Assembly (NCBI GenBank): GCA_029560585.1 | Contig: JAKQKQ010000188.1 | Span: 1 to 64,000 of the forward strand | Length of the DNA stretch: 64,000 nt | Origin: Verrucomicrobiota bacterium | GTDB taxonomy: Bacteria; Verrucomicrobiota; Verrucomicrobiia; JADLBR01 | Direction: 5' to 3' | Shown: positions 1 to 64,000 of the stretch, piece after piece | Layout of the letters: every line of letters starts with the position of its first letter | Numbering within the stretch: position 1 is the stretch's first letter | Notes under the pieces: generated by a model | Seen by the model: the letters and a program-made list of their open reading frames with translations, nothing else | Told to the model about the DNA's origin: nothing | Databases searched by the model: none | Program-made: the position numbers and the translations under genes

Positions 1-127
1 TGAAAGCCATTTATTGGGAGGGGTCAGGCAAAGACTGGGACTTTTCGCGGTTGCAGAGTGTGTTTCGCGGATCGGTGGCCCCAGACCCTCCACGATCAGG
101 TTTTTCGGAGCGCGGTTTTCCTTTGAG

Positions 128-163
128 CCTGCATGTTTCACGCGAAAGCGTGAAATATGCAGG
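128..163. terminator. Stem-loop directly after the subtilase-like gene
   Basis: A near-perfect inverted repeat (arms reading CCTGCAT-g-TTTCACGC and GCGTGAAA-t-ATGCAGG around a GAAA loop) begins at the base after the stop codon of the leftward gene. There is no clear T-run on the minus strand, so it may be a weak terminator or an mRNA 3' stabiliser. The bases to the left hold no recognisable gene. Confidence 0.5.
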
Positions 164-2236
164 TTAGGGGGCCACGAGTCGATCGACCCGGCGCCGGATG
201 AAGCGGCGGCTGGCGTCGGTGACGGGCACCGTGTCGCGGAAGATGACCGTTTCGGTGCCGTTGGAAACAGAAAGCGGCGGGCCGACTTGAACTGAGTCGG
301 CGGCCCAATCGATCAGATTACTGGAGAGTTCGACAATGTTGGTGACATCGGATGGCGGGGTGTGGCGCCGGAACGTGAGCGACAGATATTCCGCCCCACC
401 ATCCGTGATGATGGTGGCGTGGGCGAGGTTTTCCTGCTGAAAGACCTTCGGAAGCCCGCCGTTATCGTATTCGATGAGGTTGGGGCCATCGCCGTCGGGG
501 TCGGCGGCGTCGTCCGATATCGAGGCATCCGCCAGTTCCGCAGGGGTGAAATTCTCGAAACGCCACGAATCGACGGGGCGATCGGCGATGAGAGCGGTGG
601 CCTCGTTGGTGGCCGAGATGGCGTAGCCCACTCCGGGCGCGATGGCGATGGTGGCGGTTTCGGGGCCTTCGGCCATGGCGTCAAGGAGCGGCGTCAGGAC
701 GAAGCTGGCGTTGGTCTGGCCGGCCGCGAGGGTGATGGAGGATGGCATGGTGTAGTCGAGACCGTTCGAGGCGGTGCCCGAGGCCGAGAGATTCACAGTG
801 ACCGCGAGCTCGGTCGAGCCGTCGCGGCGGATCGTGAAGGCCGCGGTGTCGGTCCCGAACTCGGCGGCGTTGATGTCGTCGCCCGAGATGCTGACGAGGG
901 GGGCGGGGGTGGCGTCGAAGGCGAGACCGTACGTTTCCGCGCCGTTGCCGGTGACGCCGAGCGCGTAGGTGCCCGCAGTGAAGTTGGTGATCCAGAGATG
1001 TTCGACGTTGTCGATGGCGCTTGTGCTGAAGGCCACGGGGGAGAGGGGCGTCGTGCCGGAAGCGGTGAACAGGGCGAGATCGAGGTTCTGCGTGCTGACG
1101 GTGACCGTGAGATTGAATGGTCCCTGTTTCTTGTATTCCACGTGACGGTGCCACACGAGCGTGGCCTTGAGCGAACCGTGTCGCGATGGATCCAGGCTGA
1201 AGAAGTACCAGTTCGTGTTGCCAGCCGTGATGGTTCCCAGGTCCCAGGCGGAGTTGGTCACCAATGTGCCCGGCGCAATCTCGCCGGCATTAAGCAGGTC
1301 GTACGCGCGGTTGATCCGGAGGTCACCCGCGCCGTAGCGCCAGTCGAGGGGCACGGCGGAATCGTCGGATGTCGCGGCGTCTCCCTTGTGCCAGCCAAGG
1401 GGTTTCGCCGCGGCGGCGAGCAACAGGGCCTTGACGATGCGGGGGTCCGCGGCGTTGGTGAGCGAAGGCAGGGAGAGGGCCCGGTCGATGAGGATTGCCG
1501 CCGAGCCCGAGACCAGCGGCGTCCCGTAGCTTGTGAATCCTTGTGGCGCGACGATATCCGGTTTCGCGCGTCCCGCCACAGTGGCCGTGGTGGGGCCAGA
1601 TTGACTGTCTCCTGAACTGATTCCGACGGCGATAACGTTGTACGCTTGAGACAGCCACGGTGTGTTGAGGGGACCGATGCCGTTGTTGATTCCGGCCGCC
1701 ATTGTCACACCGTAGGTGGCGATGAGATGATCTGTTCGCCGGAGAACGTCGTCATCGGACTCTGGGTCTAAAGCGTAGGCCCAACTGTGGTTCAGAACGC
1801 GTGCCGGCGCCGGGCTCAGGGGCGGAACGAGTGAATTAGTTCCAGACCTAAGGCAATCCGGCCACACAAATCCTCCAGCTTCATATGCGAGGATGTTGGT
1901 GATTCCCGGAGCGACGGAATTGGGTCCATAGAAAAGAGATCCGACGTCACTGGCATGCTGGCTGACCCCACTGGGGCCACTGACGAAGTTGAACGTCTTG
2001 GTCGGATAATTGTTCGTGTTGGCAACGTAATTAGTTCCCGCCTCGGTGCCTTCCACCTGCGCGACGATGACGCGGGCTCCGGATGCCAGATTAGTGCCGT
2101 AGCGCGCTTGGATATCTCGGTAACCGATAGTGTCGAGATAATCGGCCACCGCGGGCGTCGCAGCGACGCAGAACAAGGTGAACGACCAGCGGGCTATGCG
2201 CACGCGAAAGGGTGCGACGGATCTCGCCGCCCGCAA
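164..2236 (-). CDS. Secreted subtilase-like (S8) protein with Calx-beta domain
   Basis: This 690-residue protein has an N-terminal signal peptide (about residues 1-31) and a peptidase S8-like domain (about 35-320). I see the histidine block QHASDVGSLFYG, an AAGINNG oxyanion-Asn region and the serine block TSYGTPLVSGSAA. The first catalytic block reads VIVAQVEG, so the usual DTG/DSG aspartate appears to be Glu; activity is therefore uncertain. A Calx-beta-like module (about 450-555) and a C-terminal TFRRH...VELSSNLIDW segment follow; the latter resembles tails of secreted PVC proteins. It is probably extracellular. The gene is transcribed divergently from the cyclase gene, and their 5' ends are close. 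The S8 call is firm at fold level; the substrate is unknown. Confidence 0.75.
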   Translation of the reverse strand: MRAARSVAPFRVRIARWSFTLFCVAATPAVADYLDTIGYRDIQARYGTNLASGARVIVAQVEGTEAGTNYVANTNNYPTKTFNFVSGPSGVSQHASDVGSLFYGPNSVAPGITNILAYEAGGFVWPDCLRSGTNSLVPPLSPAPARVLNHSWAYALDPESDDDVLRRTDHLIATYGVTMAAGINNGIGPLNTPWLSQAYNVIAVGISSGDSQSGPTTATVAGRAKPDIVAPQGFTSYGTPLVSGSAAILIDRALSLPSLTNAADPRIVKALLLAAAAKPLGWHKGDAATSDDSAVPLDWRYGAGDLRINRAYDLLNAGEIAPGTLVTNSAWDLGTITAGNTNWYFFSLDPSRHGSLKATLVWHRHVEYKKQGPFNLTVTVSTQNLDLALFTASGTTPLSPVAFSTSAIDNVEHLWITNFTAGTYALGVTGNGAETYGLAFDATPAPLVSISGDDINAAEFGTDTAAFTIRRDGSTELAVTVNLSASGTASNGLDYTMPSSITLAAGQTNASFVLTPLLDAMAEGPETATIAIAPGVGYAISATNEATALIADRPVDSWRFENFTPAELADASISDDAADPDGDGPNLIEYDNGGLPKVFQQENLAHATIITDGGAEYLSLTFRRHTPPSDVTNIVELSSNLIDWAADSVQVGPPLSVSNGTETVIFRDTVPVTDASRRFIRRRVDRLVAP

Positions 2237-2328
2237 GTCTGATGAGTGTGGCCGGCCGATCCGAGGGGGTCGGTTTGCAACCGGGGCTGGACAAAATGGC
2301 GAAGGTGGGCAAAGGCACAGGATCTGCG

Positions 2329-3264
2329 ATGGCCGAAGTAGAATTCATCGAGGGGCACCGGAGTGTGGTGGTGCGTTGCCCGGATCTCGGGCAAACGCTG
2401 CTCGAGGCGTCGCTGGCGGCTGGAATACCGCATTATCACACCTGCGAGGGGCAGGCTCGATGTTCGACGTGCCGCGTGCTGGTTCTTGACGGTGGCGATG
2501 CCCTGGGCCCTCGCTCCGAGCTTGAGGACGAGCTTGCCCGGATGCGGGGTTGGCCCGACGCCATACGGTTGGCCTGCCAAGCCCGACCCAGCGGGGCCGC
2601 CAGAGTGAGGCGCGTGGTCAACGATGAGGTCGACGTCGATCTCGCCTGCCGGGAGTGCGTGGGTTGGCCCTCCGCCGAAGAGAGGGAATTGGGCCTGCTT
2701 TTCTGCGACATCCGCGATTTCACTGCAATCACGGAGCAGCAGCTCGCCTACGATGTCGTCCACTCGCTGAATCGTTTTTTCAGACAGGTGGGCGATCCGA
2801 TCATTGCGAACGGGGGCACCATCAACAAGTACATGGGCGACGGCCTGTTGGCCCTGTTCGGGATTGGCGGGGAGTCGCGAGAGGCCTGCTGCATTCGGGC
2901 GGCGCGCGCGGGTGTGGAGATGCTCGCGGCGGCGAGTGCGCTCAACGTATATCTGGAGGAACACTTTGGGTTTTCGTTCAGGCCCCGCATTGGGCTTCAT
3001 TTTGGCCGGGTGCTCGTCGGGCAATTGGGGCATCCGAGCAGGATGGACTTCACGGTGGTGGGCGATGCCGTCAATGCCGCGAGCCGGATCGAGGCGAGCA
3101 ACAAGGCGCACGGGACCGACATGCTCGCCTCCGGGGAGTTGGTGGAACCGATCAGGGGGCTGGTGCATGTCGGGCGGGTGTTCGACGGGCGGCTGCGGGG
3201 CATGCGCCAGCGGGTGGTGTTGCACGAGATACTGGGCGTCGGCGATGCCCCGACGTGCGGCTGA
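2329..3264 (+). CDS. [2Fe-2S] ferredoxin - class III adenylate/guanylate cyclase fusion
   Basis: Residues 1-100 form an adrenodoxin-like [2Fe-2S] ferredoxin with cysteines 39, 45, 48 and 83 (Cx5Cx2C...C). Residues from about 115 form a class III nucleotidyl cyclase: GLLFCDIRDF carries a metal Asp, INKYMGDGLLALFG carries Lys and the second Asp, and VVGDAVNAASRIE supplies the transition-state Asn/Arg. The catalytic set looks complete and the Lys/Asp pair favours ATP. Such a fusion would link cyclic-nucleotide synthesis to redox state; that role is inferred. I chose the ATG at 2329 because the ferredoxin fold begins there with MAEVEFIE; an ATG at 2296 is possible. The protein is cytosolic with no membrane segment. 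Confidence 0.85.
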   Translation: MAEVEFIEGHRSVVVRCPDLGQTLLEASLAAGIPHYHTCEGQARCSTCRVLVLDGGDALGPRSELEDELARMRGWPDAIRLACQARPSGAARVRRVVNDEVDVDLACRECVGWPSAEERELGLLFCDIRDFTAITEQQLAYDVVHSLNRFFRQVGDPIIANGGTINKYMGDGLLALFGIGGESREACCIRAARAGVEMLAAASALNVYLEEHFGFSFRPRIGLHFGRVLVGQLGHPSRMDFTVVGDAVNAASRIEASNKAHGTDMLASGELVEPIRGLVHVGRVFDGRLRGMRQRVVLHEILGVGDAPTCG

Positions 3265-3303
3265 TAAGATTGCGCCGTGGTCGACGGGGTCCATTCTGGG
3301 GTC

Positions 3304-4008
3304 ATGCGTGCTGGCGGGCCTTTGGCGGTTGAGGTGGTGGTCGCCCGGTTTCGGGAGGACGTGGCGTGGACGCGCAACGTGCCCCCGGGCGCGCATGTCA
3401 CCATCTACGACAAGGGGGGCGACGGTCACTCGCGGGGTTCGGCGATTCCGCTGCCGAACATCGGGCGCGAGGCACACACGTACCTGTGTCACATCGTGCA
3501 CCGATACGAGTCCCTGAGTCCGGTGACCGTCTTCTGCCAGGGGCATCCGTTCGATCACGCCCACGACTTGCACCGGGTGCTCCGCAGGCTGGTGGGCGGG
3601 TCGCTGGCGGTGCCGGAATTCCTATGGCTGGGGTTCATTATCGATACCGATGACTCGCGGGGTCGCAGGCTATTCGTCCCCTGGGACAAGAATGTGGATG
3701 GCCGTGAGTTGCCGCTGGGGGAATTTCACCGATCGCTTTTTGGCGAGCCATGCCCCGATCGGGTGCGGTTCTATCCCGGGGCGCAATTCGCGGTGACCGC
3801 GGCATGCGTGCGGAGGAGGCCGATCGAATTCTATCGGAGGGCGCTCGCGTTGGCCGGAGCGGACGAGTTGCACGCGCACTGTTTTGAGCGGATCTGGGAT
3901 CGGGTGTTTGGCGTGTGCGGGGTGGACGAGGGCGTGATGGGAGACCGGGACACGGTGTATCTGAAACCTATCCGAAGGCTGGGCGGGCGGGCATCACAGG
4001 CCCGGTGA
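3304..4008 (+). CDS. DUF3431 family protein
   Basis: The protein has the look of DUF3431: VVVARFREDVAW near the N-terminus, IYDKGG, PLPNIGREAHTYLCHIV and VTVFCQGHPFDHAHD. This family is fungal and bacterial, with a glycosyltransferase-like character suspected but no proven reaction. There is no signal peptide. The ATG at 3304 was chosen over a GTG at 3277 because the domain begins right after it. It lies 39 bp after the cyclase gene on the same strand, so it may be co-transcribed. Its 3' end overlaps the convergent membrane-protein gene by about 15 bp. Confidence 0.65.
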   Translation: MRAGGPLAVEVVVARFREDVAWTRNVPPGAHVTIYDKGGDGHSRGSAIPLPNIGREAHTYLCHIVHRYESLSPVTVFCQGHPFDHAHDLHRVLRRLVGGSLAVPEFLWLGFIIDTDDSRGRRLFVPWDKNVDGRELPLGEFHRSLFGEPCPDRVRFYPGAQFAVTAACVRRRPIEFYRRALALAGADELHAHCFERIWDRVFGVCGVDEGVMGDRDTVYLKPIRRLGGRASQAR

Positions 4009-5004
4009 TGAGCCGGGGTCATCGGTGCGGTGCGGGGCACCGGAGAAATGGCGCTTCACCCACAGCATGAAACCGGTGAACAACACGGGATACGTGACCA
4101 TGAGCCAGTCCAGCTTGCCAGGCTCCATGAATGGCGAACCTTCGATCGCCTTGCGCTGTTGCGGGTCCAGAACAAAGGCGTCGATGTATGAGGCGACGCC
4201 GACTTTTCGCATGAACACGGCGAAGGAAAGCGTCATCAGCAGGGGCATTATCAGGCCGAGCCACCAGGCCCATGGCCTGAGGCGGAACGCGCCCCAGGCG
4301 GCGAGCGCGAACAGGGTGGCTTGCGCGAGCGCCGCGGCGTGGGCCGGTGCGCCCCTGAGAAGCCATTTGAAGCATGGCCACGCCGGGGTGATCGCGGACA
4401 CGATCAATCCGGCCGAAAACAGGGCAAGCATCACGGCGGTGACCAGGGCGGGCATCGGCACGGGATCGGTCCAGCGCGGGATCGGGTCGCGCGCCACACA
4501 GGTCAGTCGCACGGACTGGCGGCCATAGAAGAGCAGGAGTGCGGCGGGGATAATCACGTAGATCACGGTCAGGACCGAGAGCGTGACCAGTTTGATCGCG
4601 AGCACGACGCCCGGAGGAGGGCCGCCGCCGGCGTCTTTGAAAGCCTGGGCCATGGCCTGGTCGAAATTGCCGTGCATGGCGAAGAGCACCGCGAGCCCCA
4701 TTGCGCCCGAGACGAGCCAAAGCCACGCCATCGCGAGGATCAGCGCGCGGGCCCATCGCAGGCAGGCGATGGAGCCGATGCCCAGCCAGATGAACGCGAC
4801 GCCAGCGCCACCGTAAAAACCCATGACTTGAACAAAGGCGGCAAAGGGGGGGCGCGCCGCACTGCCCAAGAGCCCCGCGGCCATGGCCAGATAAAACAGA
4901 CAGAATAAGCCGCAGAGGCACCCGGCGAGGACGCCGAGTGAACCGAAGACGATCATGCCGGTGCGTTGATCCTTGTGGTCCTGTGCCGATGGTTGCCCGT
5001 CCAT
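3994..5004 (-). CDS. Polytopic membrane protein of unknown function
   Basis: This 336-residue protein has about eight hydrophobic segments, starting with MIVFGSLGVLAGCLCG at residue 17 and ending with WLMVTYPVLFTGFMLWV near residue 310. The N-terminus is hydrophilic and the C-terminus is short and basic. A strong ribosome site (GGAGG, 5 nt before the ATG) supports this start. I recognise no family or catalytic motif. It is monocistronic and convergent with the DUF3431 gene. Confidence 0.6.
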   Translation of the reverse strand: MDGQPSAQDHKDQRTGMIVFGSLGVLAGCLCGLFCLFYLAMAAGLLGSAARPPFAAFVQVMGFYGGAGVAFIWLGIGSIACLRWARALILAMAWLWLVSGAMGLAVLFAMHGNFDQAMAQAFKDAGGGPPPGVVLAIKLVTLSVLTVIYVIIPAALLLFYGRQSVRLTCVARDPIPRWTDPVPMPALVTAVMLALFSAGLIVSAITPAWPCFKWLLRGAPAHAAALAQATLFALAAWGAFRLRPWAWWLGLIMPLLMTLSFAVFMRKVGVASYIDAFVLDPQQRKAIEGSPFMEPGKLDWLMVTYPVLFTGFMLWVKRHFSGAPHRTDDPGSSPGL

Positions 5005-5132
5005 GCGAACCTCCTATTGCGCGGCGCCCGCGTTGATGGCGCGGCGTGGCAGGTGCAAGGTTGGGCGACCGCGATGGCCGGGGTCAAGATCAAGCGTCAA
5101 ACCACGAAATCGAAAGGCGTGGCTGATAGGCG

Positions 5133-5280
5133 GTTGAAAGACGCCATCGACTCCCCCTGATGGCGCACGTTGCCCGATTTCGCCGGGAGGGCCCGCGGCC
5201 GCGCGGGCCGCAGTGGCCTCGGAACCGAGGTCAATGCGCGCGGGTGGATCGCGGACGCCGAGGCCGGCGTCCCTCCCATG
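5133..5280 (+). repeat. Dispersed repeat family E, copy 1
   Basis: This stretch matches 7596-7733 over about 140 bp: TTGAAAGAC at the start, CGCCGGGAGGGCCCGCGG in the middle, then GATCGCGGACGCCG and CCCTCCCATG at the end. The core contains a GGCCCGCGGCC.GCGGGCC palindrome. It fills most of the gap between the membrane-protein and kinase genes (5005-5398), in which I see no gene. Confidence 0.7.
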
Positions 5281-5398
5281 CCTATCTCGATGGTGTGGCG
5301 GACAGGATTGTTCGTCTCACGGGCTTGGGCGCGGCGTGAAGTTTCAAGTCGGAGCGGTGACGACTTGACCCGGACGTGCTATGGTGGACCGAGGAAAG

Positions 5399-6421
5399 AT
5401 GTCCGAGCCGCGACCCATCGCCGAGATCATCGAGAGGCTCCGCGGCGCGGGTGTCCTGGGGAGGGGCGAGGTGACGAGCCGACCGCTGAGCGGCGGTGTT
5501 TCCTGCGACATCTGGTTATTGGAGGCGGGGGCGCGGTGCGTCGTGGTCAAACAGGCGCTGCCGAAGTTGCGGGTCAAGGACGAATGGTATGCGGACGTGG
5601 GCCGCAACGCGACGGAGCAGGCCTTTATCCGATACGTGGCGGGATTCCGTCCTGACGCCGTCCCGCGAATTCTGCATGCGGATTCCGAGGACGGATTCTT
5701 TGCGATGGAGTATCTCGGCGACGGATTTGAGAACTGGAAAGCCCAGATGTTGGTGGGCCGGGTGGATCCCGAGACCGCTGGCCGGGCCGGGGCACTGCTT
5801 GGGGAGATTCACCGCCGCTCGTGGGCGGATGGCAACCTCAGGGTGAGTTTTGATACGACCGCGAATTTCCACCAGCTCCGCACCGAGTCGTACCTGCTCA
5901 CGACCGGGGCCCGACATCCGGCGCTCCGCGAATTGTTCGAGGCCGAGGCGGCGCGCATGGAGGCGACGCGCCTCTGCCTGGTCCATGGCGACTACAGTCC
6001 GAAAAACATACTCGTGGCCGTGGACCGGATCGTTTTGCTCGACTGCGAGGTGGCGTGGTTTGGCGAGCCCGCGTTCGATGTGGCATTTCTCTTAAACCAC
6101 CTGCACCTGAAGGCGCTGCACCATGGCGCGATTTGCGGCGCGTTCCTGGGCCTCGTGGCGGATGCGTGGGCGGCATACCGCGACGCGCTCGGTTCGGCAC
6201 TGCTGGGGGACATGGACAGGCGAGCGGCACGACAGTTGCTCATGCAAATGCTGGCGCGCGTCGATGGCAAGTCCCCCGTGGAATATCTGACCGACGAGGA
6301 GAAGAGAGATGCGGTGAGGGCATTCGTCACGAGACACCTGCCGGGCGCTCTTTGGCATTCTGGCATTTCGGCGGTCTCGTCCGCATGGGGTGAGATGGTG
6401 TCGACGCTGACCCGCATTTGA
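5399..6421 (+). CDS. Phosphotransferase family kinase (APH/choline-kinase fold)
   Basis: The 340-residue protein has the aminoglycoside phosphotransferase fold. VVVKQALPKLRV is the likely ATP-binding lysine strand, LVHGDYSPKNILV is the catalytic HGD...N loop, and IVLLDCEVAWFGEPAFDVAF is the metal-binding segment. The start at 5399 has a purine-rich GAGGAAAG just upstream. Family members phosphorylate small hydroxyl compounds such as choline, methylthioribose or antibiotics; the substrate cannot be read from the sequence. It stands alone between repeats E and A. Confidence 0.75.
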   Translation: MSEPRPIAEIIERLRGAGVLGRGEVTSRPLSGGVSCDIWLLEAGARCVVVKQALPKLRVKDEWYADVGRNATEQAFIRYVAGFRPDAVPRILHADSEDGFFAMEYLGDGFENWKAQMLVGRVDPETAGRAGALLGEIHRRSWADGNLRVSFDTTANFHQLRTESYLLTTGARHPALRELFEAEAARMEATRLCLVHGDYSPKNILVAVDRIVLLDCEVAWFGEPAFDVAFLLNHLHLKALHHGAICGAFLGLVADAWAAYRDALGSALLGDMDRRAARQLLMQMLARVDGKSPVEYLTDEEKRDAVRAFVTRHLPGALWHSGISAVSSAWGEMVSTLTRI

Positions 6422-6446
6422 GACCCTCTTCTCCAGCCACCCAAAA

Positions 6447-6628
6447 ACCTCTGAACCGCGCCCCCTGGCACAGGTGGTCTACAAATTTTGTGGGGCATCT
6501 CTGTGAGATGCCGTGCATTGTCGCGCGTCGCACACCATTGGAAGTCCCCTCTATCATCAGATGGCATTGATTGTTGGATGTTCCGTGTTGGGCGTTTGAG
6601 TTTTGAGACAGCCTCGCCTCGCGGGCCG
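6447..6628 (+). repeat. Dispersed repeat family A, copy 1
   Basis: About 180 bp match 40824-40996 in the same orientation. Shared blocks are ACCTCTGAAC, CTACAAATTTTG, a GGCATCTC-TGT-GAGATGCC hairpin, CCCCTCTATCATCAGATG and TTGATTGTTGGATGTTCCGTG. In the other copy the hairpin arms carry compensating changes (GGCGTCTC/GAGACGCC), which suggests the structure is maintained. The remaining 6629-7020 bases hold no gene I can support. Confidence 0.8.
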
Positions 6629-7023
6629 CGCATGACGGGTGCCTTTCGTTACCCGGCCGGACGCACCGGCGAAAAAGTGATCGCAGTTGTTCGACAAGAA
6701 CAAAGGGGTGGAGAGGCCTTTGCGTCGTTTCTATTGCGATATCGGGCTAGAGAATGTCGAACCATGCGGTTGACCTGATCCGCTACAGCCTCCGGCTTCC
6801 GCGGAGAGATCACCGCAGACGTTGCGCTAAATGTTGCTGATGAAGAAAGCCGCGGCCATTTCTGGGTCTGGCATTCGTGTTGCTTTGTCTAAACCTTGTG
6901 CGAGTAACTCTTGGCAGGCCAGAAGAATGGCATAACAAATGGGTGAATCGGACGTTTGGCAACGCCGCTCATCCATGATGTGTGATGTAGACGTGGGCCC
7001 CTATGAAAGTTCGGGAGAGTGGC

Positions 7024-7575
7024 ATGCCGGACGAAATGATGTGGGAGGGCTTTTTTGACGCCCGCCAGATCCTTTCGCGGCTTGATTTTTCTGACGCCCG
7101 CTCGGATGTGGTGGATTTCGGCTGCGGCTACGGCACTTTCACCATCGCGGCCGCCAGGCTCACCACCGGCACGGTCCACGCCCTCGACATTGAGCCGGAG
7201 ATGGTCAGAGCGACCGCAGCCAGAGCCGAATCTCTCGGCCTCACCAATGTCAGGGCGGTGAAGCGCGATTTCGTTGCCGAGGGTACGGGCTTGCCAGAAG
7301 GATCGGTGGGCTACGCCATGCTTTTCAATATCCTGCACGCCGAAGACCCGTTGCGCCTGCTTCGGGAGGCTCATCGCATTTTGCGGCCCGGCGGCAAGGT
7401 GGGGGTGATTCATTGGGTTTACGATGCCACGACGCCACGGGGCCCGGATTTGGGTATTCGACCGCGCCCGGAGCAATGTCAGGCTTGGGTTCAGCAGGTG
7501 GGTCTCGAGTTGTTGATTCCTTTGATCGCGCTGCCGCCCTACCACTACGGACTGGCAGGGTGCAGGGCACAGTGA
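7024..7575 (+). CDS. Class I SAM-dependent methyltransferase
   Basis: The protein has a Rossmann SAM-binding motif VVDFGCGYGTFTIAAA, an acidic strand-2 end (VHALDIEPEM) and a late AHRILRPGGKVGVIHW block typical of methyltransferase type 11. GGGAG at about 7013 sits at a good distance from the ATG at 7024; an ATG at 7003 would add seven residues. No substrate domain is visible. It is an isolated gene between repeat A and repeat E. Small-molecule methylation is the safest call. Confidence 0.75.
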   Translation: MPDEMMWEGFFDARQILSRLDFSDARSDVVDFGCGYGTFTIAAARLTTGTVHALDIEPEMVRATAARAESLGLTNVRAVKRDFVAEGTGLPEGSVGYAMLFNILHAEDPLRLLREAHRILRPGGKVGVIHWVYDATTPRGPDLGIRPRPEQCQAWVQQVGLELLIPLIALPPYHYGLAGCRAQ

Positions 7576-7595
7576 ATGATCATGAAGTCGGCCCA

Positions 7596-7733
7596 TTGAA
7601 AAACTTCAACGATTTCCCTGATCGCGCACGTGGCGCGATTCCGCCGGGAGGGCCCGCGGCCTCGCGGGCCGGGTTGGCCCAGATGTCGCGCGGATGGTGA
7701 ATCGCGGACGCCGGGGTCGGCTTCCCTCCCATG
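7596..7733 (+). repeat. Dispersed repeat family E, copy 2
   Basis: Second copy of the element at 5133-5280, same orientation, with matching ends (TTGAAAAAC and CCCTCCCATG) and the same central GC palindrome. It lies just downstream of selB (leftward) and of the methyltransferase (rightward), so it may also serve as a bidirectional 3' structure. Confidence 0.7.
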
Positions 7734-7757
7734 CTCGGCGCTGCTGTTGTGTGGGGT

Positions 7758-9677
7758 TTACTTGAGGGTGCGGGTGTTGCCGGTGCGCCGGGTGACGCCG
7801 ATGCGGTCGAGGTGATCGAGGAGGGGGAGGGCGAACTTACGGGTGGTGTCGAGGAGGTACTTGAACTGCACGCTCTCGAGGCGGCCCTCGCGCCGGATGT
7901 GTTCGCGCGCGATCTCGGCGGCGCGGGCCACGGCGTCGCGGTGGAACAGGATGCCGCCGGGCAGGCTGACGAGCCGGGCATTGCTGGTCAGGAGGCGGAG
8001 GAGGCGCTGCGTTTCGGAGGGCGACAGGGCGAGGGTTTCGGGCAGTGACTCGGGATCGGGCGGGTGGAACAGGTTCTCCGCGAAGGCGCGCTCGATGCGA
8101 TCGAGCGCGGGGCGGTCGGGTTCTGGCAGCGCTGGCTGGTGGCCCGGCAGTGACAATCGCTGGGAGGGCGCGTGGACGGTGAGGAAGCCGTCGGCGATCA
8201 GTGGGGGCAGCAGCCGCTCGAGGAGGGTGGGGTTGAGTCCGATAAGGGCGGCGAGTTCGCGGCGATCGGTGCCGGGGCTCTCGGGTTGGCGGGCATGGAA
8301 GTCGGCGAGGGCAACCCGGGCGCGCTCGCCGACCTCGTCGAGGCGGCGGCGGTGGATGAAACCTCCGGCATCCAGGGCGACGGCCTGGCGCCGGTCCTTG
8401 AGCACTCCGAGGATCTGGTGGGTTTCAGGATCGAGGCATTGTGCCGCGCGCGCGAGATCCTGCGCGCGGGCGATGGGTTCCGAGTGATGGAGCAGCGCGC
8501 AGGCGATGCGGTCGCCGCGGTCGCCGACGCTGGCATCGAAGTCGCTGGCGATGGCGGACGTTTCGGGGCGCGACCGCCGCAGGCGCCTCGGGGGGGTGGC
8601 GAGCACGATGCCGCCGCCGATCGTTTGGACGGGCCCGATGGATCGAACGATGAAACGATCGCCCATGCCCGCGACGATGGGATGGGCGAGGAATGCCTGC
8701 GCCAGTGTCTCGGCGCCGGGTTCGACGGGGCTCGATCCGAGAGGATAGAGGGACACAGGTGCCTCTGCGGTGCCCGTGTGCAGGCGGACACGGGCGGCGT
8801 TTCGGAGCGGCGGGGCCCCCGGTAGCAGGCGGAGTCGCAATAGAAGCCACCGCGCGGGCGAGAACCAGCCCGGCAGGGCCGCGACATCGCCTCGGCGGAT
8901 GGCCGCGTGGTCCCAGGCGGGGACGTTGAGCGCGCAGCATTGGCCGGCCCGCGCCTCTTGGCTGTCATGCTGATAGACTTGCATGGACCGGATCCGTCCG
9001 CGCGAAGGGGAAGGGGCCAAAGAAAACAGCTCGAGTTCTTCGCCGACGGCCGCGCGGCCCGCCACCGGGATGCCGGTGGCGACCGTCCCGTGGCCGCGCA
9101 CCGCGAAGGCCCGCTCGATCGGCACCCGGAACACCCCCCCGCAATCGCGCGGGGGAAGGTCCCTTACCACCCGCTGGAGCGTCTCGCGGAGGTCCATGAG
9201 CCCCTCGCCATCGACGTTGGAGACCGGGACCAGCGGCGCGCCATCGAGGAAGGTCCCCCGCAGCAGCGCGCGCACCTGCGCCTCGGCCTCGGCGCGCCGG
9301 TCCGTGGGGACGCGGTCGATCTTCGTGAGGGCGACCACCCCGGAGCGGACGCCGAGGAGCGCGAGGATGTCGAGGTGCTCGCGGGTCTGGGGCATGACGC
9401 CATCGTCGGCGGCCACGACGAAGATGACGCAGTCGATGCCGGTGGCCCCGGCGACCATCGTGCGTATGAAGTTCTCGTGACCCGGCACGTCCACAAGGCC
9501 AACCTCGATCTCGCCAAGGGGGCAGGGGGCGAAGCCCAGCTCGATCGACATGCCCCGTTGCTTTTCCTCCTTGAGGCGATCGGTCTCGCATCCGGTGAGG
9601 TTGCGGACGAGCGCGGTCTTGCCGTGGTCGATGTGGCCGGCGGTGCCGAGCGTGACGTTGATGGAGCGGGCGGGCAT
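7758..9677 (-). CDS. selB: Selenocysteine-specific elongation factor SelB
   Basis: SelB is the GTPase that carries Sec-tRNA to UGA codons marked by a SECIS hairpin. G1 is [15 protein letters not shown]3 is [13 protein letters not shown] and G4 is LTKID, all near the N-terminus; beta-barrel domains follow to about residue 330. The C-terminal 300 residues contain the repeated winged-helix modules that bind the SECIS RNA, ending in [28 protein letters not shown]. The length of 639 residues is normal. The start at 9677 lies 10 nt after the selA stop, so the two are co-transcribed. With selA, selD and tRNA-Sec this is a complete bacterial Sec insertion set. Confidence 0.95.
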
Positions 9678-9687
9678 TGCGGGCGAT

Positions 9688-11148
9688 TCAGGGCGACGGG
9701 GCCACGGGCGGAAGTGCGGCGCGGATCGCGGCGGCGACCTCTTCCGCTTCGCCCTCCAGCAGGGTACGGGGGTCGAGCAGAACGCGGTCGTCGTGGATCC
9801 GCGCAAAGACCGCCGGGGTGCCGCGCCGCAGGCGCGCCGCGAACTCCGTCGCGGCGACCGGCACCGGGCGGATGGCGACCAGCCTCGTCGGCAGTTGCTG
9901 TTCCGGCAGCGAGCCCCCGCCCATGAACGACACCCCCTCCTCGATGGTCACCTCCGCCGCGATGGGATGGTCGCCGAGGAGTTCCCGGCCCAGCGATTCG
10001 GCGGCGGCGGCGATCTCTTCGAGCGGGCGGCGCAGCAACCGCAGGGTCGGGACATCGCGCCACGCGGTCTCCGTGTCGAGAAACGATCGGAGCGTGGCCT
10101 CGAGCGCGGCGAGCGTCAATTTGTCAACCCGCACGATGCGCGCGAGCGGGGACTTGCGGATCAGGCCGATCAGGTCGGCGCGGCCCAGGATGATGCCTCC
10201 CTGCGGGCCGCCGATCAGTTTGTCGGCGCTCGAGAGCACGAGGTCGGCACCCGCGCGCAGGGACTCCTGGATAGTGGGTTCCTTCTCGAAACCGAACCGA
10301 GAGAGATCGATCAGGGCGCCTGCACCGAGGTCGTCGATGACAGGGATGCCGCGCGGCCGGGCGAGGGCCACGAGTTCTTCCGTGGCGACGGATTTCGCGA
10401 AGCCGTGGATGCGGTAGTTGCTCGGGTGGACGCGCATGATCGCGCCCGTCGCGGGCGTGATCGCCCGCTCGTAGTCGCGGAGGTGCGTCTTGTTGGTGGT
10501 GCCGACCTCGACCAGCCGCGCGCCGCTGGCGGCCATGACGTCCGGCAGCCGGAAGGAGCCGCCGATCTCGATCAGCTGGCCACGCGACACGATGACCTCC
10601 TTGCCCGAGGCCAAGGCCTGCAGGGCGATCATCGTGGCCGCGGCGTTGTTGTTGACCACGGTGGCCGCCTCGGCACCCGTGAGGCGCTGGAGGAGGCGCT
10701 CGACCCCCGCGTCACGTCGCGATCGTTCACCGGTTTCAACGCTCTGCTGGAGGACCGAGTAACCGCGCAGCTCCCCGGCGATCTGGCGCAGGGCGGCCGC
10801 GGGAAGCGGCGCCCGACCGAGGCCGGTGTGCAAGATGATGCCTGTCGCGTTGATCGCCCGCCGATAGAACGGCCGGACGAGTGCGCCGGCCTTGTGCCGC
10901 GCGCGCGCCAGCAGGTCCAACGTCAGCTGATGGCGCACCGCCTCCCCGTCGGCGTCCGCCCCAGGGGAGTTGCCCTCGCCGCCCGCCGCCAGGGCCGCGC
11001 GCAATTCGGCGGCCGTCTCCCGCAGGATGTCGGTCAGCAGGGGCCGCGGCAGGGAGCCCAGTTCGGCATCCTGGGTGCCCTCCAACAGCAGCGCTTCGAT
11101 CGAAGGGATCCGGCGAAGCCAGGGATGCTCTTGTTGTTCGCCCACCAT
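9688..11148 (-). CDS. selA: L-seryl-tRNA(Sec) selenium transferase SelA
   Basis: SelA converts Ser-tRNA(Sec) to Sec-tRNA(Sec) with selenophosphate and PLP. The 486-residue protein begins [15 protein letters not shown] and carries the family blocks [61 protein letters not shown] and the PLP-lysine block [17 protein letters not shown]. The ATG at 11148 matches the usual SelA N-terminus; an in-frame extension to 11295 looks untranslated. It is first in a leftward selA-selB unit and is divergent from the selenoprotein gene at 11402. Confidence 0.95.
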
Positions 11149-11299
11149 GACGCCAGTACCACCGCGCCCGCCCGCTTTCAAGCCTCGCGTAATCGCGGCC
11201 AACCTCGGACGATGCCTTGGAGCGGGGGCTTTGGCCTGGCACCGCGAGGCACCCGGGGCCGCGGGGGGGGGTCCAAGGAATGCCACCGCCGTCACGAGG

Positions 11300-11375
11300 T
11301 TGTCCGACTATAATAAAATATTATAAATTCAATTATAACGAATAATATAAGGTTATGCGAAATACTTTGACAAGG
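11300..11375. promoter_or_regulatory. AT-rich divergent promoter region between selA and the selenoprotein gene
   Basis: About 75 bp are strikingly AT-rich in an otherwise GC-rich window, with TATAATAAAATATTATAAA at 11309 and TTGACA near 11367. The region lies between the divergent starts of selA (11148) and the UGA-containing gene (11402). Several -10-like boxes are present on both strands, so exact promoters cannot be fixed by eye. Confidence 0.5.
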
Positions 11376-11401
11376 GAACTCGCGAGGGCTGAATTGGGAT
11401 C

Positions 11402-12829
11402 ATGGCACTGAGGCTGGCGGGTCACTGGCGTCATGGTTCGGGCGCGTTGATGGCGGCGGTCGTTGGGATTGGGGTCTCCATGGGGGTGGTTCCGAGGGGT
11501 TCGTGCGCGCAGGCGACCGCCGTGGATTTTGGGCTCGGGGAAAAGGTGGCGCTGAAACAGGGCCAGATAGGCGAGAAGCAGCGATATCTGGGTTATGTGG
11601 CGCGGCGGGCGATAGCGGGGCAGGAGCAGGCGCCCTCCGGCTGGTCGAATCTGCCTGCCGCCAGCGAGGCGAGGTACTTCACCGCACGACTGGGCGGTGC
11701 CGATGTGCCCATGGTCATGGATATTTCGAAGATATCCCGGGCGAAGCTGTACGTGGACGTGGATGGCGATGGGAGTTTCTCGGGCGTTACGGCCATGTCG
11801 GCAGAGAACAGGCTATCTGGCCCATCGGCCCAACGGTACGGATACTACGATTTTGGCGACGTGCGTCTGGCGAAGGCGGCGCGGCCCGGAGAGCAGCCTC
11901 CCTCGGTGAAGGTCTCGGGACGCCATTTCCCGGGCGAGAGCGGGGGCAGTCGTCTGGAGATCACGCCCGGCAACTTCCGCGATGGCCGGGCGAAGTTCGG
12001 TGAAAGCACCTGCCTGGTGGGTTTGCTGGATGGTGATTCGGACGGGAAATTCGCGGCGACGTACACCGCCGACATGGCCGACAGGCGGGGCGAACCGGCC
12101 ACCGGCTTCGATCTGCTGGCGGTCGATCTCAACGGCGATCAGGCATTCGATCACCAAACCGAGATCTACCCGATGACGGCGCTGGTGGGCGTGCATGGCA
12201 AGTACTATGGCGTAAAGGTGGCGGAGGACGGGGCTTCGGTGGAGTTCGCGCCGGTGCGCTCGGTGGGTCTCGGCGAGCTGTCGGTCGGCTCGCCCCAGGT
12301 GGAAATGACCGTGGTTTCGGAGACATGCGCCCATCACCTGGAGGCCAATGGGCAGGGCACTTGGAAACTGCCGGAGGGAACCTATCGGGTCGCGTCCAAT
12401 CGACTCGTCGATCGCAAGGGCGGCGCATGGCTTCTGGAAGGCAGTGGCAATGGATTTGCCCAGAGCGTGCAAATCCAGAAAGACGGCACACAGAAGGTGA
12501 CGCTCGGTTGCCCCCTGACACCGAAATTCGATGTGGATTGGAATGGGGACGTTGCCCGCATCGGTTTCGAGTTGCTTGGGGCGGGGGGCGAAAAATATGC
12601 GGCGGGGGCGACCCGGAACGGCCAGCGCGACAAGGCGCCGGCGTTCAAGATCATCGACCGGGAGGGGAAGTCTCTCGAATCCGGAAATTTCGAGTATGGT
12701 TGAGGCGGGACTTGCCGGTACTCGTGGCGAGTGCCATCCAGTTTCAACAAGGAATTCCGGATCGAGCTGCAGGGCAACTTTGGGCCCTTCGAGTTCAAGC
12801 AGTCCGAGGAGTGGTTTACGCGCAAGTAG
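11402..12829 (+). CDS. Secreted selenoprotein candidate with in-frame UGA (Sec434), UxxxC motif
   Basis: An open frame from ATG 11402 meets TGA at 12701-12703 and continues in the same frame to TAG at 12827-12829. Reading UGA as Sec gives a 475-residue protein with FEYG-U-GGTC-RYSWRVP around codon 434, a UxxxC redox-type pair, and a 41-residue tail ending EEWFTRK. An N-terminal signal peptide (to about residue 36) predicts export. Asp-rich loops (VDVDGDGSFSG, DGDSDGKF, VDLNGDQAFD) resemble calcium-binding turns. An 8-bp hairpin lies 13 nt after the UGA. The gene is adjacent to selA, selB, selD and tRNA-Sec. I do not recognise a named family; the Sec call is inference from frame, structure and context. 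Confidence 0.75.
12717..12735 (+). promoter_or_regulatory. Candidate bacterial SECIS hairpin after UGA 12701
   Basis: GGUACUCG pairs with CGAGUGCC (8 bp, third pair U-G) around a UGG loop. The loop begins 21 nt after the UGA, inside the spacing known for bacterial SECIS elements. The hairpin at 16392 has the same stem length, the same U-G wobble at pair 3 and a UGU loop. Confidence 0.65.
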
Positions 12830-12961
12830 GTTCCCCGTCGCGGGAATCGTCGGGGTGTCCGGTCATCGCGGGCTGGTGAGGGGATGTGGCGTCTTGACGC
12901 GGAGTGCGGAGATCGTCGGGCCGCCGGGGAATCCGGCATCGGATGTGGTGGGGGGATCGGC

Positions 12962-14149
12962 ATGATCGCGGGCGGCCACGGCAGGCCCGCTTGTCTCGGA
13001 TGGTTCGACGGGATGATTGATCGCTGCCACGCGCACGTCGAGGCGGCGAAGGCGGGGGGGCGTCCGATCGTTGGGATCATGTGCGAGTACACGCCGAGGG
13101 AATTGATCTTGGCGGCGGGGGGCGTGCCGATCTGCCTGTGCGGGGGATCGGCGGCGCGAATTCCCGCGGCCGAGGAACATCTCCCGGCCAATCTTTGTCC
13201 GCTGATCAAGTCGACTTTCGGTTACCATGTCGAGAAATCGAATCCGTTTCTGGAGTGGGCCGATCTGGTCGTCGCGGAGACGACGTGCGATGGCAAGAAG
13301 AAGATGTTCGAGCTGATGGGCGAATCGCGGCCGATGCACGTGCTGGCGTTGCCGCACCGGCCCGATGGGGCGGGCCTCGAGCGCTGGGAGCAGGAGATGC
13401 GCCGCCTTGTGGCCGAGCTGGAGGGACGATTCAAGGTCAAGATCACGGCGGGCAAAATCCGTGATGCGATCCGGCTCATGAATCGCGAGCGCCGACTGCG
13501 CCGGGAGATCGGCGGGCTCATGCGGCGTGACGATCCGCCTCTGACGGGCCGAGAACTTTTGGGCCTCAAGTCGATCGTTTCCGGGATTCCCGAAGACATC
13601 GCGCGGTACGAGGAGATCCTTGAGGAGCTGGCGCGCGCCGACGGCATCGGCGCGACGGACCGCGTGCGGGTGCTGCTGACCGGCGTTCCCGTAGTGCACG
13701 GGGCCGAGCGCGTCGTGGACCTGATCGAGGACCACGGCGGGCTCATCGTCTGCCAGGAGAATTGCACGGGCCTGAAGCCGATCCTCGATGATGTCGATGA
13801 GGCCGCGGATGATCCGATCGCGGCGCTGGCGAAGAAGTATTTTGACATCCCATGTTCGGTGATGACGCCGAATGACGGGCGGATGGCGTCCCTCCGCCGG
13901 CTGGTGGCAGAGTTTCGGCCGGCGTGCGTGATCGAGCTGATCTGGCAGGCGTGCCTGACCTACGATGTGGAGTCGGCGCGCGTGAGGCGGCTGGTCCAGG
14001 AGGAACTGGGGCTGCCGTATCTGCGGATCGAGACCGATTATTCGCCATCGGACTCGGGTCGGATCGCCGTGCGCGTCGAGGCGCTGTTTGAGCTGGTGAG
14101 GGCCCGCGGAACGGCAGGGCGGGCGGGGACTCAGAGAGGGGTGGAGTGA
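12962..14149 (+). CDS. Double-cubane-cluster anaerobic reductase (HgdB/YjiM family)
   Basis: The protein belongs to the 2-hydroxyacyl-CoA dehydratase D-component family, double-cubane branch. Family blocks are GIMCEYTPRELILAAGGVP (Cys41), CLCGG (58, 60), LPANLCPLIKSTFGY (Cys79), VVAETTCDGKKKM, VCQENCTG and LIWQACLTYD. These cysteines hold Fe-S clusters that take ATP-driven electrons from an HgdC-type activase; known members reduce small molecules such as acetylene. The ATG at 12962 follows a G-rich stretch. The stop overlaps the selD start by one base, so the two are translationally coupled. The matching activase is at 20535. Confidence 0.85.
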   Translation: MIAGGHGRPACLGWFDGMIDRCHAHVEAAKAGGRPIVGIMCEYTPRELILAAGGVPICLCGGSAARIPAAEEHLPANLCPLIKSTFGYHVEKSNPFLEWADLVVAETTCDGKKKMFELMGESRPMHVLALPHRPDGAGLERWEQEMRRLVAELEGRFKVKITAGKIRDAIRLMNRERRLRREIGGLMRRDDPPLTGRELLGLKSIVSGIPEDIARYEEILEELARADGIGATDRVRVLLTGVPVVHGAERVVDLIEDHGGLIVCQENCTGLKPILDDVDEAADDPIAALAKKYFDIPCSVMTPNDGRMASLRRLVAEFRPACVIELIWQACLTYDVESARVRRLVQEELGLPYLRIETDYSPSDSGRIAVRVEALFELVRARGTAGRAGTQRGVE

Positions 14150-15798
14150 TGGCGCGGAATCTCGGGCGGCGCAAGCGCGTGATGGAGCGGTCGATGCGGA
14201 TCGGGCACTGCATCTGCGATCCGAGGCAGTCGTGCCCATGCGACATGCTTAAGGAAAGGGATATCTGTCCTTGTGCGGGCGAGCGGCCCGAGCCATCCGC
14301 CGGGCCGGTGCGCCTGACCCAGCTGGTGGAGAAAGCGGGCTGCGCGTCCAAGATCGACCTGTTGACGCTGAAGCGAGCGGTGGAGGGGCTCCCGTTTCCC
14401 GATGATCCCCGCGTGATCCTGGGGGCGACCGCCGGGGATGATGCCGGCGTCTATCGGCTCGATGATGGGAGAAGCCTGGTGCAGACGGTGGATGTGTTCA
14501 GTCCCTCGGTCGATGACCCTTATGTTTTCGGGCAGGTCGCCGCGGCCAACTCGGTCAGCGACGTATACGCGATGGGCGGGGTGCCGATGACGGCGCTCTC
14601 GATCATCGGGTTCCCGGGGAACACGATGGATCCGGGGATCATGCGAGAGATTCTGCGCGGGGGTCTGGAGAAGATGGCGGAGGCGGGCGTGGCAGTGATT
14701 GGGGGCCACAGCATCCAGGACAACGAGATCAAGGCGGGTTTCGCGGTGACGGGGCTGATCGAGACCGATGCCGTCGTGGCGCGCGGCAGGGCCGCGCCGG
14801 GCGATCGGCTGATCCTCACCAAACCGATCGGCACGGGGATCGTCTCGTTTGCAGCGCAGATCGGGCGAGCGTCGGAGGGGGCGGTGGGAGCGGCGATACG
14901 ATCGATGGTGGCATTGAACAAGCGCCCATCAGAACTCATGGTGGAGCACGGCGCGAGCGCCTGCACCGATGTGACGGGATTCAGCCTGCTCGGGCATCTC
15001 ATGGAAATGGCGCGCGACAGCGGCGTGGATGCCGAGATCGCGTGGGACGACGTGCCGCTGCTGCCGGATGTCGTGGAATATGCGGCGCAGGGCATCGTGC
15101 CGGGGGCGACGGAGCGCAACCGGGAGGCGTGCGAGGATCGCGTCCGCGCCGCGCCGGACCTGGATCCCATCGCGCTGGATGTCTGTTTTGATCCGCAGAC
15201 CTCGGGGGGGCTGTTGATCGCGGTGGCCGAGGAGCGCGCGGATGCGCTGTTGCGTGCGCTGGTGGAATCCGGCGTGACCGGGGCGGCGGCCATCGGGCGG
15301 ATCACGGGCCGGGGTTCGGGGTTTGTCACGGTGAGCGGGCGCGGTCAGCGCCCGAAAACCACGCGCGCGAACGCCGGGGTGCGCGTGATCGCCGCGGCGT
15401 CCTCGCCGGCGGAGGCAGCGGATGGGGCCTGCTGCGCGCCATCGCGGAGCGAAGCGTGCTGCGCCTCAGGGGCGACGGAAAAGGGGGCCGGGAACCATGG
15501 CGATATCGCGGGCTCGATCGCCGACACCGAGCGGAAGTTCAAGGCCTTCTTGCAAGCGGCTGCCGCGCCCAAGGGGCTGGATGCCCACACGAAGCAGGCG
15601 ATCGCCCTGGCCCTGTCGGTACTGTCCAAGTGCGAGCCGTGCCTGGCCGCGCATATCCGCAAGGCGAGGCGCATGGGCTTCACCCAGGAAGAAATCGATG
15701 ACGCGGCATGGAGCGCCATTGCCTTTGGAGGATCGCCCGTCATGATGTTCTACGATGGCGTAAAGGAGCGCATGGCGTCAGAGAGCGAGGGTGCGTGA
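14149..15798 (+). CDS. selD: Selenide water dikinase SelD with Cys-rich N-terminus and AhpD-like C-terminal domain
   Basis: SelD makes selenophosphate from selenide and ATP. The SelD core (about residues 55-400) has KAGCASKID (catalytic Cys65, Lys68), GATAGDDAGVY, DVFSPSVDDPYVFGQ, ANSVSDVYAMGG and GGHSIQDNEIKAG. Before it lies a 50-residue segment with CIC, CPC and CPC motifs (Cys21, 23, 29, 31, 40, 42) that looks like a metal or Se ligand site. After it a linker with two CC pairs leads to a carboxymuconolactone-decarboxylase/AhpD-like domain (about 455-540) with CEPC (495-498) and a downstream His. The length of 549 is far above the usual 340-350. Coupled to the reductase gene upstream and followed by tRNA-Sec. 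Confidence 0.92.
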   Translation: MARNLGRRKRVMERSMRIGHCICDPRQSCPCDMLKERDICPCAGERPEPSAGPVRLTQLVEKAGCASKIDLLTLKRAVEGLPFPDDPRVILGATAGDDAGVYRLDDGRSLVQTVDVFSPSVDDPYVFGQVAAANSVSDVYAMGGVPMTALSIIGFPGNTMDPGIMREILRGGLEKMAEAGVAVIGGHSIQDNEIKAGFAVTGLIETDAVVARGRAAPGDRLILTKPIGTGIVSFAAQIGRASEGAVGAAIRSMVALNKRPSELMVEHGASACTDVTGFSLLGHLMEMARDSGVDAEIAWDDVPLLPDVVEYAAQGIVPGATERNREACEDRVRAAPDLDPIALDVCFDPQTSGGLLIAVAEERADALLRALVESGVTGAAAIGRITGRGSGFVTVSGRGQRPKTTRANAGVRVIAAASSPAEAADGACCAPSRSEACCASGATEKGAGNHGDIAGSIADTERKFKAFLQAAAAPKGLDAHTKQAIALALSVLSKCEPCLAAHIRKARRMGFTQEEIDDAAWSAIAFGGSPVMMFYDGVKERMASESEGA

Positions 15799-15808
15799 TA
15801 GAGATCTG

Positions 15809-15901
15809 GGAGGCGACAGGTGCCAGGTGGTGCCCCTGGTCTTCAAAACCAGTGTGGGGGCCGAAAGGCCGCCGGGTGGGTTCGATTCCCATTCGCCTCC
15901 G
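15809..15901 (+). tRNA. selC: tRNA-Sec (anticodon UCA)
   Basis: The 93-nt RNA folds with an 8-bp acceptor stem (GGAGGCGA with TCGCCTCC), a 5-bp anticodon stem CTGGT/ACCAG enclosing CTTCAAA (anticodon TCA), a long variable arm built on GGGGGCC-GAAA-GGCC, and a T arm GTGGG-TTCGATT-CCCAT. The long variable arm, 8-bp acceptor and UCA anticodon are diagnostic of Sec tRNA. GCC rather than CCA is encoded at the 3' end. It lies 11 nt after selD on the same strand. Confidence 0.95.
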
Positions 15902-16021
15902 CCTTGGTGCGCGGTCGCGAAACGCCCTTCCCGTAGCATCGCTGGATCCGGCCCGCGAGGCGGCGGGCCCTGTCGGTGAGATGCGTGGAGGGACGACTCC
16001 CTCGCGTGGAGGGCCGTGGCG

Positions 16022-16384
16022 ATGACGAGAGAAGCATTCAGGCGGATGGCATGCGCGTCGTTGGCGGCGATCGCGGGATTGGGGCTGACCGTTTTCGGGG
16101 CTGGCTGGCACACCCATCCGGTGATGGTGCAGAAGGAGATCAAGGAGAAGCTCTCGTTGCCACCGGGCATGGGCGAGGATCGGCCGGCCTCCTTCTTCTC
16201 GGTGCCGGGAACCGATGCGATTCCGCAGGAGATCGTGCGCCGGGAGACCGTGACCCTGCCCAAGTCCGAGCCAGAGATGGTTTTGGAGGCGACGCGTGGC
16301 GGTCTGGAGCTAGCGGAGGATGGGCGCCTGCGGCTCACCTATAGCGGTGCACCACCGGCACGCTGCCCCACCTGAATCAAGTGA
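16022..16384 (+). CDS. Small membrane-anchored selenoprotein candidate ending C-P-T-U-I-K
   Basis: The frame from ATG 16022 (GGAGGG about 10 nt upstream) meets TGA at 16373-16375 as codon 118, then ATC AAG TGA. Reading the first UGA as Sec gives a 120-residue protein ending Cys115-Pro-Thr-Sec118-Ile-Lys, a CxxU redox motif at the extreme C-terminus. Residues about 8-30 form one membrane segment or uncleaved signal, so the CxxU tail probably lies outside the cytoplasm. No family is recognised. It is followed at once by the NapH-like gene, whose start lies in the candidate SECIS. Cys-Pro-Thr-Cys homologues would confirm it; without Sec the protein would end at CPT. Confidence 0.65.
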
Positions 16385-16391
16385 CCTTCGG

Positions 16392-16410
16392 GGTCATGGT
16401 GTCCATGGCC
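16392..16410 (+). promoter_or_regulatory. Candidate bacterial SECIS hairpin overlapping the next gene's start
   Basis: GGUCAUGG pairs with CCAUGGCC (8 bp, U-G at pair 3) around a UGU loop. The loop begins 24 nt after the UGA at 16373. Both plausible ATG starts of the NapH-like gene (16396 and 16405) lie within the stem, so SelB binding and translation initiation downstream could compete or be coupled. Confidence 0.6.
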
Positions 16411-17265
16411 GAATCTTTCTTCCATACGCCGGCATCGAAGTTCTCGCGGTATCGAACCGCGATCCAAGGGCTATTTCTGGTCGCATGGCTTGGACCACTG
16501 GGTCTGCGGGTGCACACCGTGTGTGCTCCGGTGTTCCATTGCTATGCGTGCCCCCTGGCAAGTTTCGCGTGCCCGATCGGCATCCTGGCACAATTCAGCG
16601 CGCTGCACGTCATGCCGTTTCTGGCGATCGGGATACTGGTAGTCACTGGCGCACTGGTGGGCAGTTTCGTTTGCGGATGGGCGTGCCCGTTTGGGTTGCT
16701 TCAGGATCTGGCGGCTCGAGTGCCTTTGCCCAAGTGGGATCCGCCCTACTGGCTGACGCACATGCGCTACGCGGCGCTCGTCGGGCTGGTGATCATCCTG
16801 CCGTGGTTCTTTGGGGAGTCGCACCCCCTCTTCTTCTGCCGGGTGTGTCCGGCGGGGGCGTTGGAGGGCTCGGTACCGATGATGGTGACGCAGGCTGCGG
16901 CGGGCCAGGCCGTGGCGTGGCCGAACGCCATGAAGCTCGGGGTGACCGGCGCGGTGGTCCTGGCGATGTTTTTTGTTCGCCGACCCTGGTGCCAGATTCT
17001 CTGCCCACTGGGGGCGATCTTCGGGCTTTTCAATCGCATCTCGCTTTTCGCGATCCGGTTTTATCCGGCGCGTTGCGTCGATTGCGGAAAATGCGGGGCG
17101 AAATGTGATTTTGGCGTGAGTTCCCGGATTCGCGCGGATGATCCGCGCTGCATCCGGTGCATGGAGTGCGTCCATTGTGGGGCTTGCCAGATCGAGGCGG
17201 CGTGGCAGGCAAAACCGTCCGCCCTGGCGGCGGATCTGGGCGTGGAAGGAGTGAGGGAACGATGA
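16396..17265 (+). CDS. NapH-like membrane 4Fe-4S protein
   Basis: A polytopic membrane iron-sulfur protein of the NapH/CcoG type, with about five membrane spans. Cys-Pro motifs sit at the membrane faces (HCYACPLASFACPIG, CGWACPFG, FFCRVCPAGAL, WCQILCPLGAIFG), and a C-terminal double cluster reads CVDCGKCGAKC and CIRCMECVHCGAC. Such proteins move electrons between the quinone pool and redox partners. Context suggests it feeds or drains the reductase system here, perhaps through the CxxU protein; that is inference. The ATG at 16396 or 16405 is the likely start. The stop overlaps the methyltransferase start (ATGA). Confidence 0.85.
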   Translation: MVSMAESFFHTPASKFSRYRTAIQGLFLVAWLGPLGLRVHTVCAPVFHCYACPLASFACPIGILAQFSALHVMPFLAIGILVVTGALVGSFVCGWACPFGLLQDLAARVPLPKWDPPYWLTHMRYAALVGLVIILPWFFGESHPLFFCRVCPAGALEGSVPMMVTQAAAGQAVAWPNAMKLGVTGAVVLAMFFVRRPWCQILCPLGAIFGLFNRISLFAIRFYPARCVDCGKCGAKCDFGVSSRIRADDPRCIRCMECVHCGACQIEAAWQAKPSALAADLGVEGVRER

Positions 17266-18068
17266 GATCGATCGATGGCGTGGGGCTTGAGCAGGTGCGC
17301 GGGGTCTACGATGGGCCCGAGGGCGATCTCTGGGAGCTGGTGATGGGCGAACAGATTCACATCGGTGGCATGGCTTCGTCGATGGATCTCGCGGAGAAAG
17401 CGGGCATCCGGGGGGCGGCGCGCGGGATCGACCTGTGCTGCTGCACCGGCGCGGGCATGCGGTGCCTGGTGCGTCTCATGCAGGTCGGGCGGATGGTGGG
17501 TGTCGATGCGACACGGAGGGTGATCGAACTTGGCCGCGAGCGATGCCGCGAGCAGGGGTTTGGGGATAGCATCGATTTCGTAGAGGCGGAGGCGACCGGG
17601 ACGGGCCTTCCGGGTGGCGAGGCGGACTTTGTCTGGGGCGAGGATGCGTGGTGCTACGTATCGGACAAGCCGGCGCTGATCCGGGAGGCGGCGAGGCTGG
17701 TGCGCCCCGGTGGCGCGGTCGCATTCACGGATTGGGTCGAGGGAGACACGCCGCTCGAGGCGGCCGAGGCCGAGCGGTTTCAGAGATTCATGAAATTTCC
17801 AACATTCGAGACAGTCGGGGGCTACCGGGGGCTGATGTCGGCGGCAGGGCTCCGCGTCGAGCGAGCCGAACTGACCGGGCGTTTCGCGGCGCACGCCCGC
17901 CTGTACATCGACATGCTGGAGAAGCAGATGACCTATGACGCGCTGAGGATCATCGGATTTGACATGGGCCTTATGGCCGCCATGGGACAAGAGATGCGAT
18001 TCATGCTTGGTCTGGCGGAGAAAGGCAAAATAGAGCAGGGGCTCTTTGTGGCGCGGAAATCGGGATGA
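17262..18068 (+). CDS. SAM-dependent methyltransferase in the Sec/reductase cluster
   Basis: The 268-residue protein has a class I methyltransferase core: GIDLCCCTGAGMRCLV as the SAM loop, MVGVDATRRVIELGRER, and ARLVRPGGAVAFTDW. The N-terminal GPEGDLWELVMGEQIHIGG recalls sarcosine/glycine-type methyltransferases. Three consecutive cysteines in the SAM loop (LCCCTG) are unusual. It overlaps the NapH-like gene by 4 nt and precedes the HgdB-like pair, so it belongs to the same operon. The substrate is unknown; a selenium, sulfur or arsenic compound would suit the company but is not shown. Confidence 0.8.
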   Translation: MRSIDGVGLEQVRGVYDGPEGDLWELVMGEQIHIGGMASSMDLAEKAGIRGAARGIDLCCCTGAGMRCLVRLMQVGRMVGVDATRRVIELGRERCREQGFGDSIDFVEAEATGTGLPGGEADFVWGEDAWCYVSDKPALIREAARLVRPGGAVAFTDWVEGDTPLEAAEAERFQRFMKFPTFETVGGYRGLMSAAGLRVERAELTGRFAAHARLYIDMLEKQMTYDALRIIGFDMGLMAAMGQEMRFMLGLAEKGKIEQGLFVARKSG

Positions 18069-18092
18069 GGCAGTGAACCGGCGTTTTGAGCG

Positions 18093-19127
18093 ATGATCAC
18101 CGTGGCCTGCTCGTCGTTTTTCGTGCCCCCGGAGTGGGTGGCGGCCCACGGATTTCGGCCCGAGCGGTTGATCCCGGAGGCGCCCGTGACCGAGGGGTGC
18201 GTGGCGTGCGGGGAAGGCATGTGTCCCTACGCGAGAGCTATGGCCCACGCCGCCTTGCGGGACGACGTCCGGGCGGTCGTGTTCGCGCCCACCTGTGACC
18301 AGCAGAGGCGGGTCGCTGAGTTGAGCGGCACCCGGCGGCAGGATGCGGCCACGTTCCTTTTGCACGTTCCCAGGGTTGCCCGCAGCGAGAACTGTCGGCG
18401 CTATTACCGGTCCGAGATCGAGCGACTGGGCCGATTCCTTGTGGAGATTGGCGGCCGTCCGCCCGAGCGGGAATTCCTGATCGAGACGATGTCCCGCTTC
18501 GATGCCGCGCGGGATCGATTGAGACGGGCGGCGGAGGCCCGGCGATTGGGAACGAGTTCGTTGAGCGCACGGACGCTGGCGGAGGGCATGGTGCGATTTC
18601 ATCGATCCGGTGATCCGGAGGTGATCGACACCGTCGGCCGAGGCGCTGGCGAACGGGGTAAAGCCGGTCGGACCGGCCGTCGGAGGATCGCGCTGCTCGG
18701 CGGTCCGCTGTTTGAGACAGACTTGGCCTTTTTCGATTGGATCGAGGTGGCCGGTGGCGACATCGTCCTCGATGGGACGGAAAACGGCGAGCGGACCCTC
18801 GCGGCAGCGTTCGATATGGCGCGCCTGGGGGATGATCCGGTCGGCGAGCTTGTGCGGGCGTACTTTGACGCGATCCCCGATGTGTCGCGTCGTTCGAATG
18901 ATGGGCTGCTGAACTGGGTTAGGGATTCCGCGGCGGCGGGACGGATCGACGGCGTGGTGCTGAGGCATCACGTCTGGTGCGACCAGTGGATGGCGGAGGT
19001 GCCGCGGATTGGCGAGGTGGCCGGGGTGCCGGTGCTGGCGGTGGATTCGTCCGGGCGACCGGACGGTCGGACGCGCACTCGGATCGAGGCATTTGTCGAG
19101 ATGCTGTTGGCAGGGGTGGGAGGCTGA
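18093..19127 (+). CDS. 2-hydroxyacyl-CoA dehydratase (HgdB-like) family protein
   Basis: A short (344-residue) HgdB-like protein. Cluster cysteines are visible in VTEGCVACGEGMCPYARA (36, 39, 44), FAPTCDQQRR (68) and HHVWCDQWMAE, with LLGGPLFETD in the middle as in dehydratase subunits. It lies between the methyltransferase and a second HgdB-like gene, 4 nt from the latter. In characterised enzymes two such subunits form a heterodimer with one [4Fe-4S] each and are activated by an HgdC-type ATPase, here at 20535. The substrate need not be a CoA ester: no acyl-CoA genes are nearby. Confidence 0.8.
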   Translation: MITVACSSFFVPPEWVAAHGFRPERLIPEAPVTEGCVACGEGMCPYARAMAHAALRDDVRAVVFAPTCDQQRRVAELSGTRRQDAATFLLHVPRVARSENCRRYYRSEIERLGRFLVEIGGRPPEREFLIETMSRFDAARDRLRRAAEARRLGTSSLSARTLAEGMVRFHRSGDPEVIDTVGRGAGERGKAGRTGRRRIALLGGPLFETDLAFFDWIEVAGGDIVLDGTENGERTLAAAFDMARLGDDPVGELVRAYFDAIPDVSRRSNDGLLNWVRDSAAAGRIDGVVLRHHVWCDQWMAEVPRIGEVAGVPVLAVDSSGRPDGRTRTRIEAFVEMLLAGVGG

Positions 19128-19131
19128 CGCG

Positions 19132-20544
19132 ATGGCGATTCCCCGCTCACTGTCACTTGAGGATTGGGACGCGCGCTACGACGCGCTTCGGCGCGATGGC
19201 ATGGGGGAACCGTGGTACGGTGGGCCGCTGCGGCGCCATCTTGAGGCGGGCGGCGACACGAGGTTGGGCGCCCTGAGATTCGATGATTCGCCCGCCGCAC
19301 TGCGGCTCTGGAACTTCCTTCTGACCGAGGAGGATCGGTTGCGCGAGGCGCGGGCAGCGGGGCACAAGCTCGTCGGTGCGATGAAGGACTTGGGGACGGT
19401 GCCGGTGCTGGCGTCGGCGTTCCCTGAGCTGACGACATTCTATGTCGATGGGGCCTGGTGGATCCCCTGCCTGATGGGGACGGCCATCGGTGCGCTTCGG
19501 GAGGCCGATCGCCTGGGGGTATGTGACTCCTTCTGCCCCGTGCGGGCGCTGTTGGGCGCATTCGTCACGGGTGAGCATTTTCCTATACCGGATCTGCTGG
19601 TATGCAGCGCTGGCGCGACCTGCGATGACTTGAGCGCCGTGGCCCAGCGTGTCGAAGGTCTTGGGCATCCCGTGTTCTGGTGGGAGATGCCGCATCGGCG
19701 GAGGGCGGACCGGGGTGAGCCGTCGGCGACCTTGCCCGGGGGCGGCATTGCGCCAGCCGAGCAGGTGGCGCTTGTCCGCGACGAGTTGGGGCGCGTCATG
19801 GGGGCCCTGTGCGATCTGGCGGGTCATCGGCCGGAAAGTGACGCCCTCGGCGGGGCCATCGCGCAGGCGAATCGCGTGCGCCGCACGCTGGGCCATCTCC
19901 GCACGTTGGCGTATACCTCGCCGCTCTGCCCGATGCCGGCGCTGGAGATGCTGATCTGCGAGATGCTCGCGATCCATTTCTGCTCGGATCGCGGCGAGTG
20001 CATCGAGGTCTTGGCCGACATGATCGCTGAGGTCGAGTCGCGAGTGGCGGAAGGTGTCGGGGTGTTGGGCGAGGCGGCGGTGAGGGTCTTCTGGGTGAAT
20101 CCGGTGGCGGATCTTCGGGTGATGAATCTTCTGGAGATCTGCGGGGGGCGATTGTGCGGCACCGAATTCCTGTTCAGCCATGCCCTTGATGCGATCCCCG
20201 AGGACGTCGAGCCCATGGAGGCGCTGGCGCGGACGGCGCTGGCGGATCCGATGGTCGGGACCTGCGGGGAGCGCGCCGAGCGGATCAGTCGCGATTTGAC
20301 CCGATTCGGTGCGGAGGCGCTGGTGATCTCGCGCGTGCCGGGCGCGAGCCATTGCGCTTTCGAGGGGGAACTGGTCGGCCGGGAAGTCGCTGCGCGGTGC
20401 GGCGTTCCCGTGCTGGAGATCGAGGTGCCGAGTTTCGACGATGCGGTCGAACCGGCGCTGCGCACCAGGCTGGAGGCACTGATCGAGACTGCGCGCGTCA
20501 AACGGAAGTGTGCGGGGGAGCCGAGGAGAACGCGATGGGCGTGA
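19132..20544 (+). CDS. 2-hydroxyacyl-CoA dehydratase family protein, larger partner subunit
   Basis: A 470-residue relative of dehydratase D-component subunits. Conserved-looking cysteine blocks are VCDSFCPVRALLGAF, VCSAGATCDD, YTSPLCPMPALEMLICEM and ICGGRLCGTEF, followed by LVISRVPGASHCAFEGE and VLEIEVPSFDD near the end. The start at 19132 is 4 nt after the preceding stop; an upstream in-frame extension only covers the neighbouring gene. Its 3' end overlaps the activase gene by 10 nt. Together with 18093 it probably forms the two-subunit Fe-S reductase served by that activase. Confidence 0.78.
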   Translation: MAIPRSLSLEDWDARYDALRRDGMGEPWYGGPLRRHLEAGGDTRLGALRFDDSPAALRLWNFLLTEEDRLREARAAGHKLVGAMKDLGTVPVLASAFPELTTFYVDGAWWIPCLMGTAIGALREADRLGVCDSFCPVRALLGAFVTGEHFPIPDLLVCSAGATCDDLSAVAQRVEGLGHPVFWWEMPHRRRADRGEPSATLPGGGIAPAEQVALVRDELGRVMGALCDLAGHRPESDALGGAIAQANRVRRTLGHLRTLAYTSPLCPMPALEMLICEMLAIHFCSDRGECIEVLADMIAEVESRVAEGVGVLGEAAVRVFWVNPVADLRVMNLLEICGGRLCGTEFLFSHALDAIPEDVEPMEALARTALADPMVGTCGERAERISRDLTRFGAEALVISRVPGASHCAFEGELVGREVAARCGVPVLEIEVPSFDDAVEPALRTRLEALIETARVKRKCAGEPRRTRWA

Positions 20545-21305
20545 CCGTTGGCATCGATGCGGGAAGCCGCTCCATCAAGGTGGTGGTGCTGGATCGCGGC
20601 TCGGGGCACGTGATCGCGCACGGCATCGACGACCAGGGGACCGATCAGGCCGACCGCGTCCGACGATTGTGCGATCGGGTCTTGGGCGAGTGCGGGACCG
20701 GGCACGGAACGGTGCGGAGGACGGTGGCGACGGGCTATGCGCGGCACATCGTGGAGGGCGCGGATGCGAGAGTCACCGAGATCACCTGCCACGCGAGGGG
20801 CGTTCACCACGGCGCCCCAGACGCAAAGGCCATCATCGAGATCGGGGGTCAGGACAGCAAGATCATGTGGCTTGGCCCGGACGGCACGGTGCATGATTTT
20901 CGCATGAATGACCGCTGTGCCGCCGGCACGGGGCGGTTCCTGGAGATGGTTTCAGATCGGATGGCGGTGCCGCTGCACGGGCTGGGCGCACTGGCGGCGC
21001 GCAGTCGTCACCCGTCGACCATCAGCAGCATGTGCGTCGTTTTCGCGGAGAGCGAGATCATCGGCCTGCTGGCATGCGGGGCACCTCGGGAGGACATTGT
21101 CGCGGGGGTACAGGCGGCGATCGCGGCACGCGTGGCCGGTATGGCGGGGCGCATGCGCGATGGGCCGGTCATTTTCACGGGCGGTGTCGCGCTGGTCGGC
21201 GGCATGGCCGCGGCGTTGTCCGCCGCGATCGGGACACCGGTGGAGGTGGCCCCGGAACCGCAGATGACCGGCGCGCTGGGCGCCGCCCTCATCGCGGCAG
21301 ATTAG
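20535..21305 (+). CDS. HgdC/BadF-type ATP-dependent activase
   Basis: This 256-residue protein is a BcrAD/BadFG-type activator: GIDAGSRSIKVVVLD (phosphate 1), IIEIGGQDSKIM, MNDRCAAGTGRFLEM (Cys128), SSMCVVFAESEIIGLL (Cys167) and VIFTGGVALVGGMA. Cys128 and Cys167 match the two ligands that bridge a single [4Fe-4S] in the homodimer. It injects low-potential electrons into HgdB-type clusters using ATP. It is the only activase in the window, so it presumably serves all three HgdB-like proteins. It is the last gene of the rightward train. Confidence 0.9.
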   Translation: MGVTVGIDAGSRSIKVVVLDRGSGHVIAHGIDDQGTDQADRVRRLCDRVLGECGTGHGTVRRTVATGYARHIVEGADARVTEITCHARGVHHGAPDAKAIIEIGGQDSKIMWLGPDGTVHDFRMNDRCAAGTGRFLEMVSDRMAVPLHGLGALAARSRHPSTISSMCVVFAESEIIGLLACGAPREDIVAGVQAAIAARVAGMAGRMRDGPVIFTGGVALVGGMAAALSAAIGTPVEVAPEPQMTGALGAALIAAD

Positions 21306-21367
21306 TGCGGATCGTAGCCCGTTGAAAAACGTGAGTCGGTGCGAGCGGTGGATGCCCACCCTCCGGA

Positions 21368-22294
21368 TCACTTTTCGACTTTGGCGTAGGTGTCCTTGAG
21401 GGTTTTCGCGGAGGCCTGGAGGCCCTGGATTTCCTTCGGCCAAAGTTCGAGTTCGATGTGCTGGAGTGCCCCCTTGCGACCGATGAGGGTCGGGACACTG
21501 ATCGAGATGTCGCGGATGCCGTAGGCGCCCTGGATGGGGCTGGATACCGGCAGCACGTGGTGACGATCCATGTTGATGCAGTTGATGACCTCGCGGATCG
21601 CGACGCCGACGGCCCAGCCGGCACCCCCCTTGCGCGTGATGACCTCGGCTCCCCCTTTGCGCGTGCGCTCGAAGACCTGAGTCTGGAAAGCCGGCGTCAT
21701 GCCGGGGATCTTCAAGAGCGGGAAACCGTCGAGGGTCGAGGAGGACCAGATGGGGACCATGGTGTCGCCATGCTCGCCGAGGATGATGGCGCGGATCTGG
21801 GTGGGTGGGAGCTTCAGCTCGTCGGCGATCAGGGAGCAGAACCTCGACGTGTCGAGCATGGTGCCGAGGCCGATGACCTGATTCGGGGGCAGGCCGGTCA
21901 CTTCCCAGGCGAGGTGCGTGAGGAGATCCACCGGATTGGAGACGACGAAGATGATGGCGTCCTTGCGGAGGCCGACCTTCATCAGGTTATCGAGGATGCC
22001 TTTGAAGAGCGCCACGTTTCGATTGATGAGGTCGAGGCGCGATTCGTCGGGCTTGCGGCGCAGTCCCGCGGTGATGCAGACGAGGTCCGCGTCGGCGCAG
22101 TCGGGGTAGCCGCCGGCGCGGATGACCTGGTCGGCGCAATAGGCGGCACCGTGCAGCAGGTCGAGGGCCTCGCCCTCGGCGGCGGCCTGGTTGGCGTCGA
22201 TGACCACGAGTTCGCGACCGACCTTGCTGCACTGCAGCGCAAAGGCCGCGCACGATCCGACGCGCCCGCCACCACCGATGATTGCAATCTTCAT
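21368..22294 (-). CDS. Lactate/malate dehydrogenase of the microcompartment operon
   Basis: The 308-residue NAD-dependent enzyme has the GGGGRVGSCAAFAL dinucleotide loop, VVIDAN acidic end, SNPVDLLTHLAWEVTGLP and catalytic GEHGDTMVPIWS. The specificity loop reads AGLRRKPDESRLDL: the position of Gln102 in lactate dehydrogenases is Arg, as in malate dehydrogenases. In related compartments this enzyme is thought to recycle NADH from the aldehyde dehydrogenase; the true carbonyl substrate is uncertain. It overlaps the aldolase stop by 4 nt and is last in the operon. Confidence 0.88.
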   Translation of the reverse strand: MKIAIIGGGGRVGSCAAFALQCSKVGRELVVIDANQAAAEGEALDLLHGAAYCADQVIRAGGYPDCADADLVCITAGLRRKPDESRLDLINRNVALFKGILDNLMKVGLRKDAIIFVVSNPVDLLTHLAWEVTGLPPNQVIGLGTMLDTSRFCSLIADELKLPPTQIRAIILGEHGDTMVPIWSSSTLDGFPLLKIPGMTPAFQTQVFERTRKGGAEVITRKGGAGWAVGVAIREVINCINMDRHHVLPVSSPIQGAYGIRDISISVPTLIGRKGALQHIELELWPKEIQGLQASAKTLKDTYAKVEK

Positions 22295-23355
22295 GCTCTC
22301 TTCTCCACAGTTTTCATTATCTCGTCGGTGACGCGCTGTACGAGCGCCTCCAACTCGGCATTAGTCATTGTCCCGGCATCCGTGCCACCAGCGGTGGCGG
22401 GCGAGGAACACCCGCAGGGTCGATCGGAAATCAAGTTCCACGGATCGACCTCGCAGAGCTGGACGGGTTTAAGGTCCTCGCGGGCATCAGGCAAGCCAAG
22501 TTTTTTCTTTATATCGAGCAGCTCGCGGACGCCCTCGGCCGGTATGGTCGTGCGGTTGGTGGGCAGGTGTGAGGCGACGACCACCGTGCGGCAATAGGCG
22601 TCGGTGATCTCCATCTTGAAATACGCATCTTCGACGCTGGTGCCCCAGCAGATGACGCCGTGGTTGCCCATGAGGATCGACTGGTGTTTGGGGGCCAGCG
22701 GCTTGATGACCTCCTGCATGTCGGGGCTTCCGGGGGTGCGGTAGGGGGCCAGCGGCGCGCGACCCACGAAGACCTCCATCTCGGGGATGAGGCACTGCGG
22801 GGGCTCGAGGCCCGCCATCGCAAATGCGGTGGCGTAGACGGGATGGGCGTGCGCGACCGCCTTGGCCTGGGGGACGGCGCGATAGATGGCCATGTGGGTC
22901 AAGATCTCGCTGGTGCGTTTCCACGTGCCGGCGAGCTGGTTGCCGTCGATATCCACGAGGCACATCATCTCGGGCTTCATGAAGCCCTTGCTCACGCCCG
23001 TGGGCGTGCAGATAAAGACGTCGCCGAGGCGGGCGGAGATATTGCCCCCGTTGCCGTCGCAATAATCCCGCTGCCAGCAGCGCCTGCCGATCTCGCAGAT
23101 CTGCTGTTTGAGGGATTCCGCCTCCTGGGAGTGAAAGAGTTTCTCCCACTGGGATTTCGTGCCGCCGGCCGACGGGGCCGGGGGCATCGGCGCCGCCTCG
23201 GCTACGGGCGCGTCGGCGTCGAAGACGATCTTGATGCCGCGCTCGGCAAAGACATCGCGGGCGCCGGGCGTGAGGCGAACGTCGCGGTTGAAGCGGAAGA
23301 CCTTCTCGCCCGACTTGGCGAATTCCTCCGCGTCTCTTTGTGCGAATAGTTTCAT
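22291..23355 (-). CDS. Class II sugar-phosphate aldolase with C-terminal encapsulation peptide
   Basis: A class II aldolase/adducin protein, probably cleaving L-fuculose-1-P or L-rhamnulose-1-P to lactaldehyde and DHAP. Zinc ligands are in VAHAHPVYATAF and MGNHGVICWG; DGNGGNISARLGD and TPTGVSKGFM bind phosphate. It is longer (354) than a plain aldolase: residues 1-45 form a small extra domain (RLTPGARDVFAERGIKIVF), a linker follows, and the last 22 residues (LEALVQRVTDEIMKTV) form an amphipathic helix after a flexible Cys-Gly-Ser-rich linker. That tail resembles the encapsulation peptides at the N-termini of the aldehyde dehydrogenase and PduL here. Confidence 0.88.
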   Translation of the reverse strand: MKLFAQRDAEEFAKSGEKVFRFNRDVRLTPGARDVFAERGIKIVFDADAPVAEAAPMPPAPSAGGTKSQWEKLFHSQEAESLKQQICEIGRRCWQRDYCDGNGGNISARLGDVFICTPTGVSKGFMKPEMMCLVDIDGNQLAGTWKRTSEILTHMAIYRAVPQAKAVAHAHPVYATAFAMAGLEPPQCLIPEMEVFVGRAPLAPYRTPGSPDMQEVIKPLAPKHQSILMGNHGVICWGTSVEDAYFKMEITDAYCRTVVVASHLPTNRTTIPAEGVRELLDIKKKLGLPDAREDLKPVQLCEVDPWNLISDRPCGCSSPATAGGTDAGTMTNAELEALVQRVTDEIMKTVEKRA

Positions 23356-23361
23356 GATGGC

Positions 23362-23673
23362 TTATCCTTTCAGATCCTTTGAGCCCGCCTTCCCTTCGGG
23401 CGGGCAGTAGAACTCGTCGATCAGCGCGGCGCAGTAGGCGTCCACGGGCGTGGGCCTCTCAAAAGGGCAGGCGGCCTCGCGGCCCTCGCTGATGCCGATC
23501 TGTTGGCCGACGCCGGCTCCCAGGACGTCGTACACGACGATCGCGGGGTCAAACGCAGGTTTCCCCTCGTATGTGTCCTTCTTCCACGGGGAGGTGAGCA
23601 GCAGCCGTTCGCCCTGGAACGAGGGATGGCGGACCGAGAGCGTCACGCGGCCGATAACGGTGCCCATCCTCAT
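23362..23673 (-). CDS. BMC-P shell vertex protein (EutN/CcmL family) 1
   Basis: A 103-residue EutN/CcmL pentamer protein, capping vertices of the polyhedral shell. The family pattern is MGTVIGRVTLSVRHPSFQGERLLLTSP, then IVVYDVLGAGVGQQIGISEGREA and a final VDAYCAALID strand. The ATG two codons in may be the true start. The gene overlaps the next BMC-P gene by 4 nt. The C-terminal 15 residues are hydrophilic and extend past the family core. Confidence 0.9.
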   Translation of the reverse strand: MRMGTVIGRVTLSVRHPSFQGERLLLTSPWKKDTYEGKPAFDPAIVVYDVLGAGVGQQIGISEGREAACPFERPTPVDAYCAALIDEFYCPPEGKAGSKDLKG

Positions 23674-23945
23674 ATCGCCAGCTCCACTTCGGGGTCCACG
23701 ATCCCGAGCACCGACCAGCGCGCCGGGCTGCGCTCGTCGCCCACGAGTTTTCTTGCCTCGGCCCCGTCGGAGGTGATCAAGACTTTCTGGCGGATGCCGG
23801 CGCCGAATGGGTCGATGACGATCTGCGGCGGGCCCTCGTCCCTGCCCTCGCCGTCGAGCGGCTGGGCGATGAGCAGGCGCCAGCCCCCGAGGCTCTTGTG
23901 CTTCACCGTCGAGGTGACGTGGCCGATGATCTTTGCGAGGCGCAT
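23670..23945 (-). CDS. BMC-P shell vertex protein (EutN/CcmL family) 2
   Basis: A compact 91-residue EutN/CcmL protein: MRLAKIIGHVTSTVKHKSLGGWRLLIAQPL, IVIDPFGAGIRQKVLITSDGAEA and SVLGIVDPEVEL. The acidic-glycine loop GEGRDEGPP varies between paralogues. It overlaps the downstream BMC-P gene by 4 nt. Having three different BMC-P genes in one operon matches PVC-type compartments and suggests mixed vertex types. Confidence 0.9.
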   Translation of the reverse strand: MRLAKIIGHVTSTVKHKSLGGWRLLIAQPLDGEGRDEGPPQIVIDPFGAGIRQKVLITSDGAEARKLVGDERSPARWSVLGIVDPEVELAI

Positions 23946-24029
23946 GCTAACTCCCCTCCTGGAGGCAGAATTCCATTGCGACTCGCGAACTCCGAGGGAT
24001 GAGCCCCGAGCAACGAACGGTGAACGCGC

Positions 24030-24404
24030 TCATTCCGAAGTCCCATTGCGTTGCGCGGTTTTCGTGCTGGTCACGAAAATGCGGATCAACTCGTCGGTTT
24101 CCGCGATCAGCGGATCCAGCGCGGCGGGTTTCCGCAGCATGCCGGCCCTCTGGATCAGCAACAACCAGCGATAACTTTCGCGGAGCTCCTTCAAGGAAAG
24201 CTTGAGCTTGTGGATGAAGTCGCGACGGGATTCGGCATCCTGGGCCTCCCCGTGATGGGCGAGGGGAGCTGTCCCCGAACGCAAGAGCTGGCCCGCAACA
24301 TGGGCGGCCGCCTTGGATGTTTCGAGATGTCGGCAGAGGCGCACGATCCTGGCGCCGTAATCCACCAGCCGGGTCTCCAGATCCTGGCGTTGCGGCGCGT
24401 TCAT
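24030..24404 (-). CDS. Four-helix-bundle protein (23S-IVP/S23-like)
   Basis: The 124-residue protein is nearly all helical and has the S23/four-helix-bundle pattern: LETRLVDYGARIVRLCRHL, AAHVAGQLLRSGTAPLAHHGEA, FIHKLKLSLKELRESYRWLLLIQRA and LIAETDELIRIFV. The family was first seen inside 23S rRNA intervening sequences and is scattered in PVC genomes; its function is unknown. Here it sits in the microcompartment operon between the aldehyde dehydrogenase and a BMC-P gene, with a gap of about 85 bp to the latter. It is either an insertion or an accessory protein. Confidence 0.8.
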   Translation of the reverse strand: MNAPQRQDLETRLVDYGARIVRLCRHLETSKAAAHVAGQLLRSGTAPLAHHGEAQDAESRRDFIHKLKLSLKELRESYRWLLLIQRAGMLRKPAALDPLIAETDELIRIFVTSTKTAQRNGTSE

Positions 24405-24435
24405 CGCTCGGCGTTCGTCCCTCGGCGCTCATCGT

Positions 24436-25863
24436 TCAGAACAGATTGAGGTTCTCCACCATCACGCATCGCCTGGATCGCGTGAAGGTCATGGGGGTGG
24501 TGACGCCCTCGCCGGTGGGGGTGGCGATGGAGAAGCTGAGGAAGCCCTCGCCGCCGAGCCCCAATCCCGTCATGCAGGGCCCATTCTTGATGAACAGGGT
24601 GGTGTCGACGGCCTGCGCCATCTTGGTGAGGCGGCCGACGTGGACGGAGTGCATGATGGCGGTGTGCCTGTAGCCATGCTCGGCGCGGATGGCCGCCTCG
24701 ATGCCCTCGTCGACATCCTTCACCCGCACGATCGGGATGAAGGCCATCATCTGCTCCTCCTGAACGAAGGGGTGTTTCTCGTCGGTTTCGCCAAAGAGCA
24801 GGTCGCACTTGTCGGGGACCTGGATGCCGATCTGTTGCCCGAGGAACTTCGGCCCCTGGCCGACGAGCTTCTTGTTCAACTGCGGGTGCGGGCAGCCGGC
24901 GCCCTGGCCCGGGGGGAACGTGAAGGCGGCCTTGGTGAGGGAGTCGATCTGTGGGCCGGTCAACTGCATCGCGCCGGCGCGCTTGAGCGCGGCGATCAGG
25001 GCATCGGCGACGGACGCGACGACGAAGACCTCTTTCTCGCCGATGCAGAGGAGGTTGTTGTCGTAGGCGCCGCCCTGGATGATGCTGCGGGCGGCGCGGT
25101 CGAGGTCGGCGGTTTCGTCCACGACGACGGGCGGATTGCCGGGGCCGGCGCAGATCGCGCGCTTGCCGGTTTTCATGGCGGCCTTGACGACGCCCGGGCC
25201 GCCGGTGACGCAGAGGAGGCCGACGCGCTCGTCGGCGCACATCGTGTTGAAGGTATCGAGGGTGGGTTTGCGGACCGTCGTGAGTAGGTCGGGGATGCCG
25301 GTCTCGCGGAAGATGCCCTCGTTGTAGGCGCGGATTGCTACGGCGGCGCAGTTGCAGGCCGAGGGGTGGGTGTTGAAGACCACCGCATTGCCGGCCGCGA
25401 TCATGTTGATGGCGTTGCCGGTGAGCGTTGGGATGCTGTGCGTCGAGGGCGTCACGGCGCCGATCACGCCCCACGGGGCGAAGTCGATGATCGTCAGGCC
25501 GAAGTCGCCGCTGAAGGCCATGCGCTCCAAAAATTCGACGCCCGGGACGAGGCGGCCGCATATGCCCAGTTTCTCGATCTTGTGGTCGAGGCGGCCGATC
25601 TTGGTCTCGTCCAGCTCGAGCGGCCCCCACTCGCCGGCCTTCTCCTCGGACATGCGGCGGATGACGCCGAGGGCCTTCTTTCGGGCCTCGGTGCCGGCAT
25701 CGCGCAGTTTCTCGAACGAGGCGCGCGCGGCGCCGACGGCGTCCTCCATCTTGTCGTAGACGCCGAAACCGGTCTGGCCCGACGCAACGACGGTGGACTG
25801 CTTCTCGAGGCGCGCGAGCACCTCCTTCACGACGCGTGATACGATCTGTTCATCCATTTTCAT
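24436..25863 (-). CDS. CoA-acylating aldehyde dehydrogenase (PduP-like) with N-terminal encapsulation peptide
   Basis: This 475-residue enzyme oxidises an aldehyde, here probably lactaldehyde, to acyl-CoA with NAD. Residues 3-18 (DEQIVSRVVKEVLARL) form the amphipathic targeting helix, then a linker leads to the dehydrogenase core. Visible are VTPSTHSIPTLTGNAINMIAAGN, VTGGPGVVKAAMKTGK, CAGPGNPPVVVDETADL and the catalytic cysteine in DNNLLCIGEKE. GAGG six bases before the ATG at 25863 fixes the start. The gene is mid-operon between BMC-P and the four-helix-bundle gene. Its CoA product feeds PduL. Confidence 0.92.
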   Translation of the reverse strand: MKMDEQIVSRVVKEVLARLEKQSTVVASGQTGFGVYDKMEDAVGAARASFEKLRDAGTEARKKALGVIRRMSEEKAGEWGPLELDETKIGRLDHKIEKLGICGRLVPGVEFLERMAFSGDFGLTIIDFAPWGVIGAVTPSTHSIPTLTGNAINMIAAGNAVVFNTHPSACNCAAVAIRAYNEGIFRETGIPDLLTTVRKPTLDTFNTMCADERVGLLCVTGGPGVVKAAMKTGKRAICAGPGNPPVVVDETADLDRAARSIIQGGAYDNNLLCIGEKEVFVVASVADALIAALKRAGAMQLTGPQIDSLTKAAFTFPPGQGAGCPHPQLNKKLVGQGPKFLGQQIGIQVPDKCDLLFGETDEKHPFVQEEQMMAFIPIVRVKDVDEGIEAAIRAEHGYRHTAIMHSVHVGRLTKMAQAVDTTLFIKNGPCMTGLGLGGEGFLSFSIATPTGEGVTTPMTFTRSRRCVMVENLNLF

Positions 25864-25945
25864 TCGAACCTCAAATCCCACTTCATCTGGCACCGAGTCC
25901 GCGAGGACGGGTGTGCGTTCGTGTCCATCCGCAGCTCAAACCGCG

Positions 25946-26257
25946 TCACCCGCCCGCGCGGTAGACGATCTTTTTGCCGATGTCGACCGTGTCGACGATG
26001 CCGACGACGACGGCGTCCACGGGCGAATCCTTGTCGCTCATCCCGAGGCGCGCGGAGCTACCTTGGGCGACGAGGACCATCTCGCCCTCGCCTGCGCCGA
26101 TCTGGTCCACTGCGACGAGCGTGGAGCCACCGGCGCGCAGCGCGGTGGCCTCCGGTGAATCCGCCGTGAATGGCCGGACCAGCAACAGTTTGTTGCCGAG
26201 GATCTTGCCGTGCTTCTTGGTGGCGACGACGCTGCCTTCGACCCTAGCGAGGATCAT
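25946..26257 (-). CDS. BMC-P shell vertex protein (EutN/CcmL family) 3
   Basis: A 103-residue EutN/CcmL protein starting MILARVEGSVVATKKHGKILGNKLLLVRP, with VAVDQIGAGEGEMVLVAQGSSAR and DAVVVGIVDTVDI, the closest of the three to the canonical vertex protein. A longer in-frame extension to 26335 is not supported because the fold starts at MILARVEG. It follows the BMC-H gene by 22 bp. Confidence 0.92.
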   Translation of the reverse strand: MILARVEGSVVATKKHGKILGNKLLLVRPFTADSPEATALRAGGSTLVAVDQIGAGEGEMVLVAQGSSARLGMSDKDSPVDAVVVGIVDTVDIGKKIVYRAGG

Positions 26258-26279
26258 GGCGATGCCCTCCGGGGGCCGC

Positions 26280-26558
26280 TCACTTGGCCTTCGGCAGCAC
26301 CGCGCCGAGGTCGCCATGCGGGCGTGCGATGACATCCACCGACACGACCTCGCCGAGCGCCTGCGCCGCGTTGCGGCCCGCCTCGGTGGCGGCCTTGACG
26401 GCGGCCACGTCGCCCTGGACGACGACCGTGACCATGGCGTTGCCGACCTGGGTCAGCGGACCGACCAGCTCGACGTTGGCGGACTTCAGCATGGCGTCCG
26501 TCGCCTCGACGAGCGCGATCAGGCCGCGCGTTTCGATCATTCCGATTGCCTGGCTCAT
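26280..26558 (-). CDS. BMC-H shell hexamer protein 1
   Basis: A 92-residue single-domain BMC protein of the PduA/EutM type: [27 protein letters not shown] at the N-terminus, GDVAAVKAATEAG in the middle and SVDVIARPHGDL near the pore end. It makes flat shell facets. An in-frame upstream extension reads as low-complexity non-coding sequence, and a purine-rich AGGAGAA lies just before this ATG. Confidence 0.93.
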   Translation of the reverse strand: MSQAIGMIETRGLIALVEATDAMLKSANVELVGPLTQVGNAMVTVVVQGDVAAVKAATEAGRNAAQALGEVVSVDVIARPHGDLGAVLPKAK

Positions 26559-26619
26559 GGTTCTCCTTGTCTCTGTTTCTTCCGTACTCTGAATTCTGGG
26601 TTTATCTGAAATGCGTTTT

Positions 26620-27828
26620 CTAATGGGCCCGGCCGTGGCCGAGTTTCTCCCACGCGTTGCGCGCGATGATGATCTCTTCATTGGTGGGTATGACGCGGAC
26701 CTCGATGGCCGAGCCCGCGGCGGAGATGACGGCCTCGCGGCCGGTGGCCGCGTCGTTGGCGGCGGGGTCGAGGCGGAGGCCGCAGAACTCCATGCCGGCG
26801 CAGACCTCGGCGCGGAGGTCGGGGTTGTGCTCGCCGATGCCGCCGGCAAAAATGAGGATGTCGGCGCCGTTCAGTTCGACGAGGAACTGGCCGATGTATT
26901 TGCGGATCGAATCGACGAAGACGGCGAGGGCCGTGCGCGCGTCGGCGTTGCCGGCGCTGGCCGCGGCGCGGACGTCGCGGATGTCGCCCGAATCGAGGCC
27001 GGACATGCCCTTGAGACCGGCATTTTTCGCCAGCTCGGCCTCCATCTGTTCTATCGTGAGACCGGCGATCTTCTGGACGTAGAGGGCCGCGAAAACGTCG
27101 AAATCGCCAACGCGATTGTTGTGGGGAAGGCCGCTTTGGGCGGTCATGCCCCAGGAGGAATCGACGGCGACGCCGTCGCGGACGGCGCAGATCGAGGAGC
27201 TGCCACCGAGGTGGCACGAGATCATGCGGAGTTTCTTGGTGCCGCGGATCTCGGCGGCGCGTTCGGTGACGTAGCGGTGGCTGGCGCCGTGGAAGCCCTC
27301 GCGTCGGATGCCATATTTCGTCTCCCACTCCAGGGGGATGGGGAAGCGGCGCCTTGCGCGCGGGAGGTTGTCATAGAACGCCGTCTCGAAGGTGCCGATG
27401 CACGGCAACTCGGGCTGGCGGGCCTGGAACGCGCGGACAGCCTGGACGTACGGCGGGTTGTGCGCCGGAAGCAGCGTGTACAGCGCCTCCATCGCCGCCA
27501 GCACGCGGTCGTCGAGGAGCTGCGTGCCGGAGATGCCCTTGGCCATCACGGGCTTGAAGCCAACCGCGGCCAGGTCCCCGAGGCCACCGAGCGCGCGACC
27601 GCGGAGCTTCTCCTCGACGAGCGCGATGGCCGCCCCGTAGTCGGGGAACGCCGCCTGCCCCTCCTCGGGGGCAGCGTCGCCGACCTGCGCCTTCCACGCG
27701 CCCTGGGGCGCGCCGATGCGCTCGACGGCGCCGCGCGCGAGCAGGCGCTCGGACGGCATCTCGAACAAGCGGAACTTGAACGAGGTGCTGCCGATGTTGG
27801 CGACCAGGATCTTGTTCTTGGCTTCCAC
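26620..27828 (-). CDS. Acetate/propionate kinase homologue (divergent)
   Basis: A 402-residue member of the acetate kinase family; it would take the acyl-phosphate made by PduL and form ATP. FHGASHRYV and MSGLDSGDIRDVRAAA are clear. Several signature residues differ from AckA: NIGSTSFKF instead of NxGSSSxK, CHLGGSSS instead of HLGNGxS, and GGIGEHNPDLR instead of GGIGEN. This points to a specialised clade, plausibly for lactyl-phosphate. It sits between shell genes, so it is co-regulated with the compartment. No targeting peptide is visible. Confidence 0.85.
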   Translation of the reverse strand: MEAKNKILVANIGSTSFKFRLFEMPSERLLARGAVERIGAPQGAWKAQVGDAAPEEGQAAFPDYGAAIALVEEKLRGRALGGLGDLAAVGFKPVMAKGISGTQLLDDRVLAAMEALYTLLPAHNPPYVQAVRAFQARQPELPCIGTFETAFYDNLPRARRRFPIPLEWETKYGIRREGFHGASHRYVTERAAEIRGTKKLRMISCHLGGSSSICAVRDGVAVDSSWGMTAQSGLPHNNRVGDFDVFAALYVQKIAGLTIEQMEAELAKNAGLKGMSGLDSGDIRDVRAAASAGNADARTALAVFVDSIRKYIGQFLVELNGADILIFAGGIGEHNPDLRAEVCAGMEFCGLRLDPAANDAATGREAVISAAGSAIEVRVIPTNEEIIIARNAWEKLGHGRAH

Positions 27829-27891
27829 GTCATCCTCCCCCGCGCGATGCGCGCGGGGTCAGCCGGGGCACGGCGACCGCGCCCCGGCGCA

Positions 27892-28188
27892 TCACTTCGC
27901 CGCGGCCTTGTTGGCCAGGAATCTGCCCAGCTTGGACAGATCCTCGTGCGGGCGCGGGATCACGTGCACCGCGATCACCTCGCCGATCGCAGCGGCCGCC
28001 GTGGCGCCCGCCTCGACCGCCGCCTTGACCGCGGCCACTTCGCCCCTGACAAAAGTCGACACGAAGCCCGAGCCGATCTTCTCCCAGCCGATGAGTTCGA
28101 CATTCGCCGATTTGAGCATCGCGTCCGTCGCCTCGAACAGCGGGGTCAACCCGCGGGTCTCGATCATTCCGATAGCTTGTCCTGCCAT
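27892..28188 (-). CDS. BMC-H shell hexamer protein 2
   Basis: A 98-residue BMC-domain protein: [34 protein letters not shown] reduced to the family pattern, then [13 protein letters not shown] and [13 protein letters not shown] 15-residue basic, alanine-rich tail (FLANKAAAK) extends the core. It is closely similar to BMC-H 1, so the pair probably arose by duplication. Confidence 0.93.
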
Positions 28189-28214
28189 ATGTTTGTCCTC
28201 CGTGTGTGTGTGGC

Positions 28215-28484
28215 TCAGGCCGTGAAGAAGGCCAACAGGCCATCGCTCGGCCGCGCGATGATGTGCGACCCGACCAGGTTGCCCACGCGCGTCGCGGCCT
28301 CCTTGCCGGCCTCCACCGCGGCGCGGACGCTGCCCACGTCGCCGGTCACGATGGTGGTGATCAGCGATCCGCCGATGGGGATCGACTTGATCAGTTTCAC
28401 GTTCGCGGCCTTGACCATCGCGTCGCTGGCCTCGACCAGCCCCACGTAGCCGCGGGTTTCTATGATTCCGAGTGCGTCGTTCAT
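28215..28484 (-). CDS. BMC-H shell hexamer protein 3
   Basis: An 89-residue BMC-domain protein: [50 protein letters not shown] and [15 protein letters not shown]. The pore-loop region ([13 protein letters not shown]) differs from the other two hexamers, so its pore may pass different molecules. No tandem-domain BMC-T protein occurs in the operon. Confidence 0.93.
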
Positions 28485-28518
28485 GTTACCTCTGTGTTGT
28501 TGCTCCGATTTCGCTGCT

Positions 28519-29187
28519 TCAGCGCAAAAGCTCCACGCGGTCGGCCGCGTCCAGATTGCAGGCGTTGGCCTCGTCGGTGTCGATGTGCACCTCCAGCTTG
28601 AAGGTCTTGTCCACGCGCACCAGGAGGTCGTCGAAGATCGTCGTGCAGTCCTTTGAGACCACGCGCAGCTTCATGCGGTCGAGGTGCTTCACCCCGTAGA
28701 AGACCGCGTCCTCCGGCGACATGTGCACGTGCCGCGCCGCCCGGATGATCCCATCCCGCATCTCCAGCATCCCCGCCGGGCCCATCACGAACCCCCCAGG
28801 CGTGCCCGCGATGTCGCCCGACATCCGCACCGGCACGTCGATGCCCAGCTGGACCGCGTCGGTCACCGCCAACTCGATCTGCGTCAGATTCCGCGTCGGC
28901 CCGAGGATCCGCAGATTCGGGATGATCCGCCGCCGCGGGCCAATCAGCGTCACCGTCGCCGTCGAGGCGAACTGCCCCTCCTGGTACAGCCACTTGTGCA
29001 CCTCGAGCTTGGAGCCCGGCCCGAACAGCACCTCCAGATTCTCCTGCGACACATGCATGTGCCGCGCGGAGCTGTTCACCACGAGCTGCGGCACCGCCGG
29101 CAGATCCGGCCGCTTCGCCATCTCGCGAAACACCGTCTCGCGCACGATGCGCTGGACCAGATCCCGGCTGGGGGCAATGGTGGCCAT
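28519..29187 (-). CDS. pduL: PduL-type phosphate acyltransferase
   Basis: A 222-residue PduL enzyme that turns acyl-CoA plus phosphate into acyl-phosphate, recycling CoA inside the compartment. The two zinc-binding blocks are VNSSARHMHVSQENLE and IIRAARHVHMSPEDA; LRILGPTRNLTQIELAVTDA and SGDIAGTPG are also typical. Residues 8-24 (DLVQRIVRETVFREMAK) look like an encapsulation peptide. It is the first enzyme gene after the regulator, with a 50-bp gap that contains a TGAC-N4-GTCA palindrome. Confidence 0.93.
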   Translation of the reverse strand: MATIAPSRDLVQRIVRETVFREMAKRPDLPAVPQLVVNSSARHMHVSQENLEVLFGPGSKLEVHKWLYQEGQFASTATVTLIGPRRRIIPNLRILGPTRNLTQIELAVTDAVQLGIDVPVRMSGDIAGTPGGFVMGPAGMLEMRDGIIRAARHVHMSPEDAVFYGVKHLDRMKLRVVSKDCTTIFDDLLVRVDKTFKLEVHIDTDEANACNLDAADRVELLR

Positions 29188-29201
29188 TGGGTTTTAATGA
29201 T

Positions 29202-29213
29202 TGACTTCCGTCA
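29202..29213. promoter_or_regulatory. Candidate operator upstream of pduL
   Basis: The palindrome TGACTTCCGTCA lies 15 nt upstream of the pduL start in the gap after the DeoR-type regulator gene. It could be a site for that regulator, by position alone. Confidence 0.3.
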
Positions 29214-29237
29214 TATTCCCACGCCCGGCGCGGGCCG

Positions 29238-30029
29238 TCAAGCGGTTTTTTCGCTGGCGCGGATGAGGTGGTCTTTGGGGAGGTCGACACCGGCGGCCCT
29301 GAGGCGCGCGGGGGTGGCCTCGGTGAGCAGGTGGATGGAATCGGACCACGGCAGGACGAAGAAGGGGGTGCGCTGGCCAAGTTTGGTGGCATCGGCGCAG
29401 AGGATGACGCGGACGGAGCGGCGGGCGGCGGCGCGCTGGAGGCGGATGATTTCCTCCTGGGAATTCCAGGAGCCTTCGGCGGTGACGCCCTCGGCGCCGA
29501 GAAAGGCTACGTCGATGTGCCAGTGGCCGAGGGAGCGGCGTGCCGCGTCGCCGAGGAGGACGGATTGGCGGGCGAGGAAACGGCCGCCCAGGAGGTAGAC
29601 TTGGAGGGCCTCGACGGGGGCGAGGAGTTCGGCGCAGGGGATGTTGCAGGTGACGACCGTCAGGGGGGAGATGGGGTTTTCGCGGAGCGCCTCGGCGACC
29701 GCGAAGGGGGTGGTGCCGCCGTCGAGGTAGCAGGTCTGGCCGGGCTTGAGGAGGTCGCGGGCCGCGCGGCCGATCTGGCGCTTGGCGGCGGCGTTGGCCG
29801 TCTGTCGCTGGCGGAACGAGGGGAAGTTGGCGTTGTAATCGCTCAGCGCGCCCCCGTAGGTCCGGGTGATCCGCCGCTCGCGCTCCAGGGCGGCGAGATC
29901 GCGCCGCGCCGTCGCCTCGGAGATCCGCAGCCGGCGGCACAGCTCGGAGACCGGGAGGTATCGGAACTGGGAGAGAAGGCTCGCCACCTCGTCGCGGCGC
30001 TTCCGAATCACGTGCTCGGGTACTCGCAC
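29238..30029 (-). CDS. DeoR-family transcriptional regulator of the microcompartment operon
   Basis: The 263-residue protein has an N-terminal DeoR helix-turn-helix (YLPVSELCRRLRISEATARRDLAALE) and a C-terminal DeoRC sugar-phosphate sensor domain with CYLDGGTTPFAVAEAL, VVTCNIPCAELLA and LGAEGVTAEGSWNSQEEII. Family members are usually repressors released by a phosphorylated sugar intermediate. As first gene of the leftward operon it probably senses fuculose-1-P, rhamnulose-1-P or a product. The 390 bp upstream carry no gene. Confidence 0.9.
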   Translation of the reverse strand: MRVPEHVIRKRRDEVASLLSQFRYLPVSELCRRLRISEATARRDLAALERERRITRTYGGALSDYNANFPSFRQRQTANAAAKRQIGRAARDLLKPGQTCYLDGGTTPFAVAEALRENPISPLTVVTCNIPCAELLAPVEALQVYLLGGRFLARQSVLLGDAARRSLGHWHIDVAFLGAEGVTAEGSWNSQEEIIRLQRAAARRSVRVILCADATKLGQRTPFFVLPWSDSIHLLTEATPARLRAAGVDLPKDHLIRASEKTA

Positions 30030-30197
30030 GAGACACCCATTACCCCGTAAATGCTCGAAGGCAATCAGTTTCGGGGAGGGGGCGCATGGCAGGAGTCAAA
30101 GGCCGAAACCAGGGGGCAGGCAACAGCGAGGGGATCCCGCCCACCCCCACGCGGGATGCGGACAGGTCCCGCCCGATGCCGCGCCAGCGCTGTGGGA

Positions 30198-30222
30198 TGT
30201 CAAGAATCGAGAGTTGACCCCC
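30198..30222 (-). repeat. 25-bp inverted repeat, left copy
   Basis: TGTCAAGAATCGAGAGTTGACCCCC is the exact reverse complement, except for its last base, of the copy at 31937-31962. The two enclose a 1.7-kb segment holding one gene. The gap 30030-30423 has no gene apart from this element. Confidence 0.75.
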
Positions 30223-30423
30223 GCCCATAGACTATCGCCCGAGGCGATCGCGCTAGACCAAGCTGCGCTACGGCCCGAATGGGCGGTCAATACGTCCCAA
30301 GCACGGGCTTTTGAAAGAGAAATTCTCGGGGGGGATTCGCCGCTGCGCAAGGCCATCGCCGCGGCACGGGGATGGCAGCCAGAGCGAAGCAGATGGCTGC
30401 GGGGAGGCCGGGAAGCATGGATT

Positions 30424-31797
30424 CTACCACCGGGCGAGCCGCAGCAGCTCATCCGGCGTGAGGACACGATTGAACACAGCCACACCGTCGACGAAAAAGT
30501 CCGAGCCGTGTTCGAGCGTGTCATACTGGACGGTGGTGCGACCGATCGTAAACGGGGCGCCACCGGTCACGAGCTTCTTTGCCGGGTTGCCGACTCTTCC
30601 GCCTGGCCCATGCAATTCGGCAACAATCTCATCGCCTTCCCGAGTGACTTGGGGCAGGGCGGCTGTGTTGCCGTGCTGGGCGGCAATCCTTAATGGTTTG
30701 TCGAGAATGCTCTGGCCTTGTCGCAGAACGTCAACGGAGATCACAAGCTGGTGCGTGTCTGCACTCGGAAGCTTGTCGTTCTCATAAGTAATGCTCCCGT
30801 CAAAGAGATTGGCATCCAAACGGTGTTCAAACACGCCCGTGCTTTGGACATCGTAGCCGTTAAATTTCAGCAGAAACCGCTTCGGGTGGTAGATCTGGTG
30901 CCTAAAGGTCACCGGGTTGGCTGAGGCTTCACCAGTGATGTGATAGACCGAGCGTTCCACGGGATCCGTTTGAAAACACGGGTGGGCGATCCCGTTCAGG
31001 TACGCGGTCAAGGCGCCGGTTTGCGGCTGGAAAGTGATTGCCACGCATCCCCATTGCCGATCATGGAGCACGCCTCCGTCAATGGCGCGTACACGTGCGA
31101 ATTCGCTTCCAGGGTGTCTGGACTGCGGGTAACTGGATGCCCCCGTTGCGGAGAGGTGTGCGACCGTGCTATGCGAATGAAACAGATTGGCAAAGATCGC
31201 ATACTGTCGTCGACCGGCATGGCGGTCCCAGCCTGTGCCGTCGTTAATGCCGGCATCCCATATTCCCGCCACCAGCAGACGCGGCCCGATGTACTTTACG
31301 TAGGCCAGCATCGTAAATGGCATGCGGCCGTGAATATCCAATGCGCCACGGTCAAACACCATGCGCGGCACTTCACCAAAGACATATCCCCGCTGGAACC
31401 GGATCGCCCGCCCGATTGGGCCGCTCGTATCAAATTCCAATGGCTGAAACGGCCAACTTCCGGGAGTATACAGCTGAGGGTTCATAGCCCGCCGCAGGTA
31501 AAGCGGATAGCTCCTCTCCGCTGCTGCGGAATCATAGGCTGATTGCCATGGACGGTCTTGATTCTCGGTGAACTTCCAGAAAGCGACCAACCCCCGCATG
31601 GTCTCAATCGTCTCACTCAAACGCCGGGAAGTTGACGTCGCGCAAAATCGGCGATCATCACCACCTTTAGCGGGCTGTCCTGACACCACGAGGAGGATGC
31701 AGACGGATAGGAGCTTGCTTCCGGCGGCCCGTCGGGCCGTGCCCGACTCCGTTGGCCGCCGGGAGGCCGGAACCCCGGGGTGAACCAGTCCGGCCAT
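30424..31797 (-). CDS. Secreted LamG/concanavalin-like domain protein
   Basis: A 457-residue exported protein. ETMRGLVAFWKFTEN begins a concanavalin-like lectin domain common in PVC secreted proteins; FDTSGPIGRAIRFQRGYVF, FTMLAYVKYIGP, WGCVAITFQPQTGALTAYLNGIAH and a final FFVDGVAVFNRVLTPDELLRLARW complete it. The signal (LLSVCILLVVSGQPAKG) is preceded by a long polar stretch, so the start is uncertain. Its base composition is visibly less GC-rich than its neighbours, and inverted repeats flank the gene. It may bind polysaccharide. No catalytic site is evident. Confidence 0.6.
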   Translation of the reverse strand: MAGLVHPGVPASRRPTESGTARRAAGSKLLSVCILLVVSGQPAKGGDDRRFCATSTSRRLSETIETMRGLVAFWKFTENQDRPWQSAYDSAAAERSYPLYLRRAMNPQLYTPGSWPFQPLEFDTSGPIGRAIRFQRGYVFGEVPRMVFDRGALDIHGRMPFTMLAYVKYIGPRLLVAGIWDAGINDGTGWDRHAGRRQYAIFANLFHSHSTVAHLSATGASSYPQSRHPGSEFARVRAIDGGVLHDRQWGCVAITFQPQTGALTAYLNGIAHPCFQTDPVERSVYHITGEASANPVTFRHQIYHPKRFLLKFNGYDVQSTGVFEHRLDANLFDGSITYENDKLPSADTHQLVISVDVLRQGQSILDKPLRIAAQHGNTAALPQVTREGDEIVAELHGPGGRVGNPAKKLVTGGAPFTIGRTTVQYDTLEHGSDFFVDGVAVFNRVLTPDELLRLARW

Positions 31798-31936
31798 GCC
31801 AAGAGGGAAGCGGAGGGGAAGCCAAGAGTCGAGCGGGAAGTGTGGCGGCGACGCGCTGGTCCGGCCGGGCTTTCCCCTCTGCCAGATTTTGGCCGATAGC
31901 GGAGGGGTGAGCGATCGAACGTCCACAAGTCGTATC

Positions 31937-31962
31937 GGGGTCAACTCTCGATTCTTGACATC
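31937..31962 (+). repeat. 25-bp inverted repeat, right copy
   Basis: GGGGTCAACTCTCGATTC continuing TTGACATC, facing the copy at 30198. A diverged relative (56151) lies 170 bp from a REP-associated transposase remnant, linking this sequence to that element family. Confidence 0.75.
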
Positions 31963-32134
31963 GGCATTAGTCTGTCCGGACGGCAGGCGAGGATACCGTG
32001 GCGGGGCTCCGCTTGTGGGCCTGGGGGCGTTTTGTTAGCTTTGATGGGTGATCGGTGGCGCTTCGAGGCGACGCGGTGCGGGCGGAAGGGCGAGGCGCTT
32101 TGGGCGGGGCGGTGGCGGTGTCATCGAGGGGTGC

Positions 32135-32998
32135 GTGCGGGCGCCGATCCTGTATCCCGATCCGGCTGTACCGGTCATTGCCTACTCGGGGCGGGTGGGG
32201 CGGGTGGGCCAATTCCACATGCACACCGATGAGGACTGGGAACTGTGCTACATCGCGAGCGGGGAGGCGGAGTACCGCATGGGGTCCGAGAGACTGCGCC
32301 TGGGCCCTGGGGAGATGCTGGTTATACGGCCGGAGGACCCCCATGTTTGCCTTGGCTGGCGGGGGGAGAGGTTCGTGGCGATTTTTCGGCGATGGGTTTT
32401 GCGCGGGGCGCGCCTGTCGGTGCGGTGCGGTGGGAAGATCGGGCTGGAGGTGGCGGGGGTGCGGATCCCGCGGCGGACGTGCGTCGTGCCGTGGCGCAGG
32501 ACGACGGTCGAATACCTGTTGGATCGGCTGAGGCGCGAATCTTTCGGGGGCCAGCGCGCGAAATCGTCGATGTGCGCGGCGCTGCTGGCGCAACTCCTGT
32601 TGGAGCTGGCGCGCAGCGAGGGGGAGCGCGGTATAGCGCGGCCTGTCCAACCGGGGGGCATTCCGGGGAGCATCGTGGAGCGGATGTGCGAAGCGATCCG
32701 TGCGCAGCTCGATCGACCCTGGTCGCTTGCGGACCTCGTCAAGCACAGCGGTTACAGCAGCACGCAGCTCAGCGTCTTGTTTCGGCGGGCGACGGGCCAG
32801 AGCCCCCGGCAATGGCTCTCGCAGGAACGCATCCACCGCGCCTGCCAGATCCTGGCGCATTCGGACGAGACCGCGGCGCAGATCGCGAGCGAGGTGGGGT
32901 TCGGCACGCGGTCGCAGTTCTATCGGGCCTTCCACAAGATCACGGGCACGACGCCGGAGCGGTACCGGTCGGCGCTGCGCCATGAGGCGCAACCGTAA
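32135..32998 (+). CDS. AraC-family transcriptional regulator
   Basis: A 287-residue AraC-type activator with an N-terminal cupin ligand domain (FHMHTDEDWELCYIASGEAEY, GPGEMLVIRPEDPHVC) and two C-terminal helix-turn-helices (SLADLVKHSGYSSTQLSVLFRRATGQSP and AAQIASEVGFGTRSQFYRAFHKITGTTPERYR). The GTG at 32135 has GAGGGG directly upstream and fits the cupin start; an in-frame ATG at 32048 is the alternative. It probably controls the secreted enzymes downstream (33120-40715) in response to a sugar. Confidence 0.9.
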   Translation: MRAPILYPDPAVPVIAYSGRVGRVGQFHMHTDEDWELCYIASGEAEYRMGSERLRLGPGEMLVIRPEDPHVCLGWRGERFVAIFRRWVLRGARLSVRCGGKIGLEVAGVRIPRRTCVVPWRRTTVEYLLDRLRRESFGGQRAKSSMCAALLAQLLLELARSEGERGIARPVQPGGIPGSIVERMCEAIRAQLDRPWSLADLVKHSGYSSTQLSVLFRRATGQSPRQWLSQERIHRACQILAHSDETAAQIASEVGFGTRSQFYRAFHKITGTTPERYRSALRHEAQP

Positions 32999-33119
32999 CA
33001 ACTGCGACGGCGACCGTAATCGGTGCGACACGCGCGGTCGCGGGATCGGGTAAAAGGACTGGGAAAGCGGTCCGCCGCAACGTATGCTCGCGACTGGCAG
33101 ACTGAGGCAAAAGGGTGCG

Positions 33120-34538
33120 ATGATGGCGACATCCCCCACAACGCATGGGCGCACGCGCCGGGACTTCATCAAAGCCGGCGGCGCCCTAGTGGTCGGCGCG
33201 ATGGGCGCGGCCGATAGAGCCCTGGCCGGCGCCTCCGCGGCGGGGTCATCTCGACTCCGCGTGGCCAGCTTTCGGTGCGATGCGACGCCGCCCCTGGGAG
33301 AGACGCTGGTCTGGCTCACCAAGCTGACAACGATCAAGGACCCGCTGCTGGCCAAGGGCGTCGTTCTGGAGGATGGCGGGGAACGCTGCGTCCTGTGCGC
33401 CCTCGACTGGTGCCTCCTGTGCAACGAATCGGAATGGTCCTTCCGCGAAGCGATGGCGCGGGCGGCCGATACCGACCCGACCCGCGTTGCGATCCAGTGC
33501 ATTCACCAGCACGTGGCGCCGTATGCCGACGAGGGCGCGCACCGGCTGCTCGATGGGGCGCCCGGTTCGCCATCCCACCTCACGGCGAAGTTTCTCGACG
33601 ATCTTCGCAAGCGGCTGGGCGAGGCGATCCGCGGGGCCGTGGGGCGACTGGAGCCGTTCGACCGCGTGGGCTGCGGCGAGGCGAGGGTGGACCGCGTGGC
33701 CTCGGAGCGACGGCTCAAGGGTGCCGACGGCAACATCATCGTTCGGGGCAGCACCGGGGGCAGGAAGGCCGAGCTGGCGTCGATGCCGGAGGGCGACATC
33801 GACCCGATGCTCAAGACGATCACGTTCGCGCGCGGCGAGCAACCACTGGCCCGGCTCCACTACTACGCGACACATCCGCAGACGGTCTCCTGCGACGGGA
33901 GCGAGTCGGCAGATTTCGTGGGCGCGGCGCGCGAGGCGACCGAGCGCGAGGAGGGTGTGTTTCAGGTCTATTTCACCGGTTGCTCGGGCAACGTGACGGT
34001 CGGCAAGTATAATGATGAGACGCCGCGCGCGCGGGCGGAACTGGCGGAGCGGCTTCGCGCGGGCATGCGGGCGGCGATCGGCGCCTCGCGCCTCGCGCCG
34101 GCGGAGCACCTGGTGTGGCGCACGGACGCGCTCCGGTTACCCGTCCGAACCGACGCGGAGTTTCTCGACCCGAGCCGCGCATGGCTTGCCGATCCCAGAG
34201 CCGCCGAGGGAAACCGTGTCTACAGGGGCGCGATGCGGCTGGCCACGGCGGAACGGGCCGGGAGGCCGTTTGGGCTAAGTTCGCTGCAAATGGGCCGCAT
34301 CCACATCGTCCATCTGCCCGGCGAGCCAATGCTGGAGTTCCAGAGATTCGCGCAACGGTGCCGGCCTGATGCCTTTGTCGCCGTTGCCGGCTATGGCGAT
34401 TGCGGGTCGGCCTACCTCTGCACGGACGAGGCCTTTCGCGAGGGCGGCTATGAGCCGACCGCGACAAATCTGGCGCCCGGCGCAGAGCCGTTGCTCAAGG
34501 ACGCGATCCGAAGGTTGCTGGGGGAGGCCATGTCATGA
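33120..34538 (+). CDS. Tat-exported neutral-ceramidase-like protein
   Basis: A 472-residue protein with a twin-arginine signal (TRRDFIKAGGALVVGAMGA). The body resembles the neutral/alkaline non-lysosomal ceramidase N-terminal domain: FRCDATPPLGE, CALDWCLLCNES, IQCIHQHVAPYAD with metal-type histidines, and LHYYATHPQTVSCDGSESADF. In PVC genomes such proteins are common and need not act on ceramide; an amide or ester hydrolase role is likely. ATG 33120 follows AAAAGGG. It is next to the AraC regulator and upstream of the DegT gene. Confidence 0.75.
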   Translation: MMATSPTTHGRTRRDFIKAGGALVVGAMGAADRALAGASAAGSSRLRVASFRCDATPPLGETLVWLTKLTTIKDPLLAKGVVLEDGGERCVLCALDWCLLCNESEWSFREAMARAADTDPTRVAIQCIHQHVAPYADEGAHRLLDGAPGSPSHLTAKFLDDLRKRLGEAIRGAVGRLEPFDRVGCGEARVDRVASERRLKGADGNIIVRGSTGGRKAELASMPEGDIDPMLKTITFARGEQPLARLHYYATHPQTVSCDGSESADFVGAAREATEREEGVFQVYFTGCSGNVTVGKYNDETPRARAELAERLRAGMRAAIGASRLAPAEHLVWRTDALRLPVRTDAEFLDPSRAWLADPRAAEGNRVYRGAMRLATAERAGRPFGLSSLQMGRIHIVHLPGEPMLEFQRFAQRCRPDAFVAVAGYGDCGSAYLCTDEAFREGGYEPTATNLAPGAEPLLKDAIRRLLGEAMS

Positions 34539-34587
34539 GGATCGATGTTTGCGCGAGAGGCGCCACCGGCGCGGAAAATTGGGCTGT

Positions 34588-34649
34588 GGGGCGCCTGTGC
34601 CAGGCGCCATCCGGTCACCCGCAGCCGTCTCCCAGAGACGGCCTACAAG
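34588..34649 (+). repeat. Dispersed repeat family B, copy 1
   Basis: Matches 42582-42658: GCGCCATCCGGTCACCCGC, then a GCCGTCTC-CCA-GAGACGGC hairpin and CTACAA. The hairpin and CTACAA resemble the core of family A, so A and B are probably related. Lies between the ceramidase-like and DegT genes. Confidence 0.75.
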
Positions 34650-34710
34650 ACCTCCTATTTTCGAGATAGCAAATCACCAAAGAGCCATCGGTAACAAGGA
34701 GAACGCAGAC

Positions 34711-36096
34711 ATGAAAACAAATCGCAATCACGAGGGCATCGGGTTCACGCGCCGGGATTTCATCAAGACCGGGGGGGCAGTCGTGGGGAGCATGGCCGCG
34801 GGCGCATCCCTCGCCCAGACCAAGACCGAGGCACTCGCCATCGCCGGCGGCAGCCCGGCCGTCACGTTCCCCAAGGAGCAGCGCGCGGCAATCTACAAAT
34901 GGCCGCCGTATGGCGCCGACGAGAAGGCGGCGCTCACCGCGGCCATCGAATCGGACTCGACGGGCATCTATAAGTACAACGGCGATCTCGAGGACAAATG
35001 GAAGCAATACAACGGCGTGCCATTCTGCAAGAGCCACATGAACGGGACGAGCGCGCTCACGACGATGTACTTCGCCCTGACGCGCGAACTGCCGCCCGGC
35101 ACCGAGATCATGGTTCCCTCCTACACCTTCTTCGGCGCCATCTTGCCGATGAGGTTCTTCGGCTTCGTGCCGGTGTTCGTGGACATCGACCCGAAGACGG
35201 CGACGCTCTCCGTCGAGCACGCCAGCAAGGTCATCACGCCAAAGTGCAGGGCGATCATGGCCATGCACTCATGGGGCCTGCCGTGCGAGATGGACAAGAT
35301 CAACGACTTCGCCAAGGAGCACGGGCTGATCGTCCTCGAGGATTGCGCTCACGCGCACGGCGCGTCGATGCAGGGCAAGAAGGTCGGAAACTGGAGCCGC
35401 CTGGGCATCTACAGCTTCCAGGCGACGAAGGTCCTCCCCGGCATCGAGGGCGGCATGGGCGTGTACCAGCAGCGCGAGGACTTCGAGCGCGCCGCCGCCT
35501 TCGGCCACTACGAGGTGTGCGGGAAATACATTGCCGGAAGCCCCTACGCCGCCAACGCGCTGGCGCCGGACAGCCCGTACCGCAAGTACCAGGGGACCGG
35601 GCTTGGGATGAAGCTGCGCATGCACCCCCTGGCCGCCGTGCTGATCATGGCGCAGTTGGAGAAACTTGAAAAACAGAACGCCACCATCAATGGCCAGGTG
35701 CGCAAGCTCAACGATCGCGTCTGCCAGCTGCCGGGCCTCTCGGAGCCGGTGTGCCGCAAGGACCAGGAGCGCGTCTATTACAATTCGAACATCCTGTTCC
35801 TGGACCAGGCCAAGGCCGGGGTATCCCGCGCGGCCGTCATCAAGGCGCTGGCGGCGGAGGGGGTTTCGGTCGGTGCCGGTAACTATCCCGAGAACCACAA
35901 GTATGCCGTCTATTCCGAGCCGGAGTGGTGGCACCACGCCCCGACTGTCCCGAAGACGCTGGCGGGCTGCGAGGAGGTGAACTCCAAGGCCATGAACGTC
36001 GCGCTCTTTCGCAGGGATTGCCCCGAGCTGGTCGAGCAGTACGCCCGGGCATTCGAAAAGGTCTGGGCGCACCGGGACGCGCTGCCTAAATCGTAG
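34711..36096 (+). CDS. DegT/DnrJ/EryC1/StrS aminotransferase with a Tat signal
   Basis: A 461-residue PLP enzyme of the sugar aminotransferase family. Visible are MNGTSALTTMYFAL (cofactor loop), PSYTFFGAILPMRFFGFVPVFVDID, LIVLEDCAHAHGASMQGKKVGNW and the Schiff-base lysine in YSFQATKVLPGIEGGMG. It has an N-terminal twin-arginine signal (FTRRDFIKTGGAVVGSMAAG), odd for a family that works on nucleotide sugars in the cytosol. AAGGAGAA lies 9 nt before the ATG. It lies in a rightward run of exported proteins. Perhaps it acts on free sugars or is carried as a folded holoenzyme. Confidence 0.88.
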   Translation: MKTNRNHEGIGFTRRDFIKTGGAVVGSMAAGASLAQTKTEALAIAGGSPAVTFPKEQRAAIYKWPPYGADEKAALTAAIESDSTGIYKYNGDLEDKWKQYNGVPFCKSHMNGTSALTTMYFALTRELPPGTEIMVPSYTFFGAILPMRFFGFVPVFVDIDPKTATLSVEHASKVITPKCRAIMAMHSWGLPCEMDKINDFAKEHGLIVLEDCAHAHGASMQGKKVGNWSRLGIYSFQATKVLPGIEGGMGVYQQREDFERAAAFGHYEVCGKYIAGSPYAANALAPDSPYRKYQGTGLGMKLRMHPLAAVLIMAQLEKLEKQNATINGQVRKLNDRVCQLPGLSEPVCRKDQERVYYNSNILFLDQAKAGVSRAAVIKALAAEGVSVGAGNYPENHKYAVYSEPEWWHHAPTVPKTLAGCEEVNSKAMNVALFRRDCPELVEQYARAFEKVWAHRDALPKS

Positions 36097-36164
36097 TGGA
36101 CGCCGGATATAGCGCGCCCACAGGATCCCACAGGGACGAGACGCAACCAGAATCATCAAAACCC

Positions 36165-37544
36165 ATGAAAAGAATCACCACCCCAGCCAAGGCCATGACC
36201 CTCGCGTTTTCGCTGCTGTGCTCCGGAGAGATCCCGGCGCGCGCCGCGGAATCGGCCGACCCATTTCTGCCGGCGCACAAGCTCGTGGCCAAGACCTACA
36301 ACTCGGGCTTCCCCGAGGGACATGACACCTACAACAGCATGGGGACCGGAAGCGACGGCCGGATCTATTATGTGCTGAGCGCCGAGCCATACGATATCGG
36401 CGCGAAGGTGTTCGTGTTCGATCCGGCGACCCAGAAGATCACGCGCCTGGGCGACCTGACCGAGATCTGCGGCGAGAAGGACGCCAAGACGATCGTGCAG
36501 GGCAAGAGCCACGTGAACTTCGTCGAGTCCGACGGGAAGCTCTACTTCGCCACGCACATCGGCTTCTACAGCAACGTCGATGGCATGGAGACGATGGGCA
36601 TTCCGCCGGCGGGATGGAAGAAGTACCCCGGCGGCCACCTGCTCGCCTACGACATGAAGGCCAACAAGTTCGAGGATTTCGGCATCGCGCCGCAGGGCGA
36701 GGGCGTGCTGACGTTCAACATGGACACGCGGCGCGGGCGGGGCTTTGGGATGACGTGGCCGTACGGGCAGTTTTTCCGCTTCGACTACGCCACGAAGAAC
36801 CTGAAGAACTTCGGCAAGACTTGCGCCGACGGGGAGGGCGCCAAGGGCGCGAACTACCGCACGGTGTGCCGGTCCATCGCCGTCGACCCCGAGGATGGCT
36901 CCGCCTACTACAGCACGTCCGAGGGCAACATTTTCCGCTATCGCGCCGACACGGACAGCGTCGAAAAGATCGAGGGCGAGGATCTGAGAAAAGACTACTT
37001 CGGTCTCTACGACCCGACATCGCCCGGCCACATGGGGTACAACTGGCGGATGACGTTCTATCGGCCGGCCGACAAGATGATCTACGGCGTCCACGGGAAC
37101 TCGGGCTATCTCTTTCGCTTCGACCCGCGGCTGAAGCGCATCGAGGTGCTCGACCGGATCACGTCGGATGTGTCGAAGCGGAGCGGCATGTTCGACCAGT
37201 TCAGCTACGGGTACCTCGGTTTCGCGCTCGGGCCGGATGGCGACACCATCCACTACCTCACCGGCGGGCCGATCTACATCGACGGCAAGCGCGTGAAGGG
37301 CAAGGACAGCATCGCGATGGGTGCTGCCAAGGGGCTTGAGAACCTGCATCTGGTGACCTACCACATCCCCACGGGGCGCTGTACCGACCATGGCGCGATC
37401 TTCTACCCCGATGGCCAGCGGCCGCTCTACATCAACTCGATCGCCGTCGGCAAGGATGGCAGCGTCTACTCGCTGGGCCGCATCACCGAGAATGGCAAGA
37501 CGCGCGCGGATCTCTTTTGTGTGGAGGGACCGTTTCGACCATAG
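36165..37544 (+). CDS. Secreted beta-propeller protein (SMP-30/NHL-like)
   Basis: A 459-residue protein with a signal peptide (to about residue 26) and repeated blade-like strands: MGTGSDGRIYYVLS, SDGKLYFATHIGF, AVDPEDGSAYYSTSEG, DKMIYGVHGNSGYLFRFDP and SIAVGKDGSVYSLGRI. This is typical of SMP-30/gluconolactonase-like or NHL propellers. No catalytic metal site can be named with confidence. It follows the DegT gene by 68 bp and is probably co-transcribed. A 915-codon antisense frame over this gene is a codon-usage shadow. Confidence 0.7.
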   Translation: MKRITTPAKAMTLAFSLLCSGEIPARAAESADPFLPAHKLVAKTYNSGFPEGHDTYNSMGTGSDGRIYYVLSAEPYDIGAKVFVFDPATQKITRLGDLTEICGEKDAKTIVQGKSHVNFVESDGKLYFATHIGFYSNVDGMETMGIPPAGWKKYPGGHLLAYDMKANKFEDFGIAPQGEGVLTFNMDTRRGRGFGMTWPYGQFFRFDYATKNLKNFGKTCADGEGAKGANYRTVCRSIAVDPEDGSAYYSTSEGNIFRYRADTDSVEKIEGEDLRKDYFGLYDPTSPGHMGYNWRMTFYRPADKMIYGVHGNSGYLFRFDPRLKRIEVLDRITSDVSKRSGMFDQFSYGYLGFALGPDGDTIHYLTGGPIYIDGKRVKGKDSIAMGAAKGLENLHLVTYHIPTGRCTDHGAIFYPDGQRPLYINSIAVGKDGSVYSLGRITENGKTRADLFCVEGPFRP

Positions 37545-37625
37545 GGAGGAGCGTGCCGCTGGCTCCCAGCAGAGGTTGTCGGCTGAAGATTCGACAGACT
37601 GACTCGAGAACCCAGATGACGGGTT

Positions 37626-37675
37626 GCAGGAGCCTGCTCGCAGGCGATTCGAATCGCGCGCAAGCGCGCTCCTAC
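37626..37675 (+). repeat. REP-like palindrome (family C), copy 1
   Basis: CAGGAGCCTGCTCGCAGGCGATT faces AATCGCGCGCAAGCGCGCTCCTAC across GATTCGAATC. This is two REP-like units head to head, with the GTAGGAGCGCGCTTGCGCGCGA core known from pseudomonad REPs. It lies in the 204-bp gap between the propeller and glycosidase-like genes. Confidence 0.8.
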
Positions 37676-37748
37676 ACCGCGCTTTTGAGGCCGGTGGCAT
37701 CCGCGTGCGGGGCATGGAACCCAGACATCTGAAAGCAAGGGGTAAACC

Positions 37749-40715
37749 ATGAAGATCCCATCCCTCGTGGCGCTGGTCGCATGCGCCTCGTGCGCGCGAG
37801 CGCTCGCGGACGAACCCGCGGTCGGTATCCCGTTCAAGCCCGATCCGCCCCCCGCGGTGGATGGCCAGTTGGAGGAATGGACAAGCGTCCCCGGTGCGCT
37901 CGTGCTCAACCGCGCCGAACAGGCGACGTGGGGCTCGGCGCATTGGAAGTCCCCCGATGACCTCTCCGCGAAGGTCTGGCTCGCCTGGCGGCAGGACATG
38001 CTCTACCTCGCCGCGGACGTCGCGGACGACAAGATCCGACAGACCGAGCGCGGCGCGGGCATCTGGAAAGGTGACTGCGTGCAGCTCTACCTCGATCTCG
38101 CGCCAGATGACGAGATCGGGCGAAAGCACTTTGGCAAGGGCCAGCTCCAGATCGTCTTCAGTCCGGGAAATTTTAGGCGCGGCGGCGATTCGCTGACCGA
38201 TTGCCCGCCGGAATCGTATTGCGTCAAGCCGTCGGCGCTCGAACTCCGGGGCGCCCTGGTCGCCGCACAGCAGACCGGCCACGGCTACACGCTGGAGGCC
38301 GCCATCCCGTGGGCGACGCTCGGCGTCGGCCGGCCGGTGGCCGGCATGCCTGCGAATTTCGAGATCGCCGTATTCGACACGGACGGCACCGAGCCGCGCC
38401 CCGAAAAGCTCCTCAGCTTCTCGACGAAACCATGGGCGATGACGCGCCCGCGCATGAGTTCCGCCGTGCTGGCCGGCGCGGACGGCAAACCGCCCGCCGT
38501 TTTCCGCGGCGCGACGGTCTTCGAAAAGGTGGAGTTGAAGCCGGGACAAAGAGAGACGTTCAGATTCACCGCCGCCAAACCGACCGACGGGAAGGAGGCC
38601 GTGCTGGTGCTGAAGGCACGCATGGACACGCCGAAAGTCGGCGGCTACACGCAGGCACTGCGGCTGACCCTCGGCGGCACGGCGCTCGACGGGAAACGCC
38701 TGATGAACAAACCGCTGGAGGCCAAAGGCGAAGACGGCCGCCTCCATCGGCTCGCCGCGGCCGACCGTTTCACGACTTACTACGCGCCGGATTTCACCAG
38801 TGCCGACAGCTCCCGATATGCGATACGCGGCGTCAAGACCGGCGAATTCGAACTCCGCGTCACCGACTTGTTGCGCGAGGGTGAAAACCAACTCGTCATC
38901 CAAAATGCGTGCGGGGATAAAGTGACGCGGTCATTGGTCGCAGCCGATTGCAGGCTTGTGCTCACCGCACCGCCTCCCCCGCCGAAACCCAAGGCCGGGC
39001 CGCCCACCGGCGCGATTCCGGTCTGCGCGCCGGCCAAAGAGCCCCGCGGCGATTTCGGTGTCCGTGAACTGCCGGATGCCGCCATCGAGACAGAGATCGC
39101 CGGCGAGAAGATCACGGTCGCGAGCCGTTTCTCGACGCCGGCGGGGAAATGGGAGCGCGGTTCAAATCCGTTCTTCGCGCACTCCCGGCAGATCGATCGC
39201 AGGGACGAGGCCACCGTTGTCCGAGACACGTTTAGGAATCTCACCGAAGAGAACCTGCCGCTCATGCAGCGGCATGAGATCGCCATTTCGTCCCCGTTTC
39301 CGATCAAGAGGATCTGGCTAGCCGGCCTCTCACCGGCAGGGTTGACGGGCACCTCATCCGACGGCGCGAATCCCACGACGTTTGGAATGACCGGGAAGAC
39401 CGGCGTCGGCCTGTTGCCGCTCAACGACGAGTTTCAGGTCCATGTCACCAATTACGCCGCCGACGGCGCACTGGGGCTCGCCGACAACCAGTTCGTGCTG
39501 CGCCCCGGACAAACCTATATTGCCGAGTGGGCCATCGTGCCGGTCGCGCGGCCCGATTATTTCGACTTCGTCAATGCGGCGCGGCGGCTGGTGGACGCGA
39601 ACTTCACCATCCCATATTGCTTCGCGTTCCTGCGCGCGGGGGCATTGACCGACAAATGGTCCGATGAACAGTTCGCCGAATTCATCAGGCTCAAGAGCGC
39701 GGATCTGGTCTGCGCCGGCCTTTCGTCCTTGCGATATCAGGGGCACTACCCGCAGGGGATCGCGTTCCAGCTTGTCCAGCACGATAGCTACAGGCGCTAC
39801 GTGGAGCGTGTCCACCGGCTGGCGCCAGCCGCGAAGACCAGCATCTATTTCCACTGCTACATCGACTCTGAGGAGAATGCGGCGGCAAAGTTTCCCGACG
39901 CGCGCGTGCTGCGCAGCGACGGCTCGCACGCCGACTATGGCCAGCCTTTCTACGGGATCTTTTTCCCGACCGAGGGCAACGCCTACGGCCGCGCCATCCG
40001 ACGCAACGTGGACATCATCCTCGACGACATCAAGGCCGACGGCGTGTATTGGGACGAACTGGAATACAGCGCCTACGCCTATCACTACGGGGAACCGTGG
40101 GATGGCTGCTCGGCGGACATCGATGCGACGACGATGAAAATCCGCCGGCTGAAATCTTCGGTGACGCTGCTCTCGCAGCCGTGGCGCGTGGCACTGATCA
40201 AGGAGATCATGGCGCGCGGGCCCTTCATTGCCAACGGCCAGCCACGGACCCGAACCGTGGCGCGCCTGAAATTCCCGCGATTCGTGGAAACCGGCAATAT
40301 CAGCAACTGTGCCCGCGCCCAGCTTCATTCGCCGATCGCCCTCGGCGACCATCTCACCGAGCGATGCGAGGAAGATGCCTACCGGAACATGGTCGCCGCG
40401 CTCGACTACGGCTGTGTCTCTCACTGGTACAGTGACGTGCAGGTCATGCCGGCCTATGAGACCATCACGAAGTACATGTACCCCATCACGCCGATCGAAT
40501 TGCACGAAGGCTACATCATCGCCAAAGAGCGCATCCTGACCAACCGCAGCGGCCTGTTCGGGTGGGGCGATGCGTCCAAACACGAAGTCCACGTCTTCGA
40601 TGACACCGGGCGCGAGGTCGCGGATTTCAAAGCGCCGATCGTCGAGCGCGATGGCGCAACGTTCACCGAACTGCGCATCGGCGAGGGCTGGAGCGCGGCG
40701 ATCGTGAGGCGGTGA
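37749..40715 (+). CDS. Large secreted protein: CBM9-like domain plus glycosidase-like barrel
   Basis: A 988-residue exported protein. After the signal peptide, residues about 30-215 form a CBM9/DOMON-like carbohydrate-binding domain (VDGQLEEWTSVPGA, WLAWRQDMLYLAADVADD, GDCVQLYLDL, YTLEAAIPWATLG). A beta-rich central part (about 240-600) has jelly-roll strands. The C-terminal 380 residues look like a TIM-barrel hydrolase, with IYFHCYIDSEENA, DIILDDIKADGVYWDELEY (candidate acidic residues) and CVSHWYSDVQVMPAYE. A glycoside hydrolase of unassigned family is the best guess. It is the last gene of the rightward AraC-led run. Confidence 0.7.
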   Translation: MKIPSLVALVACASCARALADEPAVGIPFKPDPPPAVDGQLEEWTSVPGALVLNRAEQATWGSAHWKSPDDLSAKVWLAWRQDMLYLAADVADDKIRQTERGAGIWKGDCVQLYLDLAPDDEIGRKHFGKGQLQIVFSPGNFRRGGDSLTDCPPESYCVKPSALELRGALVAAQQTGHGYTLEAAIPWATLGVGRPVAGMPANFEIAVFDTDGTEPRPEKLLSFSTKPWAMTRPRMSSAVLAGADGKPPAVFRGATVFEKVELKPGQRETFRFTAAKPTDGKEAVLVLKARMDTPKVGGYTQALRLTLGGTALDGKRLMNKPLEAKGEDGRLHRLAAADRFTTYYAPDFTSADSSRYAIRGVKTGEFELRVTDLLREGENQLVIQNACGDKVTRSLVAADCRLVLTAPPPPPKPKAGPPTGAIPVCAPAKEPRGDFGVRELPDAAIETEIAGEKITVASRFSTPAGKWERGSNPFFAHSRQIDRRDEATVVRDTFRNLTEENLPLMQRHEIAISSPFPIKRIWLAGLSPAGLTGTSSDGANPTTFGMTGKTGVGLLPLNDEFQVHVTNYAADGALGLADNQFVLRPGQTYIAEWAIVPVARPDYFDFVNAARRLVDANFTIPYCFAFLRAGALTDKWSDEQFAEFIRLKSADLVCAGLSSLRYQGHYPQGIAFQLVQHDSYRRYVERVHRLAPAAKTSIYFHCYIDSEENAAAKFPDARVLRSDGSHADYGQPFYGIFFPTEGNAYGRAIRRNVDIILDDIKADGVYWDELEYSAYAYHYGEPWDGCSADIDATTMKIRRLKSSVTLLSQPWRVALIKEIMARGPFIANGQPRTRTVARLKFPRFVETGNISNCARAQLHSPIALGDHLTERCEEDAYRNMVAALDYGCVSHWYSDVQVMPAYETITKYMYPITPIELHEGYIIAKERILTNRSGLFGWGDASKHEVHVFDDTGREVADFKAPIVERDGATFTELRIGEGWSAAIVRR

Positions 40716-40823
40716 AGTTCAATACCCGACATCCAACCTCAACGTCCAATAACCAACATTCAACTCCCAATGTCCAAGGCGGCACTCGGGCTGGCCCGGC
40801 CCGCGAGGCGAGTGTGTCTCAAG

Positions 40824-40996
40824 ACCTCTGAACAGCGCCGCCTGACACAGGCGTCCTACAAATTTTGCAGGGCGTCTCTGTGAGACGCCGTCCTTTGTCG
40901 GACGCCATCGGACGTCCCCTCTATCATCAGATGGGCATTGATTGTTGGATGTTCCGTGTGGGCGTTTGAGTTTTGAGATAGCCTCAGGCCGCGGGC
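40824..40996 (+). repeat. Dispersed repeat family A, copy 2
   Basis: Second copy of the element at 6447-6628, with the compensated hairpin GGCGTCTC-TGT-GAGACGCC. The gap 40716-41038 also carries a run of TCCAA/CCAAC-rich sequence at 40730-40780 and no gene. Confidence 0.8.
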
Positions 40997-41038
40997 CCTT
41001 CCGGGGTTCACGCATCCATCGATTAACACTCGCGCCTT

Positions 41039-42412
41039 TCAATAATCTCTAAACGGTCCCCGTGGTTCGGCGGCATCCATGGCGCCGCGCCATGCGTCGA
41101 ACTTCGCCCTCATCATGGCGGCGATGTCGGGTTTCTCGGCCGAGAGGTCTTTCGTTTCTCCCGGATCGGCGGCGAGATCGAAGAGGCCTTTGCCCTTTGC
41201 TGAATTGACCCATTTCCAGTTCCCGATTCGCGCGGCGCAATCGGCGCGGCGCTGCCAGAACATCTCCGTGCGCGGGGAAGGCTTTTCGCCGCGGAGCGCG
41301 GGTAGCATGTCGAAACCGTCGAGAGGGGCGGTCGGGGGTTTGGCGTCTGCGGCGGCTGCGAGCGTGGGAAGCAGTTCCAGCGATGTGAGAAAGGCGTCGG
41401 TGGTCTTGCCGGTGGGGAGGTGTCCGGGCCACCACGCGATGAACGGGACACGCAGGCCACCTTCCCACATTGTGCTCTTGGCTCCCTTCAGTGGGGCGTT
41501 GCCGCCGTTGCCGCTGCCGCCGTTATCGGAGAGGAACATGACGAGTGTATCTTTGTCACGCCCGGACCTCTGGAGCGCGGCGAGGATTTCGCCGATGGCG
41601 GCGTCCATGCAGGTAACGGCGGCCGCATAGGGCTTGAGTTTCTCCTCGATGGCGCTCTCGGCGTATTTTGCGAGGAACTCGGGCGGGGCCTGGACGCCGG
41701 GTTTCCCGAAGCTCGATGCGCCATGCGGGGCATTGAATGCCAGATAGAGAAAGAAGGGGCGGGAGGAATGTTTTTCGATGAAGGCGAGCGCCTCCCGGCG
41801 GAAGACTTCGGTGGCGTAGGTGCCGCGGTCTTCCTGCGTGCGGCTGTTGCCGCGGAACATGGATGGGATGCCGTAGCGCTCGTGGGTGTAGTAATCGATG
41901 CCGTTGTTGCCGATGCCGTAGAAGAAATCAAACCCGCGCTGGAGCGGCAGGAAGCGTTTCGCCTGGCCCATGTCCCACTTGCCGACGGCGCCGGTGGCAT
42001 AGCCCGCCGCCCGCAGGACGTTGCCGATCGTGATCTCGCGGGGGTCGAGGCCGAGGGTCATTTCGGGGGAGACGGCGTATTCCTCGGGAGTGTACTGATG
42101 CCCGTAGTTGGTCATGTCATTGCGGACCATGTCGTAGAGACCGTTGCGCTGCGGGTAGCGACCGGTGAGGATGCTGCCGCGCGATGGCGTGCAGGCGGGC
42201 CAGGTGACGTAGAAGTTCGTGGCGCGGACCCCTTCCCTGGCGAGGCGATCGAGGGTGGGGGTGAGGATGGGTTTCGTCCCGATGCATCCGAGATCGGGGT
42301 ATCCCTGATCGTCGCTGACGATGAGGATGATGTTGGGCTTCGGCGCGGCGGCGGAAGCGACCGTGGGAGCGACGAGAAGACAGGCGAGCAGAGCGCGAGC
42401 GAGGAAACGCAT
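41039..42412 (-). CDS. Secreted sulfatase (arylsulfatase family)
   Basis: A 457-residue sulfatase with a signal peptide (MRFLARALLACLLVAPTVASA). NIILIVSDDQGYPDLGC gives the metal Asp pair, CTPSRGSILTGRYP holds the formylglycine cysteine in the C-x-P-S-R motif, and TLVMFLSDNGGSGNGG, STMWEGGLRVPF and GKWDMGQAKR complete the active site. Maturation needs an anaerobic sulfatase-modifying or FGE enzyme, not in this window. It hydrolyses sulfate esters, likely on marine-type or mucin polysaccharides. The ATG at 42412 was chosen because upstream in-frame codons run through a REP element. Confidence 0.95.
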   Translation of the reverse strand: MRFLARALLACLLVAPTVASAAAPKPNIILIVSDDQGYPDLGCIGTKPILTPTLDRLAREGVRATNFYVTWPACTPSRGSILTGRYPQRNGLYDMVRNDMTNYGHQYTPEEYAVSPEMTLGLDPREITIGNVLRAAGYATGAVGKWDMGQAKRFLPLQRGFDFFYGIGNNGIDYYTHERYGIPSMFRGNSRTQEDRGTYATEVFRREALAFIEKHSSRPFFLYLAFNAPHGASSFGKPGVQAPPEFLAKYAESAIEEKLKPYAAAVTCMDAAIGEILAALQRSGRDKDTLVMFLSDNGGSGNGGNAPLKGAKSTMWEGGLRVPFIAWWPGHLPTGKTTDAFLTSLELLPTLAAAADAKPPTAPLDGFDMLPALRGEKPSPRTEMFWQRRADCAARIGNWKWVNSAKGKGLFDLAADPGETKDLSAEKPDIAAMMRAKFDAWRGAMDAAEPRGPFRDY

Positions 42413-42510
42413 TGCAGAACTATGGGGCCGGGGAATAGAAGGCTGAAACAAAATAGTTGGAGCGTTTTCCGCGTTCCGTTGGCCGTCTTCCGTCTTTGTC
42501 CCGCGTGCGC

Positions 42511-42535
42511 GAATCGCGCGCAAGCGCGCTCCTAC
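42511..42535 (+). repeat. REP-like palindrome (family C), copy 2 (half unit)
   Basis: A single unit, GAATCGCGCGCAAGCGCGCTCCTAC. It lies upstream of the sulfatase gene. Confidence 0.75.
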
Positions 42536-42581
42536 GTTTCCATTCGCTCTGGGACTCAGATTCCATGCCGCCCGATGGTTG

Positions 42582-42658
42582 CAGGGCGCCCGTGTCAGGC
42601 GCCATCCGGTCACCCGCTGCCGTCTCCTGGAGACGGCCTACAAATTCTCTGAATTGCG
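42582..42658 (+). repeat. Dispersed repeat family B, copy 2
   Basis: Second copy of the element at 34588, with GCCGTCTC-CTG-GAGACGGC hairpin followed by CTACAAATTCTCTGAA. It lies between the FAD-oxidoreductase 3' end and the sulfatase 5' region. Confidence 0.75.
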
Positions 42659-42666
42659 CGCTCTTC

Positions 42667-45537
42667 CTAATCATTATAGACGCGCACTTCAAAAACGCGG
42701 GCCGCGGGATCGCCATGAGTCTTGGATACGGTGACGCGGATGCGTCGGGCGGTGACGGTCGGGAAGCGGTGGGGGCGCCAGCGCTGAAAGTTGTCTTTGG
42801 CGGAGGCGAGCGTGCGCCAGCCCCCGGAGCCATCGTCGCAGGCGATCTCGTAATCGCGGACGCACTGTTTGGCGAGGGGCTTTGCGGGCCAGCGCAGGTT
42901 CATGTCGGTGTCGAAGGTGAGGTGGACGGCGTTGAAGGATTTCGGGGTGCCGAGATCCAGCTCGATCCATTGGGGCAGAGCCTGCTTGGGATCGGAAGAC
43001 CACATGTGTGTCTCCTTGCCGACGATGCGCGCGACGCCGTCGATGACGTTCTCGGCGCGCATGTCCAGCGGGAGGGCCCGGGGGGGCTCGGTGGCGGCGG
43101 CATAGTACTGCCCCTTGTGGGACGTCCAGGGTCTCGATTCGCTGCCGCCATAGCCGCGGCACGACCCGGCGGGTGCCTTCTTCATCAGCCTCCACTCGAC
43201 GCCGCGGGCAGCGGGGAGCGAGATGTAGAAGAAGGGCTCCTTGACCGTCGCGCGGAAATCGAACTTCACCCACCGCTCTGCGCCGGGGCGGGCGGTGGCC
43301 TTGGCGGTGGCTATGTCGGTCGATGAGGAGAAGTCACCCTCGGCTGCCGCGCCGCGCAGGTGGGCCGTCAATTCGACGGGCTCGGCCTTCTCCGAGCGAA
43401 GCAGCAGCCATGCGGCATCGACGCGCGGCTCCGAGCCGGTGGGGAGGATGACCGCGCGGGGCATCGCCAGCTCGTGGCTGTCCTCGTCCTTGACCACGTC
43501 CTCGCGCCGGAACAGCTCATTGGCGGCCGAGCTGGATGCGGTGATCTTCGCGGTGCGCGCGAGGTCGGCGGGGTCCTCGTTCTTCGTCTCGGGGATGTAC
43601 TGATCATTCTTGAGGAGCGTCTGCTGCAATTCGGCGATGTGTTCTTCGTAGATGCCGCGGGGTGTGGTGGCGTGGCGGATGCAGAGCGCGGCGGCGGTGC
43701 CGGCTGCCTGGCCGAGCGTGGCGAGCGTGCTCTCGACGCGGACGGTGCCGAGGGCGACGTGGGTGACGCTCATGTCGCGGCCGGCGAAGAGCAGGTTGTC
43801 GATGTTCTTCGAGTACAGGCAGCGATACGGGATCGTGTAGATGGGCACGCGCGGGTCGAAATGGTAGGGGCCCTCCTTGCCCGAGTAGATTCCCCTCGGG
43901 TTATGGATGTCGATGGACCAGCCGCCATAGGAAATGCGGTCGGGGAAGACCCGTCCGCTTTGGACGTCCGGCTGCGTGAGGATATAGTCGCCGATGAGGC
44001 GGCGGGTCTCGCGCTTGGCATTCCAGATGGGCACGTGGACGAGTGCGTGGTTGGCGGCCTTGGCGCGATCCGCCCATTTGTTCTTGATGAAATCCCAGTA
44101 GCCGAAGGTGATCCGGATCAGCTCATCGCGCGCGTGCTCGGGGTCGTTGAGGTCATCGACCGTGCCCTCGTGTTCGAGCCACCAGTTTCCTCCGGTGACC
44201 GATTTGATGGTTCGGCCGAATTCCTCGGGGGGCGGAAGCTTTGCGGCCCACGCGGGTGGGGTGTAGGGCTTGGGCTCGCCGGTGTCCTCGGAGCGGAATG
44301 AAAGCGACTGGCGGCCCATGATGCAGCCGCTCATGGTGATTTTGTCGGGTTTCTCCTGCGCGAGTTCCTCGCCGGTCTGCTCGCGGCTCTCGCGCCCGAG
44401 TCGGTATTCGGCCCCCGCATAGAATCCGAGCCAGCCATCGCCGGTGCAGTCGATGAACTCCCGGCCACGGGCGCGGGAGATCGATCCCGAGAGCGTGTCC
44501 ACGGCGCGGACGGCGGCGATGCGGCCGGGCTTATCCATCTCGGCGGCGATGACGCGCCGGTTGAGCATGACGGTGAGGTTGGTTTCAGCGGCGGCCAATT
44601 CCCGGAACGCGTCACTGACCATTGGGTAATCTCGCTCGGCGGTGATGCGGACCGCCTCCTCCATGATGCCGCTCTCGCGCGCGTTGGGGTTCTTTGCGCT
44701 GGCACCCTGTGGTCCGACTCCCAGCTCGATGCTCGCGTTGCCGCCGAGGACGGGACGATCCTGGATGAGGACGGTCTTTGATCCGAGGCGGGCCGAGGCG
44801 ATCGCGGCGCAGCAACCGGCGGTGCCGGCGCCGACGACGACCACGTCGTACTCGCCGGCGTCAGTTGGCTCCAGCGAGATGCCCGTGAGGCGGGCGCGAT
44901 CGCGGGCGATGGCCGCTATGTCATCGGGCGGGGTATAGCCCATGTCGGTGGTGAGGACGATGGCGTCGCAGCGGCCGTACTCGCCCGTGAGATCCTGCAG
45001 GGCTATACGCGCGGTGCCGGCCGGGAGATCGAATTCGCCGCCGGATTCCCAGACCCATTTGGGGGCGGGCGCCGCACCGAAGACTTTCTCCGAGGCCTTG
45101 CCGTTCACCGCGACCTTGAATCGGCCGGGAGAGGTCTGCGGAAACCAGTTTCGGGAACGGACCCAGAGCCGGTAGTGGCCTGCGCTGGGGAGGTTCACCT
45201 CGGTGGTCGCGTCATCCACGATGTCGCACATTCCCGCGGCGATGAGGTAAGCCGATCCCATGAAAGCGACAAACTGCGTATCGATCCACCAGCCGCCGTA
45301 GTCGGCGAAATCCTCGGCATCGATCCAGATGAAGCCAGGCACGATCTCGCGCGCGTCGCGGTGTGGTTTTCGCAGGTCGTCGATGGCCTTTTGCGCGGGG
45401 GTGATGTTGGGGGCATTGCGCCAAGGGACGGGGGCGGCGCTCGCACCGTGTCCCATGGAGGCGAGGATGAGCGCCGCGAGGGATGCTGCGATGAGGTGAG
45501 GTCGGGGGGTGAAGGTGCCGCGCGGGTGCATCGTCAT
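42667..45537 (-). CDS. Secreted FAD-dependent oxidoreductase, multidomain, paralogue 1
   Basis: A 956-residue exported protein. After the signal peptide (to about residue 35) comes a beta-sandwich module (FIWIDAEDFADYGGWWIDTQF, HYRLWVRSRNWF) of the golvesin/CBM type. Residues about 225-640 are an FAD_oxidored domain with VVVGAGTAGCCAAIASARLG, LIQDRPVLGGNAS, FIDCTGDGWLGFYAGAEY and NIDNLLFAGRDMSVTHVALGTVRVE. The end (about 800-956) resembles an F5/8-type discoidin domain (WIELDLGTPKSFNAVHLTFD). Such proteins are amplified in PVC bacteria; the reaction is unknown but a sugar or polyol substrate is likely. A paralogue lies at 53134. Confidence 0.85.
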   Translation of the reverse strand: MTMHPRGTFTPRPHLIAASLAALILASMGHGASAAPVPWRNAPNITPAQKAIDDLRKPHRDAREIVPGFIWIDAEDFADYGGWWIDTQFVAFMGSAYLIAAGMCDIVDDATTEVNLPSAGHYRLWVRSRNWFPQTSPGRFKVAVNGKASEKVFGAAPAPKWVWESGGEFDLPAGTARIALQDLTGEYGRCDAIVLTTDMGYTPPDDIAAIARDRARLTGISLEPTDAGEYDVVVVGAGTAGCCAAIASARLGSKTVLIQDRPVLGGNASIELGVGPQGASAKNPNARESGIMEEAVRITAERDYPMVSDAFRELAAAETNLTVMLNRRVIAAEMDKPGRIAAVRAVDTLSGSISRARGREFIDCTGDGWLGFYAGAEYRLGRESREQTGEELAQEKPDKITMSGCIMGRQSLSFRSEDTGEPKPYTPPAWAAKLPPPEEFGRTIKSVTGGNWWLEHEGTVDDLNDPEHARDELIRITFGYWDFIKNKWADRAKAANHALVHVPIWNAKRETRRLIGDYILTQPDVQSGRVFPDRISYGGWSIDIHNPRGIYSGKEGPYHFDPRVPIYTIPYRCLYSKNIDNLLFAGRDMSVTHVALGTVRVESTLATLGQAAGTAAALCIRHATTPRGIYEEHIAELQQTLLKNDQYIPETKNEDPADLARTAKITASSSAANELFRREDVVKDEDSHELAMPRAVILPTGSEPRVDAAWLLLRSEKAEPVELTAHLRGAAAEGDFSSSTDIATAKATARPGAERWVKFDFRATVKEPFFYISLPAARGVEWRLMKKAPAGSCRGYGGSESRPWTSHKGQYYAAATEPPRALPLDMRAENVIDGVARIVGKETHMWSSDPKQALPQWIELDLGTPKSFNAVHLTFDTDMNLRWPAKPLAKQCVRDYEIACDDGSGGWRTLASAKDNFQRWRPHRFPTVTARRIRVTVSKTHGDPAARVFEVRVYND

Positions 45538-45612
45538 GCGGAAGGCATAGCAGGTTGTGAAGGCGGAGGGAAGCGGGCGAGATCGAAGGAGAGTGAAGGA
45601 GGCAATTGGGGC

Positions 45613-45662
45613 GCAGGAGCGCGCTTGCGCGCGATTCGCATCGCCTGCAAGCAGGCTCCTAC
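45613..45662 (+). repeat. REP-like palindrome (family C), copy 3
   Basis: CAGGAGCGCGCTTGCGCGCG faces CGCCTGCAAGCAGGCTCCTAC across GATTCGCATC: two head-to-head units whose arms differ but each stays self-complementary. Lies in the gap 45538-45740. Confidence 0.8.
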
Positions 45663-45740
45663 GACTCGGTGGGTGGAATCAGCGACTCAGGCCCTCAGGC
45701 CCTTGTGGTTAGCCTTTTCGAGTCAGAGTATTGGCTCATG

Positions 45741-47099
45741 TCAGATCCTCCACGGCGCCCGCATGGCGCGGGCGATATGGCGGTTGGCTTCGGGTTCGCC
45801 GGGGAAAAATTCGCGGACCGGATCCCAGCGCAGGGGGCGTCCGAGGAGGGCGGAGATGTTGCCGATGTGGCAGACGGTGGCGACGCGGTGGCCGATCTCG
45901 GCGGGGAAGTAGGGCTCGCGACGGCTTTTGACGCAGTCGAGGAAATTGCGGTGTTCGCCGGCGGGGCAGGTGAAGAGGCGCGTCTCTTCCGGCCCAATGA
46001 TGGATTCAAGGATTCTCTCGGATGAGGCCTCGATGGGCTTGCGCCATCCGGCATTGCCGACCCAGCCGTCGGTGCCCTCGAACCGCAGGCTGGTGCCGCC
46101 GGACTCGGCGATCATCGTCACGCCATTGGCATAGGTGTACTCGATGTGAAATTCGGACAACGTGTCGTAGAGGCCGTCATCGTAGGAGCGACCGGTGGCG
46201 GCGACCCGCATGGGGCCGCCTCGATCGGTGCCGTTGGCCCACTGCGCGGTATCGAAAAGGTGCATGCCCCAGTCGGCCAGCGCACCCCCGGAGTAATCGC
46301 GGATCCACCGGAAATTGTAGTGGACGCGATCCTTGGTGTACGGTGCCCATGGGGCCGGCCCGAGCCACAGGTCGTAGTCCAATTCGGGAGGCACGGGCAT
46401 CGGGGCGGGGTTCGCGCGACGCTCGAGGTCTGTCGGCAGCATGACGCGGATGGTCTGGAGTCTGCCGATGCGACCATTGCGGACGAGTTCGGCCATGCGG
46501 TGATAGACGCTGACCGACCGATCTTCGGTGGCGGTCTGGAACACGCGGCCGTGACTTCGCACCGTGTCGGTCAGCGCGCGGCCCTGCGCGATCGTTAGCG
46601 TCGGTTTCTCGCAGAGGACATCCTTTCCCGCGCGGATCGCGGCGATGGAAATGGGCACGTGCCAGTGGTCTGGAGTGGAGATGGCGACGGCATCGATGTC
46701 CGGTCGCGCCAGCACCTTGCGAAAATCCTGGCATGCCGTGCAATCGGCATTGCCGTACTGCCTGTTGACCAACTGGCGGGCATCCTCGGCGCGGGTCCGA
46801 TCCACGTCGCATACCACGATCACGCGCGCGTCCTGCTGGGCGAGGAAGCCCTTGAGATTAACGGCGGTGCCGTGGCTGCCCACACCGATCATGCCGACCG
46901 TGATGCGGTTCGATGGGGCGATCGCGCCATCGCGACCCAGCGCGCGCGCGGGAATGACTGCTGGGAAGAGAGCGGCGCCTGCTGTGGCGCGCAGGAACTG
47001 GCGGCGGGTGGTGCGGTTATTCATTGGCGCCATTGCATGGGGACCTGCCGCACATTTGAGCGCGGCTTGCTGTCGAGAGATTGTATCAGCGTGCGCCAT
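45741..47099 (-). CDS. Tat-exported Gfo/Idh/MocA-family oxidoreductase
   Basis: A 452-residue NAD(P)-dependent oxidoreductase. The Rossmann part has ITVGMIGVGSHGTAVNL, VCDVDRTRAEDA, AISTPDHWHVPISIAAIRAGKDVLCEKP (EKP motif) and the substrate domain has HYNFRWIRDYSGGALADWGMHLFDTAQW. A twin-arginine signal (TTRRQFLRATAGAALFP) directs folded export with cofactor. AAGGA six bases before the ATG at 47099 supports that start; an ATG at 47024 would place the Tat motif nearer the end. It follows the metal-dependent hydrolase on the same strand. Confidence 0.88.
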   Translation of the reverse strand: MAHADTISRQQAALKCAAGPHAMAPMNNRTTRRQFLRATAGAALFPAVIPARALGRDGAIAPSNRITVGMIGVGSHGTAVNLKGFLAQQDARVIVVCDVDRTRAEDARQLVNRQYGNADCTACQDFRKVLARPDIDAVAISTPDHWHVPISIAAIRAGKDVLCEKPTLTIAQGRALTDTVRSHGRVFQTATEDRSVSVYHRMAELVRNGRIGRLQTIRVMLPTDLERRANPAPMPVPPELDYDLWLGPAPWAPYTKDRVHYNFRWIRDYSGGALADWGMHLFDTAQWANGTDRGGPMRVAATGRSYDDGLYDTLSEFHIEYTYANGVTMIAESGGTSLRFEGTDGWVGNAGWRKPIEASSERILESIIGPEETRLFTCPAGEHRNFLDCVKSRREPYFPAEIGHRVATVCHIGNISALLGRPLRWDPVREFFPGEPEANRHIARAMRAPWRI

Positions 47100-47197
47100 T
47101 TTTGTATCCTTTTCGTTGGAATGCCCAGGGGAAACCGCCGCAGATGGACATTTCATCTGCGGGGGCCGGCCCACAGGATTTCCTGTCGTCGGGCGAG

Positions 47198-47300
47198 ACC
47201 CCATGCCCCTCCGCGCGGGGCACCACCGGGGGTGAAAATGCCTGGTCCTCTTGCGGTGCAAAGCGGTGCGAGGACGCACCGCACTCCACAGCGCTGCGCG
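47198..47300 (+). repeat. Dispersed repeat family F, copy 1
   Basis: GGGGCACCACCGGGGGTGAAAA with downstream AAAGCGGTGCGAGGACGCACC matches 49785-49895 and, inverted, 58111-58170. It fills much of the 47100-47422 gap, in which no gene is seen. Confidence 0.65.
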
Positions 47301-47422
47301 CGAAACGGGGCATTGTCATGGGGTGTCGACATCGTTCCAGGATGTCGCCAGATTTCGGCCGAAGGTCTTTGGAGTGCGGACCGTCCACGGGCCGCTTTTT
47401 GCGAGCAAACGGAATTCTCGAG

Positions 47423-48304
47423 TCAGCCATTCCAGCGCCGGATGGCCTTATTGCCGGGCACAGGTCGAAACATGTCGCTGGCCGCCAGGCCGAGTTGCTT
47501 GGCCGTGGCGAGGGAATACTCGATCTTGCCCATGTCCGGGTAGCGGCCGTTGGAACCGAAGGTGAATTTTGCGCCGGAGGCCTTGGCCATCTCGAGGAAT
47601 GGCATTCGCGGGAGCTGGAGTTTTGCGCTGATCTCGATCGCGGCGCCGTGGGTCACCGCGGCATCGATGACCTTCCGCATGCGCGCCGGCGTCCACAGGG
47701 CGTCGTAGTTTGGCAAGAGGTCCTGTGGCAGCCACGTGATGTTGGCGAAGATGTCGATCGGGCAAGTCTGCAAGAGATGGACGTGCCAATCGACGTAGCG
47801 ATCCATGAAAGCCTGTGGCTCTCCAATGTGAGCACCTTTTTCCCAGAGCTTCTCCCGTTTGCCATCCGGGCCGGGCATGGTCATCGCGTCGGTGAGGATG
47901 AAATCCAGTTGCGCGAGCGCCTCGCGGGAGAAACAGCCAAACCAGTCATCGTACTCGGCCTGCACGCCCTTGTAGACCGGCCTGTCGCCCAGCATCGCGA
48001 TGTAGGCGCGGAGTTCGGCGTCGTTGCTCAGGACGACCGGGTAGACGTTCTCTCTGGTGCCGGCATGCTCGACGATGCCGAACTTTACGCCCCGCTCGCG
48101 CGACAATGGCAGCACAGCATCGATCGTGCTCTTATCCAGATGCACGTGGAAATCGATCGGCGCAGAATCGGGAAGGGAGAGCGAGGGCGTTTCCGCCGCT
48201 GCGGCGCGGCCTGGCAGGACCGTGGCGGCAGTGGCGGCAAGGGTGCCGCAAAGAAAGTCTCGACGGCGAATGGCTGGCGCAGGGCTGGCTCCATGGTTGA
48301 TCAT
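47423..48304 (-). CDS. Tat-exported metal-dependent hydrolase (PHP/amidohydrolase-like)
   Basis: A 293-residue protein with a Tat-like signal (AIRRRDFLCGTLAATAATVLPG). The mature part opens with PIDFHVHLDKST, an HxH metal site, and continues GVKFGIVEHAG, VDWHVHLLQ and AIEISAKLQLPRMPFLEMAKASGAKFTFGSNGRY. This is the pattern of PHP-domain or amidohydrolase TIM barrels. The substrate is unknown. The ATG at 48304 begins the signal peptide. It is followed by the oxidoreductase gene at 45741 across a 323-bp gap with repeat F. Confidence 0.75.
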   Translation of the reverse strand: MINHGASPAPAIRRRDFLCGTLAATAATVLPGRAAAAETPSLSLPDSAPIDFHVHLDKSTIDAVLPLSRERGVKFGIVEHAGTRENVYPVVLSNDAELRAYIAMLGDRPVYKGVQAEYDDWFGCFSREALAQLDFILTDAMTMPGPDGKREKLWEKGAHIGEPQAFMDRYVDWHVHLLQTCPIDIFANITWLPQDLLPNYDALWTPARMRKVIDAAVTHGAAIEISAKLQLPRMPFLEMAKASGAKFTFGSNGRYPDMGKIEYSLATAKQLGLAASDMFRPVPGNKAIRRWNG

Positions 48305-48377
48305 GGGGGGAACGATAGGGGATCGGGCGCGGTGCTCAAGATTGGCATGGGGGATTGTCCGGGGCACTTCGGATTCT

Positions 48378-49565
48378 TCAGTCCTTGTACGGGTCATGGA
48401 TATCGCGACCGGCCATGGCGACGCCCAGGGGGCGCAGGGTGTGCAGGATGCGGATGGTGCCCGCGTGCGCCGCGAGCACGCCGGTCAGTCGCCGGTACGC
48501 CTGCGGCGCCTCGTCGAGATCGCCCCCGCGCAGGGCCACGCCTTTTTCGTGCAGCCAGCGCATCATCGCGTCGTGGCGGACCAGCCCCTCCTTGCGGATC
48601 CGCTTGCCGCCCTCGGAGACGAATTTACCCTTGGCGGCGGTGCGCGACATGATCCTGCCCGCGCCGTGGACGGTGGAGTACAACGCCTCGCGCGATGCCT
48701 CCGAATCCACGCCCTCGATGATGACGGCATCATCGCCCATGCTGCCGCCGACAAAACCCTTCTGGCCCGGGAAGGCCGGCGTCGCGCCCTTCCGCACGAC
48801 CCAGTACGGCACATCCGGACCCCGAGGTTCGAGGCGGTGTCGTTCGCGCCAAGCAAAGTTGTGGTGGTTGTGGACCTCCTCCTCAATGCGCGCCCGCAGG
48901 ATGCGTCGCACCACGTGGCGTGCGACGTGTTCCCGGCCCGCGTAGGCGTACCGACCGGCCAACGTCATCCCGGCCAGATAGTCCTGGCCCAGCAGATCGG
49001 TGTCGCCGACGACCGCGGGATCCACATCCATGCCTTCTTTGCCCCCCGCCGCCTTGAGGAAATGCGTGGCCGTCTTGTATCCGAAGCCGCGCGAGCCGAA
49101 ATGGACCCCCACCCACACCCGGCCCGCCTCGTCGGCGAAGACGTCCACGTAATGATTCCCGCTGCCCACCGTCCCGAGCTGTGCCTCGGCCATCGCCTTC
49201 CACTCCCGAAACGGTTTGTCATCCCAGAGCGGGTCATCGAATAGCTCGTGTTCGACCCGCTCCTTGCTGTGCCTCCCGATGCCAAAGGAAATATCGCGCA
49301 CGACATCATCCATGATCGCCCCGATGCGCGGCGCGACCTCGGACTCCGTCGCGTCGGTCCGGATGGCGAGGTTGCCGCAGGCGATGTCGAAACCCACCCC
49401 CGAGATCGAGATCCGGTCCCGGTAGGCCACCACGCCCCCGATCGGCTGCGCGTAGCCCTTGTGCCCATCGGCGCACAGCACACCGCGCACCCCGCCGGTT
49501 GCCACGCATCGCTCGATCTGCGCAACCGTCGCCGCATCGTGCTCGCCGAAGATCCGGATGCTCAT
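48378..49565 (-). CDS. rtcB: RtcB-family RNA ligase
   Basis: A 395-residue RtcB protein, which joins 2',3'-cyclic phosphate or 3'-phosphate to 5'-OH RNA ends with GTP. Visible are CADGHKGYAQPIGGVVAYRD, GVGFDIACGNLA (metal Cys), GTVGSGNHYVDVF, VHFGSRGFGYK, NHHNFAWRE and the guanylation histidine block STVHGAGRIMSRTAAKG. The length is that of the shorter RtcB2-like class. It is adjacent to, and divergent from, tRNA-Pro. Cytosolic, with no partner archease gene in the window. Confidence 0.92.
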   Translation of the reverse strand: MSIRIFGEHDAATVAQIERCVATGGVRGVLCADGHKGYAQPIGGVVAYRDRISISGVGFDIACGNLAIRTDATESEVAPRIGAIMDDVVRDISFGIGRHSKERVEHELFDDPLWDDKPFREWKAMAEAQLGTVGSGNHYVDVFADEAGRVWVGVHFGSRGFGYKTATHFLKAAGGKEGMDVDPAVVGDTDLLGQDYLAGMTLAGRYAYAGREHVARHVVRRILRARIEEEVHNHHNFAWRERHRLEPRGPDVPYWVVRKGATPAFPGQKGFVGGSMGDDAVIIEGVDSEASREALYSTVHGAGRIMSRTAAKGKFVSEGGKRIRKEGLVRHDAMMRWLHEKGVALRGGDLDEAPQAYRRLTGVLAAHAGTIRILHTLRPLGVAMAGRDIHDPYKD

Positions 49566-49670
49566 TGGGTGCCCCTACCTAATAATATACCGTGGTCGCA
49601 AGGCCGAAATACCACCCACCGCGAATTTGGTTCACAAGGGCTCGATTTCAGGCATAATTAAACTTCAATT

Positions 49671-49745
49671 CGGGCCGTAGCGCAGCTTGGCTAGCGCACT
49701 TCCTTGGGGTGGAAGGGGTCGCGGGTTCAAATCCCGCCGGCCCGA
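49671..49745 (+). tRNA. tRNA-Pro (anticodon GGG)
   Basis: A 75-nt tRNA with a perfect 7-bp acceptor stem (CGGGCCG with CGGCCCG), anticodon stem CTTCC/GGAAG around TTGGGGT (anticodon GGG), and T arm GCGGG-TTCAAAT-CCCGC. No CCA is encoded. It reads proline codon CCC. Confidence 0.93.
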
Positions 49746-49784
49746 TGTTTTTGGGATCAGGAGATGTTTTGGGTCATCATGCCC

Positions 49785-49895
49785 GGTAGCGCGTCCGACG
49801 GCGGGCATTAGGGGCACCACCGGGGGTGGAAATGAGACGTAGGAGCGCGCTGCCAAAGCGGTGCCCGGCCTACGGCGGCACCGCACTCCAAGACG
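49785..49895 (+). repeat. Dispersed repeat family F, copy 2
   Basis: Same elements as copy 1 in the same order, interrupted by a GTAGGAGCGCGCT half REP unit at 49839. Occupies the gap between tRNA-Pro and the ABC permease 3' end. Confidence 0.65.
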
Positions 49896-50000
49896 AGAGG
49901 CGCGCCAGCTATTGGTGCGGGGCGCGATCGCGCCGCATTCGGGTGGGACGGCAAGGCGGTGCTGCATTTCACCCGCGAACAGCGCCCGAAGTCTCAGGTC

Positions 50001-50033
50001 AGGAATCTGTCGGCCTAAGCCCGACAGATTCCT
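50001..50033. terminator. 13-bp perfect stem-loop at the ABC permease stop codon
   Basis: AGGAATCTGTCGG pairs perfectly with CCGACAGATTCCT around CCTAAGC. The right arm includes the stop codon of the leftward permease gene. No T-run follows, so it is a 3' processing or attenuating structure, or a repeat-derived element, rather than a textbook terminator. Confidence 0.5.
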
Positions 50034-50871
50034 AGCCTCGGATATCGCGCTGGAGGAAGTGCGCGATACCGACGGCCACGAAGGTGAGGTCCCATGCGGC
50101 GAGGAAGACGAGGGCTTCGGCGAGGCGCGCCCACGGGACGTGGGGTTCGAAGAGGTGAATCCAGACGGCCATGTGCTGCGTGAGGAACCAGTCGCGGATG
50201 CTCTCGAAGTAGGGGGTCATGCGGAGCAGGAGATCGATGAAACAGCCGGCGAGCGTGAGGATGGTGGCGGCGGCGGGTTTCATGTTGAAGCAGGAGAACA
50301 TGAAGCCGACGGCGGTGAACGTCTGCGTGGTCAGGGCGAGCGTGGCGATGGCGAGCAGATAGCGGCCCAGTCCGGGCCACGGCGGGTGAAAGGCGAAGAC
50401 GCCCTCGGCGGGCGAGAAGACGAAGAGGGAGCCCCAGCCTCGGTAGGCGAGGCCCATGGCTAGGGCGGAGGCGCCGATGAAGAGTATCAGGGCGCAAGAA
50501 TAGGTGGCGCACGCGAGGGCCTTGGCGATGAGCAACTCGAGGCGCGACACGGGCCGGCAGAGGAGCATGCGGAGGGTGCCATCCTCGGCCTCTTTGGCGA
50601 CGATGTCGCCCGCGACCAGCGCGATGAAGAGCGCACCCAGGAAGAGGATGGTCAGCGCCACGATCATGACCGCCACGGTCGTGCCCGAGAAGTATTGCTC
50701 GACGGGAAGACCATTGCGGGAGAGCAGTTTTTCGATGCCGGCCCTGACTCGCGGGAGATGGAGGAGGGCAAGGAAGGCGACCTCGAGCGCGACGAATGCG
50801 CCGAAGCCGATATGGCTGCGCTTGCGCGCGACCAGCTTCAGGAGTTCGTTGGCGTAGAGGCGCCTAAGCAT
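50032..50871 (-). CDS. ABC-2 type transporter permease
   Basis: A 279-residue permease with about six membrane segments. A large outside loop follows the first span, and the cytosolic coupling region GDIVAKEAEDGTLRMLLCRPVSRLELLIAKAL is typical of ABC-2 exporters. It overlaps the ATPase gene by 8 nt, so the two form one exporter. The partner pilin and membrane-anchored genes precede it in the same leftward run. The cargo is unknown. Confidence 0.88.
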   Translation of the reverse strand: MLRRLYANELLKLVARKRSHIGFGAFVALEVAFLALLHLPRVRAGIEKLLSRNGLPVEQYFSGTTVAVMIVALTILFLGALFIALVAGDIVAKEAEDGTLRMLLCRPVSRLELLIAKALACATYSCALILFIGASALAMGLAYRGWGSLFVFSPAEGVFAFHPPWPGLGRYLLAIATLALTTQTFTAVGFMFSCFNMKPAAATILTLAGCFIDLLLRMTPYFESIRDWFLTQHMAVWIHLFEPHVPWARLAEALVFLAAWDLTFVAVGIAHFLQRDIRG

Positions 50872-51763
50872 CGTGGTCTCCGTGAACGGTCTGGAGATAG
50901 AATTCTTCCAGTGTCATCTCGATCGGATGGGCCGCCTCGACGCGGAGCCCCGCGGCCACGGCGACAGCCACGGCATCGGCGACGCCGATCCCCGGGCGGA
51001 GCCGGACGCGATCCTCTCCCCGCTGCTCCTCGAGCCAGCCCTTGGCCCGGAGCAGTTCGTTGGCGCGGCCCGCGGGGGACGTTTTTAGAATGATCCAGCC
51101 CTCGGTGCGGGGCAGCCCGCTCATGGGGCCCGAATAGAGGAGTCTTCCCTGACGCATGACAGCGATGTCGGTGCAGAGCAATTCCACTTCGCTGAGGAGG
51201 TGCGAGGAGAGCAGGATGGTGAGGGCGTGCTCCCGGTTGAGATGGAGCAGGAGGGTGCGGATCTCGTGGATGCCCTCCGGGTCGAGGCCATCGGTGGGTT
51301 CGTCAACGATCAGCAGCTCGGGGTCGGGAAGGAGCGCCTGGGCGAGGGCCAGCCGCTGCCGCATGCCATGGGAGTAGCGTCCGACACGATCGTGGATGCG
51401 ATCGGCCAGGCCAACGATGCGCGCCACCTCGAGCAGGCGAGAATCCGGAACGGGCGCGGTGCATTCCGCGAAGATGCGGAGGTTGCGAAGGCCGGAGAGG
51501 TATTCGTAGAAGGCCGGCGTTTCGAAGATGGCGCCAACGCGGGCTAGGGCGAGGCGTCGATCGGCGAGGGCGTCGGTACCATTGACCCGGATGGAGCCTT
51601 GATCGGGGAAGAGGTGCCCCAGCAGGCAGCCAATGGTGGTGCTCTTGCCGGCGCCGTTGTGGCCCAGGAGGCCGAAGATGCGCCCGCGCGGCACCACCAG
51701 GTCGATGCCGCCGACGGCGAGCCGCGGGCCATAGCTCTTCGCGAGCCCGCGGATCTCAATCAT
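50864..51763 (-). CDS. ABC transporter ATP-binding protein
   Basis: A 299-residue ATPase: Walker A GLLGHNGAGKSTT, Q-loop region IFETPAFYEYLSGLRNL, signature YSHGMRQRLALAQALLPDPELLIVDEPTDGLDPEG and H-loop ILLSSHLLSEVE. It has a C-terminal extension of about 80 residues that ends MTLEEFYLQTVHG, as in drug- or lantibiotic-type exporters (CcmA/NatA-like). The start at 51763 begins MIEIRGLAKSYG, 10 nt after the pilin stop; an ATG at 51808 would overlap it. It pairs with the permease at 50032. Confidence 0.9.
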   Translation of the reverse strand: MIEIRGLAKSYGPRLAVGGIDLVVPRGRIFGLLGHNGAGKSTTIGCLLGHLFPDQGSIRVNGTDALADRRLALARVGAIFETPAFYEYLSGLRNLRIFAECTAPVPDSRLLEVARIVGLADRIHDRVGRYSHGMRQRLALAQALLPDPELLIVDEPTDGLDPEGIHEIRTLLLHLNREHALTILLSSHLLSEVELLCTDIAVMRQGRLLYSGPMSGLPRTEGWIILKTSPAGRANELLRAKGWLEEQRGEDRVRLRPGIGVADAVAVAVAAGLRVEAAHPIEMTLEEFYLQTVHGDHDA

Positions 51764-51773
51764 CGGCGCGACG

Positions 51774-52322
51774 TCAGCGGAAGCTGAGCTGGTTGGAGCT
51801 TCGTCCATCTGCGTAGAGGATATTGACTTTCTGAGGGCAGCCCTCGTGGAAGCCCTCCTTGTCGCCGACCAGCGGTATGCGCGAGGTGTCGCCGCCCCCA
51901 AGGAACTGGAGGTTCTGGATCTTCTGGCCATTGACCGCGCTATTCCAGTGGTAGCTGGTGCCGGTGGATTCCCAGAGGCGCTTCGCGTTGTCCGCGGGGC
52001 ATCGGAATACCCTCGGGTCCTTGACGTAATCGGCCAGCACGGTGTCCAGCGCGGGGGCCTCATCCTCGCGCGAGAGGCGCGCGGCGGCCATGTTGGGCAT
52101 GGTGCCGTCATGGTCCTGGGCATAGAGTTGCATGGCCGAGCCGATGTTCCGGAGATTCTGGAGACACTGGATTTGGCGGACGCGCGCGCTGAGGAGGTCG
52201 GTGGCGGGTGTCAGGAGGGCAGCGAGGCCGGCCAGGATCGCCATGGCGACGAGCAGTTCCGTCAGGGTCCATCCGGCGCGGACTCCATGGCGCCGCGGGT
52301 GTGCTGTGGGCGCGGCGGTCAT
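51774..52322 (-). CDS. Type IV pilin-like / H-X9-DG protein
   Basis: The 182-residue protein has a prepilin cleavage site and N-terminal helix (RAG-WTLTELLVAMAILAGLAALL) with the Glu5 typical of type IV pilins and type II secretion pseudopilins. QCLQNLRNIGSAMQLYAQDHDGTMPNM and NILYADGRSSNQLSF are marks of the large planctomycete/verrucomicrobial pilin-like family. The role is probably in a cell-surface fibre or secretion device. It overlaps the upstream membrane-anchored gene by 4 nt. Confidence 0.85.
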   Translation of the reverse strand: MTAAPTAHPRRHGVRAGWTLTELLVAMAILAGLAALLTPATDLLSARVRQIQCLQNLRNIGSAMQLYAQDHDGTMPNMAAARLSREDEAPALDTVLADYVKDPRVFRCPADNAKRLWESTGTSYHWNSAVNGQKIQNLQFLGGGDTSRIPLVGDKEGFHEGCPQKVNILYADGRSSNQLSFR

Positions 52323-52903
52323 CGGTGGCGGAACCCCTGCATCTGCGCCTGCATCTCCTCGATGAGGGGCGCGAGGTCCATCTTGGTTTCGGCCGTGCTG
52401 TCGCGATAGAAACTCTGAAGCCCCTGATCGATGATCTTGCGCACCTGCGCGTCATCGAGCCGTTCCTCCATCCTCGCCTGGTCGACCTCGCCGGCGCGGG
52501 CGCGCATGTCGCGGAGCGCGCGCTCGACGTACCGGCGGCGCTCCTCGGACGTCATCTTGTTGAAGGCCTCCATGACCTCGCGGAATCCCGTGGGCAATGT
52601 CCTGTCCAAGAAGCGTCCCTGCTCGTCGGGATTCATCTGCTCGAAGATGCCCCGGAGCGCGCGTTCTTCGCGCAATTTCTGCCGCTCTTCGAAGGGGAGC
52701 CGATTGAGGCGATCAGCCAGCGTCTCGAGATGGCGCTCGCGCTCCGTGCCCCGGAGCGTATCGAGATCGCGGGATTCGACGAATGCGAGCAGGCGCTCGG
52801 CCGTGGGCTTCTGCTCGCGGATGCCGCGCAATGCGATGGATGCGCCAATCCAGATGGTGGCGAGGACGAGTGCCAGCGAGAGCCAGGGCCGGAATTTCAC
52901 CAC
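52319..52903 (-). CDS. Membrane-anchored helical protein of unknown function
   Basis: A 194-residue protein with one N-terminal membrane segment (WLSLALVLATIWIGASIAL) and an all-helical, highly charged remainder (ERERHLETLADRLNRLPFEERQKLREE, MTSEERRRYVERALRDMRARAGEV). The body probably forms coiled coils or helical hairpins outside the membrane. It resembles charged helical proteins seen in verrucomicrobial genomes, without a named function. It is translationally coupled to the pilin gene, so it may assist its assembly. Confidence 0.6.
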   Translation of the reverse strand: MVKFRPWLSLALVLATIWIGASIALRGIREQKPTAERLLAFVESRDLDTLRGTERERHLETLADRLNRLPFEERQKLREERALRGIFEQMNPDEQGRFLDRTLPTGFREVMEAFNKMTSEERRRYVERALRDMRARAGEVDQARMEERLDDAQVRKIIDQGLQSFYRDSTAETKMDLAPLIEEMQAQMQGFRHR

Positions 52904-53052
52904 GGTGATCCCAGTTCAAATGCGAAGGTGCCGAGGAGCAATCGAAATCATGCGCATTAATGGTGATACGTCCGGGGAGCGCAGAAGTTACATGGGGTCT
53001 GTCGGTTGCAGTCTTCCGCAGCGCTGCGCGCGATCCGCGCATGGGATCGCTT

Positions 53053-53104
53053 CGTAGGGGCGCGGTTGCGCGCGATTCGAATCGCCCGCAAGCGGGCCCC
53101 TACG
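53053..53104 (+). repeat. REP-like palindrome (family C), copy 4
   Basis: CGTAGGGGCGCGGTTGCGCG faces CCCGCAAGCGGGCCCCTACG across GATTCGAATCG. The two units carry compensating differences. It lies in the 230-bp gap before the second FAD-oxidoreductase gene's 3' end. Confidence 0.8.
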
Positions 53105-53133
53105 GTTCGGTGCCTGAATTCTCGAGCCACCCA

Positions 53134-55836
53134 TTATCTGGCGCTGCCCTTCTCGTCGTAGACGCGGATTTCGCAGACGCCCATGTCAGGTTCCGCGGCG
53201 AGAATGACCATGCGGATCTTGTGGGCGGTGGCGGGCGGGAAGGAGACGACGCGGCGCCGGTCGCCGTTTCCGCAGATTTCGGCGAGGGGTTCCCAGTTTT
53301 CGCCGCGGGACGCCTCGAGGCGGAAATCGGAGGCGCGCATTTCTTTTGATTGGAAGCTGACGTGGACGGTGTCGAAGGCGATGGCCCTGCCGAAATCCAG
53401 TTGGAGCCAATGTGGGCCATGGGCCTTGGGGTCTGGGCGCCACGAGTTGGGGGTGCCGCGGATGGCGCGGGCGAAGCCGTTGATGGCATTTGCGGGTGCG
53501 AACATATCGGCGGGCAGGGGTGGCGCGGCCTCGAGCGAATCGGCCACGGCGGGCGGCGCGGCCTCATCGATTTTGAACGCATAGCTTTCGCCGGAGGGGT
53601 GCCAGTCCTCTTTGCCCGACCGATAGGCGCGGCCCGCGTTGGGGTTGAAATCCTCGGACAGCGCCCAGGAAAGCCCGGGCCTCTTGGGCAGCCACGCGTA
53701 GCAGAAACCGGGTTTCAAATCGGCGTTGATGTCAAAGGTGACCCAGCCTTTGCTGCGGGGCGGCACGACGGCTTCGGCGGACGCGAGATCGTTGGTGGCG
53801 CTGAAGTCGGCGGGCCCCGAGGCCGGCCGCAGGGTCAGTCGCGTCGGGGTGGGCGTCGCATTTTCGGAATGCAGGAACACGGATAGCCGGCCGATGTGAT
53901 TCTTCTCGACCTTGAAGGCGACGGCGCGGTCGCAGGTGAACGTGTGGACGTTGGGTTTGGGGGCGGCGATCTTGATCGGGGGCGACACGCTGGAGGCGGT
54001 CGCCTTGGCGCCGCGCGCGAGGTCGCGCGGATCTTCGTTGGGGAGATCGATGATGTAGCATCCGTCCTTGAGCAGTTGCTGCTGGACCTCGGCGATGTGT
54101 TTCTGGCCGACGGCCCGCGGATTGGCCTCCAGCCTGCGGCAGAAAGCGGCGGCGGCGCCGACGGCCTGGCCCTGTAGCCCGCAGGTGATCATGACGCGCG
54201 TGGCGCCGAGGGCGGCGTGGCTCACCGACATGCAGCGCCCCGCCATCATCAGGTTGTCGATGTCCTTAGAGTACAGGCTGCGGAAAGGGACCGAGAATTT
54301 CACCTTGTGGGAGAAGGTGGCCGGTGGCTCGGTGTCGTAGAATCCGCCCGGCGGGTGGATGTCGATGCCCCAGCCCGCGTAGGAGACCCGATCGGGGAAG
54401 AGGGTCTGCTTTGCGATGTCGTGCTCCGTCATGACGTAGTCGCCGATGATGCGGCGGGACTCGCGTTTGCCGACGACGTGGCTGATCCATGTGAGGCGGT
54501 AGAGGGGAGAATCGTTGGCGAGTTTGTCGCAGTGGTTTTTGGCGTGGTCCCACATGCCCCATATGATGCGGAGCAGCTCGTCGCGGATCTCCTCGGCGTC
54601 CGTGTAGGTATTGCGCTGGCCCCCGTATTCGATGACCCATTGCCAGCCGCCGAATTCCAGCTTCGGGTGTCGGCCGGTGGTGAAATCCTCGCAGTGGAGA
54701 AAACGGTGGGCCCAGTCCGGGCCCCGGAACGCGATTGGTTCGGCCGCCTTCTCGGTGGCATAGCGCAGTGTGCCGCCCATGGTGCGCTCGTCGCCGACCT
54801 CGGGCGCCCGGGTTTCATTGTACATGGAGCGGGGCTCGCGACCGTGGCGCCACTCGGCACCGGCCCAGACGCCGATGGCCCCATCGCCGGTGCAGTCTAT
54901 GACGATGCGGCCGGGGAATCGCATGCGCTGCTTGGTGGTGGTGCCCAGGGCGAGCGCGGCGCCGATGCGCCTGGGATCGGCCATCTCGACGCCCGTGGCG
55001 TGGGTGTCGAGAAAGAGGTCGAGGTTCGGCTCGCGTTTGCAGATGTCGAGCATGCGCTCCGAATAGCCGTCGAAGGAACCGCGGACCTCCTCGATGATGC
55101 CGCCCTCCTTGGGGTCGAGGGGTTCTCGCGTGGTGTCGCCCTGCGGTTCGACGAGCACCTCGTCGCTGCCGTTGCCGCCGAGCACCGGGCGATTCTGAAT
55201 GAGCGCGGTTTTGCAGCCGAGCCGGGCCGAGGCCACGGCCGCGAAGGTTCCGGCGAGGCCGCCCCCCACGACCACCGTGTCATAGGGCCCCTCTGTCCTG
55301 ATGTCGCGGCTCACGCCGCCGCGCGCGATCCGCTCCGCCGCCAGCGCGGCAACATCGTCCGGGGGACGATAGCCGTCCTCGTCCGTGAGAACGACCGCAT
55401 CGCATCGCCCGTAGTGGCCCGTGAGATCCCGCAGCCCGATCTCCAGCGTCCCGGCCTTGAGTTCATGCGATCCGCCGTCCTCCCAGACCCAGCCCTTGCC
55501 CTTCCCCTGCCCAAAGACATGCGCGGCGGGCTTGCCGCCCAAAAGGACTTGAAAGCGGCCGGGGCTGTATTTGGACAACCAGTCGCGGCACCGGACCCAG
55601 AGGCGATATTTTCCGTCTTTGGGAACCTCGGCCCTCGTGACGGCATCTTTGCAGGGTCCCTCCAGGCCGTAGGCGAGCAGGAATGGCGAACCCATCTGAT
55701 CGATGAATTGGGCGTCGTGGAGCCACCCGCCCCGATCTTGAAAAAGTTCGGCCTCGCACCAGATCGTGGTGGCCCGCACCGCGGTGCAGGCCGAAAGGAT
55801 CGATGCGGCGAGCAGGGGCATCAAGATGCGCTTCAT
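53134..55836 (-). CDS. Secreted FAD-dependent oxidoreductase, multidomain, paralogue 2
   Basis: A 900-residue paralogue of 42667. The N-terminus has a possible lipobox (ILSAC), so it may be a lipoprotein. It then has the beta-sandwich module (TIWCEAELFQDRGGWLHDAQF, YRLWVRCRDWL), an FAD_oxidored core with VVVGGGLAGTFAAVASARLG, LIQNRPVLGGNGSDEV, VIDCTGDGAIGVWAGAEW and NLMMAGRCMSVSHAALGATRV, and a discoidin-like end (WLQLDFGRAIAFDTVHVSF). AAAGGAGCT seven bases before the ATG at 55836 fixes the start. The two paralogues share domain order, pointing to duplication and divergence for different substrates. Confidence 0.85.
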   Translation of the reverse strand: MKRILMPLLAASILSACTAVRATTIWCEAELFQDRGGWLHDAQFIDQMGSPFLLAYGLEGPCKDAVTRAEVPKDGKYRLWVRCRDWLSKYSPGRFQVLLGGKPAAHVFGQGKGKGWVWEDGGSHELKAGTLEIGLRDLTGHYGRCDAVVLTDEDGYRPPDDVAALAAERIARGGVSRDIRTEGPYDTVVVGGGLAGTFAAVASARLGCKTALIQNRPVLGGNGSDEVLVEPQGDTTREPLDPKEGGIIEEVRGSFDGYSERMLDICKREPNLDLFLDTHATGVEMADPRRIGAALALGTTTKQRMRFPGRIVIDCTGDGAIGVWAGAEWRHGREPRSMYNETRAPEVGDERTMGGTLRYATEKAAEPIAFRGPDWAHRFLHCEDFTTGRHPKLEFGGWQWVIEYGGQRNTYTDAEEIRDELLRIIWGMWDHAKNHCDKLANDSPLYRLTWISHVVGKRESRRIIGDYVMTEHDIAKQTLFPDRVSYAGWGIDIHPPGGFYDTEPPATFSHKVKFSVPFRSLYSKDIDNLMMAGRCMSVSHAALGATRVMITCGLQGQAVGAAAAFCRRLEANPRAVGQKHIAEVQQQLLKDGCYIIDLPNEDPRDLARGAKATASSVSPPIKIAAPKPNVHTFTCDRAVAFKVEKNHIGRLSVFLHSENATPTPTRLTLRPASGPADFSATNDLASAEAVVPPRSKGWVTFDINADLKPGFCYAWLPKRPGLSWALSEDFNPNAGRAYRSGKEDWHPSGESYAFKIDEAAPPAVADSLEAAPPLPADMFAPANAINGFARAIRGTPNSWRPDPKAHGPHWLQLDFGRAIAFDTVHVSFQSKEMRASDFRLEASRGENWEPLAEICGNGDRRRVVSFPPATAHKIRMVILAAEPDMGVCEIRVYDEKGSAR

Positions 55837-56150
55837 GGAGAGCTCCTTTGGATGATCCAATCCAGTATGGCGATGTCGCGGGGCGGGGCAAGGCACGAAG
55901 GGCGCCGTGGCGGACCGGTATTGGGTCTTCTCGGTGCCGCGGATGCCGAGTTCGCGAGGGCTGGTGACTCGCGGGCCGGGCTTGTTTGAAACAGGATCGA
56001 CGAGGAAAAAAACAAGGTCGGCCCTGTTTCAAACCAGATCGATGAGGAAAAAAGCGACGATGGCCTCAAAAAACGCTCGATTTCGCCGCTCGGTGGTGTG
56101 CCCTAAGCCCCTTCGGTCCCACAATCACAATCACGACTTCGCGCAACTCC

Positions 56151-56180
56151 GGGGGTCAACTCTTGAACCTTGAAAATTGG
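56151..56180 (+). repeat. Diverged copy of the 25-bp inverted-repeat sequence
   Basis: GGGGGTCAACTCTTGAACCTTG matches the element at 31937 with about five differences. It lies 155 bp upstream of a RAYT remnant in the 828-bp gap 55837-56664. Confidence 0.55.
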
Positions 56181-56334
56181 CGTCTGAACGCATCACGTTC
56201 GGCGGTTATTCGGGGTCGGACCACAGGATTCCATAGATTGACAACGGATTGCATGGTGCTGACGGGCGTTTTTGGTGCCTTGGTGCCGTTTTTTGATCCG
56301 ATCTATTGCCTCTAAGGCCAGCGCCATGCGTTGA

Positions 56335-56454
56335 ACCAATCGGTACTTGGTATCCGGCCAGGTCTATCATGTGACACATCGGTGCCATGACCGGGCGTTC
56401 TTGTTTCGGTTTGCGCGGGATCGGCTGGGGCAATTTTCGAGGCTGCTTCGGGCT
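56335..56454 (+). pseudogene. REP-associated tyrosine transposase (RAYT) N-terminal remnant
   Basis: The frame reads RYLVSGQVYHVTHRCHDRAF and LFRFARDRLGQFSRLLRAS, the opening of Y1/IS200-like REP-associated transposases (GxxYHVTxRxxxRxxLF). The sequence then loses homology; the catalytic HUH and Tyr regions are absent, and an in-frame stop lies just upstream. It is a broken gene, but it identifies the likely source of the REP-like palindromes in the window. Confidence 0.65.
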
Positions 56455-56664
56455 TCGACGCGCTCTGGGCCGACGCCGAAGGGCGCAAGCCCTTCGCTAC
56501 CACGTGACTTTGCGGCATTCCGCATGATTTATCGCACGGAGGCGCGGAGACACGGAGATGGGGCGAAGGTCGGGCGGCGTCCGTTGTTGTCGTACGTCCG
56601 GCGCAAACACCCCGTGTCTCCGTGACCCTGTGAGACCAGCGGCGTTCGCCACCGGCGTGTCCGC

Positions 56665-57936
56665 TCATGCGGCACCGCCGAAGAAGCCATCTTCGATCCA
56701 AATGGGTTTGTAATTCTGTTCGGTGATATGGCGGAGCGCCGCGTCCCAACGATCAAAATTGTCTTCTTTGTAATTCTTGTAGAACGGCCACCAGTACTGC
56801 TCGTGCCCGGCGATGTTGACGAGCGTGTTGTATTTCGGGTTGTCGAGCTTGCGGTGCATGAGGGGGATCGTTTGCTCGACGGGGACCCATTCGCAGGTGG
56901 CGGGCATGGCACCATTGTAGAAAATGATGCCGGAATCGAAGTCCATCCAGCCCTGGTTCTCACGGATGTATGCGGTGATCGAGTTGGGCAGCATGAAGTC
57001 GCAGTATTTGCCGCCGGTCGAAGGGTTTTTTCTGCCGCTGGTCTGGAGCATCTTTACGCCCCGCTGCGCCAGGACCTTGTAGGAATCGGCGCGGACCGTC
57101 GCGAAGTGGATCTGCAGGCCGGGGCTATAGGCCTTTCCGGCGATCCGCTGCAGTTCTCTGGCGACCAGGTCGAAGTCGGCCGCGAGTCTCTCGGGTGGGG
57201 CCTCCCGGTACGGCTCGGGAGGGAATTCGTTCTCCGCATGGAACGCCAGCCGGAGCCAGTCGGCGTTGTCCTCGAATTCCGACCTGTATTTATCTGGGAA
57301 CATCGAGAGGTCGAAATCCCGCTGCGGCGTTGAGTTGAAACAGTTCAGATTGAACTTCGTCTGATAGCGCCGGTTGAGCTCCCGCAACTTGGCCAGATAG
57401 AAGCAGTCGAAAAGGCTCCTGTAATCCTTCTTGAGGGTGTCGCGGAAGAAGAAACTGTGGTCATCGATGTAGCACCGGTAGCGCTTAAAGGTGTTCTTCG
57501 CCCAGACGATGCGGCAGATGGTCTCGACCTGTTGGCCACCGCGCCGGCCCATGGCCCTGACGGGGGTTATGCGATTCATGATCGAGACCGTGCCCATGCG
57601 CAGGCCGGACACCTCGGTCGTCGGCACCACCTGTCCGTCGGGCATGACCACTTCCAGATTGGATATGCCGGGAGCCCGAACCACGACGTGGACCCTGAGG
57701 CGGTTAATGCCATCGGTCCCCGTCTCGCAACCGAGGACGGGATAGCCGTAGCCCTCCTGGAGAACGCCCCCATCAAATGGGTATTCGAACCGAAAGGCAG
57801 GGGGTTCCTTATAGTAAAAGGCATCGAAATAATGTTGCTGCGGATCCTCGGGCGGGGCGGGATCGGCAGCCGACGCGACACCGGCGCCCAAAAATGCGGC
57901 CGACGCCTGGAGAAAGGAACGACGTGATGTGCTCAT
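56665..57936 (-). CDS. Tat-exported protein of unknown function
   Basis: A 423-residue protein with a Tat-like signal (TSRRSFLQASAAFLGAGVASA). The mature part begins with a beta-rich region (FRFEYPFDGGVLQEGYGYP, VHVVVRAPGISNLEVVMPDG) and continues into YIDDHSFFFRDTLKKDYRSLFDCFYLAKLRELNRRYQTKFNLNCFN, LHFATVRAD-like and YNTLVNIAGHEQYWWPFYK segments. The second half could be a polysaccharide-deacetylase-like or barrel fold, without proof. GAGGAGG six bases before the ATG fixes the start at 57936; an upstream in-frame extension lies in repeat F. Confidence 0.6.
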   Translation of the reverse strand: MSTSRRSFLQASAAFLGAGVASAADPAPPEDPQQHYFDAFYYKEPPAFRFEYPFDGGVLQEGYGYPVLGCETGTDGINRLRVHVVVRAPGISNLEVVMPDGQVVPTTEVSGLRMGTVSIMNRITPVRAMGRRGGQQVETICRIVWAKNTFKRYRCYIDDHSFFFRDTLKKDYRSLFDCFYLAKLRELNRRYQTKFNLNCFNSTPQRDFDLSMFPDKYRSEFEDNADWLRLAFHAENEFPPEPYREAPPERLAADFDLVARELQRIAGKAYSPGLQIHFATVRADSYKVLAQRGVKMLQTSGRKNPSTGGKYCDFMLPNSITAYIRENQGWMDFDSGIIFYNGAMPATCEWVPVEQTIPLMHRKLDNPKYNTLVNIAGHEQYWWPFYKNYKEDNFDRWDAALRHITEQNYKPIWIEDGFFGGAA

Positions 57937-58110
57937 AAAGAACCTCCTCATTGGGATTTTAGGAGAAGGCCCTTCGCTTTGAAGAAAAATGAGGGACCCG
58001 TGGAAGTAAGAAAAGTTATCCCTCGCGGGGACACGGAGACGCGGAAATGGAGACCGATCCGTGTATATCGGTGTGCATCCGTGGGTTTTGTGCCCACATC
58101 GTGTGTCTGT

Positions 58111-58170
58111 GCGACAAAAGGACCAGACATTTTCGCCCCCGGTGGTGTTGCCCGAGGGCGGCATGGGATC
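58111..58170 (-). repeat. Dispersed repeat family F, copy 3 (inverted)
   Basis: The reverse complement carries CCATGCCGCCCTCGGGCA, ACCACCGGGGGCGAAAATG and CTGGTCCTTTTG, matching 47198-47250. The gap 57937-58379 also contains a run resembling 56540 (ACACGGAGACGCGG) and no supported gene. Confidence 0.6.
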
Positions 58171-58379
58171 TAAGATCTCATATTTCGGGCGCGACGGGCA
58201 TCTCCGTGTTCCTGATGTCGCAGGCATGGATCTGGAGGCACGGTTATCCTTCGTGGCGGAGCAGTCGGGGCAGGGGTATGAACAAAGTACCAGCCGCGGG
58301 GGGGGGGGGCGATGGCGAGCGCGCGCCTGTCGCCGGAACGGGCTTGCGGTCTTTGGCACGGAGCGGCAACGTATTAACG

Positions 58380-59351
58380 ATGCGATCCGCCTACCAGGGG
58401 CGGCCGAGGTGGCGGGTGGTTTTTTCGTGCGCCATCCTGCTGGGGGTGGGGTGTGCTTTGGGGATTGCGCGCGCTGGGGAGGCCGAGCGGCCCGACGGAC
58501 TGGTGGTGGCCACTTTCCCCGCGCGGGTGAGCGGCATCAGGGACATGAAGTTCTATCTCCGTCCGGTGGGCGGCGTTCTTGATCGGAAGCCGAAGGGGGT
58601 ATTGGCGATCTGTGCGGTTGGCGAGCGGGTGGAGATACCGACGTACCTCAGCGCCTCGTCGCCGGACTTCGGCTACCTGGTCGATTTCGCGGACAGGAAC
58701 GATCTGGCGATGATGGCGTTCGGCCAGCCCACGAAGGGGGGGGCGTGGGATCGCCGCGTCAGCGGCGACGAAATGGAGGCCGACATCGCGCGGGATTTCG
58801 ACAAGAATTTCGAGGCCGTCGCACGGGAGTGGGCCCGCGCGGCTACGAAATTCGCGGCTGACAACAGGCTTCCGACCACCGGGTGGTTCCTGTACGGGAT
58901 GTGCGGCGGGGCGCAGTACGCGCACCGGTTGGCCCTGCGGGAGCCGAGGATGTTCAAGGCCGTGCACGCGCACTTTGGCGGGAGCTATGACGTGCCAACG
59001 CGCGGCGGCAATTCCGTCCTTTGGCTCATCACGACGTTTGAGGACGATGTGGGCCACGTGCCGTCGCAGCGATTCTACAGGTCGTGCCTGGATCTCGGCT
59101 ATCGGATCATGATCCGCTCTGTGCCGCGGAGGGCGGATCCCGGCGAACAGCGGGTCAGAAAACTGAGTCTTCTCTTCTTCGAGTACGCGTTGGGCGTCAA
59201 GGGCCCCGCCGACGTGAAGGCCGAGTACATCGGCGATTATGTCAACAATGTGGCCTTTCCCGCGGCGAAGGCCTCATGGATCCCGAAGGAGCAGTCGGTG
59301 GTACTTCCGACTCGCGCCATGGCGGAGGCCTGGGGGGAGATCCAGGAATAG
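58380..59351 (+). CDS. Secreted alpha/beta-hydrolase-like protein with Cys at the nucleophile elbow
   Basis: A 323-residue protein with a signal peptide (VVFSCAILLGVGCALGIARAG). The nucleophile elbow reads GWFLYGMCGGAQYAHRLAL, G-x-C-x-G where most esterases have Ser, as in dienelactone hydrolase. YLVDFADRNDLAMMAFGQP, FKAVHAHFGGSYDVP and LWLITTFEDDVGH could carry the oxyanion and Asp/His parts. The start at 58380 precedes the signal; the long upstream extension is repeat DNA. It precedes the O-antigen-ligase-like gene on the same strand. Confidence 0.65.
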   Translation: MRSAYQGRPRWRVVFSCAILLGVGCALGIARAGEAERPDGLVVATFPARVSGIRDMKFYLRPVGGVLDRKPKGVLAICAVGERVEIPTYLSASSPDFGYLVDFADRNDLAMMAFGQPTKGGAWDRRVSGDEMEADIARDFDKNFEAVAREWARAATKFAADNRLPTTGWFLYGMCGGAQYAHRLALREPRMFKAVHAHFGGSYDVPTRGGNSVLWLITTFEDDVGHVPSQRFYRSCLDLGYRIMIRSVPRRADPGEQRVRKLSLLFFEYALGVKGPADVKAEYIGDYVNNVAFPAAKASWIPKEQSVVLPTRAMAEAWGEIQE

Positions 59352-59385
59352 CGGCCCGGCCGCGCCCCGCGGAAGCGACAAGCCG

Positions 59386-60735
59386 GTGCAATTCTATTTC
59401 GAAGAGCACTGGCGGATGGATTGGGGGTTCGGAAACCCGAACAAGACCGCCGTCCTGATCGGATGCCTGATGGCCGCCTGCTGGTTGCTGGCCCGCATCC
59501 GGCGCGGCGGTTTCGCCCTGGCGCTTGTCTCGCTCGTCGCACTGGGCGCCTGCCTGATCCACACTTATTCGCGCGGGGGGGTCGTGGCCGCGGCCATGGG
59601 ACAGCTTGTGATGCTGGCCCGGGTGGGCCGACCCTGGCATCGCGGGCGAGTGATTGCCATCGCAGTTGCGTTCGTGGCCCTGTCGGCGTACGCGACGTGG
59701 GATGGCACGGGCGCCGCCCGGCGCTTTGGCCAATCACCGGCGAGCGACCGCTCGATCAGCAACCGCCTCGCGATCTGGCGCGCGGCGCCCCGCATGATGG
59801 TCGATGCGCCCGTCGGCTGGGGGTCGGGCCGATCGGGCTGGGCGTACGCCCAGTGGTATCAGGATCCGTCCACCCGGTACGAGTACCGGACGCTCGTGAA
59901 CAGCCATTTGACCTGGCTCGTCGAGATGGGTTGGCCCGGGCGAACGGCCTATGTCGCGATGATCCTATCGGTCCTCGCGGTCTGCTGGCCCCGCAGGGAC
60001 GGGTCCGCGGTGCCCTGTGCGATCTGGGTCGTGTTCCTATCGGGCGCGGCGTTCAGCAGCACCATGGAAGCTCCGCTGCTCTGGGTGCTTCCCACGCTCT
60101 CGCTGCTGCACTCGGCCTGGGGTCGGACCCGCGCAAGCGCGTGGCCGCCCAGAGCCATTTGGTATTCCATTGGCATCGGCTCGGTGGGCGCTGTCGGTGC
60201 CATGGCCGTCGCCGGGGCCCTCACCTCGCCCCACCCGAAGATCCATGGGGCACCCGGCACCGTCCATATCGGCGATTCGGGCCCCCTCTTCCTCCTGCCG
60301 GATCCCGACACGCGCGTGCTGGGCACCCATTACGGTATGGAAATCCGCCGCCTGTGCGGTGACGTCCATCGCCCACAGCAGTGGATCGTCTGTCAGGGCC
60401 TGCGCCTTCCCAAAGGGTTTGCGGATGAAACGCCCGAACAGACCGTCGTTCTCTCAGGGCGCCCAACCAATGAAACAATCATCGCATTAAAAGATTTTCA
60501 GGAGAAACGATTAGTTTGGCTTAATCCCATCGATGGTGCGATTTTGGTCAAAATTATTAGTTTACAGGAGGCCCCGATCCGTGCATTTTATGGCCAGAGA
60601 CGGAGTGATTCCGGCGTTCGTGAGTTCGTTGAAGCAGCGAAGACGCGGGGAGTTGATCACGTGGGCATTCGCGGTGCGGCGATGTACTTGCGGCAATGGG
60701 CTTCGTTGCTGAGTGAAGACAAGAAAACGGAGTGA
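59386..60735 (+). CDS. O-antigen-ligase-like polytopic membrane protein
   Basis: A 449-residue protein with about eight membrane spans in the first 290 residues. MDWGFGNPNKTAVLIGCLMAA, ACLIHTYSRGGVVAA, SDRSISNRLAIWRAAPRMMVDAPVGWGSG and TLVNSHLTWLVEMGWPG match the Wzy/O-antigen ligase (WaaL) pattern. The C-terminal 150 residues are soluble and unusual for the family (IGDSGPLFLLPDPDTRVLGTHYG, FVEAAKTRGVDHVGIRGAAMYL), resembling a hydrolase-like appendage. I chose GTG 59386 with GGAAG upstream; an ATG at 59416 is also possible. It is followed at 2 nt by a small poly-Asp secreted protein. Confidence 0.65.
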   Translation: MQFYFEEHWRMDWGFGNPNKTAVLIGCLMAACWLLARIRRGGFALALVSLVALGACLIHTYSRGGVVAAAMGQLVMLARVGRPWHRGRVIAIAVAFVALSAYATWDGTGAARRFGQSPASDRSISNRLAIWRAAPRMMVDAPVGWGSGRSGWAYAQWYQDPSTRYEYRTLVNSHLTWLVEMGWPGRTAYVAMILSVLAVCWPRRDGSAVPCAIWVVFLSGAAFSSTMEAPLLWVLPTLSLLHSAWGRTRASAWPPRAIWYSIGIGSVGAVGAMAVAGALTSPHPKIHGAPGTVHIGDSGPLFLLPDPDTRVLGTHYGMEIRRLCGDVHRPQQWIVCQGLRLPKGFADETPEQTVVLSGRPTNETIIALKDFQEKRLVWLNPIDGAILVKIISLQEAPIRAFYGQRRSDSGVREFVEAAKTRGVDHVGIRGAAMYLRQWASLLSEDKKTE

Positions 60736-60737
60736 AT

Positions 60738-60956
60738 ATGAGCAAATTGCTGGCATTGATCGTTGCACTCTTCTTTGGGGCGATCGCGTCTGCTGTTCTG
60801 GCCACTCATATGCAGGGCCCGCAACAGGACGGGATATCGGCGATGGCGGATGAAGGTAATCCGCCTCAACCGGGAAACCCGAAGGGCGGCGATGATGATG
60901 ATGATGATGATGATGACGGTGGCAGCAAACCGAAGGGCAAGGGCCACGCGGAATAG
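60738..60956 (+). CDS. Small secreted acidic protein with poly-Asp run
   Basis: A 72-residue protein with a signal peptide (LLALIVALFFGAIASAVLA) and a short mature part rich in Pro, Gly and Asp with nine consecutive Asp encoded by a GAT microsatellite (about 60892-60918), then a basic GSKPKGKG tail. The start is 2 nt after the ligase-like gene's stop, so it is coupled. The GAT run could vary in length by slippage. It may be a secreted ligand or a membrane-attached peptide; no family is recognised. Confidence 0.6.
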   Translation: MSKLLALIVALFFGAIASAVLATHMQGPQQDGISAMADEGNPPQPGNPKGGDDDDDDDDDGGSKPKGKGHAE

Positions 60957-60989
60957 TCCATCGGGGATTTTGACGACAGAAATGTTTGA

Positions 60990-61034
60990 CGCGCCATCCG
61001 GCGATGCGTGATCATCGCCGGGCGCGTTTTTTTT
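60990..61034 (+). terminator. Rho-independent terminator
   Basis: Arms CGCGC and CCGGCGATG pair with CATCGCCGG and GCGCG (with a small bulge) around CGTGAT, followed by eight T. It ends the unit of the ligase-like and poly-Asp genes and is the clearest terminator in the window. Confidence 0.85.
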
Positions 61035-61045
61035 GTGCCCGGCTT

Positions 61046-62419
61046 ATGTGGGGAAGCAGAACGGCGGTTCGTTGGTGCTTGGCGCTATGGGCGGCGGGGG
61101 GGCTGGCGCCGGGGTTGTTCGGGTGGGAGTTTGGCGAACCCGGCAACACGGTGGGGGCGGCCAACAGTTTTGGGAATCTGACGATTTCGGGCCATCTGGG
61201 GACGGTGAAATTCTCGAAAGAAGAGGAGTTTCCTCTCCTGTACCAGTTCACCAGCCACCGCGAGGCGAACTCTCCGCATCTGGGCAAAGGGTTTTTCGTG
61301 CCGCTGCTGGAGTCATCGATCGTTGACCACGACTGGCTTCTGGAGCGCACGACGCTCGGGGGCGCGACGCATTTCCTCTATCGTTCGGCCCATGATCCGA
61401 ACCACTTTGACTCGTTGGATCTGTCCGAGAGCGCGGAGCGGCGGGGCAGTGGGAGCGGGCTGGTCGTGAAGACGCGGGATGGGTTCGAGCTGGATTACCG
61501 GGACAACAGGCTCGTGGGTTTCAAGACGCCGGGTGGCGTGCGGGTGACGCTCCGATACAACGGGGAGGTGTGTGCGTCGGTGGACTCTCCGGGAATGGGC
61601 TCGGCGGTGGCGTTCACCGAGCGGGGGAAAGAGGCGCGCGAGATCCGGACACATGTCGGCACGTATAAGCTGCGGATGCAGCCGTATCCCGCGATCGGCG
61701 ACGCCCCCGGGGATCCTTCGCCCACGCTGGCCGAGATCGGGTGGCCAGATGGGAGGGCGACGACCTTCGCGTTTTCGGTGGAGAAACAATCGGCCCGCGC
61801 GCGCCTGGATATCGCGTATGCGGGGGAGTCGGCCTCCTACGTGTGGGATCCGACCAGCGACGAGATCCGCGAGGCGGGGGGGGTCAAGTATTCGGTGTCG
61901 CCGCTCATCCGCGAGTACGACGCGAGCAGTGAGCACATCGAATCGGGCGTGTACCGGATCCAGCGGGACTATCCCGATCGGACGAGGCACGTTTTCGTGT
62001 GCGACGAGGACAAGGGGATCATCGAGGAGACACAGCGGGACAAGAGCGAGACCCTGTCATACGTTTTCACGGCACGGGGGCCCACGTACGGCCGCGTGCG
62101 CAAGAAGGAACGCCTTGGGAACAACGGTGAAAAAACTATCTTTTATCAGGCCTTCTATGACGTCAACGGGCGACTGATCCGCGAGGTCAAAGAGGGGCAC
62201 GTGATGTTTCACCTGTATGCGGATGGGAAGATCGATGAGAGGGCCATCGGGCCCGCGGACGAGTTTCGCAAGTACGACCCCCGCGGTCGCCTGGTGCAAG
62301 AGCGGATCGGGGGCACCGAAAAGTCAATCGCTTATCTCCCGAACGGCGACAGGAAGATCACCACCAAGGAAGCCTCGGGCAAGGTGGACACCCAATTCAT
62401 CAGCGCCGACAAAAAGTGA
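61046..62419 (+). CDS. Secreted YD/RHS-like repeat protein
   Basis: A 457-residue exported protein with a signal peptide (AVRWCLALWAAGGLAPGLFG). Beta-rich repeats with FELDYRDNRLVGFKTPGGVRVTLRY, LAEIGWPDGRATTFAF, YVWDPTSDEIREAGGVKY, IFYQAFYDVNGRLIREVKEG and FRKYDPRGRLVQERIGGTEKS resemble YD/RHS repeats, which form a beta shell. No C-terminal toxin domain follows, so it looks like a surface structural protein rather than a polymorphic toxin. Monocistronic, directly after a terminator. Confidence 0.7.
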   Translation: MWGSRTAVRWCLALWAAGGLAPGLFGWEFGEPGNTVGAANSFGNLTISGHLGTVKFSKEEEFPLLYQFTSHREANSPHLGKGFFVPLLESSIVDHDWLLERTTLGGATHFLYRSAHDPNHFDSLDLSESAERRGSGSGLVVKTRDGFELDYRDNRLVGFKTPGGVRVTLRYNGEVCASVDSPGMGSAVAFTERGKEAREIRTHVGTYKLRMQPYPAIGDAPGDPSPTLAEIGWPDGRATTFAFSVEKQSARARLDIAYAGESASYVWDPTSDEIREAGGVKYSVSPLIREYDASSEHIESGVYRIQRDYPDRTRHVFVCDEDKGIIEETQRDKSETLSYVFTARGPTYGRVRKKERLGNNGEKTIFYQAFYDVNGRLIREVKEGHVMFHLYADGKIDERAIGPADEFRKYDPRGRLVQERIGGTEKSIAYLPNGDRKITTKEASGKVDTQFISADKK

Positions 62420-62475
62420 AGCGGCCGCGCTCTTCGGCGTTTGCTGTCCCGGTGGAATTCTGATACAGGGCGGAC

Positions 62476-64000
62476 ATGCCACGGCCCAAAGACAACGTCG
62501 CCCTGGTCTGCGACATCGGCGAACTGGCGGGCCTCTTTGAGAAGAGCGCCCACATCGAGGACTTCCTCCGCAATGCCGCGAGCATCGTCGCCTATCACAT
62601 GAAGGCGGCGGTCTGCTCGATCTATCTCTATAACGAGGGGGAGCGGGCCCTGGTGCTCACGGCCAACCAGGGGCTCAACCCCGACGCCGTCGGCCGGGTT
62701 CGCCTCCAGCCGGGCGAGGGCCTGGTGGGCACGGTGTTCAGCGAGCAGCGCCCCATCCGAGAGGCGAGCGCCGCCCGCAACCCGCGTTTCAAGTTCGTCC
62801 CGGGCACCAACGAGGAACGCTACGAGGCATTTCTGGCCGTGCCCATCATCCGCGGTTTGTCCCCCGTGGGCGTGCTGGTGGTCCAGGACCCGGTGCCGGG
62901 CTATTTCGACGAGAACGATTCGCGGGCGATGCAGACCATCGCGGCCCAGCTCGCATCGGTCATCCAGAACGCCAAGCTGCTCATGAACCTGCGGCGGCAG
63001 CCGCCAGAAGCGGCGGCGGTCGCCGCGCCGCCCGGCTTGCGCTATGTGAAAGGGGCCCCCGTGTCTGACGGTTGCGCGTACGGGAAGGCGACGGTCCTGG
63101 GCGTTTTCGAGGACCAGGGCCAGCCCGGGCCGTTTACGGCGGATGATTTCCGGCGGGCCCTGGCGCGCACGGAGGCGCAGCTCGCCGACTTGCAGCGCGC
63201 GATGGAGGAGCGCCTGGCCGACGTGGCATCGATGATCTTCAGCGCGCACCTGCTGATGGTCAAAGACAGCGAGTTTTCGGGCCAGATGATCTCCCTGATC
63301 GAGGGGGGCCTTTCGCCCCAGGCCGCGGTCGCGAAAGTCGTCGGCGAATATGTCCGGCTATTCTCGTCGAGCCCCAACGCCCGGCTGCGCGAAAAGGTCC
63401 AGGACGTCCGGGATCTCGGCCGGCGCCTCGTGCAGAACTTGAGGGAGGGCCCGGAGTCCGCCCCCGATTATCAGGGCCGCATCCTGATCGCGGGCGAGCT
63501 GCTCGCGTCGGACATCGTCAAACTGGCGGCTCAGCGGGCGGAAGGGCTCCTGCTGATCGGCGGTGGCATTACCGCGCATGTCTCGATCCTCGCCCGATCG
63601 CTGCAGTTGCCGGCCGTCGTTGTCGAAGACCGGCGCTTCTTTGGTTTTCCTGCGGGCCTGCCCATCCTGATCGACGGCGGCCAGGGCGTGGTGCTCATCG
63701 ACCCCGGCGATGAAGTGCTCGCCAAATATCGCGATCTCCGCGCTGCCCGCGGCGAGGCGGAGCGTTTCGCCGTCGTGGGCCCCGAGGAGGCGGTCACTCG
63801 CGACGGCGTCCGGGTGCACGTGTGGGCCAACATCAACATCCTCAGCGAGATCGACGTGGCGCGCAGGATGAACGTCGGGGGCATCGGGCTCTACCGCAGC
63901 GAATTCCCGTTCCTCGTTCGCAACGACTTTCTGGCCGAAGAGGAGCAATACCGGATCTATCGCAAGATCTTGGACGGCATGTCGGGCCGCCCGGTGGTTT
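62476..64000 (+). CDS. ptsP: PtsP-type phosphoenolpyruvate-protein phosphotransferase (partial, runs off the edge)
   Basis: The reading frame opens at ATG 62476 and has no stop before the window end. Residues about 20-175 form a GAF domain (VCSIYLYNEGERALVLTANQGL, EGLVGTVF, GVLVVQDPVPGYF). Then comes the EI N-terminal domain with GAPVSDGCAYGKATVLG, VASMIFSAHLLMVKD and the phosphohistidine block GGGITAHVSILARSLQLPAVV. The start of the PEP-binding barrel (NINILSEIDVARRMNVGGIGLYRSEF) is visible. This is Enzyme I of the nitrogen-type PTS, which senses small ligands through GAF and phosphorylates HPr/NPr. The PEP-binding C-terminus is cut off. Confidence 0.9.
   Translation, partial: MPRPKDNVALVCDIGELAGLFEKSAHIEDFLRNAASIVAYHMKAAVCSIYLYNEGERALVLTANQGLNPDAVGRVRLQPGEGLVGTVFSEQRPIREASAARNPRFKFVPGTNEERYEAFLAVPIIRGLSPVGVLVVQDPVPGYFDENDSRAMQTIAAQLASVIQNAKLLMNLRRQPPEAAAVAAPPGLRYVKGAPVSDGCAYGKATVLGVFEDQGQPGPFTADDFRRALARTEAQLADLQRAMEERLADVASMIFSAHLLMVKDSEFSGQMISLIEGGLSPQAAVAKVVGEYVRLFSSSPNARLREKVQDVRDLGRRLVQNLREGPESAPDYQGRILIAGELLASDIVKLAAQRAEGLLLIGGGITAHVSILARSLQLPAVVVEDRRFFGFPAGLPILIDGGQGVVLIDPGDEVLAKYRDLRAARGEAERFAVVGPEEAVTRDGVRVHVWANINILSEIDVARRMNVGGIGLYRSEFPFLVRNDFLAEEEQYRIYRKILDGMSGRPVV

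Follow-up and report, generated by a model that had tools for sequence, protein, structure and literature searches.

What Fe-S reductases of the HgdB type and their HgdC-type activase do among the genes for selenocysteine (Sec) insertion is the question raised by an island in a Verrucomicrobiota bacterium (JADLBR01; GCA_029560585.1). The window analysed here is a stretch of 64,000 nucleotides, positions 1 to 64,000 on the forward strand of contig JAKQKQ010000188.1. An earlier note on this DNA knew of no described pathway with such a gene set, which holds with one caveat, namely that HgdB/HgdC genes beside sel genes have already been reported. Slackia heliotrinireducens has an activase and HgdB-like subunits near selA, selB, and selD in its Se gene cluster (PMC5322559, Table 1), and HgdB/HgdC-type genes are termed putative selenium genes in the type I mlp clusters of clostridia, which carry double-cubane genes and have been given a role in methyl-selenide metabolism (PMC10418091).

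Gene content of the island

All the genes claimed for the island are present where they had been placed (Table 1), that is selB, selA, SelD, and tRNA-Sec together with three PF06050 proteins, a BcrAD_BadFG activase, a Fer4_5/NapH-like protein and a methyltransferase; the position of the secreted selenoprotein gene is corrected to upstream of HgdB1. The tight coupling described earlier is also seen, as HgdB1 and SelD overlap by 1 bp (TGATG) and the NapH-like and methyltransferase genes by 4 bp (ATGA). Formate dehydrogenase was rejected as the reason for Sec here, the best FdhA-like ORF of the genome having no in-frame UGA.

Table 1. Features of the island, in window coordinates.
Feature	Position	Strand	Evidence or remark
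selB, Sec-specific elongation factor	7758..9677	-	sequence; homologous neighbour at 19/51 HgdB3 loci
selA, Sec synthase	9691..11295	-	TIGR00474 516 bits vs cut-off 267.9
Secreted selenoprotein, 475 aa, FEYG-U-GGTC motif	11402..12829	+	Sec UGA 12701-12703
Bacterial SECIS hairpin of secreted selenoprotein	12717..12735	+	8-bp stem, covariation
HgdB1, double-cubane-cluster type reductase	12956..14149	+	ORF start possible from 12884; NF040772 413 bits
SelD, six-Cys N-terminal extension and C-terminal CMD/AhpD domain	14146..15798	+	first ATG 14149
tRNA-Sec (selC)	15809..15903	+	ARAGORN and Rfam RF01852, 72 bits vs threshold 47
Small membrane-anchored selenoprotein, end CPT-U-I-K	16022..16384	+	Sec UGA 16373-16375, stop UGA 16382-16384
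SECIS-like hairpin 3' of CPTU codon, within NapH-like gene start	16391..16412	+	similar hairpins in several loci
NapH-like membrane 4Fe-4S protein	16381..17265	+	Fer4_5 62 bits
Class I SAM methyltransferase (WGEDAWCYV, LCCC motifs)	17262..18068	+	Methyltransf_11 match
HgdB2, three-Cys HgdB-type subunit	18093..19127	+	PF06050 137 bits
HgdB3, three-Cys HgdB-type subunit	19132..20544	+	PF06050 120 bits
HgdC-type ATP-dependent activase	20535..21305	+	TIGR00241 237 bits vs cut-off 125

Selenoproteins and reductases

Both in-frame UGA codons are conserved Sec codons rather than chance occurrences, and a true stop was ruled out for each. Of 32 ORFs of the secreted family, nearly all keep the UGA, followed 3' by sequence that still matches; every match in the phylum sample holds exactly one TGA (7/7), and the motif UxxxC is invariant. 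Its SECIS hairpin carries compensatory changes at five pairs, with a covariation score that none of 500 shuffles reached and slid controls far lower. Judged by the conserved UGA, the covarying SECIS and the Sec machinery of the genome, this FEYGU family is a genuine bacterial selenoprotein. Three aligned TGA-free paralogues were rejected as Cys homologues, having neither the Sec position nor the partner motif. The protein matched no Pfam or NCBIfam model; its predicted structure is all-beta (pLDDT 85.5), and a fold search with this model returned generic multi-domain beta matches of low TM-score and no functional clue. In the CPTU family, the UGA stands at the identical place in 11 of 11 loci, with a stop one to three codons later and a Cys variant in none of the 11, and by this conservation it too is a genuine selenoprotein. 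No Pfam or NCBIfam model exists for its tail peptide, and the accompanying hairpins have a GTG(T/G)CC-type loop in several loci, with weak fold z-scores. Two selenoprotein families without database models are added, one of which, with no Cys homologue found, would be missed by selenoprotein finders based on Cys homology. The NapH-like protein has at least 13 invariant Cys across 12 aligned sequences.

The three HgdB proteins had been described as HgdB/double-cubane-type. All are PF06050 proteins, but the double-cubane assignment stands for HgdB1 only, which reaches 413 bits against the curated NF040772 cut-off of 350, whereas HgdB2 (78) and HgdB3 (51) fall below it. HgdB1 aligns over its full length, with all cysteines matched and E of about 1e-66, to PDB 6ENO and 7YYL, the entries for the double-cubane cluster protein (DCCP) and the reductase that serves it (DCCPR; Jeoung and Dobbek 2018); its seven Cys are conserved in about 50 aligned sequences. 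The island resembles DCCP/DCCPR in this model match and in an HgdC-type ATPase within the same gene set, and differs in that HgdB1 is one of three paralogues alongside a methyltransferase and selD. Double-cubane reductases, otherwise without a function, are given a genomic context by the island. HgdB1 is missing from several related loci that retain the core set. In HgdB2, C44, C68, and C296 are invariant and align to Cys of BzdN and of the double-cubane protein; in alignments of relatives, C135, C164, and C408 of HgdB3 and C128 and C167 of HgdC are likewise invariant. Since HgdB2 and HgdB3 each show the three-Cys pattern of dehydratase/benzoyl-CoA-reductase subunits, they probably form a heterodimer.

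This pattern, together with the PF06050 and BcrAD_BadFG families, would also fit an ordinary 2-hydroxyacyl-CoA dehydratase or benzoyl-CoA reductase that lies near sel genes by accident. We consider this extremely improbable, as the equivalog models for these enzymes all remain far below cut-off (best 54 bits vs 454, for HgdB1 with the BzdN model; HgdB2 29.5), the island holds no acyl-CoA gene, and the genes are conserved in their linkage to Sec genes and selenoproteins and in occurring together with them. The doubt cast earlier on 2-hydroxyacyl-CoA chemistry was reasonable. The claimed lack of acyl-CoA genes applies to the island itself; a microcompartment-type operon on the opposite strand, not seen in related loci, ends about 60 bp downstream and encodes an aldehyde dehydrogenase, probably of the CoA-acylating type.

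Linkage to Sec genes and the form of SelD

The set of methyltransferase, three HgdB proteins and HgdC recurs in Planctomycetota, Verrucomicrobiota/Lentisphaerota, Myxococcota, Sumerlaeota, Hydrogenedentota, and Omnitrophota. It is adjoined by selD, selA, selB or tRNA-Sec in several phyla and in differing gene orders, and SelD lies on the same contig at 25 of 51 HgdB3-bearing loci, again in several different orders. In the phylum sample, selA occurs in all eight system genomes as against 17 of 289 overall (Fisher 2e-11, a p-value inflated by shared ancestry), and 41 of 46 genomes without selA linked to the locus carry it elsewhere. The earlier note would have taken an absence of conserved synteny with selD/tRNA-Sec as a sign of chance; synteny spans several phyla, and recurrent linkage with selA co-occurrence rules out a chance association of HgdB with sel genes. 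Joint function is strongly supported by this synteny and by co-occurrence with selA and a special form of SelD.

The island SelD (TIGR00476 356 bits vs cut-off 125; CMD domain 64 bits) retains the catalytic CxxK as GCASK, with C66 and K69 invariant, and among 42 sequences Cys 22, 24, 30, 32, 41, 43, 66, 429, 430, 496, and 499 are invariant. Known prokaryotic SelD fusions, NADH dehydrogenase-SelD and NifS-SelD, are all N-terminal (PMC4561486). The island protein shares with them a fused redox or selenium-delivery domain and a Cys-type active site, and is unlike them in its C-terminal CMD domain and six-Cys N-terminal segment. Of 28 system genomes, 26 have the six-cysteine extension, usually together with the C-terminal AhpD/CMD domain, and few Sec users without HgdB3 have it; the system is thereby tied to the SelD reaction, beyond Sec decoding.

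Proposed selenium supply and its alternatives

The Sec machinery had been viewed as dedicated, at least in part, to the reductases. Joint function is borne out. The system also co-varies with SelD itself, a sign that the reductases may work for selenium supply no less than the Sec machinery works for them. We give about even chances to the island being a module for selenoproteins and selenium supply, in which an ATP-driven pathway would reduce some selenium compound until SelD can use it. The gene set, its linkage and co-occurrence, the identity of the selenoproteins by conservation and the patterns of cluster ligands are observed; what the substrate is, which way the electrons flow and that selenium itself is reduced are what we infer. 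HgdC would power with ATP the injection of low-potential electrons into two Fe-S reductases, the double-cubane HgdB1 and the probable HgdB2-HgdB3 heterodimer, the latter with an open-site [4Fe-4S] cluster bound by three Cys in each subunit. These reductases and the methyltransferase would convert an oxidised or carbon-bound selenium compound to a reduced form, which may pass to the Cys-rich, CMD-fused SelD and yield the selenophosphate that SelA uses. A membrane/periplasm electron branch would consist of the NapH-like protein and the anchored CPTU selenoprotein, and the secreted UxxxC selenoprotein would act beyond the membrane, where it may bind or reduce the selenium source. A version that is weaker still, by analogy with radical-SAM clusters acting on sulfonium, is that the methyltransferase makes R2Se-CH3+, which the open-site clusters may cleave reductively; a dedicated ATP-driven route to SelD with such an organic selenium onium we consider unlikely. 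According to a 2026 review, the in vivo selenium form of SelD and its delivery system are incompletely elucidated (PMC13188914). The island is a concrete candidate pathway for this delivery, co-varying with the special SelD, and an onium/ATP-driven route, if true, would explain in nitrogenase-like fashion how SelD obtains selenide in vivo.

We count in favour of selenium supply the sel-gene linkage, the selA co-occurrence, the N-extended SelD, the absence of HgdB3 from all nine Sec users without the system, and an ABC transporter with a binding protein bearing an invariant HPCCC motif, upstream of the methyltransferase in some loci. Counted against it is that the majority of Sec users, among them E. 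coli and nine of the same phylum, are without the system, which is therefore not needed for selenophosphate as such. Two genomes (G056, G251) have the N-extended SelD but neither HgdB nor the methyltransferase, the window holds no gene for any known source of selenium, and the two selenoproteins alone would need the Sec machinery, whichever substrate the reductases act on. The methyltransferase, of which C59 and C131 are near-invariant, has 192 relatives among the genome contigs searched and none found in viruses; one clade is without HgdB3, adjoining SMR or EamA exporters and sometimes in genomes without selA, and so its chemistry need not involve selenium, which also counts against.

The transporter, whose nearest relatives are SaoA/SaoP/SaoX of the Sec-assisted organometallic (SAO) system, could belong to a pathway that depends on Sec and handles a different soft element or organometal (for instance arsenic or mercury), with Sao-like import, Cys/Sec binding, methylation and reductive cleavage by HgdB/HgdC; selA-D would then be linked through its need for the two selenoproteins. 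The HPCCC protein, weak methyltransferase matches to ArsM-type selenoproteins and a CMD domain resembling that of MduS and ArsM_AhpD selenoproteins are consistent with this. We regard it as rather unlikely, as the transporter, present in only about six loci, is under all Sao cut-offs (in a related locus, SaoA 245 vs 360, SaoP 147 vs 295, SaoX 37 vs 300), no MerB, ArsM or HgcAB equivalogue was identified, and the special SelD co-varying with the system is not predicted. Compared via a review and family models, SAO operons share with the island a multi-selenoprotein neighbourhood and, in some loci, the related transporter; unlike in SAO, no scanned window protein matched the Sao models, and SaoL, SaoB, and SaoC are absent.

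The adjacency and special form of SelD, the methyltransferase and reductases beside it, and the pairing of solo methyltransferases with exporters would suit biosynthesis of a selenium-containing small molecule or cofactor, built by these enzymes from SelD's selenophosphate as a further selenium-utilisation trait. We hold this to be distinctly unlikely, since no selenotransferase candidate (SenB, YbbB, YqeB/C) was identified in the island and nearly all system genomes keep selA, so that no Sec-independent use is seen.

The island may also be compared with the reported clusters. It shares with that of Slackia HgdB-like subunits and an activase close to selA, selB, and selD; YedE, YedF, DUF3343, and Sec lyase of the Slackia cluster were not identified in the island, and the methyltransferase set and CMD-fused SelD are not reported for Slackia. 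With type I mlp clusters it shares the tie to Sec machinery and double-cubane proteins, but the window and most loci have a SAM methyltransferase instead of corrinoid protein, MtaA-like enzyme and RACE; by Pfam, Mlp, corrinoid protein, and RACE are absent among island genes and present only in two related loci, L100 and L102. These two combine both gene sets, the methyltransferase and divergent HgdB/HgdC adjoining a corrinoid protein, an MtaA/CmuA methyltransferase and an AcsV-like activator, and by analogy with the methyl-selenide assignment of type I mlp clusters (PMC10418091) their resemblance may be counted for selenium supply. Downstream of them lies a Cys-desulfurase-family protein that scores 328 bits to the Sec lyase SclA.

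Linkage of the island to selenium genes

In the window, selB and selA (minus strand) are followed by the secreted UGA-containing ORF (475 aa, one in-frame UGA), HgdB1, SelD and a tRNA-Sec detected with both ARAGORN and Rfam, then by a small UGA-terminated ORF, a NapH-like gene, the methyltransferase, HgdB2, HgdB3 and the activase HgdC. The overlaps claimed earlier, of 1 bp between HgdB1 and SelD and of 4 bp between NapH and the methyltransferase, are present. The genome encodes just one more PF06050 protein elsewhere. A microcompartment-type operon terminates ~60 bp from HgdC, and none was seen adjoining the island in related loci.

Synteny with selD and tRNA-Sec, the absence of which the earlier note would have read as chance association, is instead conserved in distant relatives. 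In two distant loci of the same phylum (L021 and L022; 26-47% identity to the window for HgdB2, HgdB1, HgdC and methyltransferase), the set adjoins SelD and selA, in L022 additionally with selB, tRNA-Sec and NapH. Scanning 84,980 species genomes with a methyltransferase alignment gave 192 relatives, and the loci of 80 of these 192 were retrieved. The usual order in Planctomycetota is selB-selA divergent from methyltransferase-HgdB1-HgdB2-HgdB3-HgdC-SelD(-tRNA-Sec-CPTU-NapH), and linkage is also kept, with differing gene orders, in Myxococcota, Hydrogenedentota and Verrucomicrobiota. SelD lies on the same contig in 25 of 51 HgdB3 loci, contigs often being truncated, and a sel gene is present in 15 of the 23 having ample flanks. 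Since HgdB1 is missing from several loci, the minimal core is methyltransferase-HgdB2-HgdB3-HgdC. A DUF3034 protein adjoins the methyltransferase upstream in ~13 loci (e.g., L047).

Among 289 genomes of the phylum, selA scores above cut-off in 17, and the methyltransferase and HgdB2 share one set of eight genomes, all with selA (8/8), on a different contig in five (system vs. selA, Fisher 2e-11, relatedness not corrected for); HgdB3 is absent from 9/9 Sec users without the system in this sample. Where no selA was linked to the locus, it was found elsewhere in 41 of 46 genomes. Two selA-less exceptions (G293, G309) retain UGA-containing secreted-protein copies and are thus probably incomplete, and three (G316, G317, G320) belong to a solo methyltransferase clade.

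Coordinates of features in the window and in related loci
Feature	Sequence	Position	Strand	Content
Microcompartment-type operon (bacterial)	window	21368-25893	-	lactate/malate dehydrogenase, class II aldolase, two EutN/CcmL shell proteins, aldehyde dehydrogenase
mlp-like locus	L100	9851-20366		
mlp-like locus	L102	8484-18018		
Second secreted-selenoprotein copy	C107 (L114)	29915-30556		
Tandem secreted-selenoprotein copies	L058	15353-19286		
Tandem secreted-selenoprotein copies	L075	5408-8695		
DUF3034 protein	L047	48-962		

Reductases and methyltransferase

HgdB1 scores above the cut-off of the double-cubane model, and its alignment with 6ENO/7YYL includes the Cys set. HgdB2 and HgdB3 each have three fully invariant Cys, those of HgdB2 coinciding in alignment with Cys of BzdN and the double-cubane protein; from sequence, the two would form a heterodimer with open-site [4Fe-4S] clusters. 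HgdC retains the activase signature and invariant Cys.

Among solved structures, the methyltransferase (METHYLTRANSFERASE) is closest to phosphoethanolamine and sarcosine/dimethylglycine N-methyltransferases; its residues C59 and C131 are almost invariant. Some relatives in Myxococcota and Pseudomonadota form a supported clade that stands without HgdB3 and often adjoins exporters of the SMR (L057, L076, L082, L092) or EamA type (L090, L097, L103). SMR proteins are cation exporters, hence our guess of an onium product.

Two selenoprotein families

The secreted selenoprotein belongs to a family with 32 ORFs across the retrieved loci, almost all of which halt at the same UGA, read through as FEYG-U-GGTCRYSWRVP, and 7/7 phylum matches have exactly one TGA. 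Aligning 26 sequences shows G433, the Sec position, C438 and P445 to be invariant. The UGA is followed 14 nt later by a hairpin with compensatory changes at 5/8 pairs, a covariation reached by 0/500 shuffles and far lower in slid controls. The protein has no model in Pfam or NCBIfam and is predicted all-beta (AlphaFold, pLDDT 85.5). The family occurs in 23/29 system genomes and in 0/12 having only solo or mlp-like methyltransferase loci. A second UGA-containing copy lies in the window genome, two loci carry tandem copies, and G304 has ~10 matches. The other selenoprotein is a signal-anchored peptide with C-terminus CPTUxK or similar (UGA in 11/11), its gene usually directly upstream of NapH.

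An extended SelD and related systems

The window SelD combines a six-Cys N-terminal segment (HCICDPRQSCPCDMLKERDICPCAGE) with a C-terminal CMD domain, and the six Cys and CxxC are invariant across 42 sequences. The N-extended form occurs in 26/28 system genomes. Of the Sec users lacking HgdB3, only G056 and G251 have it; the remainder and two mlp-like genomes have canonical SelD, often Sec-type (Fisher 5e-8, counting 2/17 non-HgdB3 Sec users; 2/16 leaving out mlp-like genomes).

In two Planctomycetota loci (L100, L102), the methyltransferase and divergent HgdB/HgdC are joined to a corrinoid protein, MtaA/CmuA methyltransferase, AcsV-like activator and SclA-like Cys-desulfurase-family protein, resembling type I mlp clusters, which have been assigned to methyl-selenide metabolism (PMC10418091). 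This junction, the co-variation of the island with its special SelD, and earlier reports of HgdB/HgdC genes next to sel genes (PMC5322559) point to selenium handling, not mere Sec use. HgdB/HgdC near sel genes is of a known kind, though unexplained; the conserved multi-gene set, the N-/C-extended SelD and the two selenoprotein families did not turn up in the papers and family models searched, among them NCBIfam (June 2026) and the families listed in a 2026 field review (PMC13188914).

In L026, L035, L059 and L072, the methyltransferase is preceded by an ABC transporter with nearest NCBIfam relatives SaoA/SaoP, of the Sec-assisted organometallic system (scores below cut-off). Its binding protein has invariant GHVGHDHH and HPCCC motifs, and the transporter fits either selenium or another soft element.
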